Below, one piece after another: positions 1 to 64,000 of a stretch of DNA of 64,000 bases. Position 1 is the first letter of the stretch. Every line of letters starts with the position of its first letter. Location of the stretch: contig NZ_AQRC01000001.1 of NCBI RefSeq assembly GCF_000737065.1, forward strand, positions 1 through 64,000. The letters run 5' to 3'. Source of the stretch: Thioclava atlantica. GTDB taxonomy: Bacteria > Pseudomonadota > Alphaproteobacteria > Rhodobacterales > Rhodobacteraceae. The notes beneath the pieces are model-generated. The model was not told the DNA's origin. It saw nothing but the letters and a program-made list of their open reading frames with translations, and did no database searches. The position numbers and the translations under genes are program-made.

Positions 1-63
1 GGATATCCGGAACACCTGACCGGATGTTGTCGGAATGCCCGACCGGATGCGTCGGTGTGCGCA
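1..63 (+). mobile_element. IS21-family element, istB-side terminus (body lies left of window)
   Basis: These 63 bases are an exact reverse complement of 16,972-17,034, which is attached to a 3' fragment of istB on the minus strand. The end finishes in the CA dinucleotide expected of IS21-family termini and holds repeated GACCGGAT-like words, as in the multi-repeat transposase-binding ends of that family. The body of this copy would lie left of the window. It abuts a methyltransferase gene that starts mid-protein, so the insertion or a later deletion removed its 5' part. Confidence 0.85.
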
Positions 64-459
64 CTCGGGGAAGGGGCGTTCTTTGATCATTTCCCCGATC
101 ACCTGGAGCGCCACTGGTGCGAGATCAGCGAGGGACGCGACTTTCTGTCTTGGGCCGATCGGGTAGATTGGGTCGTCACCAATCCGCCCTGGTCCGAGCT
201 GAGAGCGTTCACGCACCATGCAATGCGGGTCTCGGAAAATATCGTCTGGCTCGCACCGCTGACCAACCTGACGACAAAAGCGCGTCTGCGCGATCTCAGG
301 GACGCCGGATTTGGCATCGCGGAATTGCTGTTCGTCGATACGCCAAAGAGCTGGCCGCAAAGCGGATTTCAGATCGTCGCGGCACATTTCCAAAAAGGGT
401 ATGTCGGCGATTGGAAGGTCACTCAGCTTCGAGGGGGAGAGGGCGCACAAGTTTCGTAG
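64..459 (+). pseudogene. 5'-truncated DNA adenine methyltransferase-like gene
   Basis: The reading frame enters directly from the IS21 end and reads LGEGAFFDHF, then VDWVVTNPPWSELRAF, and ends at 459. NPPW is the catalytic motif IV of N6-adenine methyltransferases; the LGEGAF stretch resembles the SAM-binding motif I region (normally EPC.GEG). About 130 residues remain, covering motif I to just past motif IV, so everything before motif I is lost. An ATG at 55 lies inside the IS end and is probably not a natural start. It may once have been an orphan phage or plasmid methyltransferase. Activity is unlikely. Confidence 0.7.
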
Positions 460-503
460 TGTCACCCGTAATTTCTCTTCTGCCGACCTAGGTTCGAGCG
501 CTT

Positions 504-848
504 TCAGATCTCGTCCAGCACGTCCAGAGATCCAATATCTTGAATTGTGCCCCCATGGGCCTCGCGCCATGGAGGAATGTCGTAGACGTCGCGTCCCTCC
601 TGAAGCTCGATCGATATGCCGCGTTCCAGAAGCCAGGCTATCGCAAATTTCATCAGCCGGGATCTACGTTCGTGGTCGTCCTCGACGCCATAGAGATGAA
701 GTTGGGCCAATCCGGGCTCGCCATAATGGGCGAGGGCCGAGACGAAGAGATCGAGGTCCGGATTGCGCGCTCGAAGCAATGTCTCCAACTCGCCGAGGAG
801 TCTTGGGCGTTGAGTTCTCGCTCGAGCCAGATCCTGATCGTTAGACAT
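504..848 (-). CDS. Hypothetical protein, 114 aa
   Basis: I do not recognise this family. The product is a soluble, acidic, helix-rich protein without signal peptide or membrane segment; the middle reads FVSALAHYGEPGLAQLHLYG. It follows the 64-aa gene at 856-1050 with a 7-bp gap and the same orientation, so the two are probably co-transcribed. It converges on the truncated methyltransferase. Codon use looks like that of real genes here, with third positions rich in G and C. No function is proposed. Confidence 0.55.
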   Translation of the reverse strand: MSNDQDLARARTQRPRLLGELETLLRARNPDLDLFVSALAHYGEPGLAQLHLYGVEDDHERRSRLMKFAIAWLLERGISIELQEGRDVYDIPPWREAHGGTIQDIGSLDVLDEI

Positions 849-855
849 AGCAGCC

Positions 856-1050
856 TCAAAGGTTGAGGAACTTGATGGATTTCGGCTCGCGGTTCTTCAC
901 GAAACCGACCCGATCGGCTCGGACTTTCTTGAATGCGAGATTCTCACGCTGCAGCTCGCTGGGAGTGACCTCGCCACGGGCCAGGCGCTCTTCATCCTTC
1001 GCGCGGCTTCGCGCCTTTTCTTCTGGTCGTTTCCTGTAAAGATCTTCCAT
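856..1050 (-). CDS. Hypothetical small charged protein, 64 aa
   Basis: A short, highly charged protein (starts MEDLYRKRPEEKARSRAKDE) with no recognisable domain. It lies directly upstream of the 114-aa gene. A purine-rich stretch (GGAGGG in the minus strand) precedes the ATG, which supports the start. About 130 bp further upstream is an 8-bp inverted repeat (1182-1189 with 1208-1215) that could be regulatory. The pair could be an accessory two-gene unit, but nothing in the sequence assigns a role. Confidence 0.45.
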   Translation of the reverse strand: MEDLYRKRPEEKARSRAKDEERLARGEVTPSELQRENLAFKKVRADRVGFVKNREPKSIKFLNL

Positions 1051-1307
1051 TCACTGCCCTCCGTGGTTGGAGACGATAGCCTGAAAGCGCGTGCTTTGTC
1101 TCGTTTGATCAGTGCCCCTGAGTTCGCTTTCTGAGTCTATTTGGCAGCAACGTTCCAGTGTGCGGCTGTCACAGCAACCGACGTTCACTTGTCGACTTTG
1201 ACATTTCAGTGAACGGCGAGTCTGCCTTGGTCAACGCCTTCTTCGCAAGATGACATTGCCCGCGTAAACTCTTCGGTCCAGCCCGGCCTATCCCTGCTCC
1301 GCCACCG

Positions 1308-1592
1308 CTATGACGGTTTGCTTATCTTCGCCTTACCCTTGCAATCGGGGAACCGGACGCAGCCCAGAAAGGCCCCGTAGCGGCCCCGGCGTTCGACGAG
1401 CCAGCCTTCCTTGCAGCTCGGGCAGGCCGGTGGTCTCGCTCCGCATTCCGGACAGACCATTTCCTCAGTCTTCTTATCTCGAATAGGCAATCCAATGCCG
1501 CATTGTGGGCAGGCAGGCATCCGGTTGCCGCACAGCTTTACAGGGTGGCAGCGATACCAGCCCGGTCCATCCTCACCGGGCATGTAAATCAA
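1308..1592 (-). CDS. Zinc-ribbon protein, topoisomerase C4 zinc-finger type
   Basis: The 94-aa product has successive CxxC pairs: CPQC, CPEC and CPSC, then GWLVERRGRYGAFLGCVRFPDC, the pattern of the topoisomerase DNA-binding C4 zinc finger (zf-C4_Topoisom). Such stand-alone ribbons are common in mobile regions and may bind DNA. The frame continues upstream through another Cys pair (CGQC, near 1607-1618) before a stop, but no good start is found there. The 5' end is therefore uncertain: the gene may begin with TTG at about 1601, or may have been frameshifted after the glycosyltransferase stop at 1714. Confidence 0.55.
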   Translation of the reverse strand: MIYMPGEDGPGWYRCHPVKLCGNRMPACPQCGIGLPIRDKKTEEMVCPECGARPPACPSCKEGWLVERRGRYGAFLGCVRFPDCKGKAKISKPS

Positions 1593-1713
1593 GCGCCCGC
1601 CGCATTGGCCGCAGATATGCGTCCGCTCCGCGGTGCCGCCGGGGGCTCACGATCTCGTAGCGCGGGTCTGCCCATGCTTCGACTATGCAGGGCCTCAGCG
1701 ACACCGGAGGCTC

Positions 1714-2469
1714 TCAGCTTTTCTGCCGCTCGACGAACTGTCCGATCTTCGAGAGGTTCTTGCTCGCCAGCGTCATCACACCTCCGACCTTGTTGCGTCG
1801 GATCGCGCGCCAATCCTCGCCCATCTTCTCGCGGATCCGGGCGAGGTTGCGATTGCTCACACCGCCCAGGCGCATCTTGTAGAGCACTTCGGGGATATAG
1901 ACGGATCGACCTGTCGCTAGCGAGAAATAGCGCAGGATGAAGTCGTAATCGGCCGCGATCCGGAATCCGGTATCGAAGCCACCGAGGCGCTCATAGACGG
2001 ATCGCCGGAGATAGAGGGTCGGGTGGGCCGGCATCCAGCCGCGTTTGAGTTTCGCTGCGCTATAGGGACCCGTCGCCCAATGCCGGACGACCTTCCTCGT
2101 GTCGGCCTGCGAGACATAGTCGAGATTGGAGAAGACCGCCTCGACCTGCGGGTCTTCGAATGCGGCAGCAATGCGGGTGAGGACGTTATCATGGGCAAGG
2201 AAGTCGTCGCTGTGAACGAAACCCACGACATCCCCGGAGGCCTTCGCCACACCCTTATTCAGGGCGTCGTAAATCCCCTTGTCACGCTCGCTTACCAAAA
2301 ACATCCGGTCATGCGACGCGCGCTCGATGGCGGCGAGCGAGTCGTCCTTCGACTTGCCCTCGATGATGAGGTGCTCGAGTTCGGGATGGGTCTGCCGTCC
2401 GACGCTCTCGATGGCCTCGCCGACGGTGGCCTCGGAATTGTAAACGGCGGTAATGACGGTGATCTTCAT
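1714..2469 (-). CDS. GT2-family glycosyltransferase
   Basis: The 251-aa protein opens MKITVITAVYNSEATVGEAI, the nucleotide-sugar binding start of family 2 glycosyltransferases, and has the DxD-like acidic motif in FVHSDDFL plus the conserved LGGFDTGFRIAADYDFILR stretch near residue 170. No membrane anchor is visible, so it is probably a cytoplasmic transferase that adds a sugar during surface polysaccharide synthesis. The length is normal for single-domain GT2 enzymes. It stands alone, with no other polysaccharide genes nearby, so acceptor and sugar cannot be inferred. Confidence 0.85.
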   Translation of the reverse strand: MKITVITAVYNSEATVGEAIESVGRQTHPELEHLIIEGKSKDDSLAAIERASHDRMFLVSERDKGIYDALNKGVAKASGDVVGFVHSDDFLAHDNVLTRIAAAFEDPQVEAVFSNLDYVSQADTRKVVRHWATGPYSAAKLKRGWMPAHPTLYLRRSVYERLGGFDTGFRIAADYDFILRYFSLATGRSVYIPEVLYKMRLGGVSNRNLARIREKMGEDWRAIRRNKVGGVMTLASKNLSKIGQFVERQKS

Positions 2470-2915
2470 GGGAAATGAGGCGCCGAAAGGACTGCGTTTG
2501 GCAGGAGCTTACGCGATCAGGGCTGGGGAGGGAACGGGGCATCTCGCAGGTGGGCAGCACCGAGGCCTGCCTCTCATGGCGGATCAAAATCGCCGTTGCT
2601 GGTATGCCCGTCGTTTTTCTGGAATTTCTGGGGGGAGCCTTCGGTGACTTGAAATGGGCTCCCAGCCAACTTTCCGCGCGATCGCTTAGGTCGATTGCGC
2701 GATGTGGGGCGCAGTCAATATGCCGCGAAAGGACATCTGACTTTGGGAGACGCTGCGCCCGCAATCAGCGGGACGTCATGATCTCCTGCTCGCGCGCCCA
2801 GCCGATTGCATAGATGCCGAGCGCGCAGGACGGGATGCACCCGGCGCGACACTCGACGTCTTACGGCCTGTAAAACCCACCGGAACCGGCGGTATCGTAG
2901 CCTTTACACATGATG
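2470..2915. other. Non-coding stretch before IS3 remnant
   Basis: About 450 bp between the glycosyltransferase start and the IS3 transposase fragment. No ORF with protein-like composition was found on either strand. It probably contains the promoter of the glycosyltransferase gene and the decayed left side of the IS3-family element, but no terminal repeat was identified. Confidence 0.4.
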
Positions 2916-2921
2916 CTGAGG

Positions 2922-3044
2922 GTGGAAAGGCCGCTTCCTCGGCAACATCTTCACCGAGAGGCTATGGCGGACCCTGAAATACGAGTGCGTCTACCTGCAT
3001 GCCTGGAAGACCGGCCCAGAGACAAAGGCGGCCATCCGGAAATG
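2922..3044 (+). pseudogene. IS3-family transposase OrfB remnant, upstream part
   Basis: The frame reads GRFLGNIFTERLWRTLKYEC followed by VYLHAWKTGPETKAAIRK, the hallmark C-terminal region of IS3-family (IS51/IS407-like) integrase-type transposases that carries the last acidic residue of the DDE triad (ERLW). The match stops at 3044, where a 1.95-kb inverted-repeat element begins. The remaining C-terminal part of the same protein resumes at 4999. Upstream of 2922 the transposase is missing, so this copy was already defective. Confidence 0.85.
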
Positions 3045-3244
3045 CGACGCATTCTGGCAAATGGGACATAAAAATTGAGGCGCTGCCGGGGAACCTGGTA
3101 GCGACTTGATTTTGTGAATTGTTCTGAACGCACCCGACTTTCGCATCGGCTCGCCAAGTCGCACAACACCCTCAGGGCACAGAATCCCAAAAATAGGTCC
3201 TGAGATTTCCTCTTTTCCGAAAATTGCCAACATGATTTCTGAAA

Positions 3245-3364
3245 TATAGTCGAACCGCTATATCTGCAGGTGCCAGTGGGCGCCTGTGGAATAAATATAG
3301 CCGTTCCGCTATAAAGTCTTGATTCCTCAGTTTGAGTGCGCTTATTTATAGCTGTATCGCTATA
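3245..3364 (+). promoter_or_regulatory. Three TATAG-N8-CTATA operators of hipBA
   Basis: Three palindromes with identical arms and 8-bp spacers lie at 3245-3262, 3296-3313 and 3347-3364. Their starts are exactly 51 bp apart, about five helical turns, so all face the same side of the DNA. The last ends 16 bp before the hipB ATG. E. coli HipB binds TATCC-N8-GGATA repeats, so this is the same architecture with altered arms. A 20-bp hairpin (3267-3286) lies between the first two. These are the likely sites of cooperative autorepression by HipB-HipA. Confidence 0.85.
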
Positions 3365-3380
3365 AATTAGGCCGACCATC

Positions 3381-3605
3381 ATGCAGAAACGCCATGTAAT
3401 CAAGGACGCTTCGCGCCTTTCTGAGCTGATCAGGACACGTCGCCGGGAAACCGGGATGAGTCAGGAGATGCTGTCGTCCTTGACCGGCATTCCGCAGCCG
3501 AACCTGTCGAAGGTCGAGCGCGGCGCGGAGGGCACGAAGATCGACACCTATCTGCGCATTTTTTCTGCCCTGGGTATCGACCTGGTGGCCGAGGTGCGCT
3601 CATGA
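3381..3605 (+). CDS. hipB: HipB-type antitoxin, XRE-family HTH
   Basis: The 74-aa protein is almost only a helix-turn-helix of the XRE/Cro class: LSELIRTRRRETGMSQEMLS, then the recognition helix region IPQPNLSKVERG. It has the size of HipB antitoxins, which bind DNA as dimers and hold HipA inactive. The stop overlaps the hipA start by 4 bp (ATGA), so translation is coupled. Three matched operators precede it. The ATG at 3381 is chosen because it follows the last operator and gives a full N-terminal helix. Confidence 0.9.
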   Translation: MQKRHVIKDASRLSELIRTRRRETGMSQEMLSSLTGIPQPNLSKVERGAEGTKIDTYLRIFSALGIDLVAEVRS

Positions 3606-4957
3606 AGCTCGATGTCTGGCTCGAGGCCTTCGAGGCGCCGGTGGGACATCTCGAGCGTCGGGACGACAAGAGCCTCGAGTTCCGCTACGCGCGGGACGCA
3701 GAGCCTCAGCATCGGATCTCGATGGCGATGCCGGTGCGCGAAGAACCCTACAGCGACGCAGCCGCCCGGGCTTTCTTCGGCAACCTGCTCTTCGAGGGAC
3801 GGGAGCTGGAACGCGTCATGGCCGCTCATGGGCTCGACCGCGACGATATCGGCGCCCTTCTGGGGCATCTCGGCGCGGATTGTCCCGGCGCGATTTCCGT
3901 CACACCGGACGGGACGGGCCCCGGAAAGCGGCCGGGGATCTTCCCTGACGATTACGACCTGCTCACACCGGAGAGGCTGATCGAGATCGTAACATCGCTG
4001 CATTTCCATGGCAGCCTGCCAGAGGATATGAAAGACCCCTCGCCGGTGGCGGGAGTGCAGCCCAAGCTGGCGCTCGTCCGTCACGATGGGAGTTATCATC
4101 TGCCCAAGCCGGGATCGCGGGCGCCCACGACCCATATCCTCAAAATCTCGCCGAGAAAGTCCTTCGAGATCACGCGCCATGAAGCGGCGCTTCTCTCGCT
4201 CGCGCACGAGGTTGGACTCTCTGTTGCCGATCATGAGGCGATCGAGTTCTACGACGAGGAGACGGGCGCGCATATCAACGCAATCCTCTCGACACGCTTT
4301 GATCGGGAGGTCGACGCGGGCCGGATCACGCGGATCCATACGGAAGATTTCTGCCAGGCCCTCGGCTTGCCGCGCCAGCTCAAATACGAACGCGATGCGA
4401 AGGAGGAGGGGCGACGTTTTTCGATGGCGGCGGTCAGCACGCTTGCCGATCAGACACGCACGCCGGGCATGTTCAGGCTGCGCGTTCTCGAACAGGCCCT
4501 TTTCAATCTGGCCGTGGGCAACACCGACAACCACGCAAAGAACAGTTCGATCCTCTATCGGGGCGCCTCAGGTGAGCTTGCCCCTCTCTACGATGTCGTG
4601 CCGGTGATCATGGATGAGAGGGTGACGCATCAACTCTCCTTCCGGATCGGCGAGGCGATGTGGAGTGAAGACGTGGACCGGGCAGCGATCGATGCGATGA
4701 TGCTGGCCCTGGGCTTCAAGAAACCGGAAATTCTGAGGCCCACGAAAAAGATGCTCGAGCAGATTTTCATCAAGGCGATGGGCTTTTTGGAACAAAGGGG
4801 CGGCAAGGCACTCGCGGACGCCGTCGCCGCTCAAATGGGGGCGACACCCCTCTGGAAGGATCTCGACCTGCCTGTTCCAGAAGGTGATTATTTTCCGCGG
4901 CTCGTGCGCGACGAGAAGCGAGAACTTCATCCTGGAGGATGGCCGGGCCTGTCGTGA
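3602..4957 (+). CDS. hipA: HipA-type serine/threonine kinase toxin
   Basis: The 451-aa protein has the HipA layout: an N-terminal Couple_hipA domain (residues about 1-110), the nucleotide-loop segment VAGVQPKLAL (about 142-151), and the C-terminal kinase with GNTDNHAKN (catalytic Asp and Asn) followed by PLYDV, which supplies the metal-binding Asp. Well-studied HipA phosphorylates glutamyl-tRNA synthetase, stopping translation and inducing persistence. All key motifs are present, so the toxin looks functional. It is translationally coupled to hipB and is the main cargo of the inverted-repeat element. Confidence 0.9.
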   Translation: MKLDVWLEAFEAPVGHLERRDDKSLEFRYARDAEPQHRISMAMPVREEPYSDAAARAFFGNLLFEGRELERVMAAHGLDRDDIGALLGHLGADCPGAISVTPDGTGPGKRPGIFPDDYDLLTPERLIEIVTSLHFHGSLPEDMKDPSPVAGVQPKLALVRHDGSYHLPKPGSRAPTTHILKISPRKSFEITRHEAALLSLAHEVGLSVADHEAIEFYDEETGAHINAILSTRFDREVDAGRITRIHTEDFCQALGLPRQLKYERDAKEEGRRFSMAAVSTLADQTRTPGMFRLRVLEQALFNLAVGNTDNHAKNSSILYRGASGELAPLYDVVPVIMDERVTHQLSFRIGEAMWSEDVDRAAIDAMMLALGFKKPEILRPTKKMLEQIFIKAMGFLEQRGGKALADAVAAQMGATPLWKDLDLPVPEGDYFPRLVRDEKRELHPGGWPGLS

Positions 4958-4998
4958 AGCCTGTCTTTGCTTCATGTCCCCATTTTCAGAATGCGTCA

Positions 4999-5167
4999 CC
5001 GGAATTGGGTGACCTTCTACAACTACCAGCGCCCTCATTCAGCCTTGGGCCGCAAGCCGCCGGCGCTGGTCTATTGGCAGAGAAATGATATCAACCAACC
5101 CGGTCAGCAGGTGCAACGAGTAGCTTAAATCACCCCCGAAACTGGCCAAACGATGGGGAGTGGCTCA
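4999..5167 (+). pseudogene. IS3-family transposase OrfB remnant, C-terminal part and IS end
   Basis: Reads WVTFYNYQRPHSALGRKPPA and ends RVA at the stop 5126-5128, which is the usual C-terminus of IS3-family OrfB. It continues the fragment that breaks at 3044: ancestral ...AAIRK-WVTFYNYQ is restored when the hipBA element is removed. After the stop about 40 bp lead to TGGCTCA at 5161-5167; read inward this gives TGAGCCACTCCCC, plausible as the IS3 right inverted repeat with its terminal TG. Confidence 0.85.
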
Positions 5168-5291
5168 CCTCGCAAGCGAGTTCCGGTATCTTCATGAAAA
5201 CGGCGGACCGGGAAAAATCTGCTCGACCCGTCTATAGGCGCTCCCTGCGGAGGATGAAGCTGGGCGGTGCTTCCGCCACCTCGCAGTTAAA

Positions 5292-5684
5292 CTATCTCAC
5301 GCTCGCCGCATAAGCCCAGATCCCGACCCATTCCTTGAGCGCGAGATCGAACGTGTCGAGATGGCCAGAGAGATCCCAGCCGATGCCATCGAGAAATCCC
5401 ACTGCGCGATAATCGACAGGGTAGGGGGTGACCCCATCCCACCCGGCTCGCTCAAAGCTCGCCATTGCGAGTCTCATGTGGAAGGCGCTGGTGACGAGTA
5501 ACCAAGTTTCTCCCGGCTTAGGCTGGGCGAGATCGAAACTCAAACGCGCATTCTCGGAGGTGTTGCGCGAGCGGGTCTCGAGGAGAAGGCGCGTCTGTGG
5601 AATGCCCGTTTCACGAAGGGCCGCGGCCATGACTTCGGCGCCCGGCATGCTTTCTCGTGCCAGATCGCGCAGGGCGCCGCTGCC
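5292..5684 (-). pseudogene. YdcF/DUF218-family gene, 3' half
   Basis: The minus frame reads SGALRDLARESMPGAEVMAA, then RSRNTSENARLSF and the DUF218 segment TWLLVTSAFHMRLAMASFER, ending YAASVR. DUF218/YdcF-ElyC proteins are membrane-linked enzymes or regulators of envelope metabolism. The conserved SRNTSENA and LVTSAFHM motifs belong to the C-terminal half. The N-terminal half lies 1.4 kb away at 7080-7544 in the same orientation, so the gene was split. Upstream of 5684 the frame runs into foreign sequence. Confidence 0.85.
5614..5684. repeat. 71-bp diverged direct repeat, left copy
   Basis: This stretch of ydcF matches 7084-7154 without gaps in 60 of 71 positions by eye. Both copies encode SGALRDLARESMPGAEVM in the same orientation and flank 5685-7083, which holds the nucleotidyltransferase gene. 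The 11 differences, several synonymous, suggest the copies came from two different ydcF alleles rather than from a fresh duplication. Confidence 0.8.
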
Positions 5685-5729
5685 TGCAGTCGATGCCAGC
5701 TTGCCGCGGGGCCAAGGGAACCATACTTT

Positions 5730-5756
5730 CCTACACAAAGTAATATAATGTGTAGG
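5730..5756 (+). promoter_or_regulatory. Palindromic promoter/operator of the nucleotidyltransferase gene
   Basis: A perfect inverted repeat, CCTACACA (5730-5737) and TGTGTAGG (5749-5756), with an 11-bp spacer. The spacer and right arm contain a perfect -10 box TATAAT (5744-5749), so a protein bound here would block transcription. No clear -35 is visible. The predicted transcription start is only a few bases before the ATG at 5765, implying a very short or absent leader. Confidence 0.6.
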
Positions 5757-5764
5757 AATGCCTG

Positions 5765-6802
5765 ATGGAACACCTCCCGGTCCCGATCCAGACTGCCTAT
5801 CATGAGCTGATGCAGAGGTTCCGGGCCCGGCCACCCCTCTCCGTCCCTGGGTCCATCATGCGGATCGAGAAGTCCGGTCGGGGCTATTGGGTGTCGAGGC
5901 GCCGCATCGGGGACCGGGTCGTGGAGAAAACGATCGGCCCTGAAACGCCGGAGGTCCTAGCGACCGTCGCGGCCGCGCGCGCCGAGCAGAAGGTCTACGA
6001 CGGTTGGCGAAAGAAGAACGCGACCCTGGTCTCGATGCTGAGGGCTGCCGGGCTCCTCTCGCTCGACGTTAATTCCGGGAAGATCCTCTCCTCCTTGTCT
6101 CGGGTCGGATTCTTCGAGATAGGCGGGATCCTCGGGGGGACGAACGCGTTCCGCCTCTACCCCGCCCTTCTTGGGGTCGTCGCCCCCGCACGGGAGATGG
6201 TCTTCACCGGTGACGTAGGCATGCTCGCGCCCTCGCATATCCGCCTCGCCGGTCCGAGAGAGCCGCTTACGAGCCGCCTTCGGAGCGCCGGACTCGAGTT
6301 CGAGACGCGGTTTCCGATGGACCCGGCCGACCCCCCGAAGCACGTCGTTCACGACAACATCGAGATCGAGATCCCCGGGCCGGTCGCTCGCGGCGGCGAG
6401 AGGAGCTACGTCTATGAGGGCATTCAGGAGCCGGTCGCAGCGCTGAGATTGCTGGAGTTCTCCCTGCGGGACCCGGTGAGTGTCGTGGCCCTCTACCGGG
6501 AAGGGGTGGAGGTTACGGTCCCCGCCCCGGAACGGTTTGCCCTGCATAAGCTGATCGTGGCCCAGCTCAGGGCGGGGAGCTTCAAGAGCAAGCGGAACAA
6601 GGACCTCCGACAGGCCTCTTGGCTCCTGAAGGTCCTGGCGGAGGCCCGGCCAAATGAGACGATGAACGCCTTGCGCGACATTCGCGGCCGAGGCCCGACC
6701 TGGCGAAAACACCTCTCCGCGTCCCTGAGGGAGGCGCCGGACGCCGCGAAGGCCCTGAGGCGGATCGAGGCCGAGACGGGCGACCCTGACCCGGGGGGAT
6801 GA
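5765..6802 (+). CDS. GSU2403-family nucleotidyltransferase-fold protein
   Basis: The 345-aa protein resembles the GSU2403 nucleotidyltransferase-fold family: an N-terminal helical part with a Lys/Arg-rich GYWVSRRRIGDRVVEKTIGP segment (residues about 38-57), then FEIGGILGGTNAFRLYPALL (about 114-133) opening the transferase fold, and a C-terminal FALHKLIVAQLR...KRNKDLRQAS region. It may transfer a nucleotide to RNA or protein, perhaps as a stand-alone toxin or defence effector; that is inference. It is the only gene in the insertion splitting ydcF, has its own palindromic promoter, and lies on the opposite strand. The following 280 bp to the repeat show no gene. Confidence 0.7.
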   Translation: MEHLPVPIQTAYHELMQRFRARPPLSVPGSIMRIEKSGRGYWVSRRRIGDRVVEKTIGPETPEVLATVAAARAEQKVYDGWRKKNATLVSMLRAAGLLSLDVNSGKILSSLSRVGFFEIGGILGGTNAFRLYPALLGVVAPAREMVFTGDVGMLAPSHIRLAGPREPLTSRLRSAGLEFETRFPMDPADPPKHVVHDNIEIEIPGPVARGGERSYVYEGIQEPVAALRLLEFSLRDPVSVVALYREGVEVTVPAPERFALHKLIVAQLRAGSFKSKRNKDLRQASWLLKVLAEARPNETMNALRDIRGRGPTWRKHLSASLREAPDAAKALRRIEAETGDPDPGG

Positions 6803-7079
6803 CCCCTGAACAGGGTGAACCTCCCCCACCAATCCCGTAGGTTGGAAGAGGCTTTTGGTGCGGCCTTTAGGTCACGCAGCTCGGACGCGCCGCCATGGCG
6901 GGGAATCTGTCGATCATGGATGACAAAGACGGCGGCAAACCGCAGAGTTGCCGACCTTTCGGATCTTCGTTTCGATCACTACATGGGGCCTTGGATATAC
7001 CTAAAAATATACGCGCCGCGCCACGAGCGGCAAGCTCTTCAATACTCACCCAGAGGGTCTGGGTTGGCGTGACGCCTGT

Positions 7080-7544
7080 TTAGCGAAAGGCGGCCGTCAT
7101 GACCTCAGCGCCCGGCATGCTCTCTCGGGCCAAGTCGCGCAGAGCGCCGCTGCCGCCAGAGAGAAGGATCCTTGCATCTGGAAAGCGATGCGCCAGGGCG
7201 AGCCCGGCAGTGACACGCTCGGCGGCGGCGTTGAGTTGGACTTGATGGTGACGGGCCGTGCCGACCCCGTCTTCGGCGCCGCCCAGGACGATGATCCCGT
7301 CGACATGGGTGAGCGGCGGGTTGGTCGGATAGGTTCGCTCCAAGGGTCCAATCAGGAGATCGCCGAGGGGAAAGATGCCCAGAGCGAGGAGAGCTGCCAG
7401 TGCTACGGAAAGCATCCCGCGCGCGGCGCGCGGGCGTCCCCTCACGAGCGCGATCAGCGCGCCTGAGAGCAAAAGCGCTCCCCAGGTTTCCACGCGCAGC
7501 AGGAGGGTCAGGAGCTTGGAGGTGGTGAAGAAGAGCGTGTCCAT
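7080..7544 (-). pseudogene. YdcF/DUF218-family gene, 5' half
   Basis: From MDTLFFTTSKLLTLLLRVET the frame shows two N-terminal membrane segments (residues about 5-25 and 38-60), then VDGIIVLGGAEDGVG, the DUF218 start motif, and ARILLSGGSGALRDL. It ends prematurely after VMTAAFR at a stop at the edge of the inserted segment. Together with 5292-5684 it would make a complete YdcF protein of about 265 residues. The ATG at 7544 is preferred over longer starts because it directly precedes the first membrane helix. Confidence 0.85.
7084..7154. repeat. 71-bp diverged direct repeat, right copy
   Basis: Partner of 5614-5684, same orientation. It marks the right junction of the 1.4-kb insertion that splits ydcF. 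Confidence 0.8.
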
Positions 7545-7639
7545 GGGGATGTTGTCGGCGCTTCGGCGCTGGTTCGCAATCGCGCTGTTTCGAAATCTTT
7601 CGGCCAACGACACATCGCACATAACTCCCGCTGTTAGCG

Positions 7640-7793
7640 GTTCGTTTCCCAAAGAGAGCAGTGTGAAATTCGCCTCTCCGGGAAAGTTATCCCTAGTAGG
7701 TCTGCCAGTCCAATCTCTCTCCGATGCGGAGCATGGAATTTTCCTGAAATTTTCCGACCGGAATTTTCAGGTCGGCGATGGACACTGGGTCCC
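7640..7793 (+). promoter_or_regulatory. Candidate oriT/control region upstream of MobV relaxase
   Basis: The non-coding gap between divergent ydcF and the relaxase gene carries short repeats: GGAATTTTC occurs at about 7735 and again at about 7760, and CCGACC (7754-7759) pairs with GGTCGG (7770-7775) over a 10-nt loop. MobV origins normally lie just upstream of the mob gene and contain such hairpins, so an oriT here is plausible. No known MobV nic consensus was identified. Confidence 0.35.
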
Positions 7794-9308
7794 ATGAAAG
7801 ACCTTGTAACTCCTCCCGCCGATGTGGCGCGCTCCAATCCTCGGGCCGCGTCGACCCGTGTGCAAACCTGCACCCTCTCAAAGGCGCGGAGCCAACGCGC
7901 ACATGACTATCGGCTGGGGCATATCCCCGCCTATGTCGACCAGACGAAGCTGCGCGACAACCGCGTGCTGATCCGTTTGCGTCCGCTTACACAGGTGCGC
8001 GCCGAGAATGCGCGGCTTCGCGAACAGGCCGGTCATCAGCGCAAGATGAAATCGAACGCGGCGGTGGTCTTGCGAGGGGTGATCACTTTCGGCGTGCTTG
8101 CCGCGCGAGATTTCATGAAGCTCTCGCCGAAGCGGCAGAACAGGGCATTTAAAAAGCTGGCCCGGAGCTTGGCCAAGAAGTTCGCCACGCGAGTGGAGTC
8201 ACTGGTCGTTCACCTCGATGAAACGACGATCCACGCACATTTCATGCTGCGTGCCTACGACCGTTTCGGCCATGCGCTTAGCGACAAGATCAAGCGCGAT
8301 GTCACCGTCTCGATCCAAGATCTCACGCACCGCGTGCTCGCGCGCTTCTGCCCCAAAATCGAACGGGGACATCGCAAGCTCGATCGCCTTGCTGCCGGCG
8401 CGGATTATGTCGACACACTCCATCGGAGCGTGCGGAAACTCCATCAGGACCTGCCGCGTGAAATCGCAGAACGAGAGGCGAAACTCGCTGCGCTGGAGAT
8501 CGCGAAGGCAGAGCTCCAGGCCGAGATCGAAGAGGGGCGCAAAGATCTCGATCGCCTGAGCGAGACGCAGCGCGCCGAGCGCATTGCCCTGGCGTCACGG
8601 GAAACGGAGATGGAGGCCCGAGCGCGGGAGATCGATGCGCGGGATGCGGATGTTCGGGCGCAAGAGGAGAAGCAGCAAGAGCGCGAAGATGGGCTCGACC
8701 GGCGGGAGGCGAGTATCGACAAAGACAAAGCAGATCTTGCCAGGGAGCGACAGGCGCAACTTTTAGCCGCAGACCAACTTGTCAAGCAGGAGGAAGAGAT
8801 CGAGGTGGTGCGCGCTGAGGCCAAGAAAACTCAGTCGACCTACGGTGCCGCGCTTGCTGCAATGGAGGGGGCTCTTGCGGAAATTTCAGGTGGAACCCTG
8901 CGACGCGACCCTGCCACAGGCAAGCTCGTGATGAGGGACGCATCTCTTCTACGGGCGCTCCCGGAGGAATTGCGCGTGGGGCTTTTGCGACCTGTGCGCG
9001 GGCTCGTGGATATCAGGTCGCGGGTAGATCAACGATCCAGGGAGCTCGATAGAAGGGGCCGGGACTTCGAGGAAAAGCAGGCCGCCGTTGGCGAGGTCAT
9101 AACTGCGCTTGCCGAGGGCCGTGCCGAAATCTCGCGTGGCGCCATCGTGATGCGGGACATGCCTGTGTCTCTCAAGGCGCTCGGTCGGAAAAAGGAGGAC
9201 TGGATGATCCAGGCTGTTCTCGATCTCATCGTGCGGGCTGGTGAAGTCGGGGGCGGCGGTCTGCAGCCGTCGCGCGATGACGAGATTGATGGGCCGGGGT
9301 TTGGGTAG
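7794..9308 (+). CDS. MobV (Pre/Mob) family relaxase
   Basis: The 504-aa protein has the MobV catalytic signature HLDETTIHAHFML near residue 142, matching the HxDE...PHxH metal-binding motif III of plasmid Mob/Pre relaxases that nick oriT. The first ~200 residues form the relaxase domain. Residues about 225-350 are a long Glu/Lys/Arg-rich coiled coil, usual in this family, and the C-terminus is variable. No coupling protein or replication gene is present, so this is a mobilisation gene that depends on a helper. The ATG at 7794 is taken because it is the first in frame; the N-terminus is less typical than the motif. Confidence 0.85.
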   Translation: MKDLVTPPADVARSNPRAASTRVQTCTLSKARSQRAHDYRLGHIPAYVDQTKLRDNRVLIRLRPLTQVRAENARLREQAGHQRKMKSNAAVVLRGVITFGVLAARDFMKLSPKRQNRAFKKLARSLAKKFATRVESLVVHLDETTIHAHFMLRAYDRFGHALSDKIKRDVTVSIQDLTHRVLARFCPKIERGHRKLDRLAAGADYVDTLHRSVRKLHQDLPREIAEREAKLAALEIAKAELQAEIEEGRKDLDRLSETQRAERIALASRETEMEARAREIDARDADVRAQEEKQQEREDGLDRREASIDKDKADLARERQAQLLAADQLVKQEEEIEVVRAEAKKTQSTYGAALAAMEGALAEISGGTLRRDPATGKLVMRDASLLRALPEELRVGLLRPVRGLVDIRSRVDQRSRELDRRGRDFEEKQAAVGEVITALAEGRAEISRGAIVMRDMPVSLKALGRKKEDWMIQAVLDLIVRAGEVGGGGLQPSRDDEIDGPGFG

Positions 9309-9516
9309 GTGGTATGTCCTTGAATGCCCTCGGCACCACCGAAATCGCTCGCATCGAATGACGGCAATGGGGGAGAGGGGGCACACCTCGGAAGCGAGCT
9401 CTGCAATAATGCACTGAGCTGGTGAAAAGCGCTTCGACTGAGGGCAAAAAAGAGAAATTCAATTCATCGAGATGCCTAACTTGTCTCAGCTTCACGCCAC
9501 GGCGTAGGCTGAAAAC

Positions 9517-10884
9517 ATGGCCCGCTCTCTGAAAGGTCTCTTAGAAGAATCCATGTCGCAAGGTCAAAGCATGTTCACAGGTCCCCAGCTCATCGCGCGA
9601 CAGGCATCAGCTCTTGCCATGACACCGGAGCTCCGGCGTGCGATCAGCTTGCTGAAGCTCTCTAATTCCGAACTAACCAAGGAATTGCTCCGCGAGGCCG
9701 CTGTGAACCCGGCCCTTACGGTCAGCGCCCCTACACAGGATGTGACACTGAACCTATGGAAGCCGCCTTCGGGAGTGAAGCCCAGGCCGCCACAAATGCA
9801 AGTTGGCATCGGCGGCGGCTTGGGGGAGGCGCTGGGAGTGGCGGGGAGCCCCGGTCTGCAGGAGCATATCTTGCACGAGCTGCGTCTGGTGCTTCGCGAT
9901 CCGGAGGACCTCGCGATTGGCGAAGCCTTAGCGGAGGCCGTCTCTCCTTGGGGGTGGCTCGATCGCTCCGTCGGTGAGGTCGCGGAGGAGATCCAAGTGC
10001 CCGCGCAAAAAGTGGAGGTGGTTCTCAGCCGTGTCCAGGAAATCGAACCAGCGGGCCTGTTTGCACGCGACTTGCGTGAGTGTCTGTGGTTGCAAGCTCA
10101 GGACCGGGACTTGCTGTCCCCGGTGATGGCCTGCCTGCTGAACAATTTGCCGCTGCTGGCCGAGGGGGGCTTGACGGAGCTGGCGCGATTGAGTGATGCG
10201 ACCGAAGATGAGATTAGGGCGCATCTTGCGCTCATCCGCAACTTCGATCCGAAGCCAGGTCTGCGTTTCGATCCCGCCTCTCCTCCGCCGAGCGAGCCAG
10301 ATATCATCGTGCGTCGCAGGCGGGGTGGATGGCGCGTCTCTCTGAATAATTCGACCCTGCCTGAGATTGACATTAATAATCGCGCCAAGCACGGAAGCGA
10401 GGATCTCCGCGCAGCAGAACTTCTGCGGCGCGCCGTGGTCCGCCGCAACGAAACGCTGCTCCACCTCGCAACTGAGATCGTCCAGTGTCAGAGCGGATGG
10501 CTCGAAGCGGGCCCCGCTCGACTTGCGCCGATGAGCTTCTCCAGCCTGGCTGCGGCGCTTGGCTTGCATGAGACAACGGTGGGGCGCCTTGCCGCCGGAC
10601 GAATGATGGCTACACCGCGCGGAACGGTGACATTGCGTGCACTTTGTAGCGCTTCGATTGCGACGCAAAATGGGGAGCACATTTCAGCGGTAGCGCTGCG
10701 CCATCGCATTGCGGCGATGATCGCGCAGGAGGGAAGTAAGCCGCTGAACGATGTGCAGATTGTCGAAAACCTAGCGGATGCAGGTATTCTTTTGGCGCGC
10801 CGGACGGTGGCAAAATACCGTAGCCAGATGGGGATACCCAACGCTTCGGTGCGGGAAGAAAAACTCGGCTCTGCGGGCGCGTGA
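9517..10884 (+). CDS. rpoN: RNA polymerase sigma-54 factor paralogue
   Basis: The 455-aa product has region I (QLIARQASALAMTPELRRAI then LLKLS), the core-binding domain, the HTH segment LHETTVGRLAAGRMMATPRG, and the RpoN box ARRTVAKYRSQMGI near the C-terminus. It therefore should direct transcription from -24/-12 promoters with an AAA+ activator. The start could also be M13 (9553), just before the region I core. It sits alone, without the hpf/ptsN genes that usually follow the housekeeping rpoN, and 200 bp before an ABC operon with a -24/-12 promoter. It looks like an accessory paralogue dedicated to few promoters. Confidence 0.93.
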   Translation: MARSLKGLLEESMSQGQSMFTGPQLIARQASALAMTPELRRAISLLKLSNSELTKELLREAAVNPALTVSAPTQDVTLNLWKPPSGVKPRPPQMQVGIGGGLGEALGVAGSPGLQEHILHELRLVLRDPEDLAIGEALAEAVSPWGWLDRSVGEVAEEIQVPAQKVEVVLSRVQEIEPAGLFARDLRECLWLQAQDRDLLSPVMACLLNNLPLLAEGGLTELARLSDATEDEIRAHLALIRNFDPKPGLRFDPASPPPSEPDIIVRRRRGGWRVSLNNSTLPEIDINNRAKHGSEDLRAAELLRRAVVRRNETLLHLATEIVQCQSGWLEAGPARLAPMSFSSLAAALGLHETTVGRLAAGRMMATPRGTVTLRALCSASIATQNGEHISAVALRHRIAAMIAQEGSKPLNDVQIVENLADAGILLARRTVAKYRSQMGIPNASVREEKLGSAGA

Positions 10885-10885
10885 T

Positions 10886-10906
10886 TTTCGCGCAAAGCGT
10901 GCGAAA
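10886..10906 (+). terminator. Possible weak terminator after rpoN
   Basis: TTTCGC (10886-10891) and GCGAAA (10901-10906) can pair over a 9-nt loop just after the rpoN stop. There is no convincing T-run, so this may be a pause or processing site. Confidence 0.25.
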
Positions 10907-11007
10907 TTCGCGCCAACTCCGTCCAAACTTTTCTAGTCTCCGGATGACGTTTTATTACATCACTGATTATAAAGCATTTTAGTCAGAGGGTCCAACCTCG
11001 ACCCTTG

Positions 11008-11023
11008 TGGCACAGTTCCTGCA
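11008..11023 (+). promoter_or_regulatory. Sigma-54 (-24/-12) promoter of the peptide-type ABC operon
   Basis: TGGCAC (11008-11013) and CTGCA (11019-11023) match the sigma-54 consensus TGGCAC-N5-TTGCW. The invariant GG and GC pairs are 12 bp apart, as required. Transcription would start near 11,034, about 50 bp before the ATG at 11,083. An AAA+ enhancer-binding protein would be needed; none is encoded in the window. Confidence 0.75.
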
Positions 11024-11082
11024 TCAGATTTTGTGTCCACTAAAAAAAACGCGTTACACGTGACAGAACAGGGAGACAAAGA

Positions 11083-12621
11083 ATGAAGACGCTGCAGAAG
11101 ATACTAACTGCCACAGCGATAGCCCTTTGTGTAGGGACATCCGCCGCGTCGGCGACCGACTTGACAGTAGGATTTACGCTCGATGCTAACACGCTGGATC
11201 CGGCGAACCATCGCAAACGCGAAACCGAAACAATTATCCGGAACATGTATGACGGCATCCTGACGCGCGACTCCAACATGAAGGTCGTGCCGCAGATTGC
11301 TCAATCGATGGTTCAGGTCTCCCCTACCGTCTACGATTTCAAAATCCGCAAGGGCATCAAGTTTCATGATGGAAGTGAGCTGACGGCGGAAGACGTCAAG
11401 TTCACCATCGACCGCATCACAAAGGATGGGGGCATGGGCGACGGGCAAACAAGCCCGCGCCAGAGCTTAATGGGGCCAGTTGCCTCCACCGAGATTGTCG
11501 ATGGCGACACCGTGCGGATCACCCTAAGAGAGCCATGGCCGATCCTTCCCGCGATGCTTCCTTTCGAAGAAGTGGTTTCCAAGGCCTGGATTGAAAAGGT
11601 TGGCAATGACGGCGCTGCGACCTCGGAAAATGGGACCGGCCCCTTCAAATTGGCCGAGTGGCGCAAGGGGGATGCCATCATCATGGATCGCTTCGACGAT
11701 TACTATGGTGGTTCGCCCGATATTCCGCCGGTTGGGAAAGCCTGCGTCGATAGGGTGATCTTCAAGATCATCCCCGAAAGCGCCTCCCGCGTTGCCGCAC
11801 TGCTAGCTGGCGATGTCGATATTATCAATGAATTGCCGCCCTTCTCGGTCAAGCAGGTCGAGAACAATCCCGATACCGCTGTGATGAAGGTGAACGGCAC
11901 GCGCAGCTTCTTTATCGCCATGAATATGCAGGGCGAGTATTTCGATGATCCCAGAGTGCGCGAGGCGGCAGCCCATGCGATTGACAAGGATCTGATCATT
12001 GACCGGATCTTGGGCGGTAATGCCCAGCGGATCGAGGGTATATTGTCGCCCGACGCCTTTGCGGCCTCTACGGATTTGCACAGATACAGCTATGATCCTG
12101 AACTGTCCAAGAAACTGCTTGCTGAGGCCGGCTACCCTTCTGGCATCGATATCACCATGGATGTCGAGGGGGCGTTCAAAGATACGGCCGAAGCTGTTGC
12201 CTCGTTGCTGAGCAAGGCAGGCTTCCACACCAAAGTCGCTGTCGGCGAAGGTGCTCAACTTGCCGACAAGTGGCGGACTAAGGGCGGCAAAAAGACTGGC
12301 GATATGTACTTTACCAGCTGGGGCAACGGCTCGCTCGATCCCTACGATATCTTCACACCGACCCACAAGACGAACGATCGCGGCAACTCGGCGGGCTATT
12401 CCAATCCCGAGGTCGACAAGCTGCTCGATGAGGCTGCTGTCGAAGTCGACACTGCGAAGCGCGCCGAGATGTATCATCAGGCCGAGGTCATCGTGAACAA
12501 GGACCTGCCCTACATCTACCTCTGGGTGCCGGCGGATCTCTACGGTGTGTCGAAGCGCGTGAGGGGATGGAAGCCCAGTGCCGACAGCCGCATCAACCTG
12601 CACGACGCCTGCATCGAATAA
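11083..12621 (+). CDS. Peptide/nickel-type ABC transporter substrate-binding protein (SBP_bac_5)
   Basis: The 512-aa protein starts with a Sec signal peptide (residues 1-24, ending ASA) and continues with the family-5 solute-binding fold: LDANTLDPAN, RNMYDGILTRDSNMKVVPQI, IKFHDGSELTAEDVKFTIDR and a C-terminal DLPYIYLWVP segment. These periplasmic proteins bind di/oligopeptides, amino-acid derivatives or metal chelates. It is the first gene of a five-gene importer operon, with a GGGAG ribosome site before ATG 11,083. The terminal hydrolase gene suggests an amide or acyl-peptide substrate, which is inference. Confidence 0.93.
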   Translation: MKTLQKILTATAIALCVGTSAASATDLTVGFTLDANTLDPANHRKRETETIIRNMYDGILTRDSNMKVVPQIAQSMVQVSPTVYDFKIRKGIKFHDGSELTAEDVKFTIDRITKDGGMGDGQTSPRQSLMGPVASTEIVDGDTVRITLREPWPILPAMLPFEEVVSKAWIEKVGNDGAATSENGTGPFKLAEWRKGDAIIMDRFDDYYGGSPDIPPVGKACVDRVIFKIIPESASRVAALLAGDVDIINELPPFSVKQVENNPDTAVMKVNGTRSFFIAMNMQGEYFDDPRVREAAAHAIDKDLIIDRILGGNAQRIEGILSPDAFAASTDLHRYSYDPELSKKLLAEAGYPSGIDITMDVEGAFKDTAEAVASLLSKAGFHTKVAVGEGAQLADKWRTKGGKKTGDMYFTSWGNGSLDPYDIFTPTHKTNDRGNSAGYSNPEVDKLLDEAAVEVDTAKRAEMYHQAEVIVNKDLPYIYLWVPADLYGVSKRVRGWKPSADSRINLHDACIE

Positions 12622-12641
12622 GATCAGAGGGGAGAACGGGC

Positions 12642-13649
12642 ATGAGCCTCAGCAAGCTCCTGGAGCGTATCGCACAACTTGTGCCCGTTCTGCTGGGTGT
12701 CAGCGTCATCGCCTTTACGATGATGGCACTGACACCGGGCGATCCGGTGCAGATCATGATCGGTGATCAGGCCATTACCGCAGAACAAGAGGCGCAACTG
12801 CGTCACGACATGGGCCTCGACCGGCCGATGGTGGAACGCTTCTTCATCTTCCTCGGAAATGCCACGCATTTCGATTTTGGCGAAAGCTTCTATCACAAAC
12901 GTCCGGTTGCCGATGTGATCGCCGAGCGGATGCCCGCCACGATCGAACTCAGCCTCGTGGCCTTGGTCGTCGCGCTTGCGACCGCAATCCCCCTGGGCGT
13001 TCTGGCCGCGATCAAAAAGAACTCGATCTTCGATCGGATCGCCACGGTGGGGTCTTTGCTGGGAGTATCTTTACCGGGGTTCTGGTTCGGAATTCTGTTG
13101 CTGATGCTTTTTGCGGTGCATCTGCATCTCCTCCCGGTGTCGGGTCGGATCGGCTTTGATTCCGAGGTGCCCAACGTCACCGGCTTTCTTCTGATCGACA
13201 CCCTGGTCGCGGGGAACATGAAGGCGTTCGGGGACGCTGTCGCGCATCTCATCTTGCCTGCGATCACGCTTGGCTTGCCGATGACTGCAATCCTGATGCG
13301 GGTCACGCGCACCTCGATGCTGGAAGTGTTGCGACAGGATTATGTGACCTTTGCCGATGCCAAGGGGCTGTCGCGTCGTCGCGTGCTGTTTCGCCATGCG
13401 CTCAAAAATGCCCTGATCCCGACCGTCTCGGTGGCCGCGATCGAGACCGGCAGTCTGCTGGGTGGCAACATGATCGTCGAGACTGTCTATGGCTGGCCGG
13501 GCCTGGGCCGCCTTGTTGTCGAGAGCATCTTCTTGCGCAACTACCCGCTCGTTCAGGCGGCCGTGCTGTTCTACGCCGTGACCTACGTGCTTTTGAACTT
13601 CGTCGCCGACCTGCTTTACACCGTTCTGAATCCGAGGGTGAAACTGTGA
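12642..13649 (+). CDS. ABC transporter permease, DppB type
   Basis: The 335-aa inner-membrane protein begins with a transmembrane helix (LVPVLLGVSVIAFTMM) and the DppB-type N-terminal region PGDPVQIMIGDQ, with six membrane segments overall and the EAA-loop region RHALKNALIPTVS before the last helices. It pairs with the DppC-like permease, whose start overlaps its stop by 4 bp. The ATG at 12,642 follows a GGGGAGA ribosome site; upstream in-frame codons belong to the preceding gene. Confidence 0.93.
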   Translation: MSLSKLLERIAQLVPVLLGVSVIAFTMMALTPGDPVQIMIGDQAITAEQEAQLRHDMGLDRPMVERFFIFLGNATHFDFGESFYHKRPVADVIAERMPATIELSLVALVVALATAIPLGVLAAIKKNSIFDRIATVGSLLGVSLPGFWFGILLLMLFAVHLHLLPVSGRIGFDSEVPNVTGFLLIDTLVAGNMKAFGDAVAHLILPAITLGLPMTAILMRVTRTSMLEVLRQDYVTFADAKGLSRRRVLFRHALKNALIPTVSVAAIETGSLLGGNMIVETVYGWPGLGRLVVESIFLRNYPLVQAAVLFYAVTYVLLNFVADLLYTVLNPRVKL

Positions 13650-14536
13650 GCCTTGCAGCCGAAACCCCCGCCGCGTCGGAAACCATCCTGCGCCGCAATC
13701 TCGCGACTTTTTCCGGCAACCGGCTGGCGATGCTCTGTGCGCTGATCGTCGTGTTGTTCGTGGTGATGGCCGTTTTTGCTCCCTGGATCGCTCCGCATGA
13801 CCCGAACGAGACCGACCTGTTCCGCCGCCTGCAGCCGCCTGGCTGGATGGCCGGAGGGGAGTGGTCCTATTTTCTGGGCTGCGACGCGCTGGGGCGCGAT
13901 ATCCTCTCGCGCATCGTCTATGGGGCGCGGATCTCGATCTTCATCGGGATCGCGGTGATCTTGGTCGCGACCACGATCGGCATTCTCGCCGGTCTGGCTG
14001 CGGGCTATCTGCGGGGCTGGGTGGATATGGTGATCTCCCGGATCGTCGATATTCTCCTCGGCTTCCCCTATCTGATCTTCGCGATCGGCCTGATGGCGAT
14101 GATGGGGCCGGGGCTTTGGAACATCATCTTTGCGCTCGCCTACAAGGAATGGGTGATCCCGGCACGTGTCGTGCGGGGCGAAACCCTGGTGACGCGAGAG
14201 CTGGAATATGTCGAGGCGGCGCGCGCATTGGGCGCCTCGCGCGGGCATATCATGCTGCGCGAGATCCTTCCAAACGTGCTCTCTCCGGTGATCGTGGTGG
14301 CCACGATCCGGATGGCGCATGTGATCATTCTCGAAGCCTCGCTCTCCTTCCTGGGCCTCGGGGTCCAGCCGCCTACCGCATCCTGGGGATCTATGGTGTC
14401 CGACGGGCGCGCCTTCATCCTCGAAGCTTGGTGGGTTTCGACCTTCCCCGGCCTTGCGATCCTGTTTCTGGTGCTGGCGATCAATGTCGCGAGCCAGGGC
14501 CTTCGCGACGCTTTCGATCCGAGGTTTTCCGAATGA
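13646..14536 (+). CDS. ABC transporter permease, DppC type
   Basis: The 296-aa protein has the DppC features: a cytoplasmic N-terminus, first helix around residues 33-52, the periplasmic FLGCDALGRDILSRIVYG motif, and EAARALGASRGHIMLREILP as the cytoplasmic EAA loop that contacts the ATPases. The GTG start at 13,646 overlaps the previous stop (GTGA), a sign of translational coupling. Together with the DppB-type subunit it forms the import channel. Confidence 0.93.
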   Translation: MSLAAETPAASETILRRNLATFSGNRLAMLCALIVVLFVVMAVFAPWIAPHDPNETDLFRRLQPPGWMAGGEWSYFLGCDALGRDILSRIVYGARISIFIGIAVILVATTIGILAGLAAGYLRGWVDMVISRIVDILLGFPYLIFAIGLMAMMGPGLWNIIFALAYKEWVIPARVVRGETLVTRELEYVEAARALGASRGHIMLREILPNVLSPVIVVATIRMAHVIILEASLSFLGLGVQPPTASWGSMVSDGRAFILEAWWVSTFPGLAILFLVLAINVASQGLRDAFDPRFSE

Positions 14537-15528
14537 AAGACGCTTTGCTGGAGGTGCGCGACCTGCGCACGGTATTCGAGACGCGGGCCGGGCGGGTTTG
14601 TGCGGTGGACGGTGTCAGCGTGGCGGTGCGACGGGGCGAATGTCTCGGCATCGTGGGCGAGAGCGGCTCGGGCAAGAGCGTGACCTTCGCCTCGGTCATG
14701 GGCCTGGTGAAGGCACCGGGCCGGATCGAGAGCGGGACGATCGTGTTCGACGGGCGCGACCTGCGCGGTCTCAGCCCCCGTCAAATGCGAGCGGTCCGCG
14801 GACGCGACATGGCCATGACGATGCAGGACGCGCTGACCGCGCTCAATCCTGCGCTGAGCGTGGGCGAGCAGATCGCCGAAGTGCTGGAGGCCCATGACGA
14901 GACTCTGCCCACACGCGGAGCTGCGCGGCGCGCGGCGATCCGCAAGGCCTCGGTCGAAATGCTCGGGCTTGTCGGCATTCCGTCGGCCGAGACCCGGCTC
15001 CGGCAATATCCGCACGAGTTTTCAGGCGGGATGCGTCAGCGGATCATGATTGCGATTGCGCTGGCCTGCCGACCCAAGCTGCTGATCGCCGACGAGCCCA
15101 CCACTGCGCTCGATGTGACGATCCAAGCGCAGGTGCTCGAACTTATCTCGGACATTCGAAAAGAATTTGGGATGAGCGTGGCGCTGATCACGCATGATCT
15201 CGGGGTGGTGGCCGAACATTGCGACCGCGTGATGGTGATGTATGCCGGGCAGGTCGTCGAGGAAGGTCTGACTGCTGAGGTCATCGGCGCACCTAAACAT
15301 CCTTATACCCAAGGACTCTTGGCGTCGATCCCGCGCCCTGCACTACGCGGCGAGCCGATCCACCCGATTGAAGGGCAGGTGCCCGATTTGATTGATCTCG
15401 AACCGCAGTGCCGTTTCTACTCTCGCTGTTCGCAGCGGCGAGAGAGATGTCTCGCACCCATAGAAATGCGGGCCATCGGGCCCGCGCACAATGCCCGTTG
15501 CATCCTGGCCGGGGAGGAGGAAACGTGA
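14533..15528 (+). CDS. ABC transporter ATP-binding protein, DppD type
   Basis: The 331-aa ATPase shows Walker A GESGSGKS, signature FSGGMRQRI, Walker [13 protein letters not shown] and the H-loop [15 protein letters not shown], followed by the C-terminal oligopeptide-transporter extension with a Cys-rich [14 protein letters not shown] segment. It hydrolyses ATP to drive import with the DppF-type partner. The start overlaps the permease stop by 4 bp. Confidence 0.93.
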
Positions 15529-16535
15529 GCCTGCTCAAAGTTGAAGGTCTGTCAAAACACTATCAAGGCAAACACGGACTCTTCGATCGTCTGACCGGCG
15601 CCCGGCACACGGTCGTCCGCGCCGTGAATGAAATCGACCTCACCGTCGAGAAGGGCGAAATTCTTGGGTTGATTGGAGAATCTGGCTGCGGAAAGTCTAC
15701 GCTCGGGCGCGCAATCCTGCGTCTTCATGAGCCGACCAGCGGCACGGTGAATTTTGATGGGGCGAACGTGACCACGTTGGATCCCGCTGCCCTCAAGGCC
15801 ATGCGGCGGCGGATGCAGATCATCTTTCAGGACCCGTATGCCTGTCTTAACCCACGGCGCACAGTGGCCGAGATCGTTGGCCTGCCGCTGAAGCTTCACG
15901 GCTTGGCGGCGAATGAAGCTGAGCAGCGTGAAAAGGTCGCGGCAATCTGCGCAAGGGTCGGTCTCAAACCTGGCCAGATCGATCGGTATCCCCATCAATT
16001 TTCAGGTGGTCAACGTCAACGGATCGGCATCGCGCGTGCCCTCATTTCGCATCCCGAATTCATTGTCTGCGACGAACCGGTGTCGGCGCTCGACGTCTCG
16101 ATCCAAGCGCAGATTATCGCACTGCTTCTGGAACTGAAGCGTGAGATGGGACTGACCTATCTCTTCATCAGTCACGACATCTCGGTAATAGGCTATCTCG
16201 CCGACCGGGTTGCGGTGATGTATATGGGTCAGATCGTCGAGATGGGCCCGGTTGAACAAATCCTAGCTAATCCGCGCCATCCCTACACGCAAAGCCTGAT
16301 GTCTGCGGTGCCAGAAGTTGACCATTCCGGGCCACGCAAACGGATCAAATTGAGCGGCGATCTACCTTCGCCATTACGTCCGCCTACCGGTTGTAAATTC
16401 CATACGCGTTGCCCATTGGCGGTAGACGCCTGCCGTAGCCAGCAGCCCGACATCGAGACGGTGGGCCCCGGTCATACAGCAGCCTGCCACCGGTTGGCCG
16501 AGAAACTCACCCTTCTTGACGAGGCCTCGGCGTGA
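15525..16535 (+). CDS. ABC transporter ATP-binding protein, DppF type
   Basis: The 336-aa second ATPase carries Walker [11 protein letters not shown]-loop [15 protein letters not shown], signature FSGGQRQRI, Walker [13 protein letters not shown] and the C-terminal [14 protein letters not shown] segment of oligopeptide importers. GTG start at 15,525 follows GGAGGA and overlaps the previous stop. Its stop in turn overlaps the start of the C45 hydrolase gene, so that enzyme was part of the operon. Confidence 0.93.
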
Positions 16536-16971
16536 GCGGTGTGATCACTCTCGATCTCAAGGGATCGGCTGAGGCGCGCGGGCTTGGGCAAGCGCAAGCT
16601 GGACGCGCCGAACAGGTGCGTGCGGCCACAATCGAGCGTGTCGCGCAGGCGCGTGCCGTTGGTTTGATTGACGTTGCGGCCGAAGAATATCTTGCGGCGC
16701 AAAGGTTGTTGCATAAACAAATCGACCCCGAGGGACTTGCTGAACTCGATGGCATAGCTTCGGGCTTCGACCTGGATCCTGCGGAACTCTTCGCTCACCT
16801 GCACCTCGGAACGCTGCGCGATCTGAAAGGGGGCGCGCGTTTGGATGATGGCTGTTCGGCTTGGGCGGTCACTGAGGGGCCTGACGGTCCGCTCGTTGTA
16901 AAAAATCGTGACGTCTCTGGCGCGCAATTGGGTATCCAGACAGTCGCGCGGCACGCGGGGCCGGATGTGAT
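16532..16971 (+). pseudogene. C45-family amidohydrolase/acyltransferase, 3' end lost to IS21
   Basis: The GTG-initiated frame, overlapping the preceding ATPase gene by 4 bp, encodes about 146 residues including LDDGCSAWAV, where the Cys is the N-terminal nucleophile of the C45 (acyl-CoA:6-aminopenicillanate acyltransferase-like) Ntn-hydrolases, and GPLVVKNRDVSG. After HAGPDVI it runs into the IS21 end at 16,972, so more than half of a normal ~350-aa protein is missing. In the intact operon it would probably hydrolyse an amide taken up by the transporter. Confidence 0.8.
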
Positions 16972-17290
16972 TGCGCACACCGACGCATCCGGTCGGGCAT
17001 TCCGACAACATCCGGTCAGGTGTTCCGGATATCCGGTCACCGCGAGACGTCGCCACTGTGCGTGCTTTCTTGATGTTGCCTCTGTTTGATGCGGTCAAGC
17101 TTTTCGAGGCTCGCGATAGGGGAGCCGCGCGCGGCGCCGTGCGCGCCCCACGACGCTGGCGCGGCGTCGCGCGTGGCAGTGGCCCTGTCGCGCGTCATGT
17201 TTCGTTCTTTCGCATTGAGGAGCCGTCCAAGGGCAGCCTGTGAGCGTTGTGGACGAAGCGGTCGAGGATTGGATCGGCGAAGGTCGGCTC
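16972..17290 (-). mobile_element. istB: IS21-family right-end fragment with istB 3' remnant
   Basis: 16,972-17,034 is the inverted copy of window bases 1-63 and starts with the terminal TG. On the minus strand, 17,290-17,195 encodes [20 protein letters not shown] and ends SMRKNET, the C-terminus of the IstB ATPase helper. istA and over 80% of istB are missing: at about 17,288-17,296 the IS passes without a gap into a cysteine desulfurase gene. A deletion or recombination therefore ended inside istB. Confidence 0.85.
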
Positions 17291-17511
17291 GCCGCCGCCG
17301 CTCGTGAACACGATCTCCTGCGGCGCGCAGCCGAGAAGATCCGCGATCTGGGTCCTTGCATCCTCGACATCCGGCGAGCGGGCACCCCGGCCCAGTGGCA
17401 GTGGCCGCTAGAGCGATTGCCGTGCCCCGTTTCCAGGGCATGGCGCATGATCGCGGCAACCTCGGGAGCGACCGGAGTGCTGGCGTTGAAATCCAGATAG
17501 ATATCGCGCAT
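17291..17511 (-). pseudogene. Cysteine desulfurase (NifS/IscS-like) N-terminal remnant
   Basis: The minus strand starts MRDIYLDFNASTPVAPEVAA, the typical PLP-enzyme N-terminus, and in another frame continues [11 protein letters not shown] and IVFTSGG, the conserved cofactor-binding stretch. There it is cut by the IS21 fragment. A one-base frameshift lies near 17,370, and an in-frame six-base duplication (CH in GHCHWAG) near 17,395. It was the last gene of the leftward sulfur operon, whose remaining members are intact, so sulfur mobilisation from cysteine was part of the original set. Confidence 0.8.
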
Positions 17512-17547
17512 TGCCCTGCCTCCTTTTCGTTGTCGACTTACCCGGGG

Positions 17548-17973
17548 TCAGGGCCTGTAGGCCGCGTCCTGCTGCCAGCCGGTGAAGCCGGTCTGCATGA
17601 CGACGACGTTCGACCGCCCTGCCACACGCAGCGCGAAGGCTGCTTGCGCCGACAGGCTGCCAGTGTTGCAGAAGAGGATGGTCATGCGGTCCTCGGGGAT
17701 CTCGTCGATCCGGTCGAGCACTTCACGCCACTCGATGTTGACGGCGCCGGGGATCGTGCCTTCCTCGAACTGGCCAGCGTCCCGGGTGTCGACGAAGAGC
17801 GCGGTCTCGAAGACGGTCTGGTCGATCTGCTGGGGCAGGATGATCCCGGACTCGTATTCCGAGAACATCATGTATTCCTGCATGGCCTCGATGGCGGCGT
17901 CCTGTGCCAGCGCGGGCGCTGCGTGCAGCCCGAGCGCGACGGTCGTCGCCAAAAGTAGGTGTTTCAGGGTCAT
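17548..17973 (-). CDS. Exported rhodanese-like sulfurtransferase
   Basis: The 141-aa protein starts with a Sec signal peptide (MTLKHLLLATTVALGLHAAP, cleavage after ALA at about residue 23). A single rhodanese domain follows: TALFVDTRDAGQFEEGTIPG and the active-site loop FCNTGSLSAQAAF with its catalytic Cys. It probably moves sulfane sulfur in the periplasm. It lies between the desulfurase remnant and a cytoplasmic rhodanese gene, all leftward with short gaps. Confidence 0.88.
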   Translation of the reverse strand: MTLKHLLLATTVALGLHAAPALAQDAAIEAMQEYMMFSEYESGIILPQQIDQTVFETALFVDTRDAGQFEEGTIPGAVNIEWREVLDRIDEIPEDRMTILFCNTGSLSAQAAFALRVAGRSNVVVMQTGFTGWQQDAAYRP

Positions 17974-18005
17974 CCGGGGTCTCCTCCGTTCCGGTTTCTT
18001 GGAGT

Positions 18006-18302
18006 TCAGGTGTGCTGCGTGAGCCAGCCGTTCGTGTCGCCTTCGAGCCAGAGGGCGTCCCGGTGGCCGAGCCTGTTCAGGATGTCCGCGCCCTCTGTCG
18101 ACCGACCGCCGCCCTTGCCGCAGATGGTCACGGGCGTCTTTCCAGCCGGGAAGTCACCGGCGCGGTCTTCGAGTTCGGCCAGCGGGATATGCACGACGCC
18201 CGTCACATGGGCGGCGACGAAGTCTTCCGCGTCGCGGACGTCGATCAGGTGGAAGCGATCCGGATCGGCCGCGAAGGCGGCGAGCGTCAGCATCCCGGCC
18301 AT
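18006..18302 (-). CDS. Small cytoplasmic rhodanese-like protein
   Basis: A 98-aa single-domain rhodanese: FHLIDVRDAEDFVAAHVTGV and the loop TICGKGGGRS, where the Cys would carry the persulfide. The ATG at 18,302 shares one base with the stop of the DsrE-like gene, so they are translationally coupled. Pairing with DsrE-like and exported rhodanese proteins points to a relay for reactive sulfur. Confidence 0.87.
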   Translation of the reverse strand: MAGMLTLAAFAADPDRFHLIDVRDAEDFVAAHVTGVVHIPLAELEDRAGDFPAGKTPVTICGKGGGRSTEGADILNRLGHRDALWLEGDTNGWLTQHT

Positions 18303-18655
18303 CAGAACACCAGCACCTTGTCGGCGGCGAGCGTTCCTTGAGCGAGTTCGTCCATGGTTGAGCGGGTCGCTCCGTCCATCATGTCGCGCTCTGCAAGGCC
18401 GCGCGCGTCCATACAGGTACCGCACATCAGGACGCGCCCCTTGGCGGACAGGACACGACGGAGCATGCGCTCGAGGTTGTAGTAGCCATCGGGCGTCTTC
18501 TGCCCCGCCTTGGCGCAGAGCACCGCGTCGGCCATCAGGAAGACGGTAATTTCGGCCTCCGGGTCGTTCTTGGCGAGCGCGTGGGCCATCCGCAGGCCGT
18601 TGAAGCTGCGCTCGGTTCCATAGGGTGGGTCGTTCAGAAGGATCAGATGTTTCAT
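18302..18655 (-). CDS. DsrE/DsrF-like sulfur-carrier family protein
   Basis: The 117-aa protein has the DsrE fold: MKHLILLNDPPYGTERSFNG at the start, TVFLMADAVLCAKAGQKTPD in the middle and RVLMCGTCMDARGL, where the Cys of CGTC sits at the usual sulfur-carrier position. Members bind sulfane sulfur and hand it to partners such as TusA or rhodaneses. The start is 9 bp from the upstream gene's stop; its stop overlaps the small rhodanese start. Confidence 0.87.
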   Translation of the reverse strand: MKHLILLNDPPYGTERSFNGLRMAHALAKNDPEAEITVFLMADAVLCAKAGQKTPDGYYNLERMLRRVLSAKGRVLMCGTCMDARGLAERDMMDGATRSTMDELAQGTLAADKVLVF

Positions 18656-18664
18656 CTTGGGTCC

Positions 18665-19381
18665 TCAGGCCGGGGCTCGCAATTCGAGATCTGAAAGGAA
18701 GGCTTCGATGCGCCGGGCATTGGCGCCGCGGTCGATCTGCCCAAGGCGCGAGCGTGACCGCATGTCGATGCGGCTCCCTGTCTCGATGTCGGTAACCCGA
18801 ACAGCAACCTCGTCCTCGAAACCGAAGACACGGCTTCGGGCGATGGCTTCGATCTGGTTTTCCGCAGGGTCGGCCGAGAGAACCTCCCAGCCACGCGTTT
18901 CGACAAGGGTCAACGCCTCTGCGAATGCATCCTCGACCGGGATCGGAAGGTCCAGCGGGCGCACGTCCGGATAGGCGGAGCGTTGTGGCTCGGCATTCTG
19001 CGCCGGGTAGTCCGTTGGGGTCGCGGTGAACCAGTAGACCGGCGGGTCTTCGGTATCGGTCGAGATGTCGTTTATCGGCGGCGTCGTCCGAGCGGCGATT
19101 TCGAAAGCCACTCCGAGACCTGCAACGGGTAATGACAGGATAAGGCCAATCAGCGCAATGCTGGCACCGCGCCTCTTGCGGATAGCCCGCACCAAGGTCG
19201 CGAGCGCTGCGACGACCCCCATTAGCGCCGCCCAGACACCCCAACCGGCGATGTCATAGGCTTGCGGCCAAGGCCAGCCGCCCGCACGATAACCCCAGAC
19301 GGACAAAGCAAGAAGTGCAAGGGACGCAAGGCCCAGAAGGATCGCCGCAAAGCCGAAGCGTCGCGTTATGAATTCAAGCAT
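18665..19381 (-). CDS. DUF1499 membrane protein
   Basis: The 238-aa protein has three membrane segments in the first 100 residues (about 10-30, 42-64, 74-97) and then a soluble DUF1499 domain with PPINDISTDTEDPP, RPLDLPIPVEDAFAEALTLV and RSRLGQIDRGANARRIEAFL. The biochemical role of DUF1499 is not established. The start overlaps the MFS stop by 8 bp, so it is firmly within the operon. Confidence 0.85.
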   Translation of the reverse strand: MLEFITRRFGFAAILLGLASLALLALSVWGYRAGGWPWPQAYDIAGWGVWAALMGVVAALATLVRAIRKRRGASIALIGLILSLPVAGLGVAFEIAARTTPPINDISTDTEDPPVYWFTATPTDYPAQNAEPQRSAYPDVRPLDLPIPVEDAFAEALTLVETRGWEVLSADPAENQIEAIARSRVFGFEDEVAVRVTDIETGSRIDMRSRSRLGQIDRGANARRIEAFLSDLELRAPA

Positions 19382-20675
19382 CTGTCTCTTCCTGATCGGG
19401 GGCGGGATTCAAGCGCGGGTGCGTTTCTTCCATTCCAAGGATCAACCAGAGCCCTGAAAGCGCCATGGCGAAGCCTGTCAGCCAGAATCCGGCCTGAAGC
19501 ACGCCGGTAACATCGGCGATCACCCCCATGGCCAGCGCCCCAATGGCATAGCCGAGGTCGCGCCAGAATCGGTAAACTCCAAGCGCTGAGCCGCGCCAAG
19601 AGGGGTGCGCGATGTCGCCCATCGCCGCAATAAGTGTCGGGTAAAGCAGCGCCATGCCGAGCCCGGTTACTGCTGCGGCAACGGCCCAGTCCGTGGGCGT
19701 GGCGAGAAACGGGAAGGCAAGAACACCGCCAGAGCAGAGGAAAACGCCAGTGACCGTCGGCCATTTGCGCCCGACAGCGTCCGATAACGGTCCGGTCCAC
19801 AATTGGCTACCGCCCCAGACGAACCCGTAGATGCCCGTGATCCAGCCAATCTCGATCAGGCTCGCTCCCTGCGACACGAGGAAGACCGGCACCAGCCCCC
19901 ACATCAGCGCGTCGACAAATTTCTCGACGCTTCCCGCCTGCGCCAGCGACATGAATGTTCGGTTGCGCCATGAAACGAGGGCAAAGATCTGGCCGACGGA
20001 CGGGTTGTCGGGGCCCGTGGCATAACGCGGCTGCGGGCCGCTGGTGATGCCCGCCTTGTGACGTGCGGCTTCGGCCCTGGAAAAAGGAAGCGTCTCGGTG
20101 AATGTCAGCACCGCCGCCGTAAGCGCCACGAGGATCACCGCAAGGCCAAAAGCGAAGAGACTGGTCCGCGGATCGAAATAGCTGGCTAAGTAGCCGGTCA
20201 AGAGTCCGGCCAGGGCCACGCCGCCATAACCGGCGAATTCATTGAAACCGGACGCCATTCCGCGCTGCGAGCTTTTCACGATGTCCATCTTCGCGGTAAC
20301 GGTCATCGACCAACAAAACCCTTGGTTGACCCCCAACAAGACGTTGGCCACCACAATCCATCCCCAGTTCGGGCCCCAGAGGATCATGAACGGGATCGGA
20401 AATGCCGCCAGCCAGCCCCATATCAAAACCCGCCTGCGTCCGACGCGCTCGGAAAGGTGGCCTGAAACGAAGTTCATCGCCCCTTTCACGATCCCGAAAG
20501 AAACGATAAAGGCGAAGATCGCGGTCATCGAACCATGAACGACACCGTATTCCGTCTCCGCCAAAGCGGGGATCACCGTGCGTTGTAGCCCGATGTTCAT
20601 GCCGACAAAGAACACCTGCAAGAGCTGTTCAAGAAAGGGGCGCAGGTTCTCGCGGATGCCGAGGGTATAAGTCAT
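19374..20675 (-). CDS. MFS transporter
   Basis: The 433-aa protein has about 12 hydrophobic segments and the cytoplasmic loop GHLSERVGRRRVLIWGW between helices 2 and 3 (MFS motif A), repeated as GPLSDAVGRKWP in the second half. Substrate is unknown; the neighbours suggest export or import of a sulfur compound or a lipid-related molecule. ATG 20,675 is chosen because longer starts would run into the hydroxylase gene; it overlaps that stop by 4 bp. Confidence 0.88.
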   Translation of the reverse strand: MTYTLGIRENLRPFLEQLLQVFFVGMNIGLQRTVIPALAETEYGVVHGSMTAIFAFIVSFGIVKGAMNFVSGHLSERVGRRRVLIWGWLAAFPIPFMILWGPNWGWIVVANVLLGVNQGFCWSMTVTAKMDIVKSSQRGMASGFNEFAGYGGVALAGLLTGYLASYFDPRTSLFAFGLAVILVALTAAVLTFTETLPFSRAEAARHKAGITSGPQPRYATGPDNPSVGQIFALVSWRNRTFMSLAQAGSVEKFVDALMWGLVPVFLVSQGASLIEIGWITGIYGFVWGGSQLWTGPLSDAVGRKWPTVTGVFLCSGGVLAFPFLATPTDWAVAAAVTGLGMALLYPTLIAAMGDIAHPSWRGSALGVYRFWRDLGYAIGALAMGVIADVTGVLQAGFWLTGFAMALSGLWLILGMEETHPRLNPAPDQEETDA

Positions 20676-21523
20676 TCCTCTTCCTCCACCGCGATGCGTG
20701 GGTCGAGAGCATGGCCCGAAACCGGGCCACGCAGGGGCTGGAGCAGCATCCTGTCGATCCAAAGATCACGGCGCGTGCGGAACTGTTCGATCCCGATCTC
20801 CATGTCCTGATGCCCCCTTGCCGGTTGCGCGACATAGGTGCCTAATAGCCGATCCCACCAGGGCAGGTTGAAGCCATAGTTCGAATTGGTCTCGCGCGGA
20901 TCGACGGAATGGTGGACGCGATGCATGTCGGGGGTGACCACGAACAGGCGCAGCACTCTATCAACCGGACGCGGCAGATCGATATTGGCGTGGTTGAAAA
21001 GCGCGGTCGCATTCAGGATCACCTCGAACAGCAGCACCGCGACCGCAGGCGGCCCGAGCGCCGCGACCACCGCCAGCTTTATCCCCATCGAGATCAGGAT
21101 TTCCAGCGGATGGAACCGCAGGCCCGTCGTTGCGTCGAAGTCGAGATCGGCATGGTGCATCCTATGTAGCCGCCAAAGACCGGGGACTGCGTGGAACATG
21201 ACGTGCTGAAGGTAGATCGCCGAATCGAGCACCAGCATCGAAACGAGGATGGCTGCCCAGGTCGGCCAATCAAGATTGTTGAACAGCCCCCAGCCACGAT
21301 CCTCGGCCATGACGGCCAATCCGACTGCGAGGATCGGGAAAGCGAGGCGCAGGACCACCGTGTCCACAAAGACCAGGGCGATATTGTTCGTCCAACGGAT
21401 CAAGCGCGGTATCTCTCTGCGCCGCCGGGGGGCCGCGACCTCCCACAACGCCATCGCCGCCAACACGCCCAGGAAAGCGGCAAGTCGGATCGTCGGCTCG
21501 GCAGAGAGGATCGTTTCGGTCAT
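20672..21523 (-). CDS. Sterol desaturase/fatty acid hydroxylase-superfamily protein
   Basis: A membrane di-iron enzyme of about 283 aa with the histidine clusters HVMFH, HRMHH, FHPLE and HRVHHSVD between several helices. The superfamily hydroxylates or desaturates lipids and carotenoids. It is the first gene of the leftward operon. ATG 21,523 (MTETILSAEP) is preferred: the longer TTG start would place the coding region inside the 21,563-21,588 operator. Confidence 0.88.
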   Translation of the reverse strand: MTETILSAEPTIRLAAFLGVLAAMALWEVAAPRRRREIPRLIRWTNNIALVFVDTVVLRLAFPILAVGLAVMAEDRGWGLFNNLDWPTWAAILVSMLVLDSAIYLQHVMFHAVPGLWRLHRMHHADLDFDATTGLRFHPLEILISMGIKLAVVAALGPPAVAVLLFEVILNATALFNHANIDLPRPVDRVLRLFVVTPDMHRVHHSVDPRETNSNYGFNLPWWDRLLGTYVAQPARGHQDMEIGIEQFRTRRDLWIDRMLLQPLRGPVSGHALDPRIAVEEEE

Positions 21524-21562
21524 GCGGTCGGCTTTGCTCTTGTGGTGCAGGCTAGATTCGCT

Positions 21563-21588
21563 ATCATTCAATTATTCGATTGAATGAT
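21563..21588. promoter_or_regulatory. 26-bp operator dyad between sulfur operon and ArsR-rhodanese gene
   Basis: ATCATTCAAT (21,563-21,572) and ATTGAATGAT (21,579-21,588) are perfect inverted arms with a 6-bp spacer. It sits in the only gap between the divergent genes. AT-rich dyads with ATTC/GAAT cores are bound by sulfur-responsive ArsR repressors such as BigR and SqrR, so this is the likely shared operator for both directions. Confidence 0.75.
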
Positions 21589-21608
21589 CTAATATTCCGA
21601 GGCAGTCC

Positions 21609-22271
21609 ATGTCAATTAGCCCGAAGATGGCCCTTCTCGAAGAATATGCCCTTGTCGCGCGAGCCTTGTCGGCCCCCGCACGCCTTATGCTTCTTGAGCA
21701 GCTCGCCCAGAGCGAACGCAGGGTAGAGGCGCTTGCGGAAAAAACCGGGCTCACTGTTGCGAACTGTTCGCAGCATTTGCAGCAATTGCGACGCGTTGGC
21801 CTTGTCACCAGTCGGCGCGACGGAAAGGCGATAATCTACAGGCTGACCGACGCGAGGACGCTGACGTTGTTGGGAATTTTGGGCGATGTGGCCGAAAGGA
21901 ACCTCGCACAGGTTGGGGAGATCCTGCGCGGGCTATCGAACGGCGAAGACGCGCCGGAACCGATCAACCGCGACGAGCTTGCCGCTCGACTGACTGAAGG
22001 GTCGGTGACCGTCCTCGACGTGCGCCCCGCCGACGAGTTCGCCGATGCCCATATCCCGGGCGCACTCAACATGGCCGTGACGGAGCTGGACAAGTTCCTG
22101 ACGGATCTCGACCGGAACACCGAGATTGTGGCCTATTGTCGTGGTCCATACTGTATCTACGCCCACCAAGCCGTGGCGTTCTTGCGCAAGAATGGCTTCA
22201 ACGCCCGGCGTCTTGACGGCGGTCTGCCTGAATGGCGCGAAGATGGTCGAGCCATTCGGTCGACCTCCTGA
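21609..22271 (+). CDS. ArsR-family regulator fused to rhodanese domain
   Basis: The 220-aa protein joins a winged HTH of the ArsR family (residues about 10-90; LTVANCSQHLQQLRRVGLVT is the recognition region, with a Cys in it) to a rhodanese domain (about 118-215; VTVLDVRPADEFADAHIPGA and the loop YCRGPYCIYAHQAV). The rhodanese Cys could sense persulfide and change DNA binding. It is divergent from the sulfur operon and starts 20 bp from the dyad, so it is likely autoregulated. Confidence 0.92.
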   Translation: MSISPKMALLEEYALVARALSAPARLMLLEQLAQSERRVEALAEKTGLTVANCSQHLQQLRRVGLVTSRRDGKAIIYRLTDARTLTLLGILGDVAERNLAQVGEILRGLSNGEDAPEPINRDELAARLTEGSVTVLDVRPADEFADAHIPGALNMAVTELDKFLTDLDRNTEIVAYCRGPYCIYAHQAVAFLRKNGFNARRLDGGLPEWREDGRAIRSTS

Positions 22272-22449
22272 TTTACAAAGGCCTTATTCGATGCCGCAAA
22301 GTGTTGACCTCACTATGTCAGCTCTCTGGGTGCGAGGCCTTTGAAATGTCATGACAGCTCGCCCAGACTTCGCATGGTATCTCATGATGGAAGTGGATGA
22401 TCGAAGGCCTCGGGGTTTCTTAGCATCGCCCGCGTGGTGTCAACCGTAG
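22272..22449. other. Gap after ArsR-rhodanese gene
   Basis: No gene seen. CAAAGGCCT (22,276-22,284) and AGGCCTTTG (22,335-22,343) are complementary, but the 50-nt loop makes a terminator doubtful. Confidence 0.3.
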
Positions 22450-22749
22450 GAGCAGATCATCGCGATACATAAGAATCCCCTGACCCTGCGCGCCGACGTC
22501 GCGGATGAAGCCGGGGTTGCACGCTTTCTCAAGATGATTGCGCAGAAGCTCGGCGGGCTCAATGCTCTGGTCAGCAGCGTCAACATTGCGGGGCCCACCG
22601 GTGCGGTCGATGAAATCTCGCCCGAGGATTGGCGCCGCTGCCTGGATTTCGGCCTGACGGGGCAATTCCAATGCTCGCGTCAGGTTGTGGTGCCAATGCT
22701 GCGCGCGGGAGGGTGCGCGCGCGTCTACTGCGCCCGAGTTGCTCTGTAG
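22450..22749 (+). pseudogene. Short-chain dehydrogenase/reductase fragment
   Basis: The open frame, without a start codon, reads LTLRADVADEAGVARFL, then LNALVSSVNIAGPTGAVDEI, where the NAG-like motif of SDR enzymes is recognisable, and SPEDWRRCLDFGLTGQFQCS. Neither the N-terminal TGxxxGxG cofactor loop nor the YxxxK catalytic part is present; after PMLRAGG it drifts out of family and stops. It is a central fragment of a lost SDR gene of the neighbouring catabolic cluster. Confidence 0.7.
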
Positions 22750-22795
22750 AGGTGCCGCTGGCACGCGAGAATTACGCGGGTGAGATGAGGAGGCA

Positions 22796-23371
22796 TTATG
22801 GTCGAAGACGGCGTCTATCCCGATGGCGGTGGAGGTCTGCGGGCGTGTCGATGTCAATAGCTTCTTCGGCCGAGAGTGGGATCAACGACTTGCGTGGCAG
22901 TGCGCGTATTAGCTCTCGGGCGCCTTGGTCTCGGCCCCGATCGGGCGCACGTTTCAAGTCGTCCGCAGTCAGAAGTGCTGGGGGCATCGGGATACCGTTG
23001 GATGCGCAGGCGTAGCTGCCCCCGTCGCGATTTACCAAGGCGCGGAGAGTGTCTGTTGACACAAATGGCATGTCTCCGAGCACAAACAGTGCGCGTTCTG
23101 CCTGAAGCCACGTTGCGCAGTCACGTGCCGTGTGCCAAGTATGGGATAACGGCAGGTTCGGTCCAACCTTGTGCACCTGGAACGACGGGGGAAGGGCGGT
23201 GGCCACTCTCTCGGAAGAGACAATCGCAATTAACGTGTCGCATCCCGACGCCTCGAGTGCGCGTGCGGCTGTCAGCACCAGAGGCGCGCCGTTCCAATTC
23301 GCAAGAAGCTTGTCTTGAGCGCCGAAACGACGCGATGTGCCGGCGGAGAGGAGAATGCCGAGCGTGCGCAT
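22796..23371 (-). CDS. MocA-like molybdenum cofactor cytidylyltransferase
   Basis: The 191-aa protein has the nucleotidyltransferase start LLSAGTSRRFGAQDKLL (LAAGxSxRxG...K), the GDMP-type motif LGDMPFVSTDTLRAL and a terminal IDIDTP segment. MocA/MobA-like enzymes make the cytosine dinucleotide form of molybdopterin used by xanthine/CO-dehydrogenase-type hydroxylases. A three-subunit hydroxylase and XdhC are encoded downstream, which supports this role. It lies leftward together with the NIPSNAP gene, separated by 16 bp. Confidence 0.82.
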   Translation of the reverse strand: MRTLGILLSAGTSRRFGAQDKLLANWNGAPLVLTAARALEASGCDTLIAIVSSERVATALPPSFQVHKVGPNLPLSHTWHTARDCATWLQAERALFVLGDMPFVSTDTLRALVNRDGGSYACASNGIPMPPALLTADDLKRAPDRGRDQGARELIRALPRKSLIPLSAEEAIDIDTPADLHRHRDRRRLRP

Positions 23372-23387
23372 GGCGACCGCGACCGGC

Positions 23388-23699
23388 TCAGTCGAGCGGC
23401 GAGAAGGCCGCAGGCTGAAGGAAGATGCTTTCCTGATGCACGAGATAGGACAGGATCTTGGGCACGAAGTTTTGCCATTCCAGGTCCGCGCCCAGCTTTG
23501 CCCGCTGCGCGCTGCGGTGGCCGTAATCTTCGTAGGCCCAGATGAAAGTGACGGCGTTCAGCACGCCGCTGTCACTGACCCAGCATCCGGCAAGCTTCGC
23601 ATACCGGGTGATAATGTGTAGGCCCTCTGCCTCATAGAGCTTTAGGAACTCGGGCGCTTTCCCGGGCGTGATGCGGTAGGTTCTTTGTTCGTAGATCAT
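23388..23699 (-). CDS. NIPSNAP-family protein
   Basis: The product (about 103 aa) is a ferredoxin-like dimeric alpha-beta barrel of the NIPSNAP type: MIYEQRTYRITPGKAPEFLK at the start, then FIWAYEDYGHRSAQRAKL. The family's function in bacteria is largely unknown; members often sit in catabolic clusters. The second ATG (23,699) is chosen because GGAG lies just upstream of it. It is divergent from the TetR gene. Confidence 0.82.
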   Translation of the reverse strand: MIYEQRTYRITPGKAPEFLKLYEAEGLHIITRYAKLAGCWVSDSGVLNAVTFIWAYEDYGHRSAQRAKLGADLEWQNFVPKILSYLVHQESIFLQPAAFSPLD

Positions 23700-23795
23700 A
23701 TTGGGCTCCGGCATGAATGGCGGTAAATCGCGTGCGCTGGCGCATCGTGACGAACCGAAGCTACGATCAAAGCTTGGGTTTTCGCAATCTATAAG

Positions 23796-23809
23796 TCGTC
23801 AACTGAGGA
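23796..23809. promoter_or_regulatory. Candidate TetR operator, site 1
   Basis: TCGTCAACTGAGGA in the gap between the NIPSNAP gene and tetR. It differs at two positions from the reverse complement of the perfect palindrome at 24,714-24,727, which precedes the ABC operon. This is the expected layout for an autoregulated repressor that also controls the downstream operon. Confidence 0.55.
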
Positions 23810-23877
23810 AAAGTCGCTTTGCCGTTGCTGGGAATGGCGTAATGTATGGGGCTAAAGTCGTTGCGTCCGGTGCCAGA

Positions 23878-24603
23878 ATGAACAAAAAGGGACGTCCGGG
23901 GGAAAACGTGCGGGCCAAGCTGAAAATGTCTGAAGGTTCGTCCAAAACGAACGCTACAGGAGGCAAGCCCGGTTCGCCGCAGGGGGCTGTGCGGATGCCG
24001 TTCAATGAGCGCCGCGCTCAGATTTTGGACGTTGCCTCCGAATTCTTTGCCGAGAATGGGCTTGCGGGGCAGACGCGTCAGTTGGCGGAGAAATGCGGCA
24101 TCTCCCAACGCCTCCTTTATCGCTTTTTTCCGACCAAAGAAGACCTGCTCAAAGAGGTCTATGACCAAGAGATTCTTGGCGCCTTCAAGGCTGTCTGGTT
24201 CGTTGAGCTGCAGGATCGAACGCGGCCTGTGTCCGAACGCCTCGACGCATTTTACCGCGACTATCTTCGCTCGACGTTAACCCGCAAGTGGTTGCGTCTG
24301 TTCCTGTACGCTTCGCTTGCCGAGGCGAAAATGGCGCCTGACTACATCTCCGCGATCGTCATGCAGCTGCTGGAGACCGTGATGCGCGAGGTGGCGCATG
24401 AGCGGGGCGTGGATTTGCCAGAAGACCCCGCATTGCTCCGTGAGATGGCATGGACGTTGCATGGCGCGATCTCTCACTATGCGATTCGGCGTCATATCTA
24501 TCAGAGCAGCCTGTCGCTCTCCGAGGATCAGGTGGTTTCGATGCATGTTCGCGTGTTCCTCGCGGGCTTCGAGGACATGGTCAAGATGTGCGTAGGCCGC
24601 TAA
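23878..24603 (+). CDS. TetR-family transcriptional regulator
   Basis: The protein (241 aa from ATG 23,878) has the TetR HTH: RRAQILDVASEFFAENGLAG, then TRQLAEKCGISQRLLYRFFP, with KEDLLKEVYD linking to the ligand-binding domain. The stretch before the HTH is a poorly conserved basic tail, so the true start may be internal at about 23,926 (MSEGSS) or 23,995 (MPFNE). It is followed by the catabolic operon and preceded by a candidate operator. Ligand unknown; probably the imported compound. Confidence 0.88.
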   Translation: MNKKGRPGENVRAKLKMSEGSSKTNATGGKPGSPQGAVRMPFNERRAQILDVASEFFAENGLAGQTRQLAEKCGISQRLLYRFFPTKEDLLKEVYDQEILGAFKAVWFVELQDRTRPVSERLDAFYRDYLRSTLTRKWLRLFLYASLAEAKMAPDYISAIVMQLLETVMREVAHERGVDLPEDPALLREMAWTLHGAISHYAIRRHIYQSSLSLSEDQVVSMHVRVFLAGFEDMVKMCVGR

Positions 24604-24676
24604 ACGCTGAAATCAGCTACATTTTCTTCCGAATTCATCTGTGGTGATCGCCGCAGATGCTGAAAATATTGGCGCC

Positions 24677-24689
24677 TTCCGCTGCGGAA
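24677..24689. repeat. 13-bp palindrome upstream of ABC operon
   Basis: TTCCGC-T-GCGGAA, in the gap between tetR and the substrate-binding gene. It could be a second protein-binding site or a small hairpin after tetR. Confidence 0.35.
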
Positions 24690-24713
24690 AGGAAAGCGTT
24701 AACTTTTCACTGG

Positions 24714-24727
24714 TCGTCAGTTGACGA
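24714..24727. promoter_or_regulatory. Candidate TetR operator, site 2
   Basis: TCGTCA-GT-TGACGA is a perfect palindrome apart from the central two bases. It lies 113 bp before the substrate-binding gene start and repeats the site upstream of tetR (12 of 14 bases). Confidence 0.6.
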
Positions 24728-24839
24728 ATAAATATATCGCCAATAGCGTAAATCCACATAACAAGATCAACAGGGACGGCTTGCCGCAGATTGGGCTTTG
24801 TTCGGGCTTGGGCTGAGGCGGCCACGCAAAAGGAATCGA

Positions 24840-26174
24840 ATGATGCTCAAGGATAAGACGCGCCGTCTCGGGCGCCGGGATTTCCTCCGCTACTCGGCGG
24901 CGGGCGCGGGGGCGTTGATGGCGCCGGGTCTGGTTCGTCCGGCAAAAGCCGCAACTGCCGCCCTGACGATGCATACGTGGTCGGCCGCGGTTGACACCGT
25001 GCAGAGCCACCTCAGCGCCTTCACCAAGGAAACCGGGATTCCCGTCAATTACGGCAATTCGCCCTGGGCCCAATATCGCGAGGGTATGGTCGCGAAATTC
25101 GTCGGTGACGCGCCGCTCGACGTGATGTGGGTTTCGGATGCCTGGCTACCCGAATGGGCCGAGGCCGGCTGGATCGCCCCGGTCGATGAGTTCGACAACC
25201 TGATGCAATACAACGTCGAGGCCGAGGACTTTTGCACCGACTCCATGACCTATGGCGGTCGTCAATACGGCCTGACCTACTACACCGACTACATGGCCTT
25301 CTTCTATGACGAGGCGAAGCTCAAGGAAGCTGGCTTCGACGCGCCGCCGTCTAGCTGGGATGAGCTGGTCGAGCAGTCCCTCGTTATGAAGGAGAAGGGC
25401 ATCGCAGACTATCCGATGATGCTGGCGATGGCGCAGGAAAGCTGGCTGATCGAGTTCATCTCAACCCTCGTCTATTCGCATGGCGGGCGTCTTGTCGATG
25501 ACAATGGCGTCGCCGTGATGCAGGATCCGAAAGAAGGGGCTGTCGAGGCGCTGAGCTGGGTCGTCGATGCGGTCAACAAACACGAGATTGTCTCACCCGC
25601 CTGTGTCGAGACCGGCGAGCTGGCTGGCCTGAAAGCCTTCGCGGCGGGCAACCATGCCTTCGCGATGGTAGCGAAATATCGCCTTAGAATGCTCAACGAC
25701 CCCGAGCAGTCGCAAATCGCCGGTCACGTGAAGCAGGCGATGATGCCGCAAGGCGCCAATGGTTCTCACGCGACGGTCGGTTGGATGCGTTTCCACGGCA
25801 TGTCGGCGCAGGCCGCGCAAGACAAGGCGCGCGCTGAAAATGCGGCGAAGCTGATCGAATGGTTCGGTGGCAAGGCGGACGGTGCTTACACGTTCCAGAA
25901 GCTCCTGTTCCTCGATATCGGCGCTGGTTTTGGCGTAAAGCCTCTGTTCGAGGATCCTGAGATCCGCGCGGCCTACGACTCCTATGGCGATGTCGACATG
26001 ATCCAGGCTCAGCAGGCGCTTGCCCGCAAAAAGGACACGGTTACCCCGTGGTTTGGCGAATGGAACGACACCAATGGTTCGGCCTGGCAATCGGCGATCC
26101 TCGGTAATGTGGATGCCGCCGGAGCGGTCGCGAAATCTGCCGATCTCTGGAACCAGCTGAAGGACAGCTACTGA
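24840..26174 (+). CDS. ABC transporter substrate-binding protein (carbohydrate type, CUT1)
   Basis: The 444-aa protein begins with a twin-arginine signal (RRDFLRYSAAGAGALMAPGL), an unusual export route for such binding proteins, and follows with the SBP_bac_1 fold: LTMHTWSAAVDTVQSHLSAF, DVMWVSDAWLPEWAEAGWIA, TYYTDYMAFFYDEAKLKEAG. CUT1 proteins bind sugars, polyols or related compounds in the periplasm. ATG 24,840 is used since it directly precedes the Tat motif. It heads an operon that runs to 36,616. Confidence 0.92.
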   Translation: MMLKDKTRRLGRRDFLRYSAAGAGALMAPGLVRPAKAATAALTMHTWSAAVDTVQSHLSAFTKETGIPVNYGNSPWAQYREGMVAKFVGDAPLDVMWVSDAWLPEWAEAGWIAPVDEFDNLMQYNVEAEDFCTDSMTYGGRQYGLTYYTDYMAFFYDEAKLKEAGFDAPPSSWDELVEQSLVMKEKGIADYPMMLAMAQESWLIEFISTLVYSHGGRLVDDNGVAVMQDPKEGAVEALSWVVDAVNKHEIVSPACVETGELAGLKAFAAGNHAFAMVAKYRLRMLNDPEQSQIAGHVKQAMMPQGANGSHATVGWMRFHGMSAQAAQDKARAENAAKLIEWFGGKADGAYTFQKLLFLDIGAGFGVKPLFEDPEIRAAYDSYGDVDMIQAQQALARKKDTVTPWFGEWNDTNGSAWQSAILGNVDAAGAVAKSADLWNQLKDSY

Positions 26175-26181
26175 CCAGACG

Positions 26182-26208
26182 CGGCGGGCCTTTTTGAAAG
26201 GCCCGCCG
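26182..26208 (+). terminator. Strong intra-operon stem-loop after the binding-protein gene
   Basis: A perfect 12-bp stem (26,182-26,193 with 26,197-26,208; arms CGGCGGGCCTTT and AAAGGCCCGCCG) with a 3-nt loop, 8 bp after the binding-protein stop. There is no T-run after it, so it is more likely an mRNA-stabilising or partial-termination element that raises binding protein over permease, as in other CUT1 operons. Confidence 0.75.
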
Positions 26209-26239
26209 ACGATCGGGCTGGGCAACGGGAGAGCATGAC

Positions 26240-27151
26240 GTGGCGAATGCAGTGATGCGGGCGACACGCCCGAGATGGCGGGTGGGATACGAGGAGCGCA
26301 GCGCGATGCTGTTTCTTGCTCCGGTTATGGCCGTGCTAGGCGCGGTCGCGGTCTTCCCGATCGCCTATTCGCTATATATCAGTTTCTTCAGCATGAAGCT
26401 GACGCGTCCGAACCGGACCCCCTTCGTAGGCCTAAAGAATTACACCGATCTTTTAGCCGACGAGGCTTTCTGGGGGGCGGTCTGGCGCACAGTGAGTTTC
26501 TCGCTCGTTTCGGTCACCGCGATTGCCCTTATCGCCCTGCTTGTCTCGCTACTACTTAACCAGGAATTTCGTGGTCGCCGTATCCTCTCCACGATCCTGC
26601 TGGTGCCGTGGGCGATCCCCTATGTCGCGAATGCGCTGATGTGGAAATGGATCTATGATTCCAGCTATGGCGCGCTGAACGGCCTGCTCTACCAGCTCGA
26701 TTTCATCGACAAGTACATGGTTTGGCTGGGGGATCAGGACAAGACGCTTTTCCTGATCGCGAATGCGTTCGTCTGGAAGGAAGTGCCGCTGGCGACGATC
26801 CTTCTGCTGGTCTCGCTCAAGTCGATTCCGTCCGATATCTATTCGGCGGCCCGCGTCGACGGCGCGACCGTCTGGCAGCGCTTCGTTCATGTCACCCTGC
26901 CCGCGATGAAGCCCGGTTTCTTGCTGGTGATGATCTACGAGACGATGATGGCGATCCGCCATTTCGATCTGTTCTTCATCCTAACCGAGGGCGGGCCCGG
27001 CAGCGCCTCGCACGTACTCTCGTGGCACATCTATGTCGAGACCTTCCGTAACCTTTCCTTCGGGAGCGGCGCTGCGATGTCCTACGTCCTCGCAATCGCG
27101 ACTTTCGCACTCTCCTACCTCTTCATTCGAACGCTGGGGCGCAGGATCTGA
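26240..27151 (+). CDS. ABC transporter permease, CUT1 MalF/UgpA type
   Basis: The 303-aa inner-membrane protein has six hydrophobic segments (first at about residues 24-44: LFLAPVMAVLGAVAVFPIAY) and the EAA loop YSAARVDGATVWQRFVHVTL at about 198-217. GTG start at 26,240, preceded by GGGAGA. It forms the channel together with the following permease, whose ATG begins one base after this stop. Confidence 0.92.
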   Translation: MANAVMRATRPRWRVGYEERSAMLFLAPVMAVLGAVAVFPIAYSLYISFFSMKLTRPNRTPFVGLKNYTDLLADEAFWGAVWRTVSFSLVSVTAIALIALLVSLLLNQEFRGRRILSTILLVPWAIPYVANALMWKWIYDSSYGALNGLLYQLDFIDKYMVWLGDQDKTLFLIANAFVWKEVPLATILLLVSLKSIPSDIYSAARVDGATVWQRFVHVTLPAMKPGFLLVMIYETMMAIRHFDLFFILTEGGPGSASHVLSWHIYVETFRNLSFGSGAAMSYVLAIATFALSYLFIRTLGRRI

Positions 27152-27152
27152 C

Positions 27153-28118
27153 ATGAGCGATATGCCTATCACCCCGCCTGTCGACAGGATCGACTACCGC
27201 CGCCGCCAGAAAATCGGGCGCATCGTCCAACGCCTGGTGATCTTGATCTCCGCGATCCTCCTTACGGCCTACGTGCTTGCCCCTGTGTCCTGGCTTGTCT
27301 CCTCGGCCTTCCAGACCGAGACGGAGATCGTCTCGATCCCTCCGCACTGGATTCCCGAACATCCCACCTTGCGCAATTTCGAGGCGATCTTCACTGCCGG
27401 AAACGACGAGCCCGTTACCTATGAGACGCGCTCGGGCACGGATCCGGCTGCAGGCGACTTCATCCCCTCCACCGCAGAGAACCTTCTGCCTTCGATGGCC
27501 AACAGTCTGATCGTCGCGACCTTGGTGGTGATCCTGAACCTGCTCGTCGGGGTGCCGGCTGCTTATGCTATCGCGAAGATACGGTTCTGGGGGCGCAACG
27601 CTTCAGTCTACTTTATCCTGATCACGCGGGTGATCCCCGATATCGCGCTGGTCGTGCCGTTCTTTCTGGTGATCCGGAAACTCGGCATGCTCGATACGCT
27701 TGGATCGCTGGTGATCACCTATCTTGCTATCACGGTGCCCTTCACGGTCTTCATCCTCATCCAGTATTTCGAGGGGCTCCCGGACGAGTTGGACAAGGCC
27801 GCGCGGGTCGATGGCTGTTCGCGGTTCCAGGCACTGATCAAGGTGTTCCTGCCGCTTTCGATGCCCTCGCTCGTCGCCGTGGTTCTCTTTACCTTCCTCA
27901 CCAGTTGGAACGAATTTCTGCTCGCGCTGATGTTCACGCAGACCTCCGCGTCGCAAACGCTGCCGATCCTGCTGGCCTCGTTCACCTCCGATTTCACGGT
28001 GAGCTTCTCCTTCCTCAACGCTGCGGGCGTGCTGGCGGTGGTCCCGCCGGTCATCGTGGCCATCGTCTTCGAACGCTACATCGTTTCCGGTCTAACCGCC
28101 GGGGCGGTCAAAGGTTAG
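27153..28118 (+). CDS. ABC transporter permease, CUT1 MalG/UgpE type
   Basis: The 321-aa protein has a cytoplasmic N-terminus, a first helix at about residues 32-52, a longer periplasmic loop (about 60-110), and five further helices with the EAA loop LDKAARVDGCSRFQALIKVF. It is the second channel subunit. The loop is extended compared with a typical ~275-aa MalG-type permease. Confidence 0.92.
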   Translation: MSDMPITPPVDRIDYRRRQKIGRIVQRLVILISAILLTAYVLAPVSWLVSSAFQTETEIVSIPPHWIPEHPTLRNFEAIFTAGNDEPVTYETRSGTDPAAGDFIPSTAENLLPSMANSLIVATLVVILNLLVGVPAAYAIAKIRFWGRNASVYFILITRVIPDIALVVPFFLVIRKLGMLDTLGSLVITYLAITVPFTVFILIQYFEGLPDELDKAARVDGCSRFQALIKVFLPLSMPSLVAVVLFTFLTSWNEFLLALMFTQTSASQTLPILLASFTSDFTVSFSFLNAAGVLAVVPPVIVAIVFERYIVSGLTAGAVKG

Positions 28119-28132
28119 AAAAGGACTAAGTC

Positions 28133-29242
28133 TTGGCCCGGATCCGTTTCACCAACGTCAACAAGAAATACGCCAACGGCTTCCATGCCGTGCGCGATCT
28201 CAACCTCGATATCGAGGATCGCGAATTCATCGTCTTGCTCGGTCCTTCGGGTTGCGGCAAATCCACAACCCTCAACATGATTGCAGGGCTTGAGGAGGTC
28301 TCGGATGGTGAGCTCATCTTCGACGAGCAGGTTGTGAACTATGTACCCCCGCACAAGCGCGACGTCGCGATGGTGTTCCAGAGCTATGCACTCTATCCGC
28401 ACAAGACCGTCTACGACAATATCGGCTTCGGACTGAAGATGCGGAACGCGTCGAAGGAAGTAATCGACGAGCGCGTTCGTGATGCTGCACAAAAACTCGA
28501 GATTTCCCACCTGCTCGACCGCCGTCCGTCGCAGCTTTCGGGCGGCCAGCGTCAGCGCGTGGCACTCGGACGCGCGATGGTCCGTGACCCGTCGGTCTTC
28601 CTGATGGATGAGCCGCTCTCGAATCTCGATGCGGCGCTGAGGATCTCCATGCGTGCGGAGATTAAGGAACTTCATCGCACGATGGAGACGACCTTCGTCT
28701 ATGTGACTCACGATCAGGCCGAGGCGCTCACGCTCGCGGATCGTATCGTGGTGATGAATGATGGGGTTGTGCAGCAGATCGGCACGCCTGACGACATTTA
28801 CGAACGCCCGTCGAACACGTTCGTGGCGTCGTTCCTCGGCAGCCCTCCGATCAACTACTTCGACGGGGCCCTCGAGGCCGGGCCGGATGGAGAGATGGCA
28901 TTCATCCGCGACGGGTTACGCCTTCTGCTGCCGGCGGATTACGCGGCACGCCTGAAAGAGAAGATGGGCCGCGTGGTGCGGCTGGGCATTCGGGCTGAGG
29001 ATGTCGTGGAAGGCACCGCCGAACCGGGGATCAATGCGCTTAGCGGCACCGTGACCTCGGTGCTTCCAGTTGGCTCTGATCAATATCTGGGAATGGATTT
29101 CGGGGGGGAGGAGCTGTTTTTCCGTGTCGGCAAGGATCTGCGCCATGCTTTCGGCGAGAAGATCACCCTCGCGGTAGACCTCAGCCGCCTGCATATCTTC
29201 GATCGCGAATCGGGGCAGTCCCTGATCTGGAACGCGGCGTGA
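28133..29242 (+). CDS. ABC transporter ATP-binding protein, MalK/UgpC type
   Basis: The 369-aa ATPase shows Walker A GPSGCGKST, Q-loop VFQSYALYPHKTV, signature LSGGQRQRV, Walker B VFLMDEPLSNLD and H-loop VTHDQAEALTLADRI, then a C-terminal TOBE/regulatory domain. It powers the CUT1 importer. The start is TTG (28,133) after AAGGA; no ATG exists before the first strand. Four bases separate its stop from the next gene, linking transport directly to the oxidoreductase genes. Confidence 0.93.
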   Translation: MARIRFTNVNKKYANGFHAVRDLNLDIEDREFIVLLGPSGCGKSTTLNMIAGLEEVSDGELIFDEQVVNYVPPHKRDVAMVFQSYALYPHKTVYDNIGFGLKMRNASKEVIDERVRDAAQKLEISHLLDRRPSQLSGGQRQRVALGRAMVRDPSVFLMDEPLSNLDAALRISMRAEIKELHRTMETTFVYVTHDQAEALTLADRIVVMNDGVVQQIGTPDDIYERPSNTFVASFLGSPPINYFDGALEAGPDGEMAFIRDGLRLLLPADYAARLKEKMGRVVRLGIRAEDVVEGTAEPGINALSGTVTSVLPVGSDQYLGMDFGGEELFFRVGKDLRHAFGEKITLAVDLSRLHIFDRESGQSLIWNAA

Positions 29243-29246
29243 GACT

Positions 29247-30116
29247 ATGAAACCGGCTCCCTTCACTTACCACCGGCCTGCGAGCCTCGCTGAGGCGTTG
29301 ACGCTCTTGCTCAGGCACGGGCCGGCAGCGAAGCCGCTCGCCGGAGGGCAAAGCCTTGGGCCGATGCTGAACATGCGTCTAGCACGCCCGGCTCATCTTG
29401 TCGATCTCAACGACTTGATCGAGCTGGATAGCCTGCGAGTGACGGAGGACACTCTGGAGGTTGGCGCGCTGACGCGCCATCACCGCCTTGCCAATGCGCC
29501 GGAAGTGCAGCGTAGCCTGCCGCTTCTGGGTGCTGCTGCCGCCTCAATTGGGCATTACACGATCCGACAGCGCGGAACGATCGGCGGAAGCCTCGCCCAT
29601 GCGGACCCGGCCGCCCAATTGCCACTGATTGCGGTCACGCTTGGCGCAACGCTGGTGATTTCGGGACCGGACGGCTCCCGCGAGATTGCCGCAGCTGACT
29701 TCCTGCAATCGATCATGACGGTCGACCTGCGCGATGGCGAACTCATTACCGCGGTGCGTTTTCCGCTTCCCGTTGGCGACCTGTGGGCCTACGAGGCCTT
29801 CTCGCGTCGTCACGGCGATTTCGCTCTGGTCAGCGTCGCGCTCAGTTTTTCTCGCGATGCGGAAGGGAAAATTGTTGCACTTCGGCTCGGGCTTGGGGGT
29901 GTCGATACCGTCCCGTTGCGCTTGCCCGAGATCGAGGCGCGCGGCCAGGGCAGGCTTGCCGACGAGAATACCATTCGCGACCTCGCAATCGCGACCGCCA
30001 CGGCGATTGCGCCCGAGGACAGCGAGCAGGTGCCCGCCGTCTATCGACGAGAGCTTGCCGAAACGCTCGTCGTTCGCGCGTTCAAGGCCGCTGTGAACCG
30101 GGAGGAGGGTGCATGA
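29247..30116 (+). CDS. Molybdo-hydroxylase FAD-binding subunit (CoxM/CutM-like)
   Basis: The 289-aa protein has the two FAD-binding motifs of the xanthine dehydrogenase family: AGGQSLGPMLNMRLARPAHL (about residues 32-51) and TIRQRGTIGGSLAHADPAAQ (about 106-125), and a C-terminal CO_deh_flav_C domain. It passes electrons from the Fe-S subunit to the final acceptor. Its stop overlaps the next start by 4 bp. Confidence 0.92.
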   Translation: MKPAPFTYHRPASLAEALTLLLRHGPAAKPLAGGQSLGPMLNMRLARPAHLVDLNDLIELDSLRVTEDTLEVGALTRHHRLANAPEVQRSLPLLGAAAASIGHYTIRQRGTIGGSLAHADPAAQLPLIAVTLGATLVISGPDGSREIAAADFLQSIMTVDLRDGELITAVRFPLPVGDLWAYEAFSRRHGDFALVSVALSFSRDAEGKIVALRLGLGGVDTVPLRLPEIEARGQGRLADENTIRDLAIATATAIAPEDSEQVPAVYRRELAETLVVRAFKAAVNREEGA

Positions 30117-30610
30117 GCGCTCCGACACAAGACCCCCTGACACTTTCACTGAGCGTGAACGGTGAAACCCACGAAGTTCGGGTGCCCGCGCGCAAACTGC
30201 TGTCGGATGTGCTGCGCGATGACATTGGTCTGACAGGCACCCATGTCGGCTGCGAGCATGGCGTCTGCGGTGCTTGCACGATTCTGATCGACGGGCGTCC
30301 GGCCCGTGCCTGTTTGACCTTCGCGGTCCAGATGGAGGGGCACGAAGTTACGACGATCGAGGCCGTGGGGCGGCCCGATACCCTCTCGGCGCTTCAGCAG
30401 GCGCTGCACGAGGAACATGGGCTGCAATGTGGTTTCTGCACGCCTGGTATCGTGGTGACCTTCGAGCATTACCTTCGCGAGAACACGAACCCGACCGCTG
30501 AAGACGTGCGCGACGTGTTGTCTGGCAACCTTTGCCGCTGCACGGGTTATCAGAATATCGTGGTGGCAGTGCTTAAGGCTGCAGCGCGTATGCGTGGGGA
30601 GCTGGCATGA
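30113..30610 (+). CDS. Molybdo-hydroxylase [2Fe-2S] subunit (CoxS/CutS-like)
   Basis: The 165-aa protein binds two [2Fe-2S] clusters: the plant-type motif CEHGVCGACTILIDG with a following Cys in RACLTF, and the helical-domain motif CGFCTPG with CRCTGYQNI. ATG 30,113 overlaps the FAD subunit stop and its own stop overlaps the large subunit start, so the three subunits are made together. Confidence 0.94.
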   Translation: MSAPTQDPLTLSLSVNGETHEVRVPARKLLSDVLRDDIGLTGTHVGCEHGVCGACTILIDGRPARACLTFAVQMEGHEVTTIEAVGRPDTLSALQQALHEEHGLQCGFCTPGIVVTFEHYLRENTNPTAEDVRDVLSGNLCRCTGYQNIVVAVLKAAARMRGELA

Positions 30611-32985
30611 GTGACGGCTTCACCGAGATCGGCCGCGCCCTGCCACGCAAGGAAGATCGGCGCCTTGTCACGGGCCGCGGGCGTTACCTCGACGATCTTG
30701 CCTCTCCCGGCGCGCTGCACGTGAGCTTCGTGCGCTCGCCCCACGCCCACGCGCGCATTCTCGAAATCGACAGCGCCGAAGCTGCTGAAATGCCGGGCGT
30801 CGTCGGCGTTTTCACCGGGCGTGATCTCGATCATATGACGACGCGCTTGCGTCTCGCACCGCCGATCGAGGGGCTGCAGCCAACCGAACTTACGACGCTG
30901 CCGATCAACAAAGTCCGTTTCCACGGAGACCCGGTTGCCTGCGTGGTCGCGACAGATCGCTACCTCGCGGAGGATGCGGCGGAGTGCGTCACCGTCGAAT
31001 ATGAACAGCTCCGAGCGGTGACCTCGATCGCGGAGGCCTTCGCCCCGGACGCGGCGCTGGTCGATGACAGCCTGTCTAGCAATCTGGTATCGCATCAGAC
31101 ACTGAGCGTCGGCGATCCTGCGGCGCGCCGGGCCGAAGCACATCGCGTGGTCGAGGCCCGTTTTGCACTCCATCGCCATACACATGTCCCGCTGGAGACA
31201 CGCGGTTGCCTCGCCGATTGGGATGACGGGCGCGCGCATCTGAACATGCATATCGGCAATCAGGTCCCGCACCCTTTGCGCAGTCAGCTCGCCTCGCGAC
31301 TGGGGCTGTCGGAAAGTCAGGTCACGGTGATGAGCCCCGATGTGGGCGGCGCGTTCGGTCAGAAGATCGCGCTTTACCGCGAGGAACTCACGGTCGCGGC
31401 CCTCTCACGCCACCTTTGCCGGCCGGTTCGTTGGCGCGAGGATCGGATGGAAAACCTGATGTCCGCCGCCCATGCGCGGGAATACGAGTGCCGCACCCGC
31501 ACCTCGGTCAGCGAAACCGGACGTATCCTCGGTCTCGAGCTTGAGATTGATGAGGATTTCGGCGGCTACTGCTTCTACCCGGCCAATTACATGGCACGGG
31601 TCATCGCGCTTATCATGACCGGACCTTACCGGATTCAGGATTATGCCTATGAGGTCCGCGTTGCACTGACGAACAAGTGCGGTGCTGGTCCGATGCGCGC
31701 GCCGATGGCGATCACGAGCTGGGTGATGGAGGGCACGATCGACGCCATTGCCCGCGACCTCGAACTTGACCCCGTAGAGGTGCGTCGTGTCAATGCACTC
31801 GGACCCGAGGACTTGCCTTATAAAATGCCCACGGGCGAAATCCTCGAGGATGTCACACCTCGGGAAACGCTTGAGATGGCCGTGGCTGCAATCGATGTCG
31901 CGGCTTTCCGCGAGCGGCAAACGCAGGCGCGCTCGGAAGGCCGGTATCTAGGGCTCGGGCTGTGCACGGTGATAGAAAGCACGACCTACGGGTCGGAATT
32001 CTACAAGTCCGCAGGCATTCCCGGATCGGGGCATGAATCAGCCTGGGTGCGGATCGAGCCGAGCGGGGTGGTCAACGCCTCTGTCGGGCTGATGGGCACG
32101 GGGCAGGGCTACGAGAGCCCGCTTTCGCAGGCCGTTGCCGAGGGGCTTGGCGTGCGCTCGGAAGATGTCACGGTTCATATGGGCAATACTGATATTGCGC
32201 CCTATGGCATGGGCAGTCGCGGTGGACGCGGCGCGACCGCAGGAGGTGGAACGCTCTATCTCTGTGCGCTCAAGGCGCGTGAGCGGGTGCTCGCGATCGC
32301 GGCTTCGATGCTCGATCTCAACGATGCTGGCGGGCTGCGCATGCGCGCAGGCCAGATCGAACGCATGATTGGTGACGACTGGCAGAAGGTGGGCCTTGCA
32401 CTGACGGATGTCGCGCGGCGCGCCTATCTCGACCCGCTGGTGCTGCCCGAGGGGATCCCGCCCGGGCTCGACTTCTCGCAGAGCTACGACCCGCCTGCGA
32501 TGACCTATTCCAATTCGACCCATGCCTGCGAGGTTGAGGTCGATTTGCAGACTGGCGCAATTTCGATCGACCGCTACCTCGTCGCGGAGGATTCGGGCAC
32601 CATTCTCAACCCGATCGTCGTGAGTGGCCAACAGCAAGGCGCAATTGCGATGGGGCTGAGCGGCGCGCTGCTCGAACAGGTTGTCTATGACAGCTCCGGG
32701 CAGAACCTCTCTGCGACACTCGCCGATTACCTTGTGGCCTCCCCGAACGAACTGCCAGAGTTCGAAATCCTGCATCACCATACGCCGAACCGGCGTACTC
32801 CGGCGGGGATCAAGGGTATGGCCGAAGGAGGCGTGATGGGCGCGATCGGTGTGATCGCCAATGCGGTAAGCGATGCGCTCGCGCCGCGCGGCGTGACCAT
32901 CAAGCGTCTGCCGCTGACCCCCCAATCCATTCGCGCGCTCCTGCGGGAGGCTGCGCCCAGTTCAATGAAAAGGACCCAGTCGTGA
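30607..32985 (+). CDS. Molybdo-hydroxylase large subunit (CoxL/XdhB-like, Moco-binding)
   Basis: The 792-aa protein has the aldehyde-oxidase a/b hammerhead (residues about 15-140) and Moco domains with GGAFGQK (about 246), GSRGGRGATAGGG (about 536) and KGMAEGGVMGAIG near the C-terminus, whose Glu is at the catalytic base position. The active-site loop reads NKCGAGPMRAPM, neither the AYxCSFR of form I CO dehydrogenase nor AYRGAGR of form II. The substrate is therefore probably not CO but an N-heterocycle, aldehyde or similar compound delivered by the adjacent importer. Confidence 0.9.
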   Translation: MSDGFTEIGRALPRKEDRRLVTGRGRYLDDLASPGALHVSFVRSPHAHARILEIDSAEAAEMPGVVGVFTGRDLDHMTTRLRLAPPIEGLQPTELTTLPINKVRFHGDPVACVVATDRYLAEDAAECVTVEYEQLRAVTSIAEAFAPDAALVDDSLSSNLVSHQTLSVGDPAARRAEAHRVVEARFALHRHTHVPLETRGCLADWDDGRAHLNMHIGNQVPHPLRSQLASRLGLSESQVTVMSPDVGGAFGQKIALYREELTVAALSRHLCRPVRWREDRMENLMSAAHAREYECRTRTSVSETGRILGLELEIDEDFGGYCFYPANYMARVIALIMTGPYRIQDYAYEVRVALTNKCGAGPMRAPMAITSWVMEGTIDAIARDLELDPVEVRRVNALGPEDLPYKMPTGEILEDVTPRETLEMAVAAIDVAAFRERQTQARSEGRYLGLGLCTVIESTTYGSEFYKSAGIPGSGHESAWVRIEPSGVVNASVGLMGTGQGYESPLSQAVAEGLGVRSEDVTVHMGNTDIAPYGMGSRGGRGATAGGGTLYLCALKARERVLAIAASMLDLNDAGGLRMRAGQIERMIGDDWQKVGLALTDVARRAYLDPLVLPEGIPPGLDFSQSYDPPAMTYSNSTHACEVEVDLQTGAISIDRYLVAEDSGTILNPIVVSGQQQGAIAMGLSGALLEQVVYDSSGQNLSATLADYLVASPNELPEFEILHHHTPNRRTPAGIKGMAEGGVMGAIGVIANAVSDALAPRGVTIKRLPLTPQSIRALLREAAPSSMKRTQS

Positions 32986-33875
32986 CAGAAAAGAAACTCA
33001 GCGTCGGCTTCATCGGACTCGGTATCATGGGGCAGCACATGGCGGGACATATTCTTGCCGCGGGGCATCCACTCAATATCTACAACCGCACCCGCGCCAA
33101 GGGCGACGCCCTTGTCGCGAGGGGCGCGAAGTGGTGCGACGGCCCCGGCGCGGTGGCTGAGGCCAGCGACATAACGATCACCATCGTGGGTTACCCCGCC
33201 GATGTCGAGCAGATCTACCTTTCAGAGGGTGGGCTCATTGCCAAGGCGCGCCCTGGCTCTGTGCTCATCGACATGACCACCTCCAGCCCGGCCCTGGCCG
33301 CGAAGATTGCGCAGGTGGCGCTTGCGCGCGGTGTCTCCGCGCTCGACGCCCCGGTGTCCGGCGGCGATATTGGCGCGAAAGCGGGAAAGCTAGCGATCAT
33401 GCTGGGTGGCGATCCGGAGAGTTTCGAGCGGGTTCTGCCCGTGCTGGAGTTGATGGGCGGGAATATCGCGCTGATGGGCAAGGCAGGCGCTGGTCAGCAC
33501 ACGAAGATGGCCAACCAGATTGCCATTGCTTCGACCATGCTCGCGGTCGCCGAAAGCATAAGCTACGCGGATGCCGCCGGTCTGGAGCCGATGCAGGTTC
33601 TTAAAGTCATAGGAACCGGGGCCGCGTCGAGTTTCCTGCTCAACGGGCTTGGGCCGAAGATGGTGGACGAGGATTTCGCACCCGGCTTCTTCATCCATCA
33701 TTTCGTCAAAGACATGACAATCGCACTGAACGAAGCCGAAAGACTGGGCCTCGATCTGCCGGGCCTCGCGCTGGCGCGCAGCCTCTATCTCAAGCTGGTG
33801 GATGAGGGCTTCGGCGAAGAGGGTACGCAGGCGCTCTACCGCGCCTATAACGCGATCCATGCGGAGGCCAGGTGA
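32982..33875 (+). CDS. 3-hydroxyisobutyrate dehydrogenase-family NAD(P) oxidoreductase
   Basis: The 297-aa protein has the Rossmann loop GFIGLGIMGQHMAGH, the substrate motif DAPVSGGDIGAKAGKLAIML and the catalytic Lys in GAGQHTKMANQI. The family oxidises 3-hydroxy acids or reduces tartronate semialdehyde, or acts on imines. GTG start at 32,982 overlaps the previous stop. It presumably handles a product of the molybdo-hydroxylase pathway. Confidence 0.9.
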   Translation: MTEKKLSVGFIGLGIMGQHMAGHILAAGHPLNIYNRTRAKGDALVARGAKWCDGPGAVAEASDITITIVGYPADVEQIYLSEGGLIAKARPGSVLIDMTTSSPALAAKIAQVALARGVSALDAPVSGGDIGAKAGKLAIMLGGDPESFERVLPVLELMGGNIALMGKAGAGQHTKMANQIAIASTMLAVAESISYADAAGLEPMQVLKVIGTGAASSFLLNGLGPKMVDEDFAPGFFIHHFVKDMTIALNEAERLGLDLPGLALARSLYLKLVDEGFGEEGTQALYRAYNAIHAEAR

Positions 33876-34465
33876 TGCGGTTCGAAGGCGATCACCTGAT
33901 CCCGGCCGATCCCGAAACGGTCTGGCGCGGGCTCAACGACCCCGAGGTTCTGCGCCGCGCGATCCCGGGCTGCGAGGCGATGGAGCAGACCGGTGAGGCC
34001 GAATATACTGCCACGGTCGTGGCGCGGGTCGGCCCAGTCTCGGCCAGCTTTCGCGGCAAAGTCGAACTGAGCCATCAGGTGCCGCCCGTGTCCTATCGGA
34101 TCAGCGGACGCGGGCAGGGCGGGCCTGCGGGATTTGCCAAAGGGGGTGCCGAAATCAAGCTTGCGCCTGAAGGCGAGGGCACACGATTGTCCTATGTCGC
34201 CGATGTCGAGGTGGGTGGCAAACTGGCCGCGGTCGGCGGTCGATTGATCCAAGGTGTGGCCCGCAAGAATGCCGAGGATTTCTTCAATTCCTTCTCGCGG
34301 GTCGTGACCGGCGAGGTGGAGGAGGCGACGCCGCAAAGCAAAGCCGCCGCCCCGACGGGTGCGGTGGCAATCGCGGCGGCGAGGCATCTTCCACTGATCG
34401 ACCGCGTGGCCTGGCTTCTGGTCGGTCTTGGCCTCGGTCTTGGGATCAGCTGGCTGTTTGGTTGA
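33872..34465 (+). CDS. CoxG-family protein (SRPBCC) with C-terminal membrane helix
   Basis: The 197-aa protein starts MMRFEGDHLIPADPETVWRG, the CoxG/SRPBCC signature (START-like fold), and has a C-terminal hydrophobic anchor, RVAWLLVGLGLGLGISWLFG. CoxG is reported to recruit form I CO dehydrogenase to the membrane, so this protein may tether the hydroxylase to the respiratory chain. GTG 33,872 or ATG 33,875 can start it; the gene overlaps the previous one. Confidence 0.9.
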   Translation: MMRFEGDHLIPADPETVWRGLNDPEVLRRAIPGCEAMEQTGEAEYTATVVARVGPVSASFRGKVELSHQVPPVSYRISGRGQGGPAGFAKGGAEIKLAPEGEGTRLSYVADVEVGGKLAAVGGRLIQGVARKNAEDFFNSFSRVVTGEVEEATPQSKAAAPTGAVAIAAARHLPLIDRVAWLLVGLGLGLGISWLFG

Positions 34466-34476
34466 AAGGACGCGCG

Positions 34477-35649
34477 ATGAATATCCTTCCGGCGATCAGG
34501 GCGATGGAAGATCAGTTGGTCGAGTGGCGACACGCGCTGCATCGCCGCCCCGAACTGGCCTTTGAGGAACACGGGACCGCCGCCTTCATCGCACAGCAAC
34601 TGCGTGACGTTGGACTTGAGGTCCATGAGGGGCTCGCCGGCACCGGGGTGATCGGAGTCCTGCGGAATGGCGAGGGGCCGCGCGTCGGTCTGCGCGCCGA
34701 TATCGACGCGTTGCCGATCTCCGAACTGACCGGAGCCGACTATGCCTCCGAAATTACCGGCAAGATGCATGCCTGTGGTCATGACGGTCATACCACGATG
34801 CTGCTCGGGGCGGCGCAGGCGATGGCGGCGGATCCGCCGGGGCCGGGCACGGTGGTATTCATCTTCCAACCCGCCGAGGAAAACGAAGGCGGCGCGCGGG
34901 TGATGATCGAGGATGGGCTGCTCGAACAGTTTCCGCTCGACAGCACTTATGCGCTGCATAACTGGCCGGGGCTGGAGGCAGGCAAGATCGCGATGCGTGC
35001 AGGACCCGTGATGGCGGCGTTCGACACGTTCGAACTGAAGGTGACGGGCAAGGGATCGCATGGCGCCATGCCGCATGAGGGGATCGACCCGATCACGCTG
35101 ACCGCGCAGTTGCAGATGGCCTGGCAGACGATTGTCAGCCGCGCGGTGGATCCAACCGATGCGACGGTGATTTCGGTGACGCAGATCCACGCGGGCCACA
35201 CGCTCAATGTGATTCCCGACGAAGTGACACTGCGCGGCACCGTGCGCACCCTACGCCCCGCGACGCGCGATTTCGTTCAGGCCGAGATGACGCACCGCGC
35301 CGAAATGATCGCTGAGGCCTTTCACGCCAAGGCCGAATTGATCTATCAGCGTCGCTACCCAGCCACGATCAACGATCCCGAAGCGGCCGAAACGGCACGC
35401 CGTGCAGCCGAAGCCATCGTAGGCCGCGATGCGGTGCAGACCGACTACACGCCCAGCATGGCGAGCGAGGATTTCGCTTTCCTGCTGGAGAAGGTGCCCG
35501 GCGCTTATGGTTGGATTGGCAATGGATCGGCGGAAGGCGGGCGGAACCTGCACAGCCCACATTACGATTTCAACGATGCGATCCTGCCGTTGGGCGTGCA
35601 ATTCTTCGTCGAGGTAGCGCACCGCGCTCTGGCCGGGTCGAACGATTAA
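34477..35649 (+). CDS. M20-family amidohydrolase (hippurate hydrolase/HipO-like)
   Basis: The 390-aa enzyme contains HRRPELAFEE, the metal-binding HACGHDGHTTML, HIGH-confidence family features PAEENEGGARVMI with the catalytic Glu, and MASEDFAFLLEKVPGAYGWI at the C-terminus. M20D enzymes cleave N-acyl amino acids or carbamoyl-type amides. ATG 34,477 is preferred over TTG 34,462 because AAAGGA sits 8 bp before it. In this operon it may open an amide formed after ring hydroxylation, or deacylate the imported compound. Confidence 0.9.
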   Translation: MNILPAIRAMEDQLVEWRHALHRRPELAFEEHGTAAFIAQQLRDVGLEVHEGLAGTGVIGVLRNGEGPRVGLRADIDALPISELTGADYASEITGKMHACGHDGHTTMLLGAAQAMAADPPGPGTVVFIFQPAEENEGGARVMIEDGLLEQFPLDSTYALHNWPGLEAGKIAMRAGPVMAAFDTFELKVTGKGSHGAMPHEGIDPITLTAQLQMAWQTIVSRAVDPTDATVISVTQIHAGHTLNVIPDEVTLRGTVRTLRPATRDFVQAEMTHRAEMIAEAFHAKAELIYQRRYPATINDPEAAETARRAAEAIVGRDAVQTDYTPSMASEDFAFLLEKVPGAYGWIGNGSAEGGRNLHSPHYDFNDAILPLGVQFFVEVAHRALAGSND

Positions 35650-35659
35650 GGAGCCAGAC

Positions 35660-36616
35660 GTGACCCATCCCGCCGCGCAAGACCCCTGGTTCGAGCTGGC
35701 GCGATCCGAAGTGCCCGGCGCGATTGCGGTGATCTCTGGCATTGAAGGCCCAGCCTATCGCAATGTCGGCACGGCGATGGCTATCTTGCCGGACGGTCGG
35801 CGCTTTGGGGCGCTCAGCTCAGGCTGTATCGAAGAAGATGTGGTCGATCATGCACTCGCGGCGCTGGCCGACGGGCAGGTGCGCAAGCTGCGCTATGGAG
35901 CCGGCTCGCCCTTTTTCGATCTGAAACTGCCCTGCGGCGGCGCGCTTGAGATTATGGTGATCCCGACGCCGGACCGCGCTTTGTTGATCGAGCTTGAGGT
36001 CCGGCGCGCGCGCCGCGAGGAGACGACTTTGGGGGTGAGCGCAGCGGGTGCCTTGCGTTTCATGCAACAGGACGAGGTTCCTGACGAGATGGCTGAGCTG
36101 CATATCGCCTTTCCTCCTGAGCCTCGCTTCGTGATCTTTGGGGCTGGTGCCGAGGCGGTCTTCTTCGCTGATCTGGTGCGGGCTACCGGCGCGCCGCATC
36201 TTCTTCTCACGCCCGAAGACGCCACTTTCGCCAATGCTGAAGGTGCCGGTTGCACGGTGCGCAAGTTAGACCGAAGCGCGATCCCTGCAGACGTTGTCAT
36301 CGACGCGCGCTCTGCCGTGATCCTGCTTTTCCACGATCACGATTGGGAGCTGGAAATTCTCGAGGTGGCGCTCGCAACCCCTGCGTTCTATATCGGAGCG
36401 CAGGGAAGTATGCTCACGCAAAACCGGCGGCGGCAAGGCTTGCAGGCCCGTGGTGTCGAGGAGGCGATGTGCGCGCGGGTTCGCGGACCGATCGGGGTGA
36501 TCCAATCCGCGCGTGATCCACGGCTGCTGGCCGTTTCAGTGCTGGCAGAGGTGCTTGCAGAAGTGCAGCGCGGCGTGTCGGCGCCTTCGCGACTGGCGCA
36601 GCGATCTGGCCGCTGA
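35660..36616 (+). CDS. XdhC/CoxI-family Moco insertion protein
   Basis: The 318-aa protein has the XdhC N-terminal domain (GTAMAILPDGRRFGALSSGC then IEEDV) and a C-terminal Rossmann domain with FVIFGAGAEAVFFADL and YIGAQGSMLTQNRRR. XdhC proteins bind and sulfurate the molybdenum cofactor and insert it into xanthine-dehydrogenase-type enzymes. GTG start at 35,660. It is the last gene of the operon and complements the MocA-like gene at 22,796. Confidence 0.9.
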   Translation: MTHPAAQDPWFELARSEVPGAIAVISGIEGPAYRNVGTAMAILPDGRRFGALSSGCIEEDVVDHALAALADGQVRKLRYGAGSPFFDLKLPCGGALEIMVIPTPDRALLIELEVRRARREETTLGVSAAGALRFMQQDEVPDEMAELHIAFPPEPRFVIFGAGAEAVFFADLVRATGAPHLLLTPEDATFANAEGAGCTVRKLDRSAIPADVVIDARSAVILLFHDHDWELEILEVALATPAFYIGAQGSMLTQNRRRQGLQARGVEEAMCARVRGPIGVIQSARDPRLLAVSVLAEVLAEVQRGVSAPSRLAQRSGR

Positions 36617-36618
36617 TC

Positions 36619-37049
36619 AACAGCATGAACCCAAGCGCCGACGTCACCGCGCTCTCCGTGGTTCAGGTGGATCTTACGGGCATCGAGCTCGGCTCGCGCA
36701 TCACGCTCAAGTGGCACGGAAAACCGATCTTCATCGACCACCGGACGAAGAAGCGGATCGAAGAGGCGCGGCGCGATGACCACAATCCCGATCTGGCAGA
36801 CCCGGCGACGGACGCACAGCGCGCGCAGCGGCCCGAGTGGCTGGTGCAGATCGGCATCGCACCCATCTCGGCTGCATCCCGCTGGGGCAGAAGCCGACCG
36901 ATCCGAGGGGCAAGTGGGACGGCTGGTTCTGCCCCTGCCACGGATCGCAATACGACACCGCGGGGCGGATCCGGGCCGGTCCCGCACCGCGCAACCTCGA
37001 CCTGCCGCCCTACACATACGAGTCCGATACGCTCTTGCGCATCGGCTGA
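36619..37049 (+). pseudogene. Rieske iron-sulfur protein (PetA-like), truncated and frameshifted
   Basis: First frame: LINSMNPSADV, then LGSRITLKWHGKPIFIDHRT and [10 protein letters not shown]; second frame: [30 protein letters not shown] and [10 protein letters not shown]. These are bc1-complex Rieske protein segments. One base is missing at about 36,861, exactly at the codon of the first cluster Cys. The N-terminal membrane anchor is absent as well. The protein cannot be functional. Confidence 0.9.
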
Positions 37050-37068
37050 TCCGCAGCTGCCCGATCCG

Positions 37069-37551
37069 TCAGAAGATCCCGTTCGCATCTTGCAGAGTGC
37101 GGACATAGGCGACGATCGCCTTGACGTCGGCCTGCGTCACCCCCTTGACCGGGGGCATGTTGCCGAAGGGCCAGTGGTGTGCCCGCACGCCAGCCTGCGC
37201 CGTGATCAGGAAGGCCGCGTCGGCGTGGTGGCCCGGCCGGTAGTAGGGATGAACCAGTGGCGGCGCCTTGCCGTTGCGGCCGGCGGCATTCTCGCCATGG
37301 CAGGTCGAACACTTGGCATCGAAAGCCACTTTGCCCATCTGGGCGAGGGGGCTCAGTTCGGCGGGCAGCTTGACCTTCACGATCGGCGCCCCCTGCGCGA
37401 TCTGCGACAGGTCCGGCATTGCCATGTTGTGGCCCGACGCGGCCGGCGTCGGCGCCAAGGCCTTCGTTACGACGACGGCGACACCGGCGAGGGCGAGGCC
37501 CCCGATCACATAGGGCAACAGCTTGCTCACGCGGATTCTCCTTCTCGACAT
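37069..37551 (-). CDS. Membrane-anchored c-type cytochrome
   Basis: The 160-aa protein has an N-terminal membrane anchor (PYVIGGLALAGVAVVVTKAL, residues about 13-32), one haem site CSTCH (about 81-85) and a candidate Met ligand in FGNMPPVKGV (about 131). It is a mono-haem class I cytochrome facing the periplasm. It is flanked by broken respiratory genes yet is itself intact. Partner oxidase unknown. Confidence 0.85.
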   Translation of the reverse strand: MSRRRIRVSKLLPYVIGGLALAGVAVVVTKALAPTPAASGHNMAMPDLSQIAQGAPIVKVKLPAELSPLAQMGKVAFDAKCSTCHGENAAGRNGKAPPLVHPYYRPGHHADAAFLITAQAGVRAHHWPFGNMPPVKGVTQADVKAIVAYVRTLQDANGIF

Positions 37552-37630
37552 CCCGGGCGGCGAGTCGGCCCGGGGTAAACCGTCTAAAGGTTTCCCTCAC
37601 GGGAAGGTCAAGCGCGCGTGAGCGGCTCTT

Positions 37631-37960
37631 TCACTCTTCCAGTGCCTTGCGCCGGGCCTGGTATTCCTCGGGGTCGATCTCACCCTTGGCGAGCCGCTCC
37701 TTGAGAATGTCGAGCGCGTCGGTCTTGCCCTGCGCCCCGCCGCGCTGCTCCATCAGCCAGCGCACGGCGAGGACGGCAAGGACGATGAGGACGCCCCAGA
37801 AGATCATCATCATGCCGACGCCGAAGAAGCCGTAACCCTCGCCCCACATCATTGGGTGGCCGTAATAGCCGCCGCCGTAGCCGCCACTGGGCGCGTCGGC
37901 CCAAGCCGTGCCTGCGGAGAGTGTCGAAAGAAGGGTGGTGTAGAAAGGAAGTCTGGTCAT
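37631..37960 (-). CDS. SHOCT-domain membrane protein
   Basis: The protein (about 109 aa) has a signal peptide, a Gly/Tyr/Met-rich stretch (GGYGGGYYGHPMMWGEGYGF), one membrane helix (about 45-65) and a C-terminal SHOCT motif, DILKERLAKGEIDPEEYQAR. SHOCT proteins are small and their role is unclear; they often occur next to copper and cytochrome genes. The second ATG (37,960) is chosen because GGAGG precedes it. Confidence 0.82.
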   Translation of the reverse strand: MTRLPFYTTLLSTLSAGTAWADAPSGGYGGGYYGHPMMWGEGYGFFGVGMMMIFWGVLIVLAVLAVRWLMEQRGGAQGKTDALDILKERLAKGEIDPEEYQARRKALEE

Positions 37961-38053
37961 GTGCGCCTCCATGGTTCCAATGCGGACCTGCTACGCCATT
38001 TACGTGTTCATGACGTTGAGCGAGGTCAACGACGCGCCGCGGAAGGGGCGGGC

Positions 38054-38530
38054 TCACTGAAACGTGACGTTCCCCTGGCCCAGCAACGCCGAGACATAGC
38101 TGTCGGCGAGGAAGGCGCCAAACAACAGCAGGATGTAGATGATCGAGAAGTGGAAGGTGCGCATCGGCCAGCTTGCATCGGATGAGACCAGCATCGACCC
38201 CGAATACCATAGGAAAATGCCGGCCAGCGTCAGCGCCGCCGCCGGGTTGATGAAACCGGTCAGCCCCCCATCAGCGCGGGCACCAACGTCACCGCAGCCA
38301 GCAGGGCCGTGTAGAAAAGCGCCTGCCAGCAGGTGTGGACCTCGCCGTGGGTCATCGACCGCATCTACAAGTCGGCGCGGCGGAAATCCTCGACCCTGTG
38401 GATCGCGAGGGGCCAGAAATGCGGTGGCGTCCAGACGAAGACGATCATCACCAGAAGCACCGGCAACGCCTCGATCTGGTTCGTCACGGCGATCCCGCCC
38501 AGAAGCGGCGGGGCCGCCCCGGATACCGCG
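38054..38530 (-). pseudogene. Protohaem IX farnesyltransferase (ctaB/cyoE) 3' remnant
   Basis: The minus strand encodes, in broken frames, LVMIVFVWTPPHFWPLAIHR, TCWQALFYTALLAAVTLVP, TGFINPAAALTLAGIFLWYS and MRTFHFSIIYILLLFGAFLA, all from the C-terminal half of haem O synthase. At least one frameshift (near 38,270) and an in-frame stop (near 38,367) are present, and the 5' half with the prenyl-binding Asp motifs is missing. Confidence 0.85.
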
Positions 38531-38639
38531 CCGGTCGAAGTCGTCTTCGAGAAACTCGGCGCGGGGAAGACAAGATCGGGGTCGGTGCGGGTCTTTTGCG
38601 TGCGCGAAGGTGGCGCGGACCTGGGGGAGATCGCCGTCT

Positions 38640-39536
38640 CGACGGCGGACTGAGACAGCTACGACGTGACCACCCTGTCGATCCTGATCTCCGAGTTGAG
38701 GCTGCGTTGGCGCCTCCGGTATGTCGAGGCTAACGCCCGTTCGGCTCTTGATGCCGTCGACGTGGGCCTGCCGGGCGTTGAGGGCCCGCGCCAGACCCAC
38801 CGGCTGCTCAAAGTCATGTGCGATGCCGCCTAGCCCGACGGGGTGGTCCTCTACCTGCGCAGGGCAGGGGAATGGGAGTTGCGGGCCGATTACGGAGGGA
38901 CGCACCCAGTGAGGTCCGAGGAGTTCCAAGGGCGTGTTGACCTGTGGGCGCTGGATGACGGCGCGACCGTCTGCATCAAGCGGACGCAGGACGGCGTCCT
39001 GGTTCTTCAGTGGTCCGATGCAGGCAAGATCGACACTGCCGCGCTGGATCCGTCCCTCGTTCAGATGATCTCTGGTCACAGCGCGAGGTTGCTCTCGACG
39101 CCTGCGAGGCGACCCGGCTGGTTGTCGACGGTATTCGCCAGAAGCCCGACCCGAACGAGACGACCGCAACGTTCCTGAAGCGGTTCGCTAGAACCACGTG
39201 CGAACGCTACGCGGTCACCCTCGAGATCCGGGCGGGCGAGGTCGCCCTTGATCCCGAGGCGACCTGGAAACTCGGGCGGGTCCTGCAGGAAGCGGTCGGC
39301 AATGCTGCCCGTCACGGCGGAGCCCGGACGATCGAAGTTTCGCTTGAAACGGTCGGCGCGTCCTGAAGTTTCTGGATGACGGCACCTTTCGCGATCCGGC
39401 GCTCAAGGATGCTGGCGCCAATGCCCATCACGGTCTGAAGATCATGGCCGATCGAGTTTAGGACCTGCACGGCCAGTTCTCGAACTCGCATGGCAAGGCA
39501 GGGACGGAGGTCCAGGTGGATCTGCCTGCGCTCTGA
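38640..39536 (+). pseudogene. Sensor histidine kinase (NarX/HPK7-like) remnant
   Basis: Frames alternate but the C-terminal half is recognisable: REVALDACEATRLVVDGIRQ, then TWKLGRVLQEAVGNAARHGG (the N-box of the HATPase domain), and after a frameshift near 39,364 FLDDGTFRD and HHGLKIMADRV, followed by a stop and LPAL. Stops at about 38,831 and 39,460 and at least two frameshifts destroy the gene. The broken response regulator gene follows directly, so the whole two-component system has decayed. Confidence 0.8.
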
Positions 39537-39586
39537 GTTTGACGCAAGGGCGTTCAATGTTACGCTGGCCACAGGAAACGGCATAA

Positions 39587-40195
39587 ATGCGCATCATCAT
39601 AGTGGGACGATCATCCGATCTTTCGCAGCGGGCCTCGGCGCGTGCTGGAAGACTATGGCCACAGCGTCGTGGCCGAAAATGGCGATGGCACTTCGGGTAT
39701 GGCGTCGGAGCGCGATCAATCACCGGACCTGGTCTTCATGGATCTTCAGATGCCCGGATGTGACGGCCTGTCGGCCCTGAAGGCGTTGCGGGGTGACCCA
39801 CCCGTCGTTGTCCTGACAGTCTTCGAGGATGCGTCGGACCTGGAGGCGGAAATGGAGGCGGGGGCCAGCGGATACGTTCTCAAGAACACCGACCCGGGCG
39901 AACTCGTCGAGATGCTCAAGACCGTTGCGTGACGCTATCGGATCTATCCTGATCCCCCAGCAGGCCGAAGAGACGCGCCGGCACGGCTGAGTGCCCGTCA
40001 ACGCAACGTGCTTGAGGGGCTCGTGCGGGGGATGACCCACAAGGAAATCGCCAGAAAGCTCGGCATTTCCCAGTTTGCCGTGTGGACCTATCAGGAGCGT
40101 TTGCTTGAAAAGTTCGGTGCCGGAAGCCGCGCAGAACTCATTTTTGCGACCTCCGGTGGAGCGCCTGCGGAACGCGGTGGTGCCGGCGCGGAGTA
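39587..40195 (+). pseudogene. NarL/LuxR-type response regulator, frameshifted
   Basis: MRIIIV is followed by one extra base at about 39,605; in the corrected frame DDHPIFRSG, RRVLEDYGHSVVAENGDGTS, LVFMDLQMPGCDGLSALKAL and SGYVLKNTDPGELVEMLKTV form a receiver domain. A further lesion at about 39,932 separates the LuxR-type HTH (LSARQRNVLEGLVRGMTHKE, KLGISQFAVWTYQERL). The domain order is normal, so the gene was complete before two frameshifts. Confidence 0.85.
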
Positions 40196-40367
40196 GCGCC
40201 TGGATGTTCCTCCTGTCGCGGTGGCGGTGCACAACCGGCATCCAAGAGACTGGGGCGCTTGGCCCTTCCCCCATATTGTAGAAGGCGAGAAGGCCCGTCT
40301 CTTGGATCAAACCGGCGTGATCTGGCACGGCATCTGGACAAAAACGCGAATATGTCTTCTTCACCCC

Positions 40368-40398
40368 TTGAGCTTCCAGTGACTGGAAGCCCTATCTG
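40368..40398 (+). promoter_or_regulatory. MerR/CueR-type copper-responsive promoter of copA
   Basis: -35 TTGAGC (40,368-40,373) and -10 TATCTG (40,393-40,398) are separated by 19 bp, the over-long spacer typical of MerR-family promoters. Between them lies the perfect dyad GCTTCCAG-TGA-CTGGAAGC (40,372-40,390), close to known CueR operators. Transcription starts about 50 bp before copA. The regulator gene is not in the window. Confidence 0.88.
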
Positions 40399-40456
40399 GC
40401 TATCAGAACGCGGTTGGAAGACCGATTCCGAGCGCACCGATACAGGAGAAACCGTC

Positions 40457-42952
40457 ATGGATACTGCCGTTCAATACCCGCGCGCAGCGACCCCGCTCCC
40501 GACCCTTTTGGTCGATGTCGAGGGCATGACCTGCGCGTCCTGCAGCGCGCGCGTCGAACGCGGCTTGAGGAAGCTTCCCGGCGTTTCCGACGCGGGCGTG
40601 AACCTTGCTACCGAACGGGCAGAACTGCATTTCGACCCGAAGCAGATCACCACCGAGCAGATCGTCGAGGCGATCCGCGACACCGGTTACACCCCGGTGA
40701 GCGCGGAGGCTGAACTGTCTGTCGACGGTATGACCTGCGCGTCCTGCGTGGGTCGCGTCGAGCGCGCGTTGAATAAGGCCCCGGGGGTTCTGGAGGCCAG
40801 CGTGAACCTTGCGACCGAGCGGGCTAAGGTGCGCTTTTTGCCAGCGATGACCGACGCGGACTCGCTCGCTGCAACGGTGGTTGATGCAGGTTATGAGGCC
40901 CACCCGGTCGGCGACGCCGCCGAGGCTGGTGAGAGCGACGCGGAGAAGCGCCGTGCGTCGTTGCGCGCGATGGGGCGCGACGTGGCGCTGGCGGCATTCC
41001 TGGGTGCGGTGATCGTTGTGGTGGGCATGGGGGGAGCATTTGTGCCCTCCTTCGAGCGTGCGCTCGCCGCCGCCAGCCCGTTCGCGGGCTTCTGGGACTG
41101 GGTCCAGTTCGCTCTGGCCAGCGTTGTGCTTTTCGTGCCGGGGCGTCGCTTCTTCCGGCCCGGGCTGATCGCCTATCGCCACCTGTCGCCCGATATGAAC
41201 TCGCTGGTCGCTACCGGCACGGGCGCGGCCTGGGCCTACAGCACTCTGGTGCTGCTCGCGCCCGCGCTGTTCCCGCCCGAAGCGCGCCACGTCTATTTCG
41301 ACAGTGCCGCCGTGGTGATCGCCGCAGTGCTGGGCGGCAAGTATCTGGAGGAGATTGCCAAAGGTCGAACCTCCGCCGCGATCCGCAAGCTGGTGGGGCT
41401 CCAGGCCAAAACCGCGCACAGGCTGGATAGTGAGGGTGCCGAACAGGACGTGCCGGTCGCGCAACTGCGCGTCGGCGACCGCCTCGTCGTGCGCCCCGGA
41501 GAGCGCATGCCGGTCGATGGCCGGGTGGTCGAAGGCCGTGCTCATGTTGACGAGGCGATGCTGACAGGCGAGCCGCTTCCGGTCGCCAAAGCGGAGGGCG
41601 ACGAGGTCGTCGGTGGCACGGTCGATCAGGACGGACGGCTGGTGATCGAAGCGACTTCGGTCGGCGGTGACACAGTGCTGGCGCAGATCATCAAACTGGT
41701 GGAAAGCGCCCAGACCGGCAAGCTGCCGATCCAGGGCCTCGCCGACCGCGTGGTGCGGGTATTCACCCCCGTGGTGCTGGCGATCGCGACGCTGAGCTTC
41801 TTTACCTGGATTCTGATCGGCGGCAACATCAGCGTGGCGCTGGTGGCGGCGGTCGCGGTGCTGGTGGTGGCCTGCCCCTGCGCCATGGGGCTGGCGACGC
41901 CCGCGGCGATTATGGTCGGCACCGGGCGCGCGGCGGAACTCGGTGTGCTGTTTCGCAAGGGCGAAGCGCTGGAAACGCTGTCGCATGTCGACACCGTCCT
42001 CTTCGACAAGACCGGCACCCTGACGGAGGGCCGGCCTGTGCTGGTCGACATGGTGGCGCCCGACCCGGTCGCCGCGCTGCGCTTCGCCGCCGCCTTGGAG
42101 GCGTCGTCCGAACACCCGCTGGGCCGCGCCGTCGTTGCCGCCGCGAGCGAGAAGGGCATGGAGCTGCCCGAGGTAACTGAGTTCCGCGCGGTCGTGGGCC
42201 ACGGTATCGAGGGCCGCATCGACGGCCGGCTGGTGCGGGTCGGCGCGCACCGGTTCATGGCAAGCCAGGGGGTTGCGCTGGGTGACCTCGGTTCGCGCAC
42301 GGCCGAGATGGAGGGCTCGGGACGAACGGTCGTCTATGTCGCGGTCGACGACGAAGCGCTCGGCCTACTGGCCATCGCCGATCGCGCCAAGCCCGAAGCG
42401 AAAGCGGTCGTCGATGCGTTGCGTTCGCGGGGCGTTACCGTGGCGATGGTTACCGGTGACGCCAAGGCGACGGCGCGCGCGGTGGCCGACCAGCTCGGCA
42501 TCGACGACGTCCATGCGGAAGTGCTGCCGCAGGACAAGGCCAAGGTGGTCACATCGCTGCAGAGTGAAGGCCGCAGCGTTGCCTTCGTCGGCGACGGCAT
42601 CAACGATGCGCCCGCGTTGGCGCAGGCAGATGTCGGCATCGCTCTGGCGACCGGCACCGACATCGCCATCGAGGCGGCCGACGTTACTCTGACCCGGGGC
42701 CAGTTGGGCGAGGTCGTCACCGCGCTGAGCGCGGCACGGCACACGCTCGGCAACATCCGCGGCAACCTTTTTTGGGCGTTCTTCTACAACGTCATCCTGA
42801 TCCCGATCGCCGCTGGTTTGGCCGCGCCTTGGGGCATTCACCTTAACCCGATGGTCGCGGGTCTCGCGATGGGGTTGTCGTCGGTCTTCGTGCTTGGCAA
42901 CAGCCTGCGCCTGCGCCGCCTGAAAGCGTTCGAAACCAGGGCGCAAGCCTGA
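40457..42952 (+). CDS. copA: Cu(I)-exporting P-type ATPase
   Basis: The 831-aa P1B-type ATPase has two N-terminal metal-binding domains, each with GMTCASC (residues about 23 and 92), eight predicted membrane helices with the CPC motif ([14 protein letters not shown]), phosphorylation motif [10 protein letters not shown], the HP motif EHPLGRA and hinge [11 protein letters not shown]. It pumps Cu(I) out of the cytoplasm. ATG 40,457 follows AGGAGA; longer starts would include the promoter. It opens a four-gene copper operon. Confidence 0.96.
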
Positions 42953-42983
42953 TTAACCCACTTAAAGAGAAAGGAAAAAGACC

Positions 42984-43379
42984 ATGAGCCAATTCACATT
43001 CGCAGTCACCAGCCCCGAGGGTTTCGACGCGACGGTCGCACGCGTGACCGAGGCGCTGAAGGACGAGGGTTTCGGCGTGCTGACCACCATCGATGTGGCC
43101 GCTACGCTCAAGGCCAAGCTGGGGCTTGAGCGCAGCCCCTATATCATTCTCGGTGCCTGCAATCCGCAGTTCGCGCATCAGGCGCTCGAAGCCGAGCCAG
43201 ATATCGGTGCCCTGCTGCCCTGCAACGTCGTCGTTCGCGAAGAGGCAGAAGGCAAGGTCGGCGTGCTGTTCATGGACCCGGCGGCCGTGCTCGGAATGGT
43301 CGCGAACCCCGACGTCGAACGCCTTGGCAACGAGGTCGCCGCAAAGCTGCGCCGTGTGGCCGAAGCGCTTTCTGCATGA
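42984..43379 (+). CDS. DUF302-family protein
   Basis: The 131-aa soluble protein matches DUF302: SPEGFDATVARVTEALKDEG, SPYIILGACNPQFAHQAL and GALLPCNVVVREEAEGKVGV, with Cys in both latter motifs. Its function is not established, though DUF302 genes are often found beside copper or sulfur genes. AAGGAAAA ribosome site; 31 bp after copA and 30 bp before copZ. Confidence 0.88.
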   Translation: MSQFTFAVTSPEGFDATVARVTEALKDEGFGVLTTIDVAATLKAKLGLERSPYIILGACNPQFAHQALEAEPDIGALLPCNVVVREEAEGKVGVLFMDPAAVLGMVANPDVERLGNEVAAKLRRVAEALSA

Positions 43380-43409
43380 CCCATCGAAGATCCTGAAAGG
43401 AGAAGACCC

Positions 43410-43613
43410 ATGAGCGACATCACCCTGAAGATCACCGGCATGACCTGCGACCATTGCGTGAAGGCTGCGACCAAGGCGCTCGAGACCGTGCCCGGCGTTG
43501 AAAGCGCTGAAGTCACGCTGGAACCCGGCGCTGCCGTAGTGAAAGGTGCAGCCGATCCCGTGGCGCTGATCGCGGCGGTCAAGGAAGAGGGCTACGAGGC
43601 CGAGGTCCAGTAG
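43410..43613 (+). CDS. copZ: CopZ-type copper chaperone
   Basis: A 67-aa heavy-metal-associated domain with the metal site GMTCDHC (residues about 10-16) and the usual ferredoxin-like fold. It would carry Cu(I) to the CopA N-terminal domains. Position after copA and the DUF302 gene, preceded by GGAGAA, supports this. Confidence 0.92.
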   Translation: MSDITLKITGMTCDHCVKAATKALETVPGVESAEVTLEPGAAVVKGAADPVALIAAVKEEGYEAEVQ

Positions 43614-43614
43614 G

Positions 43615-43860
43615 ATGACCGAGGTGCTCGTCTACACCAGCCCGGGCTGTCCTGACTGCGCGGCGGTGAAGCGCTACCTCGTCAAGCACGGCGTCGCGTT
43701 CGAGGAACGCGACGTCTCGCGCCCCGGCGTCGCCGAGGAGGCGAAGGCGCGCTACGGCGTGCGGGTCGCGCCCATCACCGTGATCGACGGCGAAGCCTCC
43801 TACGGGACCTTCGCCAGCCAGAAGCCGCGCCTCGACGCGGCATTCGGGCCGTCGGCCTGA
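43615..43860 (+). CDS. Glutaredoxin-like protein
   Basis: The 81-aa protein is a glutaredoxin/NrdH-type thioredoxin fold: VLVYTSPGCPDCAAVKRYLV with a CPDC active site and VAPITVIDGE containing the cis-Pro. It begins one base after the copZ stop. It may keep the Cys residues of CopZ and CopA reduced or exchange copper with them. Confidence 0.88.
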   Translation: MTEVLVYTSPGCPDCAAVKRYLVKHGVAFEERDVSRPGVAEEAKARYGVRVAPITVIDGEASYGTFASQKPRLDAAFGPSA

Positions 43861-43884
43861 CGCGGCTTCCCACGGAGAACGAAG

Positions 43885-44480
43885 ATGAAGATCGCGACGT
43901 TTCTGAAGTGCAGTTCCTTGATAGTGTCCATTGCGGGTCTGGCAGCTCCGGCGGTATTCGCGCAGGGAATGACGGGCTCCGGCCAAGGCATGATGGGTGG
44001 TGGTCCGGGCATGATGGGCGCCACCGCGAACGACCGGCCCGTCACGCCGCGCTGGGGCGGGGCGGTCCGGTTCAAAGGGCGGACATCACCATCGACATTG
44101 TGACGGTTCAGCGCGACCATCCTCACGGCACCCTCGAGGTGCATGGCGTCACCAATCCCACGTTCGTCGTGCCCGCCGGGGCGACCGTCCATCTCAATCT
44201 CGTCAACATGGACTACGGCTCTGACATGGAGCACGGCGTGGGCGTTTCTCCTGCGGCGCCACCCTACGGGGCCTACGCCATGATGCAGACCGGCCCCGGG
44301 CTGGCCCGGATCGCGCCGCCGATTCCGTGGCGCAGCGCGGAGGATCCCGGCAAGGCCGACTATGCCGAGGCAGGCACGACCTTCGTCGTCCGCCGGCCCG
44401 GCGTTTACTGGTATGTCTGCCAGACACCCGGCCACGCGGCGAAGGGCATATTTAGCAAGCTTCTGGTGCAGGGGGACTGT
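43885..44480 (+). pseudogene. Secreted cupredoxin, frameshifted
   Basis: MKIATFLKCSSLIVSIAGLA starts a signal peptide followed by a Gly/Met-rich linker (GQGMMGGGPGMMG). A frameshift near 44,079 moves the cupredoxin domain to another frame: ADITIDIVTVQRDHP, VPAGATVHLNLVNMD, DMEHGVGVSP and PGVYWYVCQTPGHAAKGIF, with His, Cys and His as type 1 copper ligands and Ile where the axial Met is expected. The second frame stays open to 44,664. It could be a real pseudogene or a one-base sequencing error. Confidence 0.75.
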
Positions 44481-44601
44481 TCCCCGGGCGGGTCAACGTC
44501 AACACGGAGGAGCAGAGGGAGCGATGCGAATGACCCATTCCGTAGGGTGAGACAGGCCTCGGCTGCGGGACAGCTGACCACTGCGTCGGCTGAAACCTGC
44601 G

Positions 44602-45084
44602 TCAATCCACCGGCAAGTGCTTCCGCAGCAATCGCCACTCATGCCAGACGAGAACGATCACGATGAGATCGAACACCGTCAGCAGGATCAGTCCGAACGA
44701 GTGCGTGTAGCTGTAGCGGTAGAGCTGGTAGACGATGAATGCTCCAAGCGCGATGAGCGACAGGGGATAGGCGATCAGCTTCTCGCGCAACAGCCCCACC
44801 ACCAGGACGACTTTGATCAGGCCGTGGCTGATCAGGTAGAAGGCGTAGAAGGACTCGGTCGCGCCGGTCAGGTTCTGCGCCGCGTTCAAGAGGTGCGTTG
44901 CGACGAAGTCCCGCGGATCCTCGGTCAGTTCCTCCTGCGTCAGCAGGTTGACCCAGCCAAGTATCGCCGGTGCTGAAACGAGGTAGAACACAAGTCCGCC
45001 AGCGATCTCGGTCAGCGCGTGCATTCCCTTGAGGATCACGCTAACGCGGAAAACCTGATGGATGCGATGTTCGGCGACTTGCAT
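44602..45084 (-). CDS. DUF2127 membrane protein
   Basis: The protein (about 160 aa) has four predicted helices: ILKGMHALTEIAGGLVFYLV, YLISHGLIKVVLVVGLL, LSLIALGAFIVYQLYRY and LILLTVFDLIVIVLVWHEW, the DUF2127 pattern. Its role is unknown. ATG 45,084 (MQVAEHRIHQ) is selected because it directly precedes the first helix; it lies 34 bp from the divergent PAP2 gene. Confidence 0.85.
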   Translation of the reverse strand: MQVAEHRIHQVFRVSVILKGMHALTEIAGGLVFYLVSAPAILGWVNLLTQEELTEDPRDFVATHLLNAAQNLTGATESFYAFYLISHGLIKVVLVVGLLREKLIAYPLSLIALGAFIVYQLYRYSYTHSFGLILLTVFDLIVIVLVWHEWRLLRKHLPVD

Positions 45085-45118
45085 GCCGTGATCGTCCTTA
45101 TTCCAAGAAAGGCAGGCA

Positions 45119-45661
45119 ATGGACGTCGCGATTACCCACTGGATCAACTCTTTCGCAGGTCAGACCCCTCTCGTCGACCCCTTGATGATCGCGATCACGA
45201 AAGTCGGGGTGCCCTTCATCGTCCTCGTCGTTGTCCTGCAATGGTGGAGCCGGGAAGACCGGCAACATGTGCGTCACGCCGCGATCTGTGCCGGGCTTGC
45301 CTTCCTGCTGGGCCTCGCCATCAACCAGGGCGTCCTTCTCTTTATTCACCGCGTGCGCCCCTATGAAGCCGGCGTTTCGCATCTTCTGATCGCGAAGAGT
45401 GCCGACTGGTCGTTCCCCTCGGATCACGCGACCGCCTCGATGTCGGTCGCGATGGCCTTCGCTCTCCAGCGGCTCCCGCGCCGGGCGATCGCGTTCTTCG
45501 CGATGGCTTTCCTCGTCGGCCTGTCGCGCGTCTATGTCGGCACCCATTACCTGACCGATGTCCTTGGCGGGGCGACCACCGGGATCGTCGCGGCCATCGC
45601 GGTGCGCGCCCTCTACCGGGAAGACAGCAAGCTCAGCCGGTTCGCGACAGGCATCCTGTAG
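45119..45661 (+). CDS. PAP2-family phosphatase (undecaprenyl-diphosphatase BcrC-like)
   Basis: The 180-aa membrane protein has the three PAP2 motifs: HRVRPYE, PSDHATASM and SRVYVGTHYLTDVLGG, with about five helices. BcrC-type enzymes recycle undecaprenyl pyrophosphate in cell-wall synthesis and can give bacitracin resistance; a lipid phosphatase on other substrates is also possible. It is divergent from DUF2127, which may share its promoter. Confidence 0.88.
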   Translation: MDVAITHWINSFAGQTPLVDPLMIAITKVGVPFIVLVVVLQWWSREDRQHVRHAAICAGLAFLLGLAINQGVLLFIHRVRPYEAGVSHLLIAKSADWSFPSDHATASMSVAMAFALQRLPRRAIAFFAMAFLVGLSRVYVGTHYLTDVLGGATTGIVAAIAVRALYREDSKLSRFATGIL

Positions 45662-46080
45662 GCACATCATGCGACGCGGCACGTGAGTTCCGGTTTGCTG
45701 GGTGGCCTGCAAAGCCAACAAGACGCTTGAGTTCGGTCGCGGGTCTCTGAACTTGGCGTTCGTGGCGCCTCGGGAACATGGTTTCCGGAAGAAACCGCCC
45801 GGGAGTAGTCATCGCACGCCCTTTCAAAGAGCTTCGAGTGCTGTGAGATTACGTTCAACAAAGTCTACGTTCCGTGGGTCGCAAGCGGTATTGTCCTCTC
45901 CAAGTTGCTGTCGAATGACGTCGCTCTGTGTGAGTTGTCTATGGCGATGCTGCGAACCTCCGGCCCATGGGGTAGACTGAAAGGGCCCTGGTCCGCACCT
46001 GGTCTTGGAGGGAGGTGCGCCACGGTTGCGCTCGGGTGGCCTTGGAACTCGCCGAGGCGAAGTGACATGGGAGGAGCGGG
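45662..46080. other. Non-coding stretch
   Basis: About 420 bp after the PAP2 gene without a protein-like ORF on either strand. Composition is less GC-rich than the flanks. No clear terminator or repeat was seen. Confidence 0.4.
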
Positions 46081-46562
46081 ATGAGCAATGAAGCGAACGC
46101 GGCCGAGGCTGCAGCCTGGAACGGTCAGCGTGGTCGTGATTGAGTACGCCGGCAGCCGCCGCTCGAGACGCTGATGGCAGAGGTGCATTCCCTGCTATTT
46201 GACACGGCCCGGCCGGTGCCCGGTGAGGCCGTTATCGACATTGGATGTTGTGGAGGGACAACGACCATAGAGGGCGCCCGACATGTCGGATCGGCAGGGA
46301 GCGTCCTGGTTGTCGACATTTCCGCCCCACCGGTCGAACATACAAGCGCCCGTGCCGGCGCAGAAGGTTGGACTATGTCGTCTTTCACCGGGCGGATGCT
46401 CAGCCCCACATGTTCGAAGCAGACGTCTTCGACCTGATGATCTCGCGCTTTGGGGTGCTGTTCTTCGACGATCCCGTGCCTGCCTTTCGTAAAATTGGCG
46501 GAGTGCTGCGTCCCGGCGGACGAATGGTCTTTGACCTGCCCCAGCGGAATCCCTCAACGTAG
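46081..46562 (+). pseudogene. SAM-dependent methyltransferase remnant
   Basis: MSNEANAAEAAAWNGQRGRD is followed by an in-frame TGA at 46,141-46,143. Then come TARPVPGEAVIDIGCCGGTT (motif I, SAM-binding) and GSVLVVDISAPP; after a frameshift near 46,365 come DVFDLMISRFGVLFFDDPVP and LRPGGRMVFDLPQ. The layout is that of class I methyltransferases, but it is disrupted twice and stops about half-way. Confidence 0.8.
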
Positions 46563-46802
46563 TGTAGAGTCTGCGCGAACTCTGAAGGAGCAGAGAAACA
46601 CTTGTCAGGCAGCTTCGGCAGGAAGTCGATATGGTGGCTGTCGCCGAGATCTTTACCGATCGGCTTGCACGTCGGATCTAGGCCGTCGAGGCGCGTGCGC
46701 GGCAGGCAAAGACCCGTGCCGACTGGGATTTTAGCGACAGGTTCTTCGATGGCGCGGCAGGCTACCCACGGATCGAGGCGGCAATCGCGGGTGAAGGGGG
46801 GC
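46563..46802. other. Degenerate stretch before nnrS
   Basis: One forward frame reads a helical, charged peptide (AVEARARQAKTRADWDFSD) after an in-frame stop near 46,681. It may be the end of a decayed gene. I could not name a family. Confidence 0.3.
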
Positions 46803-47999
46803 TCAGCGCGCCGCCCCGGACGGCCGCTTGCGGCCAGCGTGCTGGGTGATTAGCCATGGTCCGACCCTGAGGGAAAACAGCGCGAAGCCGGCCGTCCACA
46901 GGGCCGCCGCGAGGTCCAACCCGCCCATCGTGTCTGCTGCGAGGACGCGGACGAGGGCCGCCCCGAGCACCAGCAGGAAGGCGAGGGACAGCAGGCGACC
47001 GGCGACCAGCGGCCGCCCGGTATGACCCATCGCCGCCCGCATCATCACCGCGAGCGTCATCCCGCCGATCGCGCCGATGCCGAGCAGGTGATAGCCAGCC
47101 ACCGGCGAGGCCAGGCCGAAGGCGGCCAGTCCTGTCACCGCCAGGCCAATGGCCAATGCGGCATAGGCCAAGTGCAGCATCAGCAGAAGCGGCGAACGCC
47201 GCACGGCAATGCCCCGCCAGCGGCTGAGCCGGATAAGCTGCAGCCCGGTGACGGCAAGCAGCGTCATCCCGGACATCGCGCCTTCCGGCCGGATCACCCA
47301 GAGCAGCAGGCCCGCGGCGGCCACGGTCAGGCTGATTCCGTCGAAGCGACTGACCGGCACCGGCATTCGCGCTACCTGCTGCGCCGCCAGCCAGTTGCGG
47401 GTGAAGCTGGGGATGATCCGCCCGCCGATCAACATCACCAGGAACAGGATGACGGCGAAGCCTGCGCGGCGCGGCACCTCCGTCCCCGCCCCGGTCAGCG
47501 CCCCAAGGTGGAAGGCGATATTCGCCGCGGAATAGAGAGTCACCGGCACCAGAACCTTGAGATTTCGCCAGTTGCGCCCAGCCACGATCTCGATCCCGAT
47601 CATGGCACCGATTGCCAGCAGAAAGGCGCTGTCGGTAATCATCACAGGCACTGGGCCCAGACCGAGTGCTCCGGCAACCGCCAGCCGCCCCGCCAACCAC
47701 AGGACCGCGAGCAGCGCCAGCGGCGTGCCACGCGCCGGCATCCGTCCGGTCCAGTTCGGCACCGCGGTGAACAGGAAGCCCGCGATCACCGCTGCGGCAT
47801 AGCCGAACAGCATCTCGTGAATATGCCAGTCGACCGGATCGAAGGGACCCGCCAGCGTCACCATTCCGGAGAACACCGCCAGCCAAAGCGGCACGGCGAA
47901 AGCCGCAAACAGACCGGCAAGCAGGAAGAACGGACGAAACCCCATGCTGAACAGCACTGGGCCGAAATAGGCGAGGCGGGGAATGGCGTGCTGAGACAT
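46803..47999 (-). CDS. nnrS: NnrS-family haem/copper membrane protein
   Basis: The 398-aa protein has about 12 helices and the NnrS motifs FGPVLFSMGFRPFFLLAGLF and DWHIHEMLFGYAAAVIAGFL, in which His residues likely bind haem. NnrS genes are activated by nitric oxide regulators and protect against nitrosative stress during denitrification. It is divergent from a Crp/Fnr regulator gene with a half-symmetric box between them. Confidence 0.92.
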   Translation of the reverse strand: MSQHAIPRLAYFGPVLFSMGFRPFFLLAGLFAAFAVPLWLAVFSGMVTLAGPFDPVDWHIHEMLFGYAAAVIAGFLFTAVPNWTGRMPARGTPLALLAVLWLAGRLAVAGALGLGPVPVMITDSAFLLAIGAMIGIEIVAGRNWRNLKVLVPVTLYSAANIAFHLGALTGAGTEVPRRAGFAVILFLVMLIGGRIIPSFTRNWLAAQQVARMPVPVSRFDGISLTVAAAGLLLWVIRPEGAMSGMTLLAVTGLQLIRLSRWRGIAVRRSPLLLMLHLAYAALAIGLAVTGLAAFGLASPVAGYHLLGIGAIGGMTLAVMMRAAMGHTGRPLVAGRLLSLAFLLVLGAALVRVLAADTMGGLDLAAALWTAGFALFSLRVGPWLITQHAGRKRPSGAAR

Positions 48000-48131
48000 C
48001 GTGGGGTCCTGTCTTGGCGAGGGGCGCCAGCAGGGAGGGCGCCGCCGCGCGGGGGGCGACGATTGGGAACGCTGCTTCGCCAGCCTATCGGTTTCCTATC
48101 CTCCTCTTGTGCGATAGAAGCGGGCAGGCTT

Positions 48132-48149
48132 GTTTGCGCCGCGACAAAC
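48132..48149. promoter_or_regulatory. Imperfect NnrR/Dnr-type box upstream of regulator gene
   Basis: GTTTG-CGCCGCGA-CAAAC contains TTGCG-CCGC-GACAA, close to the TTGCG-N4-CACAA pattern I recall for Rhodobacter NnrR sites. Its centre is about 22 bp before the regulator start, so binding would probably repress that gene, or act on nnrS 140 bp away on the other side. Confidence 0.5.
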
Positions 48150-48162
48150 TTCCGGAGGAAAC

Positions 48163-48858
48163 GTGTCCAAGCTCGATGAGAGTCTGCTGATCGGCCTTCC
48201 CCCCTTCAGTCGCCTCGAACGGCCGCAGATCCGGGAGATCCTCGATCTCGCCGTCCCGCGTCGTTACGACACCGGCTCCGCGATCTTCAGCGAAGGCGCC
48301 GAGGCTGAGCGCTTCTATCTTCTGCTCGACGGCTTCATTCGGGTGATCCGCACGACACCCACGGGCGAGCAGATCATCGCGCTGCATATCGCGCCCGGGC
48401 AGCTGTTCGGCATCGCCCCTGCTCTGCAGCGCGACACCTATCCCGCGGCGGCGATGGCGGCTGCCGACTGCATTGCGCTGTCGTGGCCGGTGCGTCTGTG
48501 GAACGACTTCATTGCGAAATACGATGGCTTCGCCACCGAGACCTATCGCACGGTCGGAGAACGGCTGGGCGAGATGCAGACCCGGATCGTCGACCTGGCG
48601 ACCAAAGCCGTCGAACAGCGGGTGGCCGCGGCGCTGTTGCGAATGGTTAATCAGACCGGGCGCAAAACGGAGGAAGGGATCGAGATCGCCTTCCCGATCA
48701 CCCGCCAGAATATCTCAGACATGACCGGGACGACGTTGCACACGGTCAGCCGGCTGCTCAGCGCCTGGGAAAAGGACGGCTTGGTGAAGAGCACCCGCAA
48801 GCATGTCGTCGTGACATCGCCTCACGGGCTGATGATGTTGTGCGGGGCCACGGACTAG
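48163..48858 (+). CDS. Crp/Fnr-family regulator, Dnr/NnrR type
   Basis: The 231-aa protein has the cNMP-binding-like beta barrel (residues about 25-110; IFSEGAEAERFYLLLDGFIR) and the HTH with NISDMTGTTLHTVSRLLSAW. It lacks the N-terminal Cys cluster of FNR, so it does not sense oxygen through Fe-S; Dnr/NnrR proteins sense NO through haem. GTG 48,163 follows GGAGGAAAC. Neighbours nnrS and nos fit a role as NO-responsive activator of this region. Confidence 0.9.
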   Translation: MSKLDESLLIGLPPFSRLERPQIREILDLAVPRRYDTGSAIFSEGAEAERFYLLLDGFIRVIRTTPTGEQIIALHIAPGQLFGIAPALQRDTYPAAAMAAADCIALSWPVRLWNDFIAKYDGFATETYRTVGERLGEMQTRIVDLATKAVEQRVAAALLRMVNQTGRKTEEGIEIAFPITRQNISDMTGTTLHTVSRLLSAWEKDGLVKSTRKHVVVTSPHGLMMLCGATD

Positions 48859-49064
48859 GACAGCTTCGCCGCGGCGCGGATCTCGGCGCGAAAACTGTCT
48901 TCATCCAGATCGTATTCCGCGCAAGCGTCGCGCACGGTGTGGAACGGTGCGATCGGGCACCCCGGGCAGATCATGCGACGTGCGAGGAAGGGCGCGATGG
49001 CGCCGGGCCAGCGGCGAAGCAGCTCAGCCAGCGGCAGGTCGGGGTCGTCGATTTCGTGTCGCAT
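48855..49064 (-). CDS. DUF1858-domain protein
   Basis: The 69-aa protein has the DUF1858 pattern PLAELLRRWPGAIAPFLARR and the motif CPGCPIAPFHTVRDAC, which might bind metal or nitrosyl species. Its 3' end overlaps the regulator's 3' end by 4 bp (convergent). Small DUF1858 proteins commonly accompany nnrS and dnr genes. Confidence 0.85.
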   Translation of the reverse strand: MRHEIDDPDLPLAELLRRWPGAIAPFLARRMICPGCPIAPFHTVRDACAEYDLDEDSFRAEIRAAAKLS

Positions 49065-49180
49065 GGGCAGACCCTTTGAGCGGCGATGCTAGCGACCTTT
49101 CTGACCGTGTTGCTCGCAGCAGACGTTGCGCCGGCACAAGGTTCGGAGCGCAGGAATGCGCCTTGGGCCGGAAAGGAAGA

Positions 49181-49204
49181 CGCCCTGACCGCCGGGCCAG
49201 GGCG
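49181..49204 (-). terminator. Rho-independent terminator of pseudoazurin gene
   Basis: CGCCCTG (49,181-49,187) and CAGGGCG (49,198-49,204) form the stem, with further GC pairing inside. Read on the minus strand it is followed by TCTTCCTTTCC, a pyrimidine-rich tail, 22 bp after the gene's stop. Confidence 0.65.
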
Positions 49205-49225
49205 CGCTGTCCTCGCAGAGGCTGT

Positions 49226-49663
49226 TCAGAGCTGTTCGAACCATTTGCCGAACTTCTTGGCGGCCTTCTTCGGTTCGTGAATAGCCTTGACCGCATCAAG
49301 GTTCACCGGTGACCCGGCTTCGATCAGCGCCACCATGCCAAGGCCATAGTGCGGCTTGCAGCGGATACCGTAAAGGCCTTCCTTGGTCAGAGTCAGCATG
49401 ACCTCCTTGCCGGTTTTTCCGGCAATCGGAGTCGCGCCCTCCGGCAAGAAGCCCTTGATGGTCTCCGCGTTGTGCCCCTTGTCGGTGGGGACGAAACGGA
49501 TCGTGTCGCCGACCTGTGCCTTCACGAATCCCGGCTCGAAGACCATCATCCCGGTCTCGCCGCGATTGAGCATCTTGACCACGAACTCCTGAGCCTGCGC
49601 GGACGCGCCACCCAAGGCAATGCCCGCGGCAAGCAGGGCGGCTGTGATGCGATACGGTTTCAT
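49226..49663 (-). CDS. Pseudoazurin
   Basis: The 145-aa blue copper protein has a signal peptide (MKPYRITAALLAAGIALGGA, cleavage after AQA) and the copper ligands His (DKGHNAETI), Cys, His and Met (CKPHYGLGM). It is a periplasmic electron donor, in denitrifiers for nitrite and nitrous oxide reductases. It is divergent from nosR, with two regulator boxes between them, so both should be induced together. Confidence 0.94.
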   Translation of the reverse strand: MKPYRITAALLAAGIALGGASAQAQEFVVKMLNRGETGMMVFEPGFVKAQVGDTIRFVPTDKGHNAETIKGFLPEGATPIAGKTGKEVMLTLTKEGLYGIRCKPHYGLGMVALIEAGSPVNLDAVKAIHEPKKAAKKFGKWFEQL

Positions 49664-49725
49664 AGTGCTCTCCATCATTGAGAATTCCGTTCGCCGCCGG
49701 GGATAGGGCGCAAAGCGCGGTCTGA

Positions 49726-49743
49726 GTTTGCGCCGGCGCAAAC
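49726..49743. promoter_or_regulatory. NnrR/Dnr-type box, pseudoazurin side
   Basis: GTTTGCGCCGGCGCAAAC is a perfect 18-bp palindrome with the core TTGCG-N4-CGCAA. It lies 63 bp before the pseudoazurin start, suitable for activation near -41. Confidence 0.8.
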
Positions 49744-49788
49744 TTCCGAACGGTCTCCCTCACCCCGTTCCGCTCATTCGGCCAGTTC

Positions 49789-49804
49789 TTTGCGCAATCG
49801 CAAA
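49789..49804. promoter_or_regulatory. NnrR/Dnr-type box, nosR side
   Basis: TTTGCG-CAAT-CGCAAA, a 16-bp palindrome with the same TTGCG-N4-CGCAA core, 68 bp before nosR. Each divergent gene thus has its own box at a similar distance. Confidence 0.8.
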
Positions 49805-49872
49805 CTTTGCCGGGTCGAACCCGCCTATTCAGCCGTTACGACGCCGTGAATAAGCGTGAGTGAGGCGAGACA

Positions 49873-52065
49873 GTGACAAGACGACGGAACGGATTTGCGC
49901 GGCTATCGCAGCTTCTGACCGGGGCGTGGATGATGATCGCGCTGACCTTCGGCGCAACCGCCGCCGGGGCGGCACCAATCCTGACCCAATACATCGACAA
50001 GGTGGACGTGGCCGAAATCGTTCCCGGGGCCGATCATTTTGGTCCGGTCGATGCCCGCGGATTGGCCCCGGCGCTGAAGGGGAACACATTGGTCGGCTGG
50101 GTCTTTCTGACCTCAGATTTCGTCTCGACCACTGGCTATTCGGGCAAACCCATCCACATCATCGCCGGCTTCTCCGCCAAGGCGGTCATTACCGGCATCA
50201 AGCTGGTCAAGCACTCGGAACCGATCGTGCTGGTCGGCATTCCCGAGGCGAAGATCCGGGCGGTGATCCAGAAATACACCGGGCTCGACCTGCATACGGT
50301 GATTGCGGGACGCGACGCCTCGGATCTCGACATCGTCTCCGGTGCGACCGTCACCATCATGGTGATCGACGACTCGATCCTGCGTGCCGGCATCAAGGTG
50401 GCGCAGGCGCTGGGGCTCGATGGGTTCGAGAAGACGGTCGCGACGGGACCGAAGCCGGTGATCGACCGCACGGCGGGCAAGGTGACCGATTGGCAGACCC
50501 TCACCGGCAATGGCGCTGTGCGGCGACTGACAGTCGACGTGCACCAGATCAACGCCGATTTCGCGGCACTCGGCGATCCGCGCAGCGCCAAACTGGCCGA
50601 GAAACCGCCGCTGGCGGATGCCTATGTCGATGTCTATGCCGCATTGGTCAGCGAGCCCGCGATCGGTCGCAGCCTGCTGGGCGAGCGTATGTTCGCCAAT
50701 CTCCAGTCGATGATGAAGCCGGGCGATGAGGCTATCGCCATTTTCGGCACCGGGCGCTGGTCGTTCAAGGGTTCCGGCTACGTCCGCGGAGGCATCTTCG
50801 ACCGGTTCCAGCTGATCCAGGGCGAAATCTCGCACCGCTTCCGCGACCGTGAACATCGCCGCATCGTGCGCGTCGCCGCTGAAGGCGCGCCGGATTTGAC
50901 CGAGATGGACCTTTTCGTCGTCCCGGCCAAGGCGGGCTTCGACCCGGCCGCACAGTTTCGGCTGCAATTCCTGGTCCAGCGCGCTGTTGGCCCGATCGAG
51001 AAGCTCTTTCTGACCTATGACCTGAGCTACCAACTGCCCGAGGTCTACACCAAGACCGTCGCCTCTGCTGCGCCGCCCGTGGCGCAGAAACTGGAAGACG
51101 CCGCTCCGGCACGCAACGCGCTATGGCTGAAGATCTGGCAGGCCAAGCGAAGCCAGGTGATCGTGCTGGCCGTGGCGCTGGCGCTGCTGACGGGGATCTT
51201 CTTCTTCCAGACCTTCGCCACCCGCAACGCCCGCACCTTTGCCATCCTGCGCAACGCCTACCTTGTCTTCACGCTGGTTTTCGTCGGCTGGTATGCGAAC
51301 GCCCAGCTCTCGGTGGTCAACGTCCTCGCCTTTGCCTCGGCACTGTTTTCGGACTTCCGCTGGGACACCTTCCTGATGGATCCGCTGATCTTCGTGCTGT
51401 GGTTCGCGGTCGCCGCCGCTCTGCTGTTCTGGGCGCGCGGCGCCTATTGCGGTTGGCTCTGCCCCTTCGGCGCGCTGCAGGAACTGTCGAACAAGATCGC
51501 CCGCACGCTCTGCGTGCCGCAGGTGAAGCTTCCCTGGGGCCTACACGAGCGACTCTGGGCACTGAAATACGTGATCTTCCTCGGTCTCTTCGGCGCCTCG
51601 CTCTATTCACTGTCGCTGGCCGAGCATCTGGCCGAGGTCGAGCCTTTCAAGACCGCGATCATCCTCAAATTCGCCCGGCCGCTGCCCTATGTGCTGATCG
51701 CGCTGGCCGCCCTGCTGCCCGGCCTGTTCATCGAGCGCTTCTATTGCCGCTATGTCTGCCCGCTTGGTGGCGGGCTGGCGATCCCGGCACGGCTGCACAT
51801 GTTCCGCTGGCTCAAGCGCTACAAGGAATGCGGCAGCCCCTGCCAGACCTGCGCCCACGATTGCCCGGTCGAGGCGATCCACCCCACGGGCGAGATCAAT
51901 CCCAACGAGTGCATCTCCTGCCTCAACTGCCAGGTCCTTTACCAGGACCACGATCGCTGCCCCGTCGTGATCCTGCGCGACAAGCGTCGCGCCAAGGCCT
52001 CCGCCTCGGCCGAAGCCGCGTCCCGGGTCACCGGCCACCCCAACACAACATCGAAGTCAAACTGA
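49873..52065 (+). CDS. nosR: NosR, electron donor/maturation protein of N2O reductase
   Basis: The 730-aa protein has a signal/membrane anchor, a periplasmic FMN-binding domain with SGATVTIMVID (flavinylated Thr), several membrane helices (about residues 430-630), the polyferredoxin-like CGWLCPFGALQE and CRYVCPLGGGLA, and two 4Fe-4S motifs at the C-terminus (CGSPCQTCAHDCP and CISCLNCQVLY). It feeds electrons to NosZ and is needed for nos expression. GTG start 49,873 gives the complete anchor. Confidence 0.95.
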   Translation: MTRRRNGFARLSQLLTGAWMMIALTFGATAAGAAPILTQYIDKVDVAEIVPGADHFGPVDARGLAPALKGNTLVGWVFLTSDFVSTTGYSGKPIHIIAGFSAKAVITGIKLVKHSEPIVLVGIPEAKIRAVIQKYTGLDLHTVIAGRDASDLDIVSGATVTIMVIDDSILRAGIKVAQALGLDGFEKTVATGPKPVIDRTAGKVTDWQTLTGNGAVRRLTVDVHQINADFAALGDPRSAKLAEKPPLADAYVDVYAALVSEPAIGRSLLGERMFANLQSMMKPGDEAIAIFGTGRWSFKGSGYVRGGIFDRFQLIQGEISHRFRDREHRRIVRVAAEGAPDLTEMDLFVVPAKAGFDPAAQFRLQFLVQRAVGPIEKLFLTYDLSYQLPEVYTKTVASAAPPVAQKLEDAAPARNALWLKIWQAKRSQVIVLAVALALLTGIFFFQTFATRNARTFAILRNAYLVFTLVFVGWYANAQLSVVNVLAFASALFSDFRWDTFLMDPLIFVLWFAVAAALLFWARGAYCGWLCPFGALQELSNKIARTLCVPQVKLPWGLHERLWALKYVIFLGLFGASLYSLSLAEHLAEVEPFKTAIILKFARPLPYVLIALAALLPGLFIERFYCRYVCPLGGGLAIPARLHMFRWLKRYKECGSPCQTCAHDCPVEAIHPTGEINPNECISCLNCQVLYQDHDRCPVVILRDKRRAKASASAEAASRVTGHPNTTSKSN

Positions 52066-52077
52066 AGGAGAGAGAAA

Positions 52078-53964
52078 ATGACGGTAGACTCAAAGGGTAT
52101 TTCCCGCCGTGGCCTGTTCCAGGGCACCGCCGGGGCAGCCGTTCTCGCCGGTGCCGGCGGCCTCGGGCTGGTCGGCACGGCGCAGCCGGCCCGCGCCGCC
52201 CGCGCGGCCAATGAGGTCGCTCCGGGGGAGCTGGATAGCTACTACGGCATCTGGTCGGGCGGCCAGTCGGGCGAGATCAGGCTGGTCGGCGTGCCGTCGA
52301 TGCGCGAGCTGATGCGCATTCCGGTGTTCAACCGCTGCTCGGCCACCGGCTGGGGCATCACCAACGAAAGCCTGAAGATCCTGACCGAGGGCCTCCTGCC
52401 CGAAACCAAGGAGTTCCTCGCTAAGCGCGGGCTTCAGACCTATCAGAATGGCGACCTGCACCACCCGCACATGTCCTTCACCGAGGGCACCTATGACGGG
52501 CGCTACATCTTCGCCAACGACAAGGCCAATACCCGTGTCGCGCGGATCCGCTGCGACATCATGAAGACCGACAAGATCATCGAAATCCCGAACACCTCGG
52601 ACATCCACGGTCTGCGGCCGCAGAAATACCCGCGCACCGGCTATGTCTTCGCGAACGGCGAGCACCGGATCCCGCTGCCCAACGATGGCTCGATCCTTGA
52701 CGACCCCAAGCAGTATCACGCCCTGTTCACCGCCATCGACGGCGACACCATGGAAGTGGCCTGGCAGGTGATCGTCGACGGAAACCTCGACAACTGTGAC
52801 GCCGACTACGAGGGCAAATACGCCTTCTCGACCTGCTACAACTCGGAAGAAGGGGTGAACCTTTCCGAGATGACGGCCAACGAGATGGACTGGGTGGTGG
52901 TCTTCAACATCGCCCGCATTGAGGAAGGCATCAAGAAGGGCGACTACAAGGAACACAAGGGCGTCAAGGTGCTCGATGGACGCCACGGCTCTCCCTACAC
53001 CGCCTACATCCCGGTGCCCAACAGCCCGCACGGCTGCAACATGGCGCCCGACAAGATCCACCTTTGCCTCAACGGCAAGCTGTCGCCGACGGTTACCGTG
53101 GTCGATGTGCGCAAGCTCGGCGCGGTGTTCGACGGGGCCGAACCGCGTTCCGCAGTCGTCGCCGAACCCGAGCTGGGCCTTGGGCCCCTGCACACGGCCT
53201 TCGATGGCAAGGGCAACGCCTTCACCACGCTGTTCCTCGACAGCCAGCTGGTGAAATGGAACATCGACAAGGCGGTGCGGGCGTTCAATGGCGAGAAGGT
53301 CGATCCGATCATCGAAAAGATCGACGTGATGTATCAGCCCGGCCACAACCACACCACGATGGGCGAGACCGCCGAGGCCGACGGCCAGTTCCTGATTTCG
53401 CTGAACAAGTTCTCGAAGGACCGTTTCCTCAATGCCGGCCCACTGAAGCCCGAGAACGACCAGCTCATCAACATCTCGGGCGGCAAGATGGAGCTGGTGC
53501 ATGACGGCCCGACCTTCGCCGAGCCGCATGACGCGATCATGGTGCGGGCCGACATTATCAACCCCGTCTCGATCTACGACCGGAACGACCCGATGTGGGA
53601 AGCGGCACGCAAGCAGGCCGAGGCCGACGGGGTCGACCTCGACTATGGCGAGGACGTGATCCGCGACGGCAACAAGGTGCGAGTCTACATGCACTCGGTG
53701 GCGCCGGCCTTCAGCCTCGAGAAGTTCGAGGTCAACCAGGGCGACGAGGTGACGGTCTACATCACCAACATGGACGATGTGGACGACCTGACCCACGGCT
53801 TCACCCTGGGTAACCACGGCATCGCCATGGAGATCGGCCCGCAGGCGACCGCCAGCGTGACCTTCACCGCGGACCGGCCCGGCGTGCACTGGTTCTACTG
53901 CCAGTGGTTCTGCCATGCGCTCCACATGGAGATGCGCGGCCGGATGCTGGTGAAACCAGCATAA
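52078..53964 (+). CDS. nosZ: Nitrous oxide reductase, clade I
   Basis: The 628-aa enzyme reduces N2O to N2 in the periplasm. The twin-arginine signal [19 protein letters not shown] marks clade I. The seven-bladed propeller carries the CuZ His ligands ([25 protein letters not shown] and others), and the C-terminal cupredoxin domain holds CuA in [16 protein letters not shown]. All visible ligand motifs are kept. GGAGAGAG ribosome site; 12 bp after nosR. Confidence 0.97.
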
Positions 53965-53975
53965 GGGGCGAGAAG

Positions 53976-55238
53976 ATGCGCTTCCGGCCGTTCCTTGCCT
54001 TGATCCTTTGCCTGACGCCGCTTGCCGCGGCGGCGGGCGAGGTGACGGTGCGGCCCGGACCGGAAGCGCTGATCCGGGCCATCGCAAAAGCCCGGCCCGG
54101 CGACGTGCTGATCCTGGAAACGGGACGCTATGCCGGGCCGATCACCATCGACAAACCCCTGACGCTCACGGGACAGGGGGCGGAGGTCGCGGGGCGCGGC
54201 ACCGGCACGGTGATTTCGGTCACCGCGCCCGACGTCACGCTTCGCGGCCTCACCGTGACCGGGGCGGGCAAGCGGCTCGACCATCTCGACAGTGGCGTCG
54301 CGCTGGCGCAGAGCGCCCGCCATGCGCTGGTCGAGAACAATCGGCTGATCGGCAACCTGATCGGTGTCGACGTTCAGGGCGCCCATGACGTTACGGTGCG
54401 CAACAACACCATCGAAGGCCGCGACGATCTGAGGGTGCCGGAGCGCGGCCCAGGCATCTACGTCTGGAATGCCCCCGGCCTGCTGGTCGAGGGCAACCGA
54501 ATATCCAAGGGGCGCGACGGGGTCTTCGTGACCACCTCGAACAAGGCCACCTACCGGCGCAACGTGATGACGAACCTACGCTATGCCTTCCACTCGATGT
54601 ATTCCAACCAGCTGGTGGTCGAGGACAATGTCAGCCGGGGCAACACCATGGGCTTCGCGCTGATGTATTCGCGCCGGCTGCGAGTGACCGAAAACCTGTC
54701 GGACGACGACAGCGCCCACGGCTTCTTCATGAACTTCGCCAATCACGCCGTGATCTCCCACAACGAGGTGCGCAATGGCGGCGAGAAATGCCTCTTCGTC
54801 TACAATTCCAATGTCAATCGCATCACCGCCAACCGCTTCGAGGGCTGCGGGATTGGCGTGCACTTCACCGCAGGGTCCGAACGCAACGTGATTTCCGGCA
54901 ATGCCTTCATCGGCAACCGGCTGCAGGTGAAATACGTAGGCACCCGCTGGCTTGAGTGGTCTGAGAACGGCACCGGCAACTACTGGTCCGATCATGTCGC
55001 CTTCGACATCGACGGTAACGGCCGCGCGGATAGCCCTTACCGACCCAATACCGCGATCGACCGGGTGGTTTGGTCGCAGCCAATGGCCAAACTGTTGATG
55101 GGCGCGCCTGCGGTGCAATTGATCCGCTGGTCGCAGCAGCGCTTTCCCGGCCTGCTCCCCGGCGGCGTGATCGACAGCGCTCCGCTGGTCTCGCCCAAGG
55201 GGGCGGGGCTACCTCCGAAACCAGGAGAAACGCAATGA
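53976..55238 (+). CDS. nosD: NosD, periplasmic copper-site assembly protein
   Basis: The 420-aa protein has a signal peptide (MRFRPFLALILCLTPLAAAA) and a right-handed parallel beta-helix built of repeats such as NNTIEGRDDL, GNRISKGRDG and HNEVRNGGEK. NosD works with the NosFY ABC complex in CuZ assembly. ATG 53,976 follows GGGGCGAGA. The stop overlaps nosF. Confidence 0.94.
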   Translation: MRFRPFLALILCLTPLAAAAGEVTVRPGPEALIRAIAKARPGDVLILETGRYAGPITIDKPLTLTGQGAEVAGRGTGTVISVTAPDVTLRGLTVTGAGKRLDHLDSGVALAQSARHALVENNRLIGNLIGVDVQGAHDVTVRNNTIEGRDDLRVPERGPGIYVWNAPGLLVEGNRISKGRDGVFVTTSNKATYRRNVMTNLRYAFHSMYSNQLVVEDNVSRGNTMGFALMYSRRLRVTENLSDDDSAHGFFMNFANHAVISHNEVRNGGEKCLFVYNSNVNRITANRFEGCGIGVHFTAGSERNVISGNAFIGNRLQVKYVGTRWLEWSENGTGNYWSDHVAFDIDGNGRADSPYRPNTAIDRVVWSQPMAKLLMGAPAVQLIRWSQQRFPGLLPGGVIDSAPLVSPKGAGLPPKPGETQ

Positions 55239-56149
55239 GCGATCAACCGATCCTAACCGTCACGGAGTTGGGCGTCCGCTATGGTCGGCTTCAGGCACTC
55301 GACGGCGTGAACTTGAGCGTCGCGCCGGGCGAACGTTTGGCGCTGCTTGGCCACAACGGTGCGGGCAAGTCGACCCTGTTCAAGACGATCCTCGCTTTCC
55401 TTCCCCCCGCTACGGGGCAAGTAACGGTGGCCGGCCATCCGCCGGGAACCGATGCCGCGCGAACCGCGGTCAACTATCTGCCCGAGACAGTGGCCTTCCC
55501 GGGCACCGTAACCGGGGCCGAGGTGCTCCGCTATTTCTCGGGCCTGCGGCGGGCTCCCTTTTCCGCGATCTCGGGACTGCTTGACCGCGTCGGGCTGGCC
55601 GAGGCTGCGCAGCGTCCGGTCGGCGGCTATTCCAAAGGTATGCGTCAGCGCCTTGGCCTGGCGCAGGCGCTGATCGGGACGCCGCGGCTTCTGCTGCTGG
55701 ACGAACCGACCAGCGGACTCGATCCCATCTCGCGCCGCGATTTCTACGCGGTGATTGCCGAGGCGGCGGGTCGAGGCTGCTCGGTGCTTCTGTCCTCGCA
55801 CGGGCTGGAAGAGATCGAACACCGCACCGAGCGCATCGCGATCCTCTCGCGCGGGCGCCTGGTGGCGGATGGCACGCTGGATGACCTCGCCCGCCGCGCC
55901 GCCCTGCCCACCACGATCCGGGTGACCGCCCATGCCGGACAGGCGAGCCGGCTGCAGGCGCAGATCGGGGGCACCCGGTTCAACGGATGCCGGCTCGACC
56001 TGAGCTGCCAGGCCGAGCAGGCGCTGCCACTGGTCGCCCGACTGGCCGGACTGCCCGAGATGGTCCGAGATGTCGACCTGCACCGTCCGGGCCTGTCCGA
56101 TCTCTATCGCCACTACTCTGACCTCACTGCAGGGGAGATCCGGCCATGA
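55235..56149 (+). CDS. nosF: NosF, ABC ATPase for CuZ assembly
   Basis: The 304-aa ATPase shows Walker A GHNGAGKST, signature YSKGMRQRLGLA, Walker B LLLLDEPTSGLD and H-loop SSHGLEEIEH. It energises NosY/NosD in copper-sulfide cluster assembly. ATG 55,235 overlaps the nosD stop; its stop overlaps nosY. Confidence 0.94.
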   Translation: MSDQPILTVTELGVRYGRLQALDGVNLSVAPGERLALLGHNGAGKSTLFKTILAFLPPATGQVTVAGHPPGTDAARTAVNYLPETVAFPGTVTGAEVLRYFSGLRRAPFSAISGLLDRVGLAEAAQRPVGGYSKGMRQRLGLAQALIGTPRLLLLDEPTSGLDPISRRDFYAVIAEAAGRGCSVLLSSHGLEEIEHRTERIAILSRGRLVADGTLDDLARRAALPTTIRVTAHAGQASRLQAQIGGTRFNGCRLDLSCQAEQALPLVARLAGLPEMVRDVDLHRPGLSDLYRHYSDLTAGEIRP

Positions 56150-56973
56150 TCCTTCGTTTCGCCACCATCGCCGCCCAGGAATTCCGTCTTGCCCGGCGCA
56201 ACCTCTGGGTCGCGCTCGCCACCGCGGCGCTTGCCGCTTTCGCCCTGGCACTCGGGTTCCTCGGCGCCGGACAGGGTCCAGCGCTGAAAGCCGACGTGCT
56301 CAGCCTGACGGCCGCCAGCCTCTCGACCCTCTCGGTCTACCTGATCCCGCTGATTGCGCTCTTGATGTCCTACGACGCGCTGTCCGGTGAAGTCGAGCGC
56401 GGCACGCTTGCGCTCACCTTCGCGACCCCGGCGCGGCGGTGGGAACTGTTCGTGGCAAAGTTCGTCGCACAGACCGCGGCGGTGGGTGCAGCCATCACGA
56501 TCGGGTTCGCCATTGCCGGCGGTGCGATCGGCGCAGTCTACGGTCTAAGCGCCGAGGGACTCGCCGCATGGGCGCGGCTGGTCGGCTCGGGTTTCGCCCT
56601 CGGTGCCGTCTTCGTGGCCATCGGCCTCGCGCTCTCGGCGGCGGCCGGGCGCACGGCCAATGCTGCAGCCTTCGCCATCGCCTGCTGGCTGCTCCTCGTC
56701 GTGCTTTACGACCTCGCGCTGCTGGGCGGGGTCATCGCCGCGGGCGAGGGCGTCTTTACCAGCCACATCTTCCCCTGGATGGTGCTGGCCAATCCGGCCG
56801 ACGCCTTCCGCATCTACAACCTCGCGGCCTTCGACGCCGCGCCGGTCTCGGGCATCGACGGCCTCGCCCGGACCCTGCCCTTCCCGCCTCAGCTTGCGCT
56901 CGCGGTGCTCGGCTTCTGGCTGGCGGCGCCGGTGCTGCTGGGTATTCGTCTTACAGGAAAGATCGTGCCATGA
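56146..56973 (+). CDS. nosY: NosY, ABC permease for CuZ assembly
   Basis: The 275-aa protein has six helices (for example ALATAALAAFALALGFLGAG and TLSVYLIPLIALLMSYDALS, the latter followed by GEVERGTLALTFATP, the typical ABC-2 motif). It is the membrane partner of NosF. The 4-bp overlaps on both sides indicate coupled translation. Confidence 0.93.
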   Translation: MILRFATIAAQEFRLARRNLWVALATAALAAFALALGFLGAGQGPALKADVLSLTAASLSTLSVYLIPLIALLMSYDALSGEVERGTLALTFATPARRWELFVAKFVAQTAAVGAAITIGFAIAGGAIGAVYGLSAEGLAAWARLVGSGFALGAVFVAIGLALSAAAGRTANAAAFAIACWLLLVVLYDLALLGGVIAAGEGVFTSHIFPWMVLANPADAFRIYNLAAFDAAPVSGIDGLARTLPFPPQLALAVLGFWLAAPVLLGIRLTGKIVP

Positions 56974-57518
56974 TCCGTCTTCTTCTCATTGCCCTGCTCG
57001 CCTGCGGACTTGCCGCCTGCAAGGAGGATCAGACTGCGGCCAAGCCCGCGCCCGCCGCCCTGACGGACGAGGCCCTGGGCCATTATTGTCAGATGATAGT
57101 CGCCGACCATCCCGGCCCCAAGGCGCAGATCCATCTGCGCGGCTACGACTATCCGATCTGGTTTGGCCAGGTCAGCGACGCCATCGCCTATCTGCATGAC
57201 CCCGAGCGCGACGGCGAGGTCACCGCGTTCTACGTCACCGACATGGCGCGCGCCGAAAGCTGGGCGGTGCCGGGCGACAAGGCCTGGACCGACGCCGACG
57301 GCGCCGTCTTCGTGATCGACAGCCAGCGCAAGGGCGGCATGGGCATGCCCGAGGCGGTGCCATTCGCCAGTCGCGATGGCGCCGAGGCCTTCGTCGCCGA
57401 GGCCGGTGGCCGGATCGTGGCGTTGAAAGACGTGCCTGAAAGCTATGTGCACCCCGACATGGGCTCGGAGACAGACTCGGACATGGAGGGCATGTCCGCG
57501 AAAGAAGGGATGCACTGA
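56970..57518 (+). CDS. nosL: NosL, copper-chaperone lipoprotein
   Basis: The 182-aa lipoprotein has the lipobox LACGLAAC with the modified Cys at about residue 17, then the NosL domain (CQMIVADHPGPKAQIHLRGY, AESWAVPGDKAWTDADGAVF, GGMGMPEAVPFASRDGAEAF). NosL delivers Cu(I) to apo-NosZ. The C-terminal tail is Met/Asp/Glu-rich (DSDMEGMSAKEGMH), perhaps an extra copper-binding segment. It shares one base with nosX. Confidence 0.93.
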   Translation: MIRLLLIALLACGLAACKEDQTAAKPAPAALTDEALGHYCQMIVADHPGPKAQIHLRGYDYPIWFGQVSDAIAYLHDPERDGEVTAFYVTDMARAESWAVPGDKAWTDADGAVFVIDSQRKGGMGMPEAVPFASRDGAEAFVAEAGGRIVALKDVPESYVHPDMGSETDSDMEGMSAKEGMH

Positions 57519-58429
57519 TGGCCAGGATCACTCGCCGCCGCGCCCTGCTGATCGCTGCCGCCGCCTGCGCTCTGCCAACGCTCGGCCGTGCCACGCCGCT
57601 GGCCCACTGGCAGGGGCATGCCCTCGGTGCCCATGCCGAGATCAAGCTCGCTGGGATAGCGTCAGCGGAGGCGGCTCCGCTTTTCGCCCAGATCGAAGCC
57701 GAACTCGACCGGCTGGAAGCGCAATTCAGCCTCTATCGGGCCAACAGCGCCCTTGCCCGGCTAAACCGGGACGGGCGTCTGGACGCTCCGTCCCCGGAGA
57801 TGCTCGAACTGCTGTCGCTGGCCCGAAGTGTCCATCACCGCACCGGTGGTCTGTTCGACCCGACGATTCAGCCGCTGTTCGCCCTCCATGCCCGGCGTTT
57901 CGCCACAGGCACTATTGCCGATGCCGGAGAGATCGCGGCGGCGCGTGCACTGGTCGGATTTGACCGTGTGGAAATCTTGCCGGCCCGGATAGCATTTTCG
58001 CACGCGGGCATGGCCCTGACCCTCAACGGGATCGCCCAGGGGTTCATCACGGACCGTATCGTCGAATTGCTGCGTCGAGAGGGATTGCGCGATTTGCTGG
58101 TGGATATCGGCGAGATCCGGGCGCTGGGTGCACGGCCGGGCGGGGACGGCTGGCATGTCGGCCTGAGCGATGGCAGCAGGCTGAACCTGCGCAATCGCGC
58201 AATCGCGTCGTCGAGCTTGGTCGGAACATTGGTGAACCCGGCGGCGGGCATTGGTCATATCTTCAACCCTGCAAGAGACACTCCAGCTATTTGGAGGTCA
58301 CCGCCAACCGCTAACGTCGTTCACCAGAGAGCTGCTGTGGCTGACGCATTTTCAACGGCCGCGGTGCTTGCCGGGCCGAAGACCATACAAGCTTGGGAGG
58401 AGGATGGAATGAAGGTTATTTGGAGTTGA
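57518..58429 (+). CDS. nosX: NosX/ApbE, FAD:protein FMN transferase
   Basis: The 303-aa protein has a Tat-like signal (MARITRRRALLIAAAACALP) and the ApbE fold: SLYRANSALARLNRDGRL, LALARSVHHRTGGLFDP-type region (seen as LSLARSVHHRTGGLFDPTIQ) and ALTLNGIAQGFITDRIVELL, with the C-terminal AVADAFSTAAVL. NosX covalently attaches FMN to NosR. The stretch from 58,190 to 58,320 departs somewhat from the usual SGDY-type segment, so the C-terminal part may be diverging. Confidence 0.92.
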   Translation: MARITRRRALLIAAAACALPTLGRATPLAHWQGHALGAHAEIKLAGIASAEAAPLFAQIEAELDRLEAQFSLYRANSALARLNRDGRLDAPSPEMLELLSLARSVHHRTGGLFDPTIQPLFALHARRFATGTIADAGEIAAARALVGFDRVEILPARIAFSHAGMALTLNGIAQGFITDRIVELLRREGLRDLLVDIGEIRALGARPGGDGWHVGLSDGSRLNLRNRAIASSSLVGTLVNPAAGIGHIFNPARDTPAIWRSPPTANVVHQRAAVADAFSTAAVLAGPKTIQAWEEDGMKVIWS

Positions 58430-59379
58430 TCTCAGGTAGCTGCCTGCAAGTTTGCACGCGTGCTCTGGGCCATGCTCGTGCGAGACGAGGACTGCCGAGA
58501 TCCTGTTGGCGCGGTCTGCTGACCGCGGCGGTGCGGAGCGTCGGCGATGTGAGCAGTGCGATGACACGTATGGGTAAATGATCGAACAGATCCGGGTCGG
58601 GAAAATCAGTGGTGTCCAACGAGCTGCGAGCTCGCAATTTTGATCTGGTTTCCGATCCGTGCATCACCATACCGACCCGCGGCATTGCTTGGCCGCACCT
58701 GAGAAACCTGAAACATGACCGCACTAGATAACGCGCTCAAAAGGTTAGAGAAAATTCTTGCATCGAAGCGGGATTCCAAACACGGACGCCGATTGGGGGG
58801 AATTGCGTGCCAATTGACAATTCACAGCACGGATTAGCCAACGTGCGTTCTATGCTCGAGCTTGTCGCTGCCCGAACCGTCACCGCCAGGTCAAAGGTTG
58901 GCAAGATCAAATTTCGCTTGGGAGCAGTTGAGCTCAGGCTGATGTCTGTTTCAGAATGTCCAGTGCGAGAAGCACACCAAGAATGCTGCACGCCACACCG
59001 CCATAGGGAGCGTTACCAGAGATCGAGGTCGGGGTGAAAAGCAACAACGTCACTGAGAGCGCCGCCTTCATGATCAGTCCAGTGAAATTCAGCAGCGTAG
59101 CGAGGGTAGCGTTTCCACAATACGAGCGAGGCCTATTGGGTGGAGGGTGTTTGCAAGAAAATTCGTTGCGTGTAGTGAGCATTTGGCAACCCCTCAGGAT
59201 TATCAAACATAAGTTGGGAATTAAGGTTTTTGTTGATAGTGTGGAAATGGGGCGAGAGCATGGCGTCATTGCGGCCTTTGCGCGGGGGGGATGCCTGAAT
59301 TTGAGCATATTTCCGGGGGCTGAGGCTCCTTCGGGCCGTGTTCGCCCTCGGCAGCCACACGGATCGCAGCGCCTCGTCT
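58430..59379. other. 950-bp gene-poor gap between nosX and integrase
   Basis: No convincing gene. On the minus strand, 59,090-58,934 could encode a hydrophobic two-helix peptide (MKAALSVTLLLFTPTSISGN, then GGVACSILGVLLALDIL), possibly the end of a small membrane protein. The rest has lower GC than the flanks and no repeat I could pair. No clear nos terminator was seen. Confidence 0.4.
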
Positions 59380-60771
59380 CTAGCGTCCCAATGCCTTCTC
59401 CTCCTCCTCCAAGTCTTTGATCTGGTCAGGGGTTAAAAGTTCGTAGAAATTGAGTGCCTTCGCAACATGCTCAAGGGCGGATTTCTGCGGGTCTTCCACA
59501 TGCAGCATGATCGTCTTTGCCACCGCTCCGTAGTGACTGATCGACTGAGATGCGCCTGTTTTCGTCAAAGCGTTCGTGTGAGCGAGAATGGTATCCACAA
59601 TGAGGGGCGGAGCACCGCATTCGAGCATGATCTGGCTCGCGGTTCGGCGCAGATCGTGCCGATGCCAATTTGCGGTTCCGCTCTCGCGCATGATCGCACT
59701 ATTAGCGCGACTAAAATTGCCCAGCGGTCCACCTTCCAAATTCGGGAAAACATACCCGTCGGGGTCTCGCTCATTATGGCCTGGCAGCGAGCTGAGGATT
59801 TTGATTGCCTCGTTGGACAAAGGTAAAACTTGGCTCCGAGCCTCGCCCTTCGCTTTGACCTTCGGTTTGAACCATGTGCCGGAGCTGAAATTTACGTCGC
59901 GCCAATGCATGTCGATAACTTCGTGCAGGCGTGCTGCGGTCAACAAAATGAAGCGCATCGCGATTGGGCGAAGGTCATCATGTGAGACATCGATCAATTT
60001 CAGTTCTTTCGGCGCGGGATATCGCAGATAAGGCAGAATTCTCGCGAGTTCGGACCCCTTGAGCACTCGCTCGCGCTTCCCAGTGATTGTGGGGTCGTCC
60101 TCGGAGAAATCATGCGTGTCGCGGATGTCCGGGGTTCCAACGCACGGGGAGCGGCCAGCGCCGATTTTCTTGAACGTGTTGCGCCCGGCGGCCCAATCCA
60201 GCGGTCTCGCGAGGTAACTCCGCGCGCGCGAGGTTTGCCCATGTGCGGTCGTCTTGCCGCGATCCCGGCGGGGCTTGTAGGTCCTCATTGCATGAGCGAG
60301 ATCGACTTCGGTGATCTCCGATACAGGGCGGTCGAGAAGCTTCTCGAACACGGCTTCGATACGCAGCCGTGCTTCGCACCGACCGCGAGGTGGTCTTCGC
60401 CAGATCTTCTGTCCCCCGGCCTTTATTGCCTCATACTCGTCGAGCACATCCCGAAGCGTGACCTTTTCGCGCGCAGCGTCCTCGCGCAGCCGACGTTTCT
60501 CTCCGTTCGGATCCTTGCCTTGCTTCAGTTCCATCCGAATTCGAGCGGCATCGTTGCGTGCGCCTTTCAGGCTCCATGACGGGTAGTCCCCGATTGTCAC
60601 GGTTCTTAGCTTCCCGTCGCGCGCGCGACCGCGATAGGCGAAAGTGATGCGTCCGCTCGCACTGACTCTCAGGCGCAGCCCAATTTGTTTCGTGTCGGAA
60701 TATTCTTCTCGGGCCCTTTGGGGCTTGAGGTTGCGAATGAAGCAGTCGGTCAGCGCGACTTTTCTTGACAT
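59380..60771 (-). CDS. Tyrosine recombinase, P4-type island integrase
   Basis: The 463-aa protein has the N-terminal DUF4102-type domain of island integrases (KQIGLRLRVSASGRITFAYR), a SAM-like core-binding domain, and the catalytic domain with Arg in LLTAARLHEV, WHRHDLRRTA (His and Arg) and Tyr in SISHYGAVAK. It should recombine at the adjacent tRNA-Phe end. ATG 60,771 (MSRKVALTD) is chosen as the usual family start. It lies 200 bp from the attachment site and reads away from it. Confidence 0.93.
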   Translation of the reverse strand: MSRKVALTDCFIRNLKPQRAREEYSDTKQIGLRLRVSASGRITFAYRGRARDGKLRTVTIGDYPSWSLKGARNDAARIRMELKQGKDPNGEKRRLREDAAREKVTLRDVLDEYEAIKAGGQKIWRRPPRGRCEARLRIEAVFEKLLDRPVSEITEVDLAHAMRTYKPRRDRGKTTAHGQTSRARSYLARPLDWAAGRNTFKKIGAGRSPCVGTPDIRDTHDFSEDDPTITGKRERVLKGSELARILPYLRYPAPKELKLIDVSHDDLRPIAMRFILLTAARLHEVIDMHWRDVNFSSGTWFKPKVKAKGEARSQVLPLSNEAIKILSSLPGHNERDPDGYVFPNLEGGPLGNFSRANSAIMRESGTANWHRHDLRRTASQIMLECGAPPLIVDTILAHTNALTKTGASQSISHYGAVAKTIMLHVEDPQKSALEHVAKALNFYELLTPDQIKDLEEEEKALGR

Positions 60772-60972
60772 CAGTGTGTGCTCCAACCGATGGGGTTACA
60801 CAGGGGATACAATAGTCGCGCTGTGCCTTGAGTGGGTTTATACCTCGGCGAGTCGCTTCTGAATAGAAAAAAATTTCGTAAGTATCTGTTTTGGCGTGAT
60901 AAAAAATATGAAGCCATGGCGTATCACGACGTCCTGTGCAGCGTAGTGACTCGCGTAAAGGTTGTGCAGTTG

Positions 60973-61020
60973 GGATTGAAAATCCGCGTGTCGGTGGTTC
61001 GAATCCGCCTCCGGGCACCA
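60973..61020 (+). repeat. tRNA-Phe 3' fragment: island attachment site
   Basis: These 48 bases equal the 3' part of tRNA-Phe: anticodon loop TTGAAAA (GAA anticodon), T arm GGTGG-TTCGAAT-CCGCC, acceptor strand TCCGGGC, discriminator A and encoded CCA. The 5' half, including D arm and the 5' acceptor strand, is missing, and the anticodon stem no longer pairs at its base, so it is not a functional tRNA. It is the duplicated target (att) left by integration into the 3' end of a tRNA-Phe gene; the intact tRNA should be left of the window. Confidence 0.85.
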
Positions 61021-61815
61021 CTCATCCCGCCCAATAAATTGATATCTGTCAGAGCCCGTGTTTTCGCGACGGGTCCAAGCGATCCGGCTTGCAGTTTGGT
61101 TCGCCGCGCCCGCAGGAGCGAGCATCTCCGAGAGCTGGGTTGGATTGCGCAGGACGAAGCGCCGAGCCGCCAGTGCGAACTTGTCGACAAATCGGATGGC
61201 GCGCCCGAGGTTCTCGTCCGACGGGCGCTCATTTTCCGGCGAATGTCCCGCCGAACCCGCGCCCGAAATTGCGTCTGATGTGGAGGTCGGATCGGGCGAC
61301 CGGAAAATCGATTTCCAGTCATCCCCAACGGCAACGACCTTGGCGTCGGCCAGGGCGATCGCAACGCGTTGCTGCTCCCGCCTGACATCCGGGCCGTGAA
61401 GTGACCGAGCGGCCCTTCCGGCCCCGAGGGCCGCAGCGCCTCGCGCGCATCCATCTTCTACCAGAGGGGCCGAGCAGCAGCATAACCCGCCGCGCGGGAT
61501 TTTCAGCGTCACCTCGCGCCGGGAGTGGGCGTACCGTGCTCGAGCCGGAAATTCCCGTCAGGGTGTTGGATTTTCGCGGATCACGAGGGCGCCAGGGTTT
61601 CTTGAAGTCAAGGCGAGTTACCTAACGTAAAACAACCTCGAGTTGTCTCACAAGATGTTGCAATCGCACGAAAAAAACTTTTGTTGACAAAATGACGCAC
61701 CTTTTACTAAGCGTTAATAGTCTGAAGACGCACAGTGCCGGTCATCACTGTGGATATGCCGTAAATCCGGTCCAGGCGTTTTGGCCATTTGGTTCAGTCC
61801 GTGTGCTGATTTCAA
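61021..61815. other. Non-coding stretch with promoter for host genes
   Basis: No protein-like ORF was found in 795 bp. TTGACA (61,684-61,689) with a TACTAA-like -10 (61,705-61,710; spacer 15 bp, short) may be the promoter for the following operon. It is the first sequence outside the proposed island and is AT-richer near 61,640-61,740. Confidence 0.4.
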
Positions 61816-62409
61816 ATGGGTGACGCATGGTTTCTCCATTTCGATCAAGGCTGTTTTTTTTTATTTGGACCGTCCCGTCTTGCGGCGGTTTTCGCGTGGC
61901 GTCCGAACCTCTTTTCCATTCTCGGTTCAACGCTGTGGCTCGCCCTGTCTTTCAGTGGAGCCGCGGCAATCGCCGAAGCCTCGCCGCAAAGCCGGACGTT
62001 TCGCGACTGGAAGGTGAGTTGCCGGGAGGCGTCCCAGCCTTGCATTGCCGCGACCACGACACTCGCGGCAGACCGGACCTGGCTCGCGACCCTGCGGATG
62101 CAGCCCGAAAGCGCTGGCGGCGCGCGGTTGCAGGTCCTCTTGCCGCAGCAGATCCATATCGGCTCGGGCGCTTTCGCGAAGCTCTCGGGCGGTGCCGAGC
62201 AACGGCTGCGACTGATCCGCTGCGTGCCCGGCGCCTGCGAGGCGCGCCTCGATCTTCCGGGCCCCGCGCTTGAGGCGTGGAAGGCTGCCCGCACCGCGCA
62301 ACTGACCTATCGACCTGCTCCCAACGCGCCACCGATCCGCTTCGACGTGTCGTTGATGGGGCTGACCAAAGCCTTGGCGCAGGCCCGGGGCGAGGAGGCG
62401 CAAGAGTGA
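61816..62409 (+). CDS. Invasion-associated locus B (IalB)-like exported protein
   Basis: The 197-aa protein has a hydrophobic signal region (SILGSTLWLALSFSGAAAIA, residues about 33-52) and an IalB-type domain starting FRDWKVSCREASQPCIAATT, with a second Cys pair in RCVPGAC; two disulfides are likely. The long N-terminus before the signal suggests that the true start may be internal. The stop overlaps the TpsB-type gene, implying a secretion-linked role. Confidence 0.8.
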   Translation: MGDAWFLHFDQGCFFLFGPSRLAAVFAWRPNLFSILGSTLWLALSFSGAAAIAEASPQSRTFRDWKVSCREASQPCIAATTTLAADRTWLATLRMQPESAGGARLQVLLPQQIHIGSGAFAKLSGGAEQRLRLIRCVPGACEARLDLPGPALEAWKAARTAQLTYRPAPNAPPIRFDVSLMGLTKALAQARGEEAQE

Positions 62410-63971
62410 AATCCCTGCTGCTGATAATGCTTCTGGCCGGCGCGGCGTTCACGGCGCCGCTGACAACCGCGCATGCCGAAGCGCAGGCGAAAGGGACGGT
62501 CGAGACGAGCTCTGTCACCGTGCAGACCTTCACGCTGTCGAAAGTCGAGTTCGATCCGTCGAGCTATCTCGCACCCGAGCAGCTGCAAAAGGTCGCCGCG
62601 CAATACACGGGCCGCCCGATCAGCTTCGACGATCTGACGAAGATGATCAAAGAGATCAAACGGCTTTACGTTGTCGCGGGGGTGCCCACGGCAGAGCCCG
62701 TTCTGCCGCCGCAGGAGATCCGCAACGGCGTGCTGCATGTCGCGCTGATCGAGGCGAAGGTCGAGTCGGTGAAGATCGAGGGCTTCCCGCGCACCAACCC
62801 GGCTTTCCTGCGCGACCGCCTCTCGCTGCCGCTCGATGAAAAGCCCGATTTCGAAGAGATCGCCCGTGAACTGCGCGTCTTCGACCTTTCCTACGATATC
62901 CGTCCGTCGCTGAAATTCTCGCCCGGTACCGCTCCGGGCACGACCGTCGCGACGATCTATGGCGACGCGCCCAAGCGTTTCACCGCGACCCTGTCGGCCG
63001 ACAATTACGGTCGCCCCGAGACGGGCCGCGCCCGGGCCTCGCTCTTCGTGCGTTGGGCGAGTGTGACGGGCGTGCGCGATGCGCTCTCCTTGCAGGCGCA
63101 GAAGTCGCAAGGGGCTTCGGCCTATTCGCTTGGCTATTCGCGGCCGATCGGCCCGAAAGGCGGTGTCGTGACGGCGGCGATCAGCCGCTCGAACAGCGCG
63201 ATCATCGGGGGCGAATTCGTCCCGGTCCAGATCACCTCGGATTCCACCGATTTTACCGTCAATTACCGACGCCCGTTCAAGATCGGGCCGGATCGCTATT
63301 ACACCTTCGAAGGCGGGTTCGATGCCGGGCGCGACAAGTCCAAGGCGGGCTCGATCGGGTTCTCGGATATCTCGCTGCGCGAGGTCTACGCGATCGGGCG
63401 GTTCTATCGGCAATGGCCGAAAGCGCGTGCGAGCATCGGACTCGGGGTCCGGATCGGGCGGGCGGATGCCAAAGGCACTTCCGAGACCGAGGGGCCTTAC
63501 CAGCTGATCTATGGGGATGCGAGCTTCAGCACGCCTCTGGGTACGCTGCTGCAATTCGACGCGACCGCGAATTTCCAGATCGCGCCGGGCCAGAACCTGC
63601 CGGTGTCGCGCCTGATCACGGCCGGTGGGGTGGGCAGCGTGCGCGGCTATCCCAGCGAGGTGCGCGGCGGCGATTCCGGGGTTGTTCTGAACCTCCAGAT
63701 TTCCAAGCGCGAGCCCTTCTCGTGGATGAAGGGGCGGTTGAACGTGCGGCCCTTCGCCTTTGTCGATGCGGCGGCCGTGGTGCCCTATCGCGCTTCGGGG
63801 GGCTTCGATTCCAGTCAGGACGTGCTGGCCTCGCTCGGGGTCGGCGCGGCCACGGCCCTGCGCGAGAAAGTGGCGTTGCTGGCGAGCGTCGGTGTGCCGC
63901 TGAAAAAGACTTTGGGCTTCTCCGATGTAGGCAAACCAACGGTCTATGTCGGGCTTGATTATAAATTCTGA
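62406..63971 (+). CDS. Two-partner secretion outer-membrane transporter (ShlB/FhaC/HecB family)
   Basis: The 521-aa protein has a signal peptide (MKSLLLIMLLAGAAFTAPLT if GTG 62,406 is the start), a POTRA_2 domain (PEQLQKVAAQYTGRPISFDD, then VALIEAKVESVKIEGF) and a C-terminal 16-strand barrel with VRGYPSEVRGGDSG, the conserved loop-6 motif, and the terminal Phe of outer-membrane proteins (VYVGLDYKF). It should export a large TpsA partner, whose gene probably starts at 63,986. Confidence 0.9.
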   Translation: MKSLLLIMLLAGAAFTAPLTTAHAEAQAKGTVETSSVTVQTFTLSKVEFDPSSYLAPEQLQKVAAQYTGRPISFDDLTKMIKEIKRLYVVAGVPTAEPVLPPQEIRNGVLHVALIEAKVESVKIEGFPRTNPAFLRDRLSLPLDEKPDFEEIARELRVFDLSYDIRPSLKFSPGTAPGTTVATIYGDAPKRFTATLSADNYGRPETGRARASLFVRWASVTGVRDALSLQAQKSQGASAYSLGYSRPIGPKGGVVTAAISRSNSAIIGGEFVPVQITSDSTDFTVNYRRPFKIGPDRYYTFEGGFDAGRDKSKAGSIGFSDISLREVYAIGRFYRQWPKARASIGLGVRIGRADAKGTSETEGPYQLIYGDASFSTPLGTLLQFDATANFQIAPGQNLPVSRLITAGGVGSVRGYPSEVRGGDSGVVLNLQISKREPFSWMKGRLNVRPFAFVDAAAVVPYRASGGFDSSQDVLASLGVGAATALREKVALLASVGVPLKKTLGFSDVGKPTVYVGLDYKF

Positions 63972-63985
63972 GGAGAACCGAGAGA

Positions 63986-64000
63986 ATGACCAAGATGATT
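63986..64000 (+). CDS. Start of next gene, cut by window end (probable TpsA exoprotein)
   Basis: ATG at 63,986 follows AGGAG (63,971-63,975) after the transporter stop, and opens MTKMI. Only five codons are visible. TpsA exoprotein genes usually follow tpsB, so this is the likely identity, but the sequence itself does not show it. Confidence 0.4.

Follow-up and report, generated by a model that had tools for sequence, protein, structure and literature searches.

The question raised by positions 22796–36616 of the window, the 64,000-nucleotide stretch from Thioclava atlantica analysed here, is which substrate calls for a sugar-type ABC importer and a molybdenum hydroxylase in a single operon. 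An earlier note had proposed that a CUT1 transporter, a molybdo-hydroxylase and an M20 hydrolase act here on a glycosylated or polyhydroxylated N-heterocycle or lactam; Pfam and NCBIfam matches bear out every gene that it named, with its coordinates (Table 1), and its interpretation is partly supported. The operon probably degrades a small nitrogen-containing compound, possibly with release of serine. The NIPSNAP and TetR genes, which the earlier note left unnamed, are part of the conserved unit.

In this Thioclava-like genome a single directon runs from the Tat-type binding protein to XdhC; its eleven genes are nowhere more than 65 bp apart, and the TetR, NIPSNAP and MocA-like genes lie upstream of it. 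Gene ends and junction sequences give 4-bp overlaps at coxM/coxS, coxS/coxL, coxL/HIBADH and HIBADH/CoxG; gaps of 1–14 bp occur at the other junctions, and 65 bp separate the binding protein from permease 1.

Table 1. Features of the import-and-oxidise locus, in window positions.
Feature	Position	Strand	Match	Remark
MocA-like molybdopterin cytidylyltransferase-type protein (Moco maturation)	22796..23371	-	PF12804, E 1.5e-21	not core
NIPSNAP-domain protein, dimeric alpha/beta barrel fold	23388..23714	-	PF07978, E 4e-24	core
Operator-like copy between NIPSNAP and TetR, TCGTCAACTGAGGA	23796..23809			1 mismatch
TetR-family regulator	23989..24603	+	PF00440, E 1e-12	start codon uncertain; open frame from 23701
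Operator-like site 5' of importer genes, TCGTCAGTTGACGA	24714..24727			exact
Tat-type CUT1 solute-binding protein	24840..26174	+	PF01547 (SBP_bac_1), E 3.7e-28	
ABC permease 1 (BPD_transp_1)	26240..27151	+	PF00528	
ABC permease 2 (BPD_transp_1)	27153..28118	+	PF00528	start set from junction sequence
UgpC/MalK-type ATPase	28133..29242	+	NF008653, 455.1 bits (cut-off 432)	
FAD subunit (CoxM-like)	29247..30116	+	PF00941, E 6.9e-47	
2x[2Fe-2S] subunit (CoxS-like)	30113..30610	+	PF01799, PF00111	start set from junction sequence
Moco subunit (CoxL-like)	30607..32985	+	PF02738, PF20256, PF01315	active-site loop GPMRAPM
Beta-hydroxyacid dehydrogenase (HIBADH-like)	32982..33875	+	PF03446, PF14833	
CoxG-like protein	33872..34465	+	PF06240, E 1.8e-33	hydrophobic C-terminal stretch
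M20 aminoacylase/amidohydrolase	34477..35649	+	PF01546; TIGR01891, 353.1 bits (cut-off 153.75)	
XdhC-family maturation factor	35660..36616	+	PF13478, PF02625	not core

Conservation of the gene set and its operator

The locus sample comprised 39 loci found by CoxL and two plasmid loci, where the copies of the operon lie in a region without annotation. The binding protein is present in 34 of these 41 loci (absent from L058, L060, L062, L064, L067, L069 and L071), and in all 34 it is accompanied by both permeases, the ATPase and coxL, the last being cut by a contig end in L073 and split over two frames in L080. Comparison of the conserved core, a check put forward in the earlier note, confirms a gene set that is syntenic in alpha- and betaproteobacteria across these 34 loci and supports the proposal of one import-and-oxidise operon. 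Among the same 34 loci, coxM and coxS are each found in 33, the HIBADH-like gene in 32 (exceptions L066 and L073), NIPSNAP and TetR in 32 each (exceptions L055 and L066), CoxG, at the homology threshold used, in 30, and a nearby M20 gene in 26. At that threshold XdhC and MocA homologues were detected in only 7/41 and 4/41 loci, the L044 copies being part of a second Mo-hydroxylase set, and the two are therefore not core; the MocA-like protein scores 51.5 bits against TIGR03310 (cut-off 186.45). A further open reading frame, MobA-like by eye, occurs in four betaproteobacterial loci.

Location of the hydroxylase apart from the importer in relatives, which the earlier note held would speak against a joint pathway, was seen in none of the 34 loci. 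Two diverged loci differ: in L069 (CoxL 62%) the 8.4 kb upstream of CoxL hold no importer gene, and L066 keeps importer and CoxL with no CoxM or CoxS between them. This comparison is one-sided, because the loci were found by CoxL. A close binding protein without CoxL was found in none of 385 genomes of the class and the plasmids, a search to be read alongside the CoxL-based origin of the 39 loci. Spearman correlations of identity with CoxL (binding protein 0.91, ATPase 0.90, HIBADH-like enzyme 0.84, M20 0.84, NIPSNAP 0.76) fail to tell core genes from recruited ones. No paper describing the cluster was present among the literature matches listed for it or its parts.

The control regions of the operon are marked in both classes by the palindrome TCGTCA-NN-TGACGA, which is presumably bound by TetR. 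With up to one mismatch, 60 of 61 sites fall in the two control regions (770,787 bases, 41 loci), the 61st lying ∼140 bp before tetR in L079, and 33/34 loci have such a site no more than 300 bp before the binding-protein gene. Across the whole genomes of 24 of the 39 loci, 31 of 32 exact sites lie in operon control regions (the 32nd is isolated, in G1077) and the reversed control pattern yields none; the operator thus occurs almost only in the control regions of this operon. Besides TCGTCAGTTGACGA, the 3.9-Mb genome of the window has no exact site. With up to one mismatch it holds five sites in all, against one for the reversed control; three of these, each with one mismatch, lie outside the operon, and by eye nothing obviously related surrounds them. 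In the window alone, with two mismatches allowed, the palindrome occurs twice where 3.21 occurrences are expected, which is not significant. A chance neighbourhood of two unrelated operons, which finds support in no loci but the diverged L066 and L069, is a negligible prospect against 34 syntenic loci and a common, near-exclusive operator.

Importer and molybdo-hydroxylase

An SBP_bac_1 protein, two permeases and a MalK/UgpC ATPase make up a complete CUT1 ABC importer, and the sugar-type assignment of the earlier note holds for its binding protein, which by fold comparison is of the maltose/trehalose/sulfoquinovosyl type. A structure model of this protein has a mean pLDDT of 73.9, with residues 1–92 below 50. 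A Tat-type RRxF[LM] motif is present in 33/34 homologues, and mean column identity over 28 rows is 76%, with Y148, D150 and W315 invariant; in the alignment to 1eu8 these fall on its trehalose-binding Tyr, Asp and Trp. Characterised CUT1 systems (Ugp, trehalose/maltose, sulfoquinovosyl-glycerol) have this fold and the UgpC-type ATPase in common with the operon; its importer differs from them in being set within an oxidative operon and in the high conservation of its binding protein.

The FAD, 2Fe-2S and Moco Pfam domains, together with the motif KGMxEGG, the Glu of which is catalytic in Mo-hydroxylases, place CoxMSL in the Mo-hydroxylase (xanthine oxidase) superfamily; the motif is found in 36 and a PMRAP loop in all of the 39 CoxL proteins extracted from the 41 loci. 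The xanthine dehydrogenase equivalog model (NCBIfam XdhA) gives 341.1 bits against a cut-off of 780. The best PDB match of CoxL is quinoline 2-oxidoreductase (Qor, 1t3q; 493.6 bits), followed by the large chain of CO dehydrogenase (8uem). Qor and other Mo-hydroxylases that initiate N-heterocycle degradation have the superfamily in common with the operon enzyme, whose loop reads GPMRAPM where that of Qor reads GAYRGVG, and whose importer, HIBADH-like, NIPSNAP and M20 partners Qor lacks.

The cox operons of aerobic CO dehydrogenases (form I and the unresolved form II) likewise combine CoxMSL, CoxG and XdhC-/MocA-type maturation genes, and PMC13240472 gives the active-site motifs [AS]YRCS[FL]R for form I and AYRGAGR for form II, and describes CoxG as an electron link to quinone. 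Both motifs are absent from 39/39 CoxL proteins, on which ground CO oxidation is rejected. That the locus is a CO dehydrogenase operon whose neighbouring transport genes have nothing to do with it, a reading that takes in CoxMSL, CoxG and the 8uem match, is accordingly very improbable; one CO dehydrogenase model gives 534.6 bits (cut-off 950) and the other 482.9 (cut-off 991.15), and the CUT1 importer is coupled to CoxMSL and conserved together with it.

The main rival to an N-heterocycle or lactam hydroxylase is an aldehyde oxidiser. The Mo enzyme would here be a glycer- or glycolaldehyde-type oxidoreductase, the HIBADH-like enzyme would act on a C3 compound such as tartronate semialdehyde, and M20 would deacylate an amino-polyol, the substrate being a sugar or amino-polyol. 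The best-scoring family of the FAD and Fe-S subunits is indeed aldehyde (glyceraldehyde) dehydrogenase beta/gamma, the best NCBIfam match of the dehydrogenase is tartronate semialdehyde reductase (TIGR01505), and the fold of the binding protein would suit such a substrate. However, these three scores (234.9, 200.4 and 238.7 bits) lie under the curated cut-offs (350, 290 and 340.75), as does that of the alpha subunit (488.4 against 790), and CoxL is nearest in the PDB to quinoline 2-oxidoreductase, with PMRAP in place of AYRGAGR. On this balance we regard the aldehyde route as unlikely, albeit a serious contender.

Dehydrogenase, NIPSNAP protein and amidase

GxGxMG (34/34 extracted proteins), DxPVSGG (34/34) and GQxTKxxNQ (30/34), the motifs of the beta-hydroxyacid dehydrogenase superfamily, assign the HIBADH-like enzyme to that superfamily, and an NRT motif suggests NADP(H). 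Against the 3-hydroxyisobutyrate dehydrogenase model TIGR01692 it scores 177 bits (cut-off 291.6). Its nearest solved relatives are 1vpd and 1yb4, both tartronate semialdehyde reductases, and 3w6u, recorded as '6-phosphogluconate dehydrogenase, NAD-binding protein' and taken by us to be an L-serine dehydrogenase; the enzyme thus has kin among both the tartronate semialdehyde reductases and the L-serine 3-dehydrogenases. The neighbours of its plasmid relatives outside the operon were uninformative in each of the 5 records, of 245, that the comparison covered (Bacillus, Paenibacillus, Cytobacillus, Latilactobacillus and Collinsella). The NIPSNAP protein matches the fold of 5ixu from Burkholderia xenovorans at 65% identity. 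We know of no earlier catalytic role for a bacterial NIPSNAP protein, and none appeared among the literature matches listed.

The M20 protein belongs to the aminoacylase family TIGR01891, with HACGHD in 26/26 proteins, and falls below the ectoine DoeB2 deacetylase model NF038260 (356.5 against 550 bits). When 14 further M20 proteins were included, union of alpha- and betaproteobacterial operon M20 proteins in one clade was rejected (p-AU 3.5e-51), in a test run after the first tree had been seen and on 41 of 44 rows (the long p_L118, x_Vario_L087 and p_L130 dropped, B_L079 kept although long); by this phylogeny the two groups of M20 are of different origins. Eight of the 34 loci have no M20 gene nearby: a contig end truncates L055 and L073, the 14-kb contig of L053 has a transposase at that place, and L043, L050, L066, L072 and L074 are simply without the gene. 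M20 genes lie elsewhere in the genomes of L043, L050, L053, L072 and L074, and the neighbours of M20 relatives in Ramlibacter and Burkholderiales genomes with M20-less operons showed no operon match except ABC ATPases. In L067 an Amidase (PF01425) gene directly precedes coxMSL.

L-serine ammonia-lyase (SdaA) is encoded in 10 of 14 betaproteobacterial binding-protein loci, between CoxG and M20 in six and between NIPSNAP and the binding protein in four, the latter group being 55–57% identical to the SdaA of L051. That protein scores 702.6 bits against TIGR00720 (cut-off 345.1); the other nine were identified by tblastn only, at 54.9–95.4% identity to it. No SdaA was found in the examined flanks of 19 alphaproteobacterial binding-protein loci, and the window's genome has an SdaA 0.4 Mb away from the operon. 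The SdaA genes of ten betaproteobacterial operons, the different origins of M20 and the near-exclusive operator together favour a short, self-contained route that yields serine or glycine over the breakdown of a large glycosylated aromatic. Serine could also arise from glycine.

SdaA would also suit an imported conjugate in which a polyol ring carries serine or glycine, such as a mycosporine-like amino acid or some other N-acyl-serine; M20 would free the amino acid first, leaving the other half to the Mo enzyme and the HIBADH-like enzyme. The polyol-type importer fold is consistent with such a substrate, as is the impression from organism names that many hosts live with phototrophs. We nonetheless judge it distinctly improbable: because the 24 genomes hold one further exact operator site, few further enzymes seem to be co-regulated to finish the ring, and no such cluster appears in the literature on bacterial mycosporine degradation, among the matches listed.

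A candidate route and its relation to known systems

The reading preferred here, held at somewhat less than an even chance, is that the operon, under TetR control, encodes the whole catabolism of one small, polar nitrogen compound rich in hydroxyl groups, in which importer, CoxMSL, NIPSNAP, HIBADH-like enzyme and M20 would act in that order. The CUT1 importer would take up the compound, and CoxMSL would put a water-derived oxygen on an sp2 carbon beside nitrogen (or on an aldehyde), its electrons passing through CoxG to the quinone pool. NIPSNAP, which has the fold of cofactor-free oxygenases/isomerases, may then rearrange or open the product, and the HIBADH-like enzyme may reduce an intermediate of the 2-(acylamino)-3-oxopropanoate type to an N-acyl-serine, these two being the weakest steps. 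M20, or an amidase-signature enzyme, would cleave the amide to L-serine or glycine, and the ammonia-lyase could convert L-serine to pyruvate.

A more specific version is unlikely as a whole, at the level of the aldehyde route: an undescribed route for a hydroxyl-rich N-heterocyclic natural product, in which the PMRAP-loop CoxL-like Mo-hydroxylase would represent a third active-site type, NIPSNAP would open the ring, a serine-forming beta-hydroxyacid dehydrogenase would yield N-acyl-L-serine and the Mo enzyme would feed the quinone pool directly through CoxG. If true, no NIPSNAP protein of bacteria would, to our knowledge, have been given a catalytic role before. The operon joins four groups of mostly open role: orphan CUT1 importers, NIPSNAP proteins, CoxG in a setting other than CO oxidation, and CoxL-like enzymes that are not CO dehydrogenases. 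Since the gene set is short and its operator near-exclusive, a ligand screen of the binding protein or an inducer screen of TetR should give the substrate, which would in turn indicate the reaction of the whole CoxL subfamily; conserved in a defined pathway, NIPSNAP offers a testable case for an enzymatic role of its family.

The nearest parallel in working logic is the quinaldine pathway of Arthrobacter Rue61a, which reportedly proceeds from a Mo-hydroxylase through ring cleavage by a cofactor-free dioxygenase to an N-acetylanthranilate amidase. Reference titles in PMC3534580 name the amidase and the cofactor-independent dioxygenase. The sequence of hydroxylation, cofactor-free ring cleavage and amide hydrolysis would be common to both. 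The operon differs in that no such dioxygenase family is among its Pfam hits, and in its amidase family and importer. Azospirillum L-2-aminothiazoline-4-carboxylate (ATC) hydrolase operons, which have a branched-chain-amino-acid-type importer, an FAD oxidoreductase and, in the stretch shown, no Mo-hydroxylase, carry beside ATC-hydrolase-type genes an M20 protein 57.8% identical to that of the operon.

Gene content and distribution of the operon

The pairing of a CUT1-type importer with a CoxMSL molybdenum hydroxylase described in the earlier note is a sound observation, and the operon is a real unit common to two classes; open reading frame and domain searches of the window recovered in place every gene attributed to it, with TetR and NIPSNAP genes absent from the original list. 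Three Thioclava relatives carry the same operon (CoxL identity 91–94%). A CoxL profile built from four genomes retrieved 39 loci in genome contigs, and a plasmid search added two (Burkholderia cenocepacia and Ciceribacter thiooxidans), giving 41. The binding protein is encoded in 34 of these, 19 alphaproteobacterial and 14 betaproteobacterial by record titles, together with L066, a locus named Proteobacteria only; all 34 retain both permeases, the ATPase and a coxL, accompanied by coxM and coxS (33 each), HIBADH-like, NIPSNAP and TetR genes (32 each), CoxG (30) and M20 (26). L066 is without CoxM, CoxS, HIBADH, NIPSNAP and M20, and in L058 no part of the operon follows coxL. Seven loci are without the binding protein, several due to short or cut contigs (L062, L064 and L071, 3.9–5.0 kb); L069 encodes CoxL with no importer genes in the 8.4 kb upstream.

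Pairwise identities track those of CoxL (Spearman 0.91 for the binding protein, 0.90 ATPase, 0.84 HIBADH, 0.76 NIPSNAP), a weak measure, since M20, despite more than one origin, also scores 0.84. The operon is rare: within the order, 4 of 341 genomes, counting that of the window, encode a CoxL at ≥74% identity, and in a phylum sample of 398 genomes the window itself alone has an orthologue at E 1e-180. Hairpins behind binding-protein genes, the position of the one tabulated, often yield extra binding protein.

Features of the window and of operon loci in other genomes
Sequence	Position	Strand	Feature
Window	21609-22271		ArsR-type regulator with fused rhodanese domain (domain search)
Window		minus	MocA-like gene, upstream of binding protein
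Window		minus	NIPSNAP, upstream of binding protein
Window		plus	TetR, upstream of binding protein
Window	24714-24727		Sole exact palindrome in the window's genome
Window	24840-36616	plus	Eleven genes, binding protein to XdhC; 4-bp overlaps or gaps ≤65 bp
Window	26182-26208		Perfect 12-bp stem, 3-base loop, between binding-protein and first permease genes (junction sequence)
Window	40259-42952		ORF resembling copper-translocating P-type ATPase (by eye)
Window	46803-47999		NnrS-like protein accompanying nos-like ORFs (by eye, translations only)
Window	49873-57518		ORFs resembling nitrous oxide reductase (nos) cluster (by eye, translations only)
L044 (Aliiruegeria)	15325-20698		Second CoxL/S/M set (distant), accompanied by MocA- and XdhC-like genes, directly behind operon
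L053 (Actibacterium MAG)	12060-13469		IS21-type transposase after CoxG, at expected M20 position
L066 (diverged CoxL)	2401-4430		Upstream genes resembling 2-oxoacid (acetoin-type) dehydrogenase E1 subunits (by eye)
L067 (Burkholderiales relative)	1776-3179		Amidase-signature gene immediately before coxM, S, L
L069 (diverged CoxL)	4943-5941		As L066 (by eye)
L080 (Ciceribacter thiooxidans)	15001-17369		CoxL split over two frames: frameshift or sequencing error
G1077 (Roseibium, genome of L070)	C75:65206-65219		Sole exact palindrome outside the operon among 24 genomes

A shared operator-like palindrome

The palindrome TCGTCA-NN-TGACGA is common to the intergenic regions of the operon. Of the 61 sites with at most one mismatch in the 770,787 bases of the 41 loci, 60 sit either ahead of the binding-protein gene or in the TetR–NIPSNAP intergenic region; the remaining one precedes tetR by ~140 bp (L079). 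In 33 of 34 loci, some being close relatives and not independent, a site lies no more than 300 bp ahead of the binding-protein gene; L066 is the exception. Of the 39 genomes that contain the loci, 24 were scanned in full (~108 Mb by listed sizes). They hold 32 exact sites, 31 of which fall at the operon; three genomes have none, and a reversed control pattern gave zero matches. With two mismatches counted, matches in the window alone are not above chance; the case for the palindrome lies in its conservation and position. TetR presumably binds it, and the operon is apparently self-regulated.

Amide hydrolases, serine deamination and accessory enzymes

L-serine ammonia-lyase (SdaA) is encoded inside the operon in 10 of the 14 betaproteobacterial loci with a binding protein, either between CoxG and M20 (L051, L052, L054, L065, L076, L077) or between NIPSNAP and the binding protein (L057, L059, L061, L072). 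The L051 protein scores twice the TIGR00720 cut-off; those of the second position share only 55–57% identity with it, which suggests two acquisitions. In a test made after a first tree, a single clade of alpha- and betaproteobacterial operon M20 proteins was rejected against 14 other M20 proteins (lnL difference 141, p-AU 3.5e-51). L067 carries an amidase-signature gene next to coxMSL, and M20 was not detected on its contig. Such repeated recruitment of an amide hydrolase and of serine deamination is most readily accounted for by an amide intermediate that yields serine or glycine. Against this reading, five loci simply have no nearby M20 and no alphaproteobacterial locus has SdaA nearby.

The HIBADH-like enzyme retains the family motifs in 30–34 of 34 extracted proteins. 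Its best-matching relatives, 3w6u included, convert 2-substituted 3-oxo- and 3-hydroxypropanoates into one another. The predicted NIPSNAP structure (pLDDT 90.7) matched, after other NIPSNAP proteins, LsrG, YgiN, SnoaB, ActVA-Orf6 and others, a group which we take, partly from structure titles, to be isomerases and cofactor-free oxygenases.

Candidate route and ligand

CoxL is a molybdenum hydroxylase by domain search, with quinoline 2-oxidoreductase as its nearest PDB relative; it reached no cut-off of the NCBIfam enzyme models matched. The PMRAP loop is present in all 39 extracted family members, and the form I and form II CODH motifs, as defined in passages of PMC13240472, in none. The same passages report that CoxG of CO dehydrogenase passes electrons to quinone, and CoxG may by analogy do likewise here. 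In the preferred route, which would assign a role to every core gene, the imported compound would be hydroxylated, its ring opened, the product reduced to an N-acyl-serine, and the amide cleaved; its chief rival is an aldehyde route. The polyhydroxylated N-heterocycle proposed in the earlier note is a possible substrate.

The binding-protein family is strongly conserved (mean column identity 76%, 28 rows), and its modelled fold (pLDDT 73.9) resembles maltose, trehalose and sulfoquinovosyl binding proteins. Invariant Tyr148, Asp150 and Trp315 align with the sugar-binding Tyr, Asp and Trp of trehalose/maltose binding protein. Together these features fit a hydroxyl-rich ligand, with no further narrowing.
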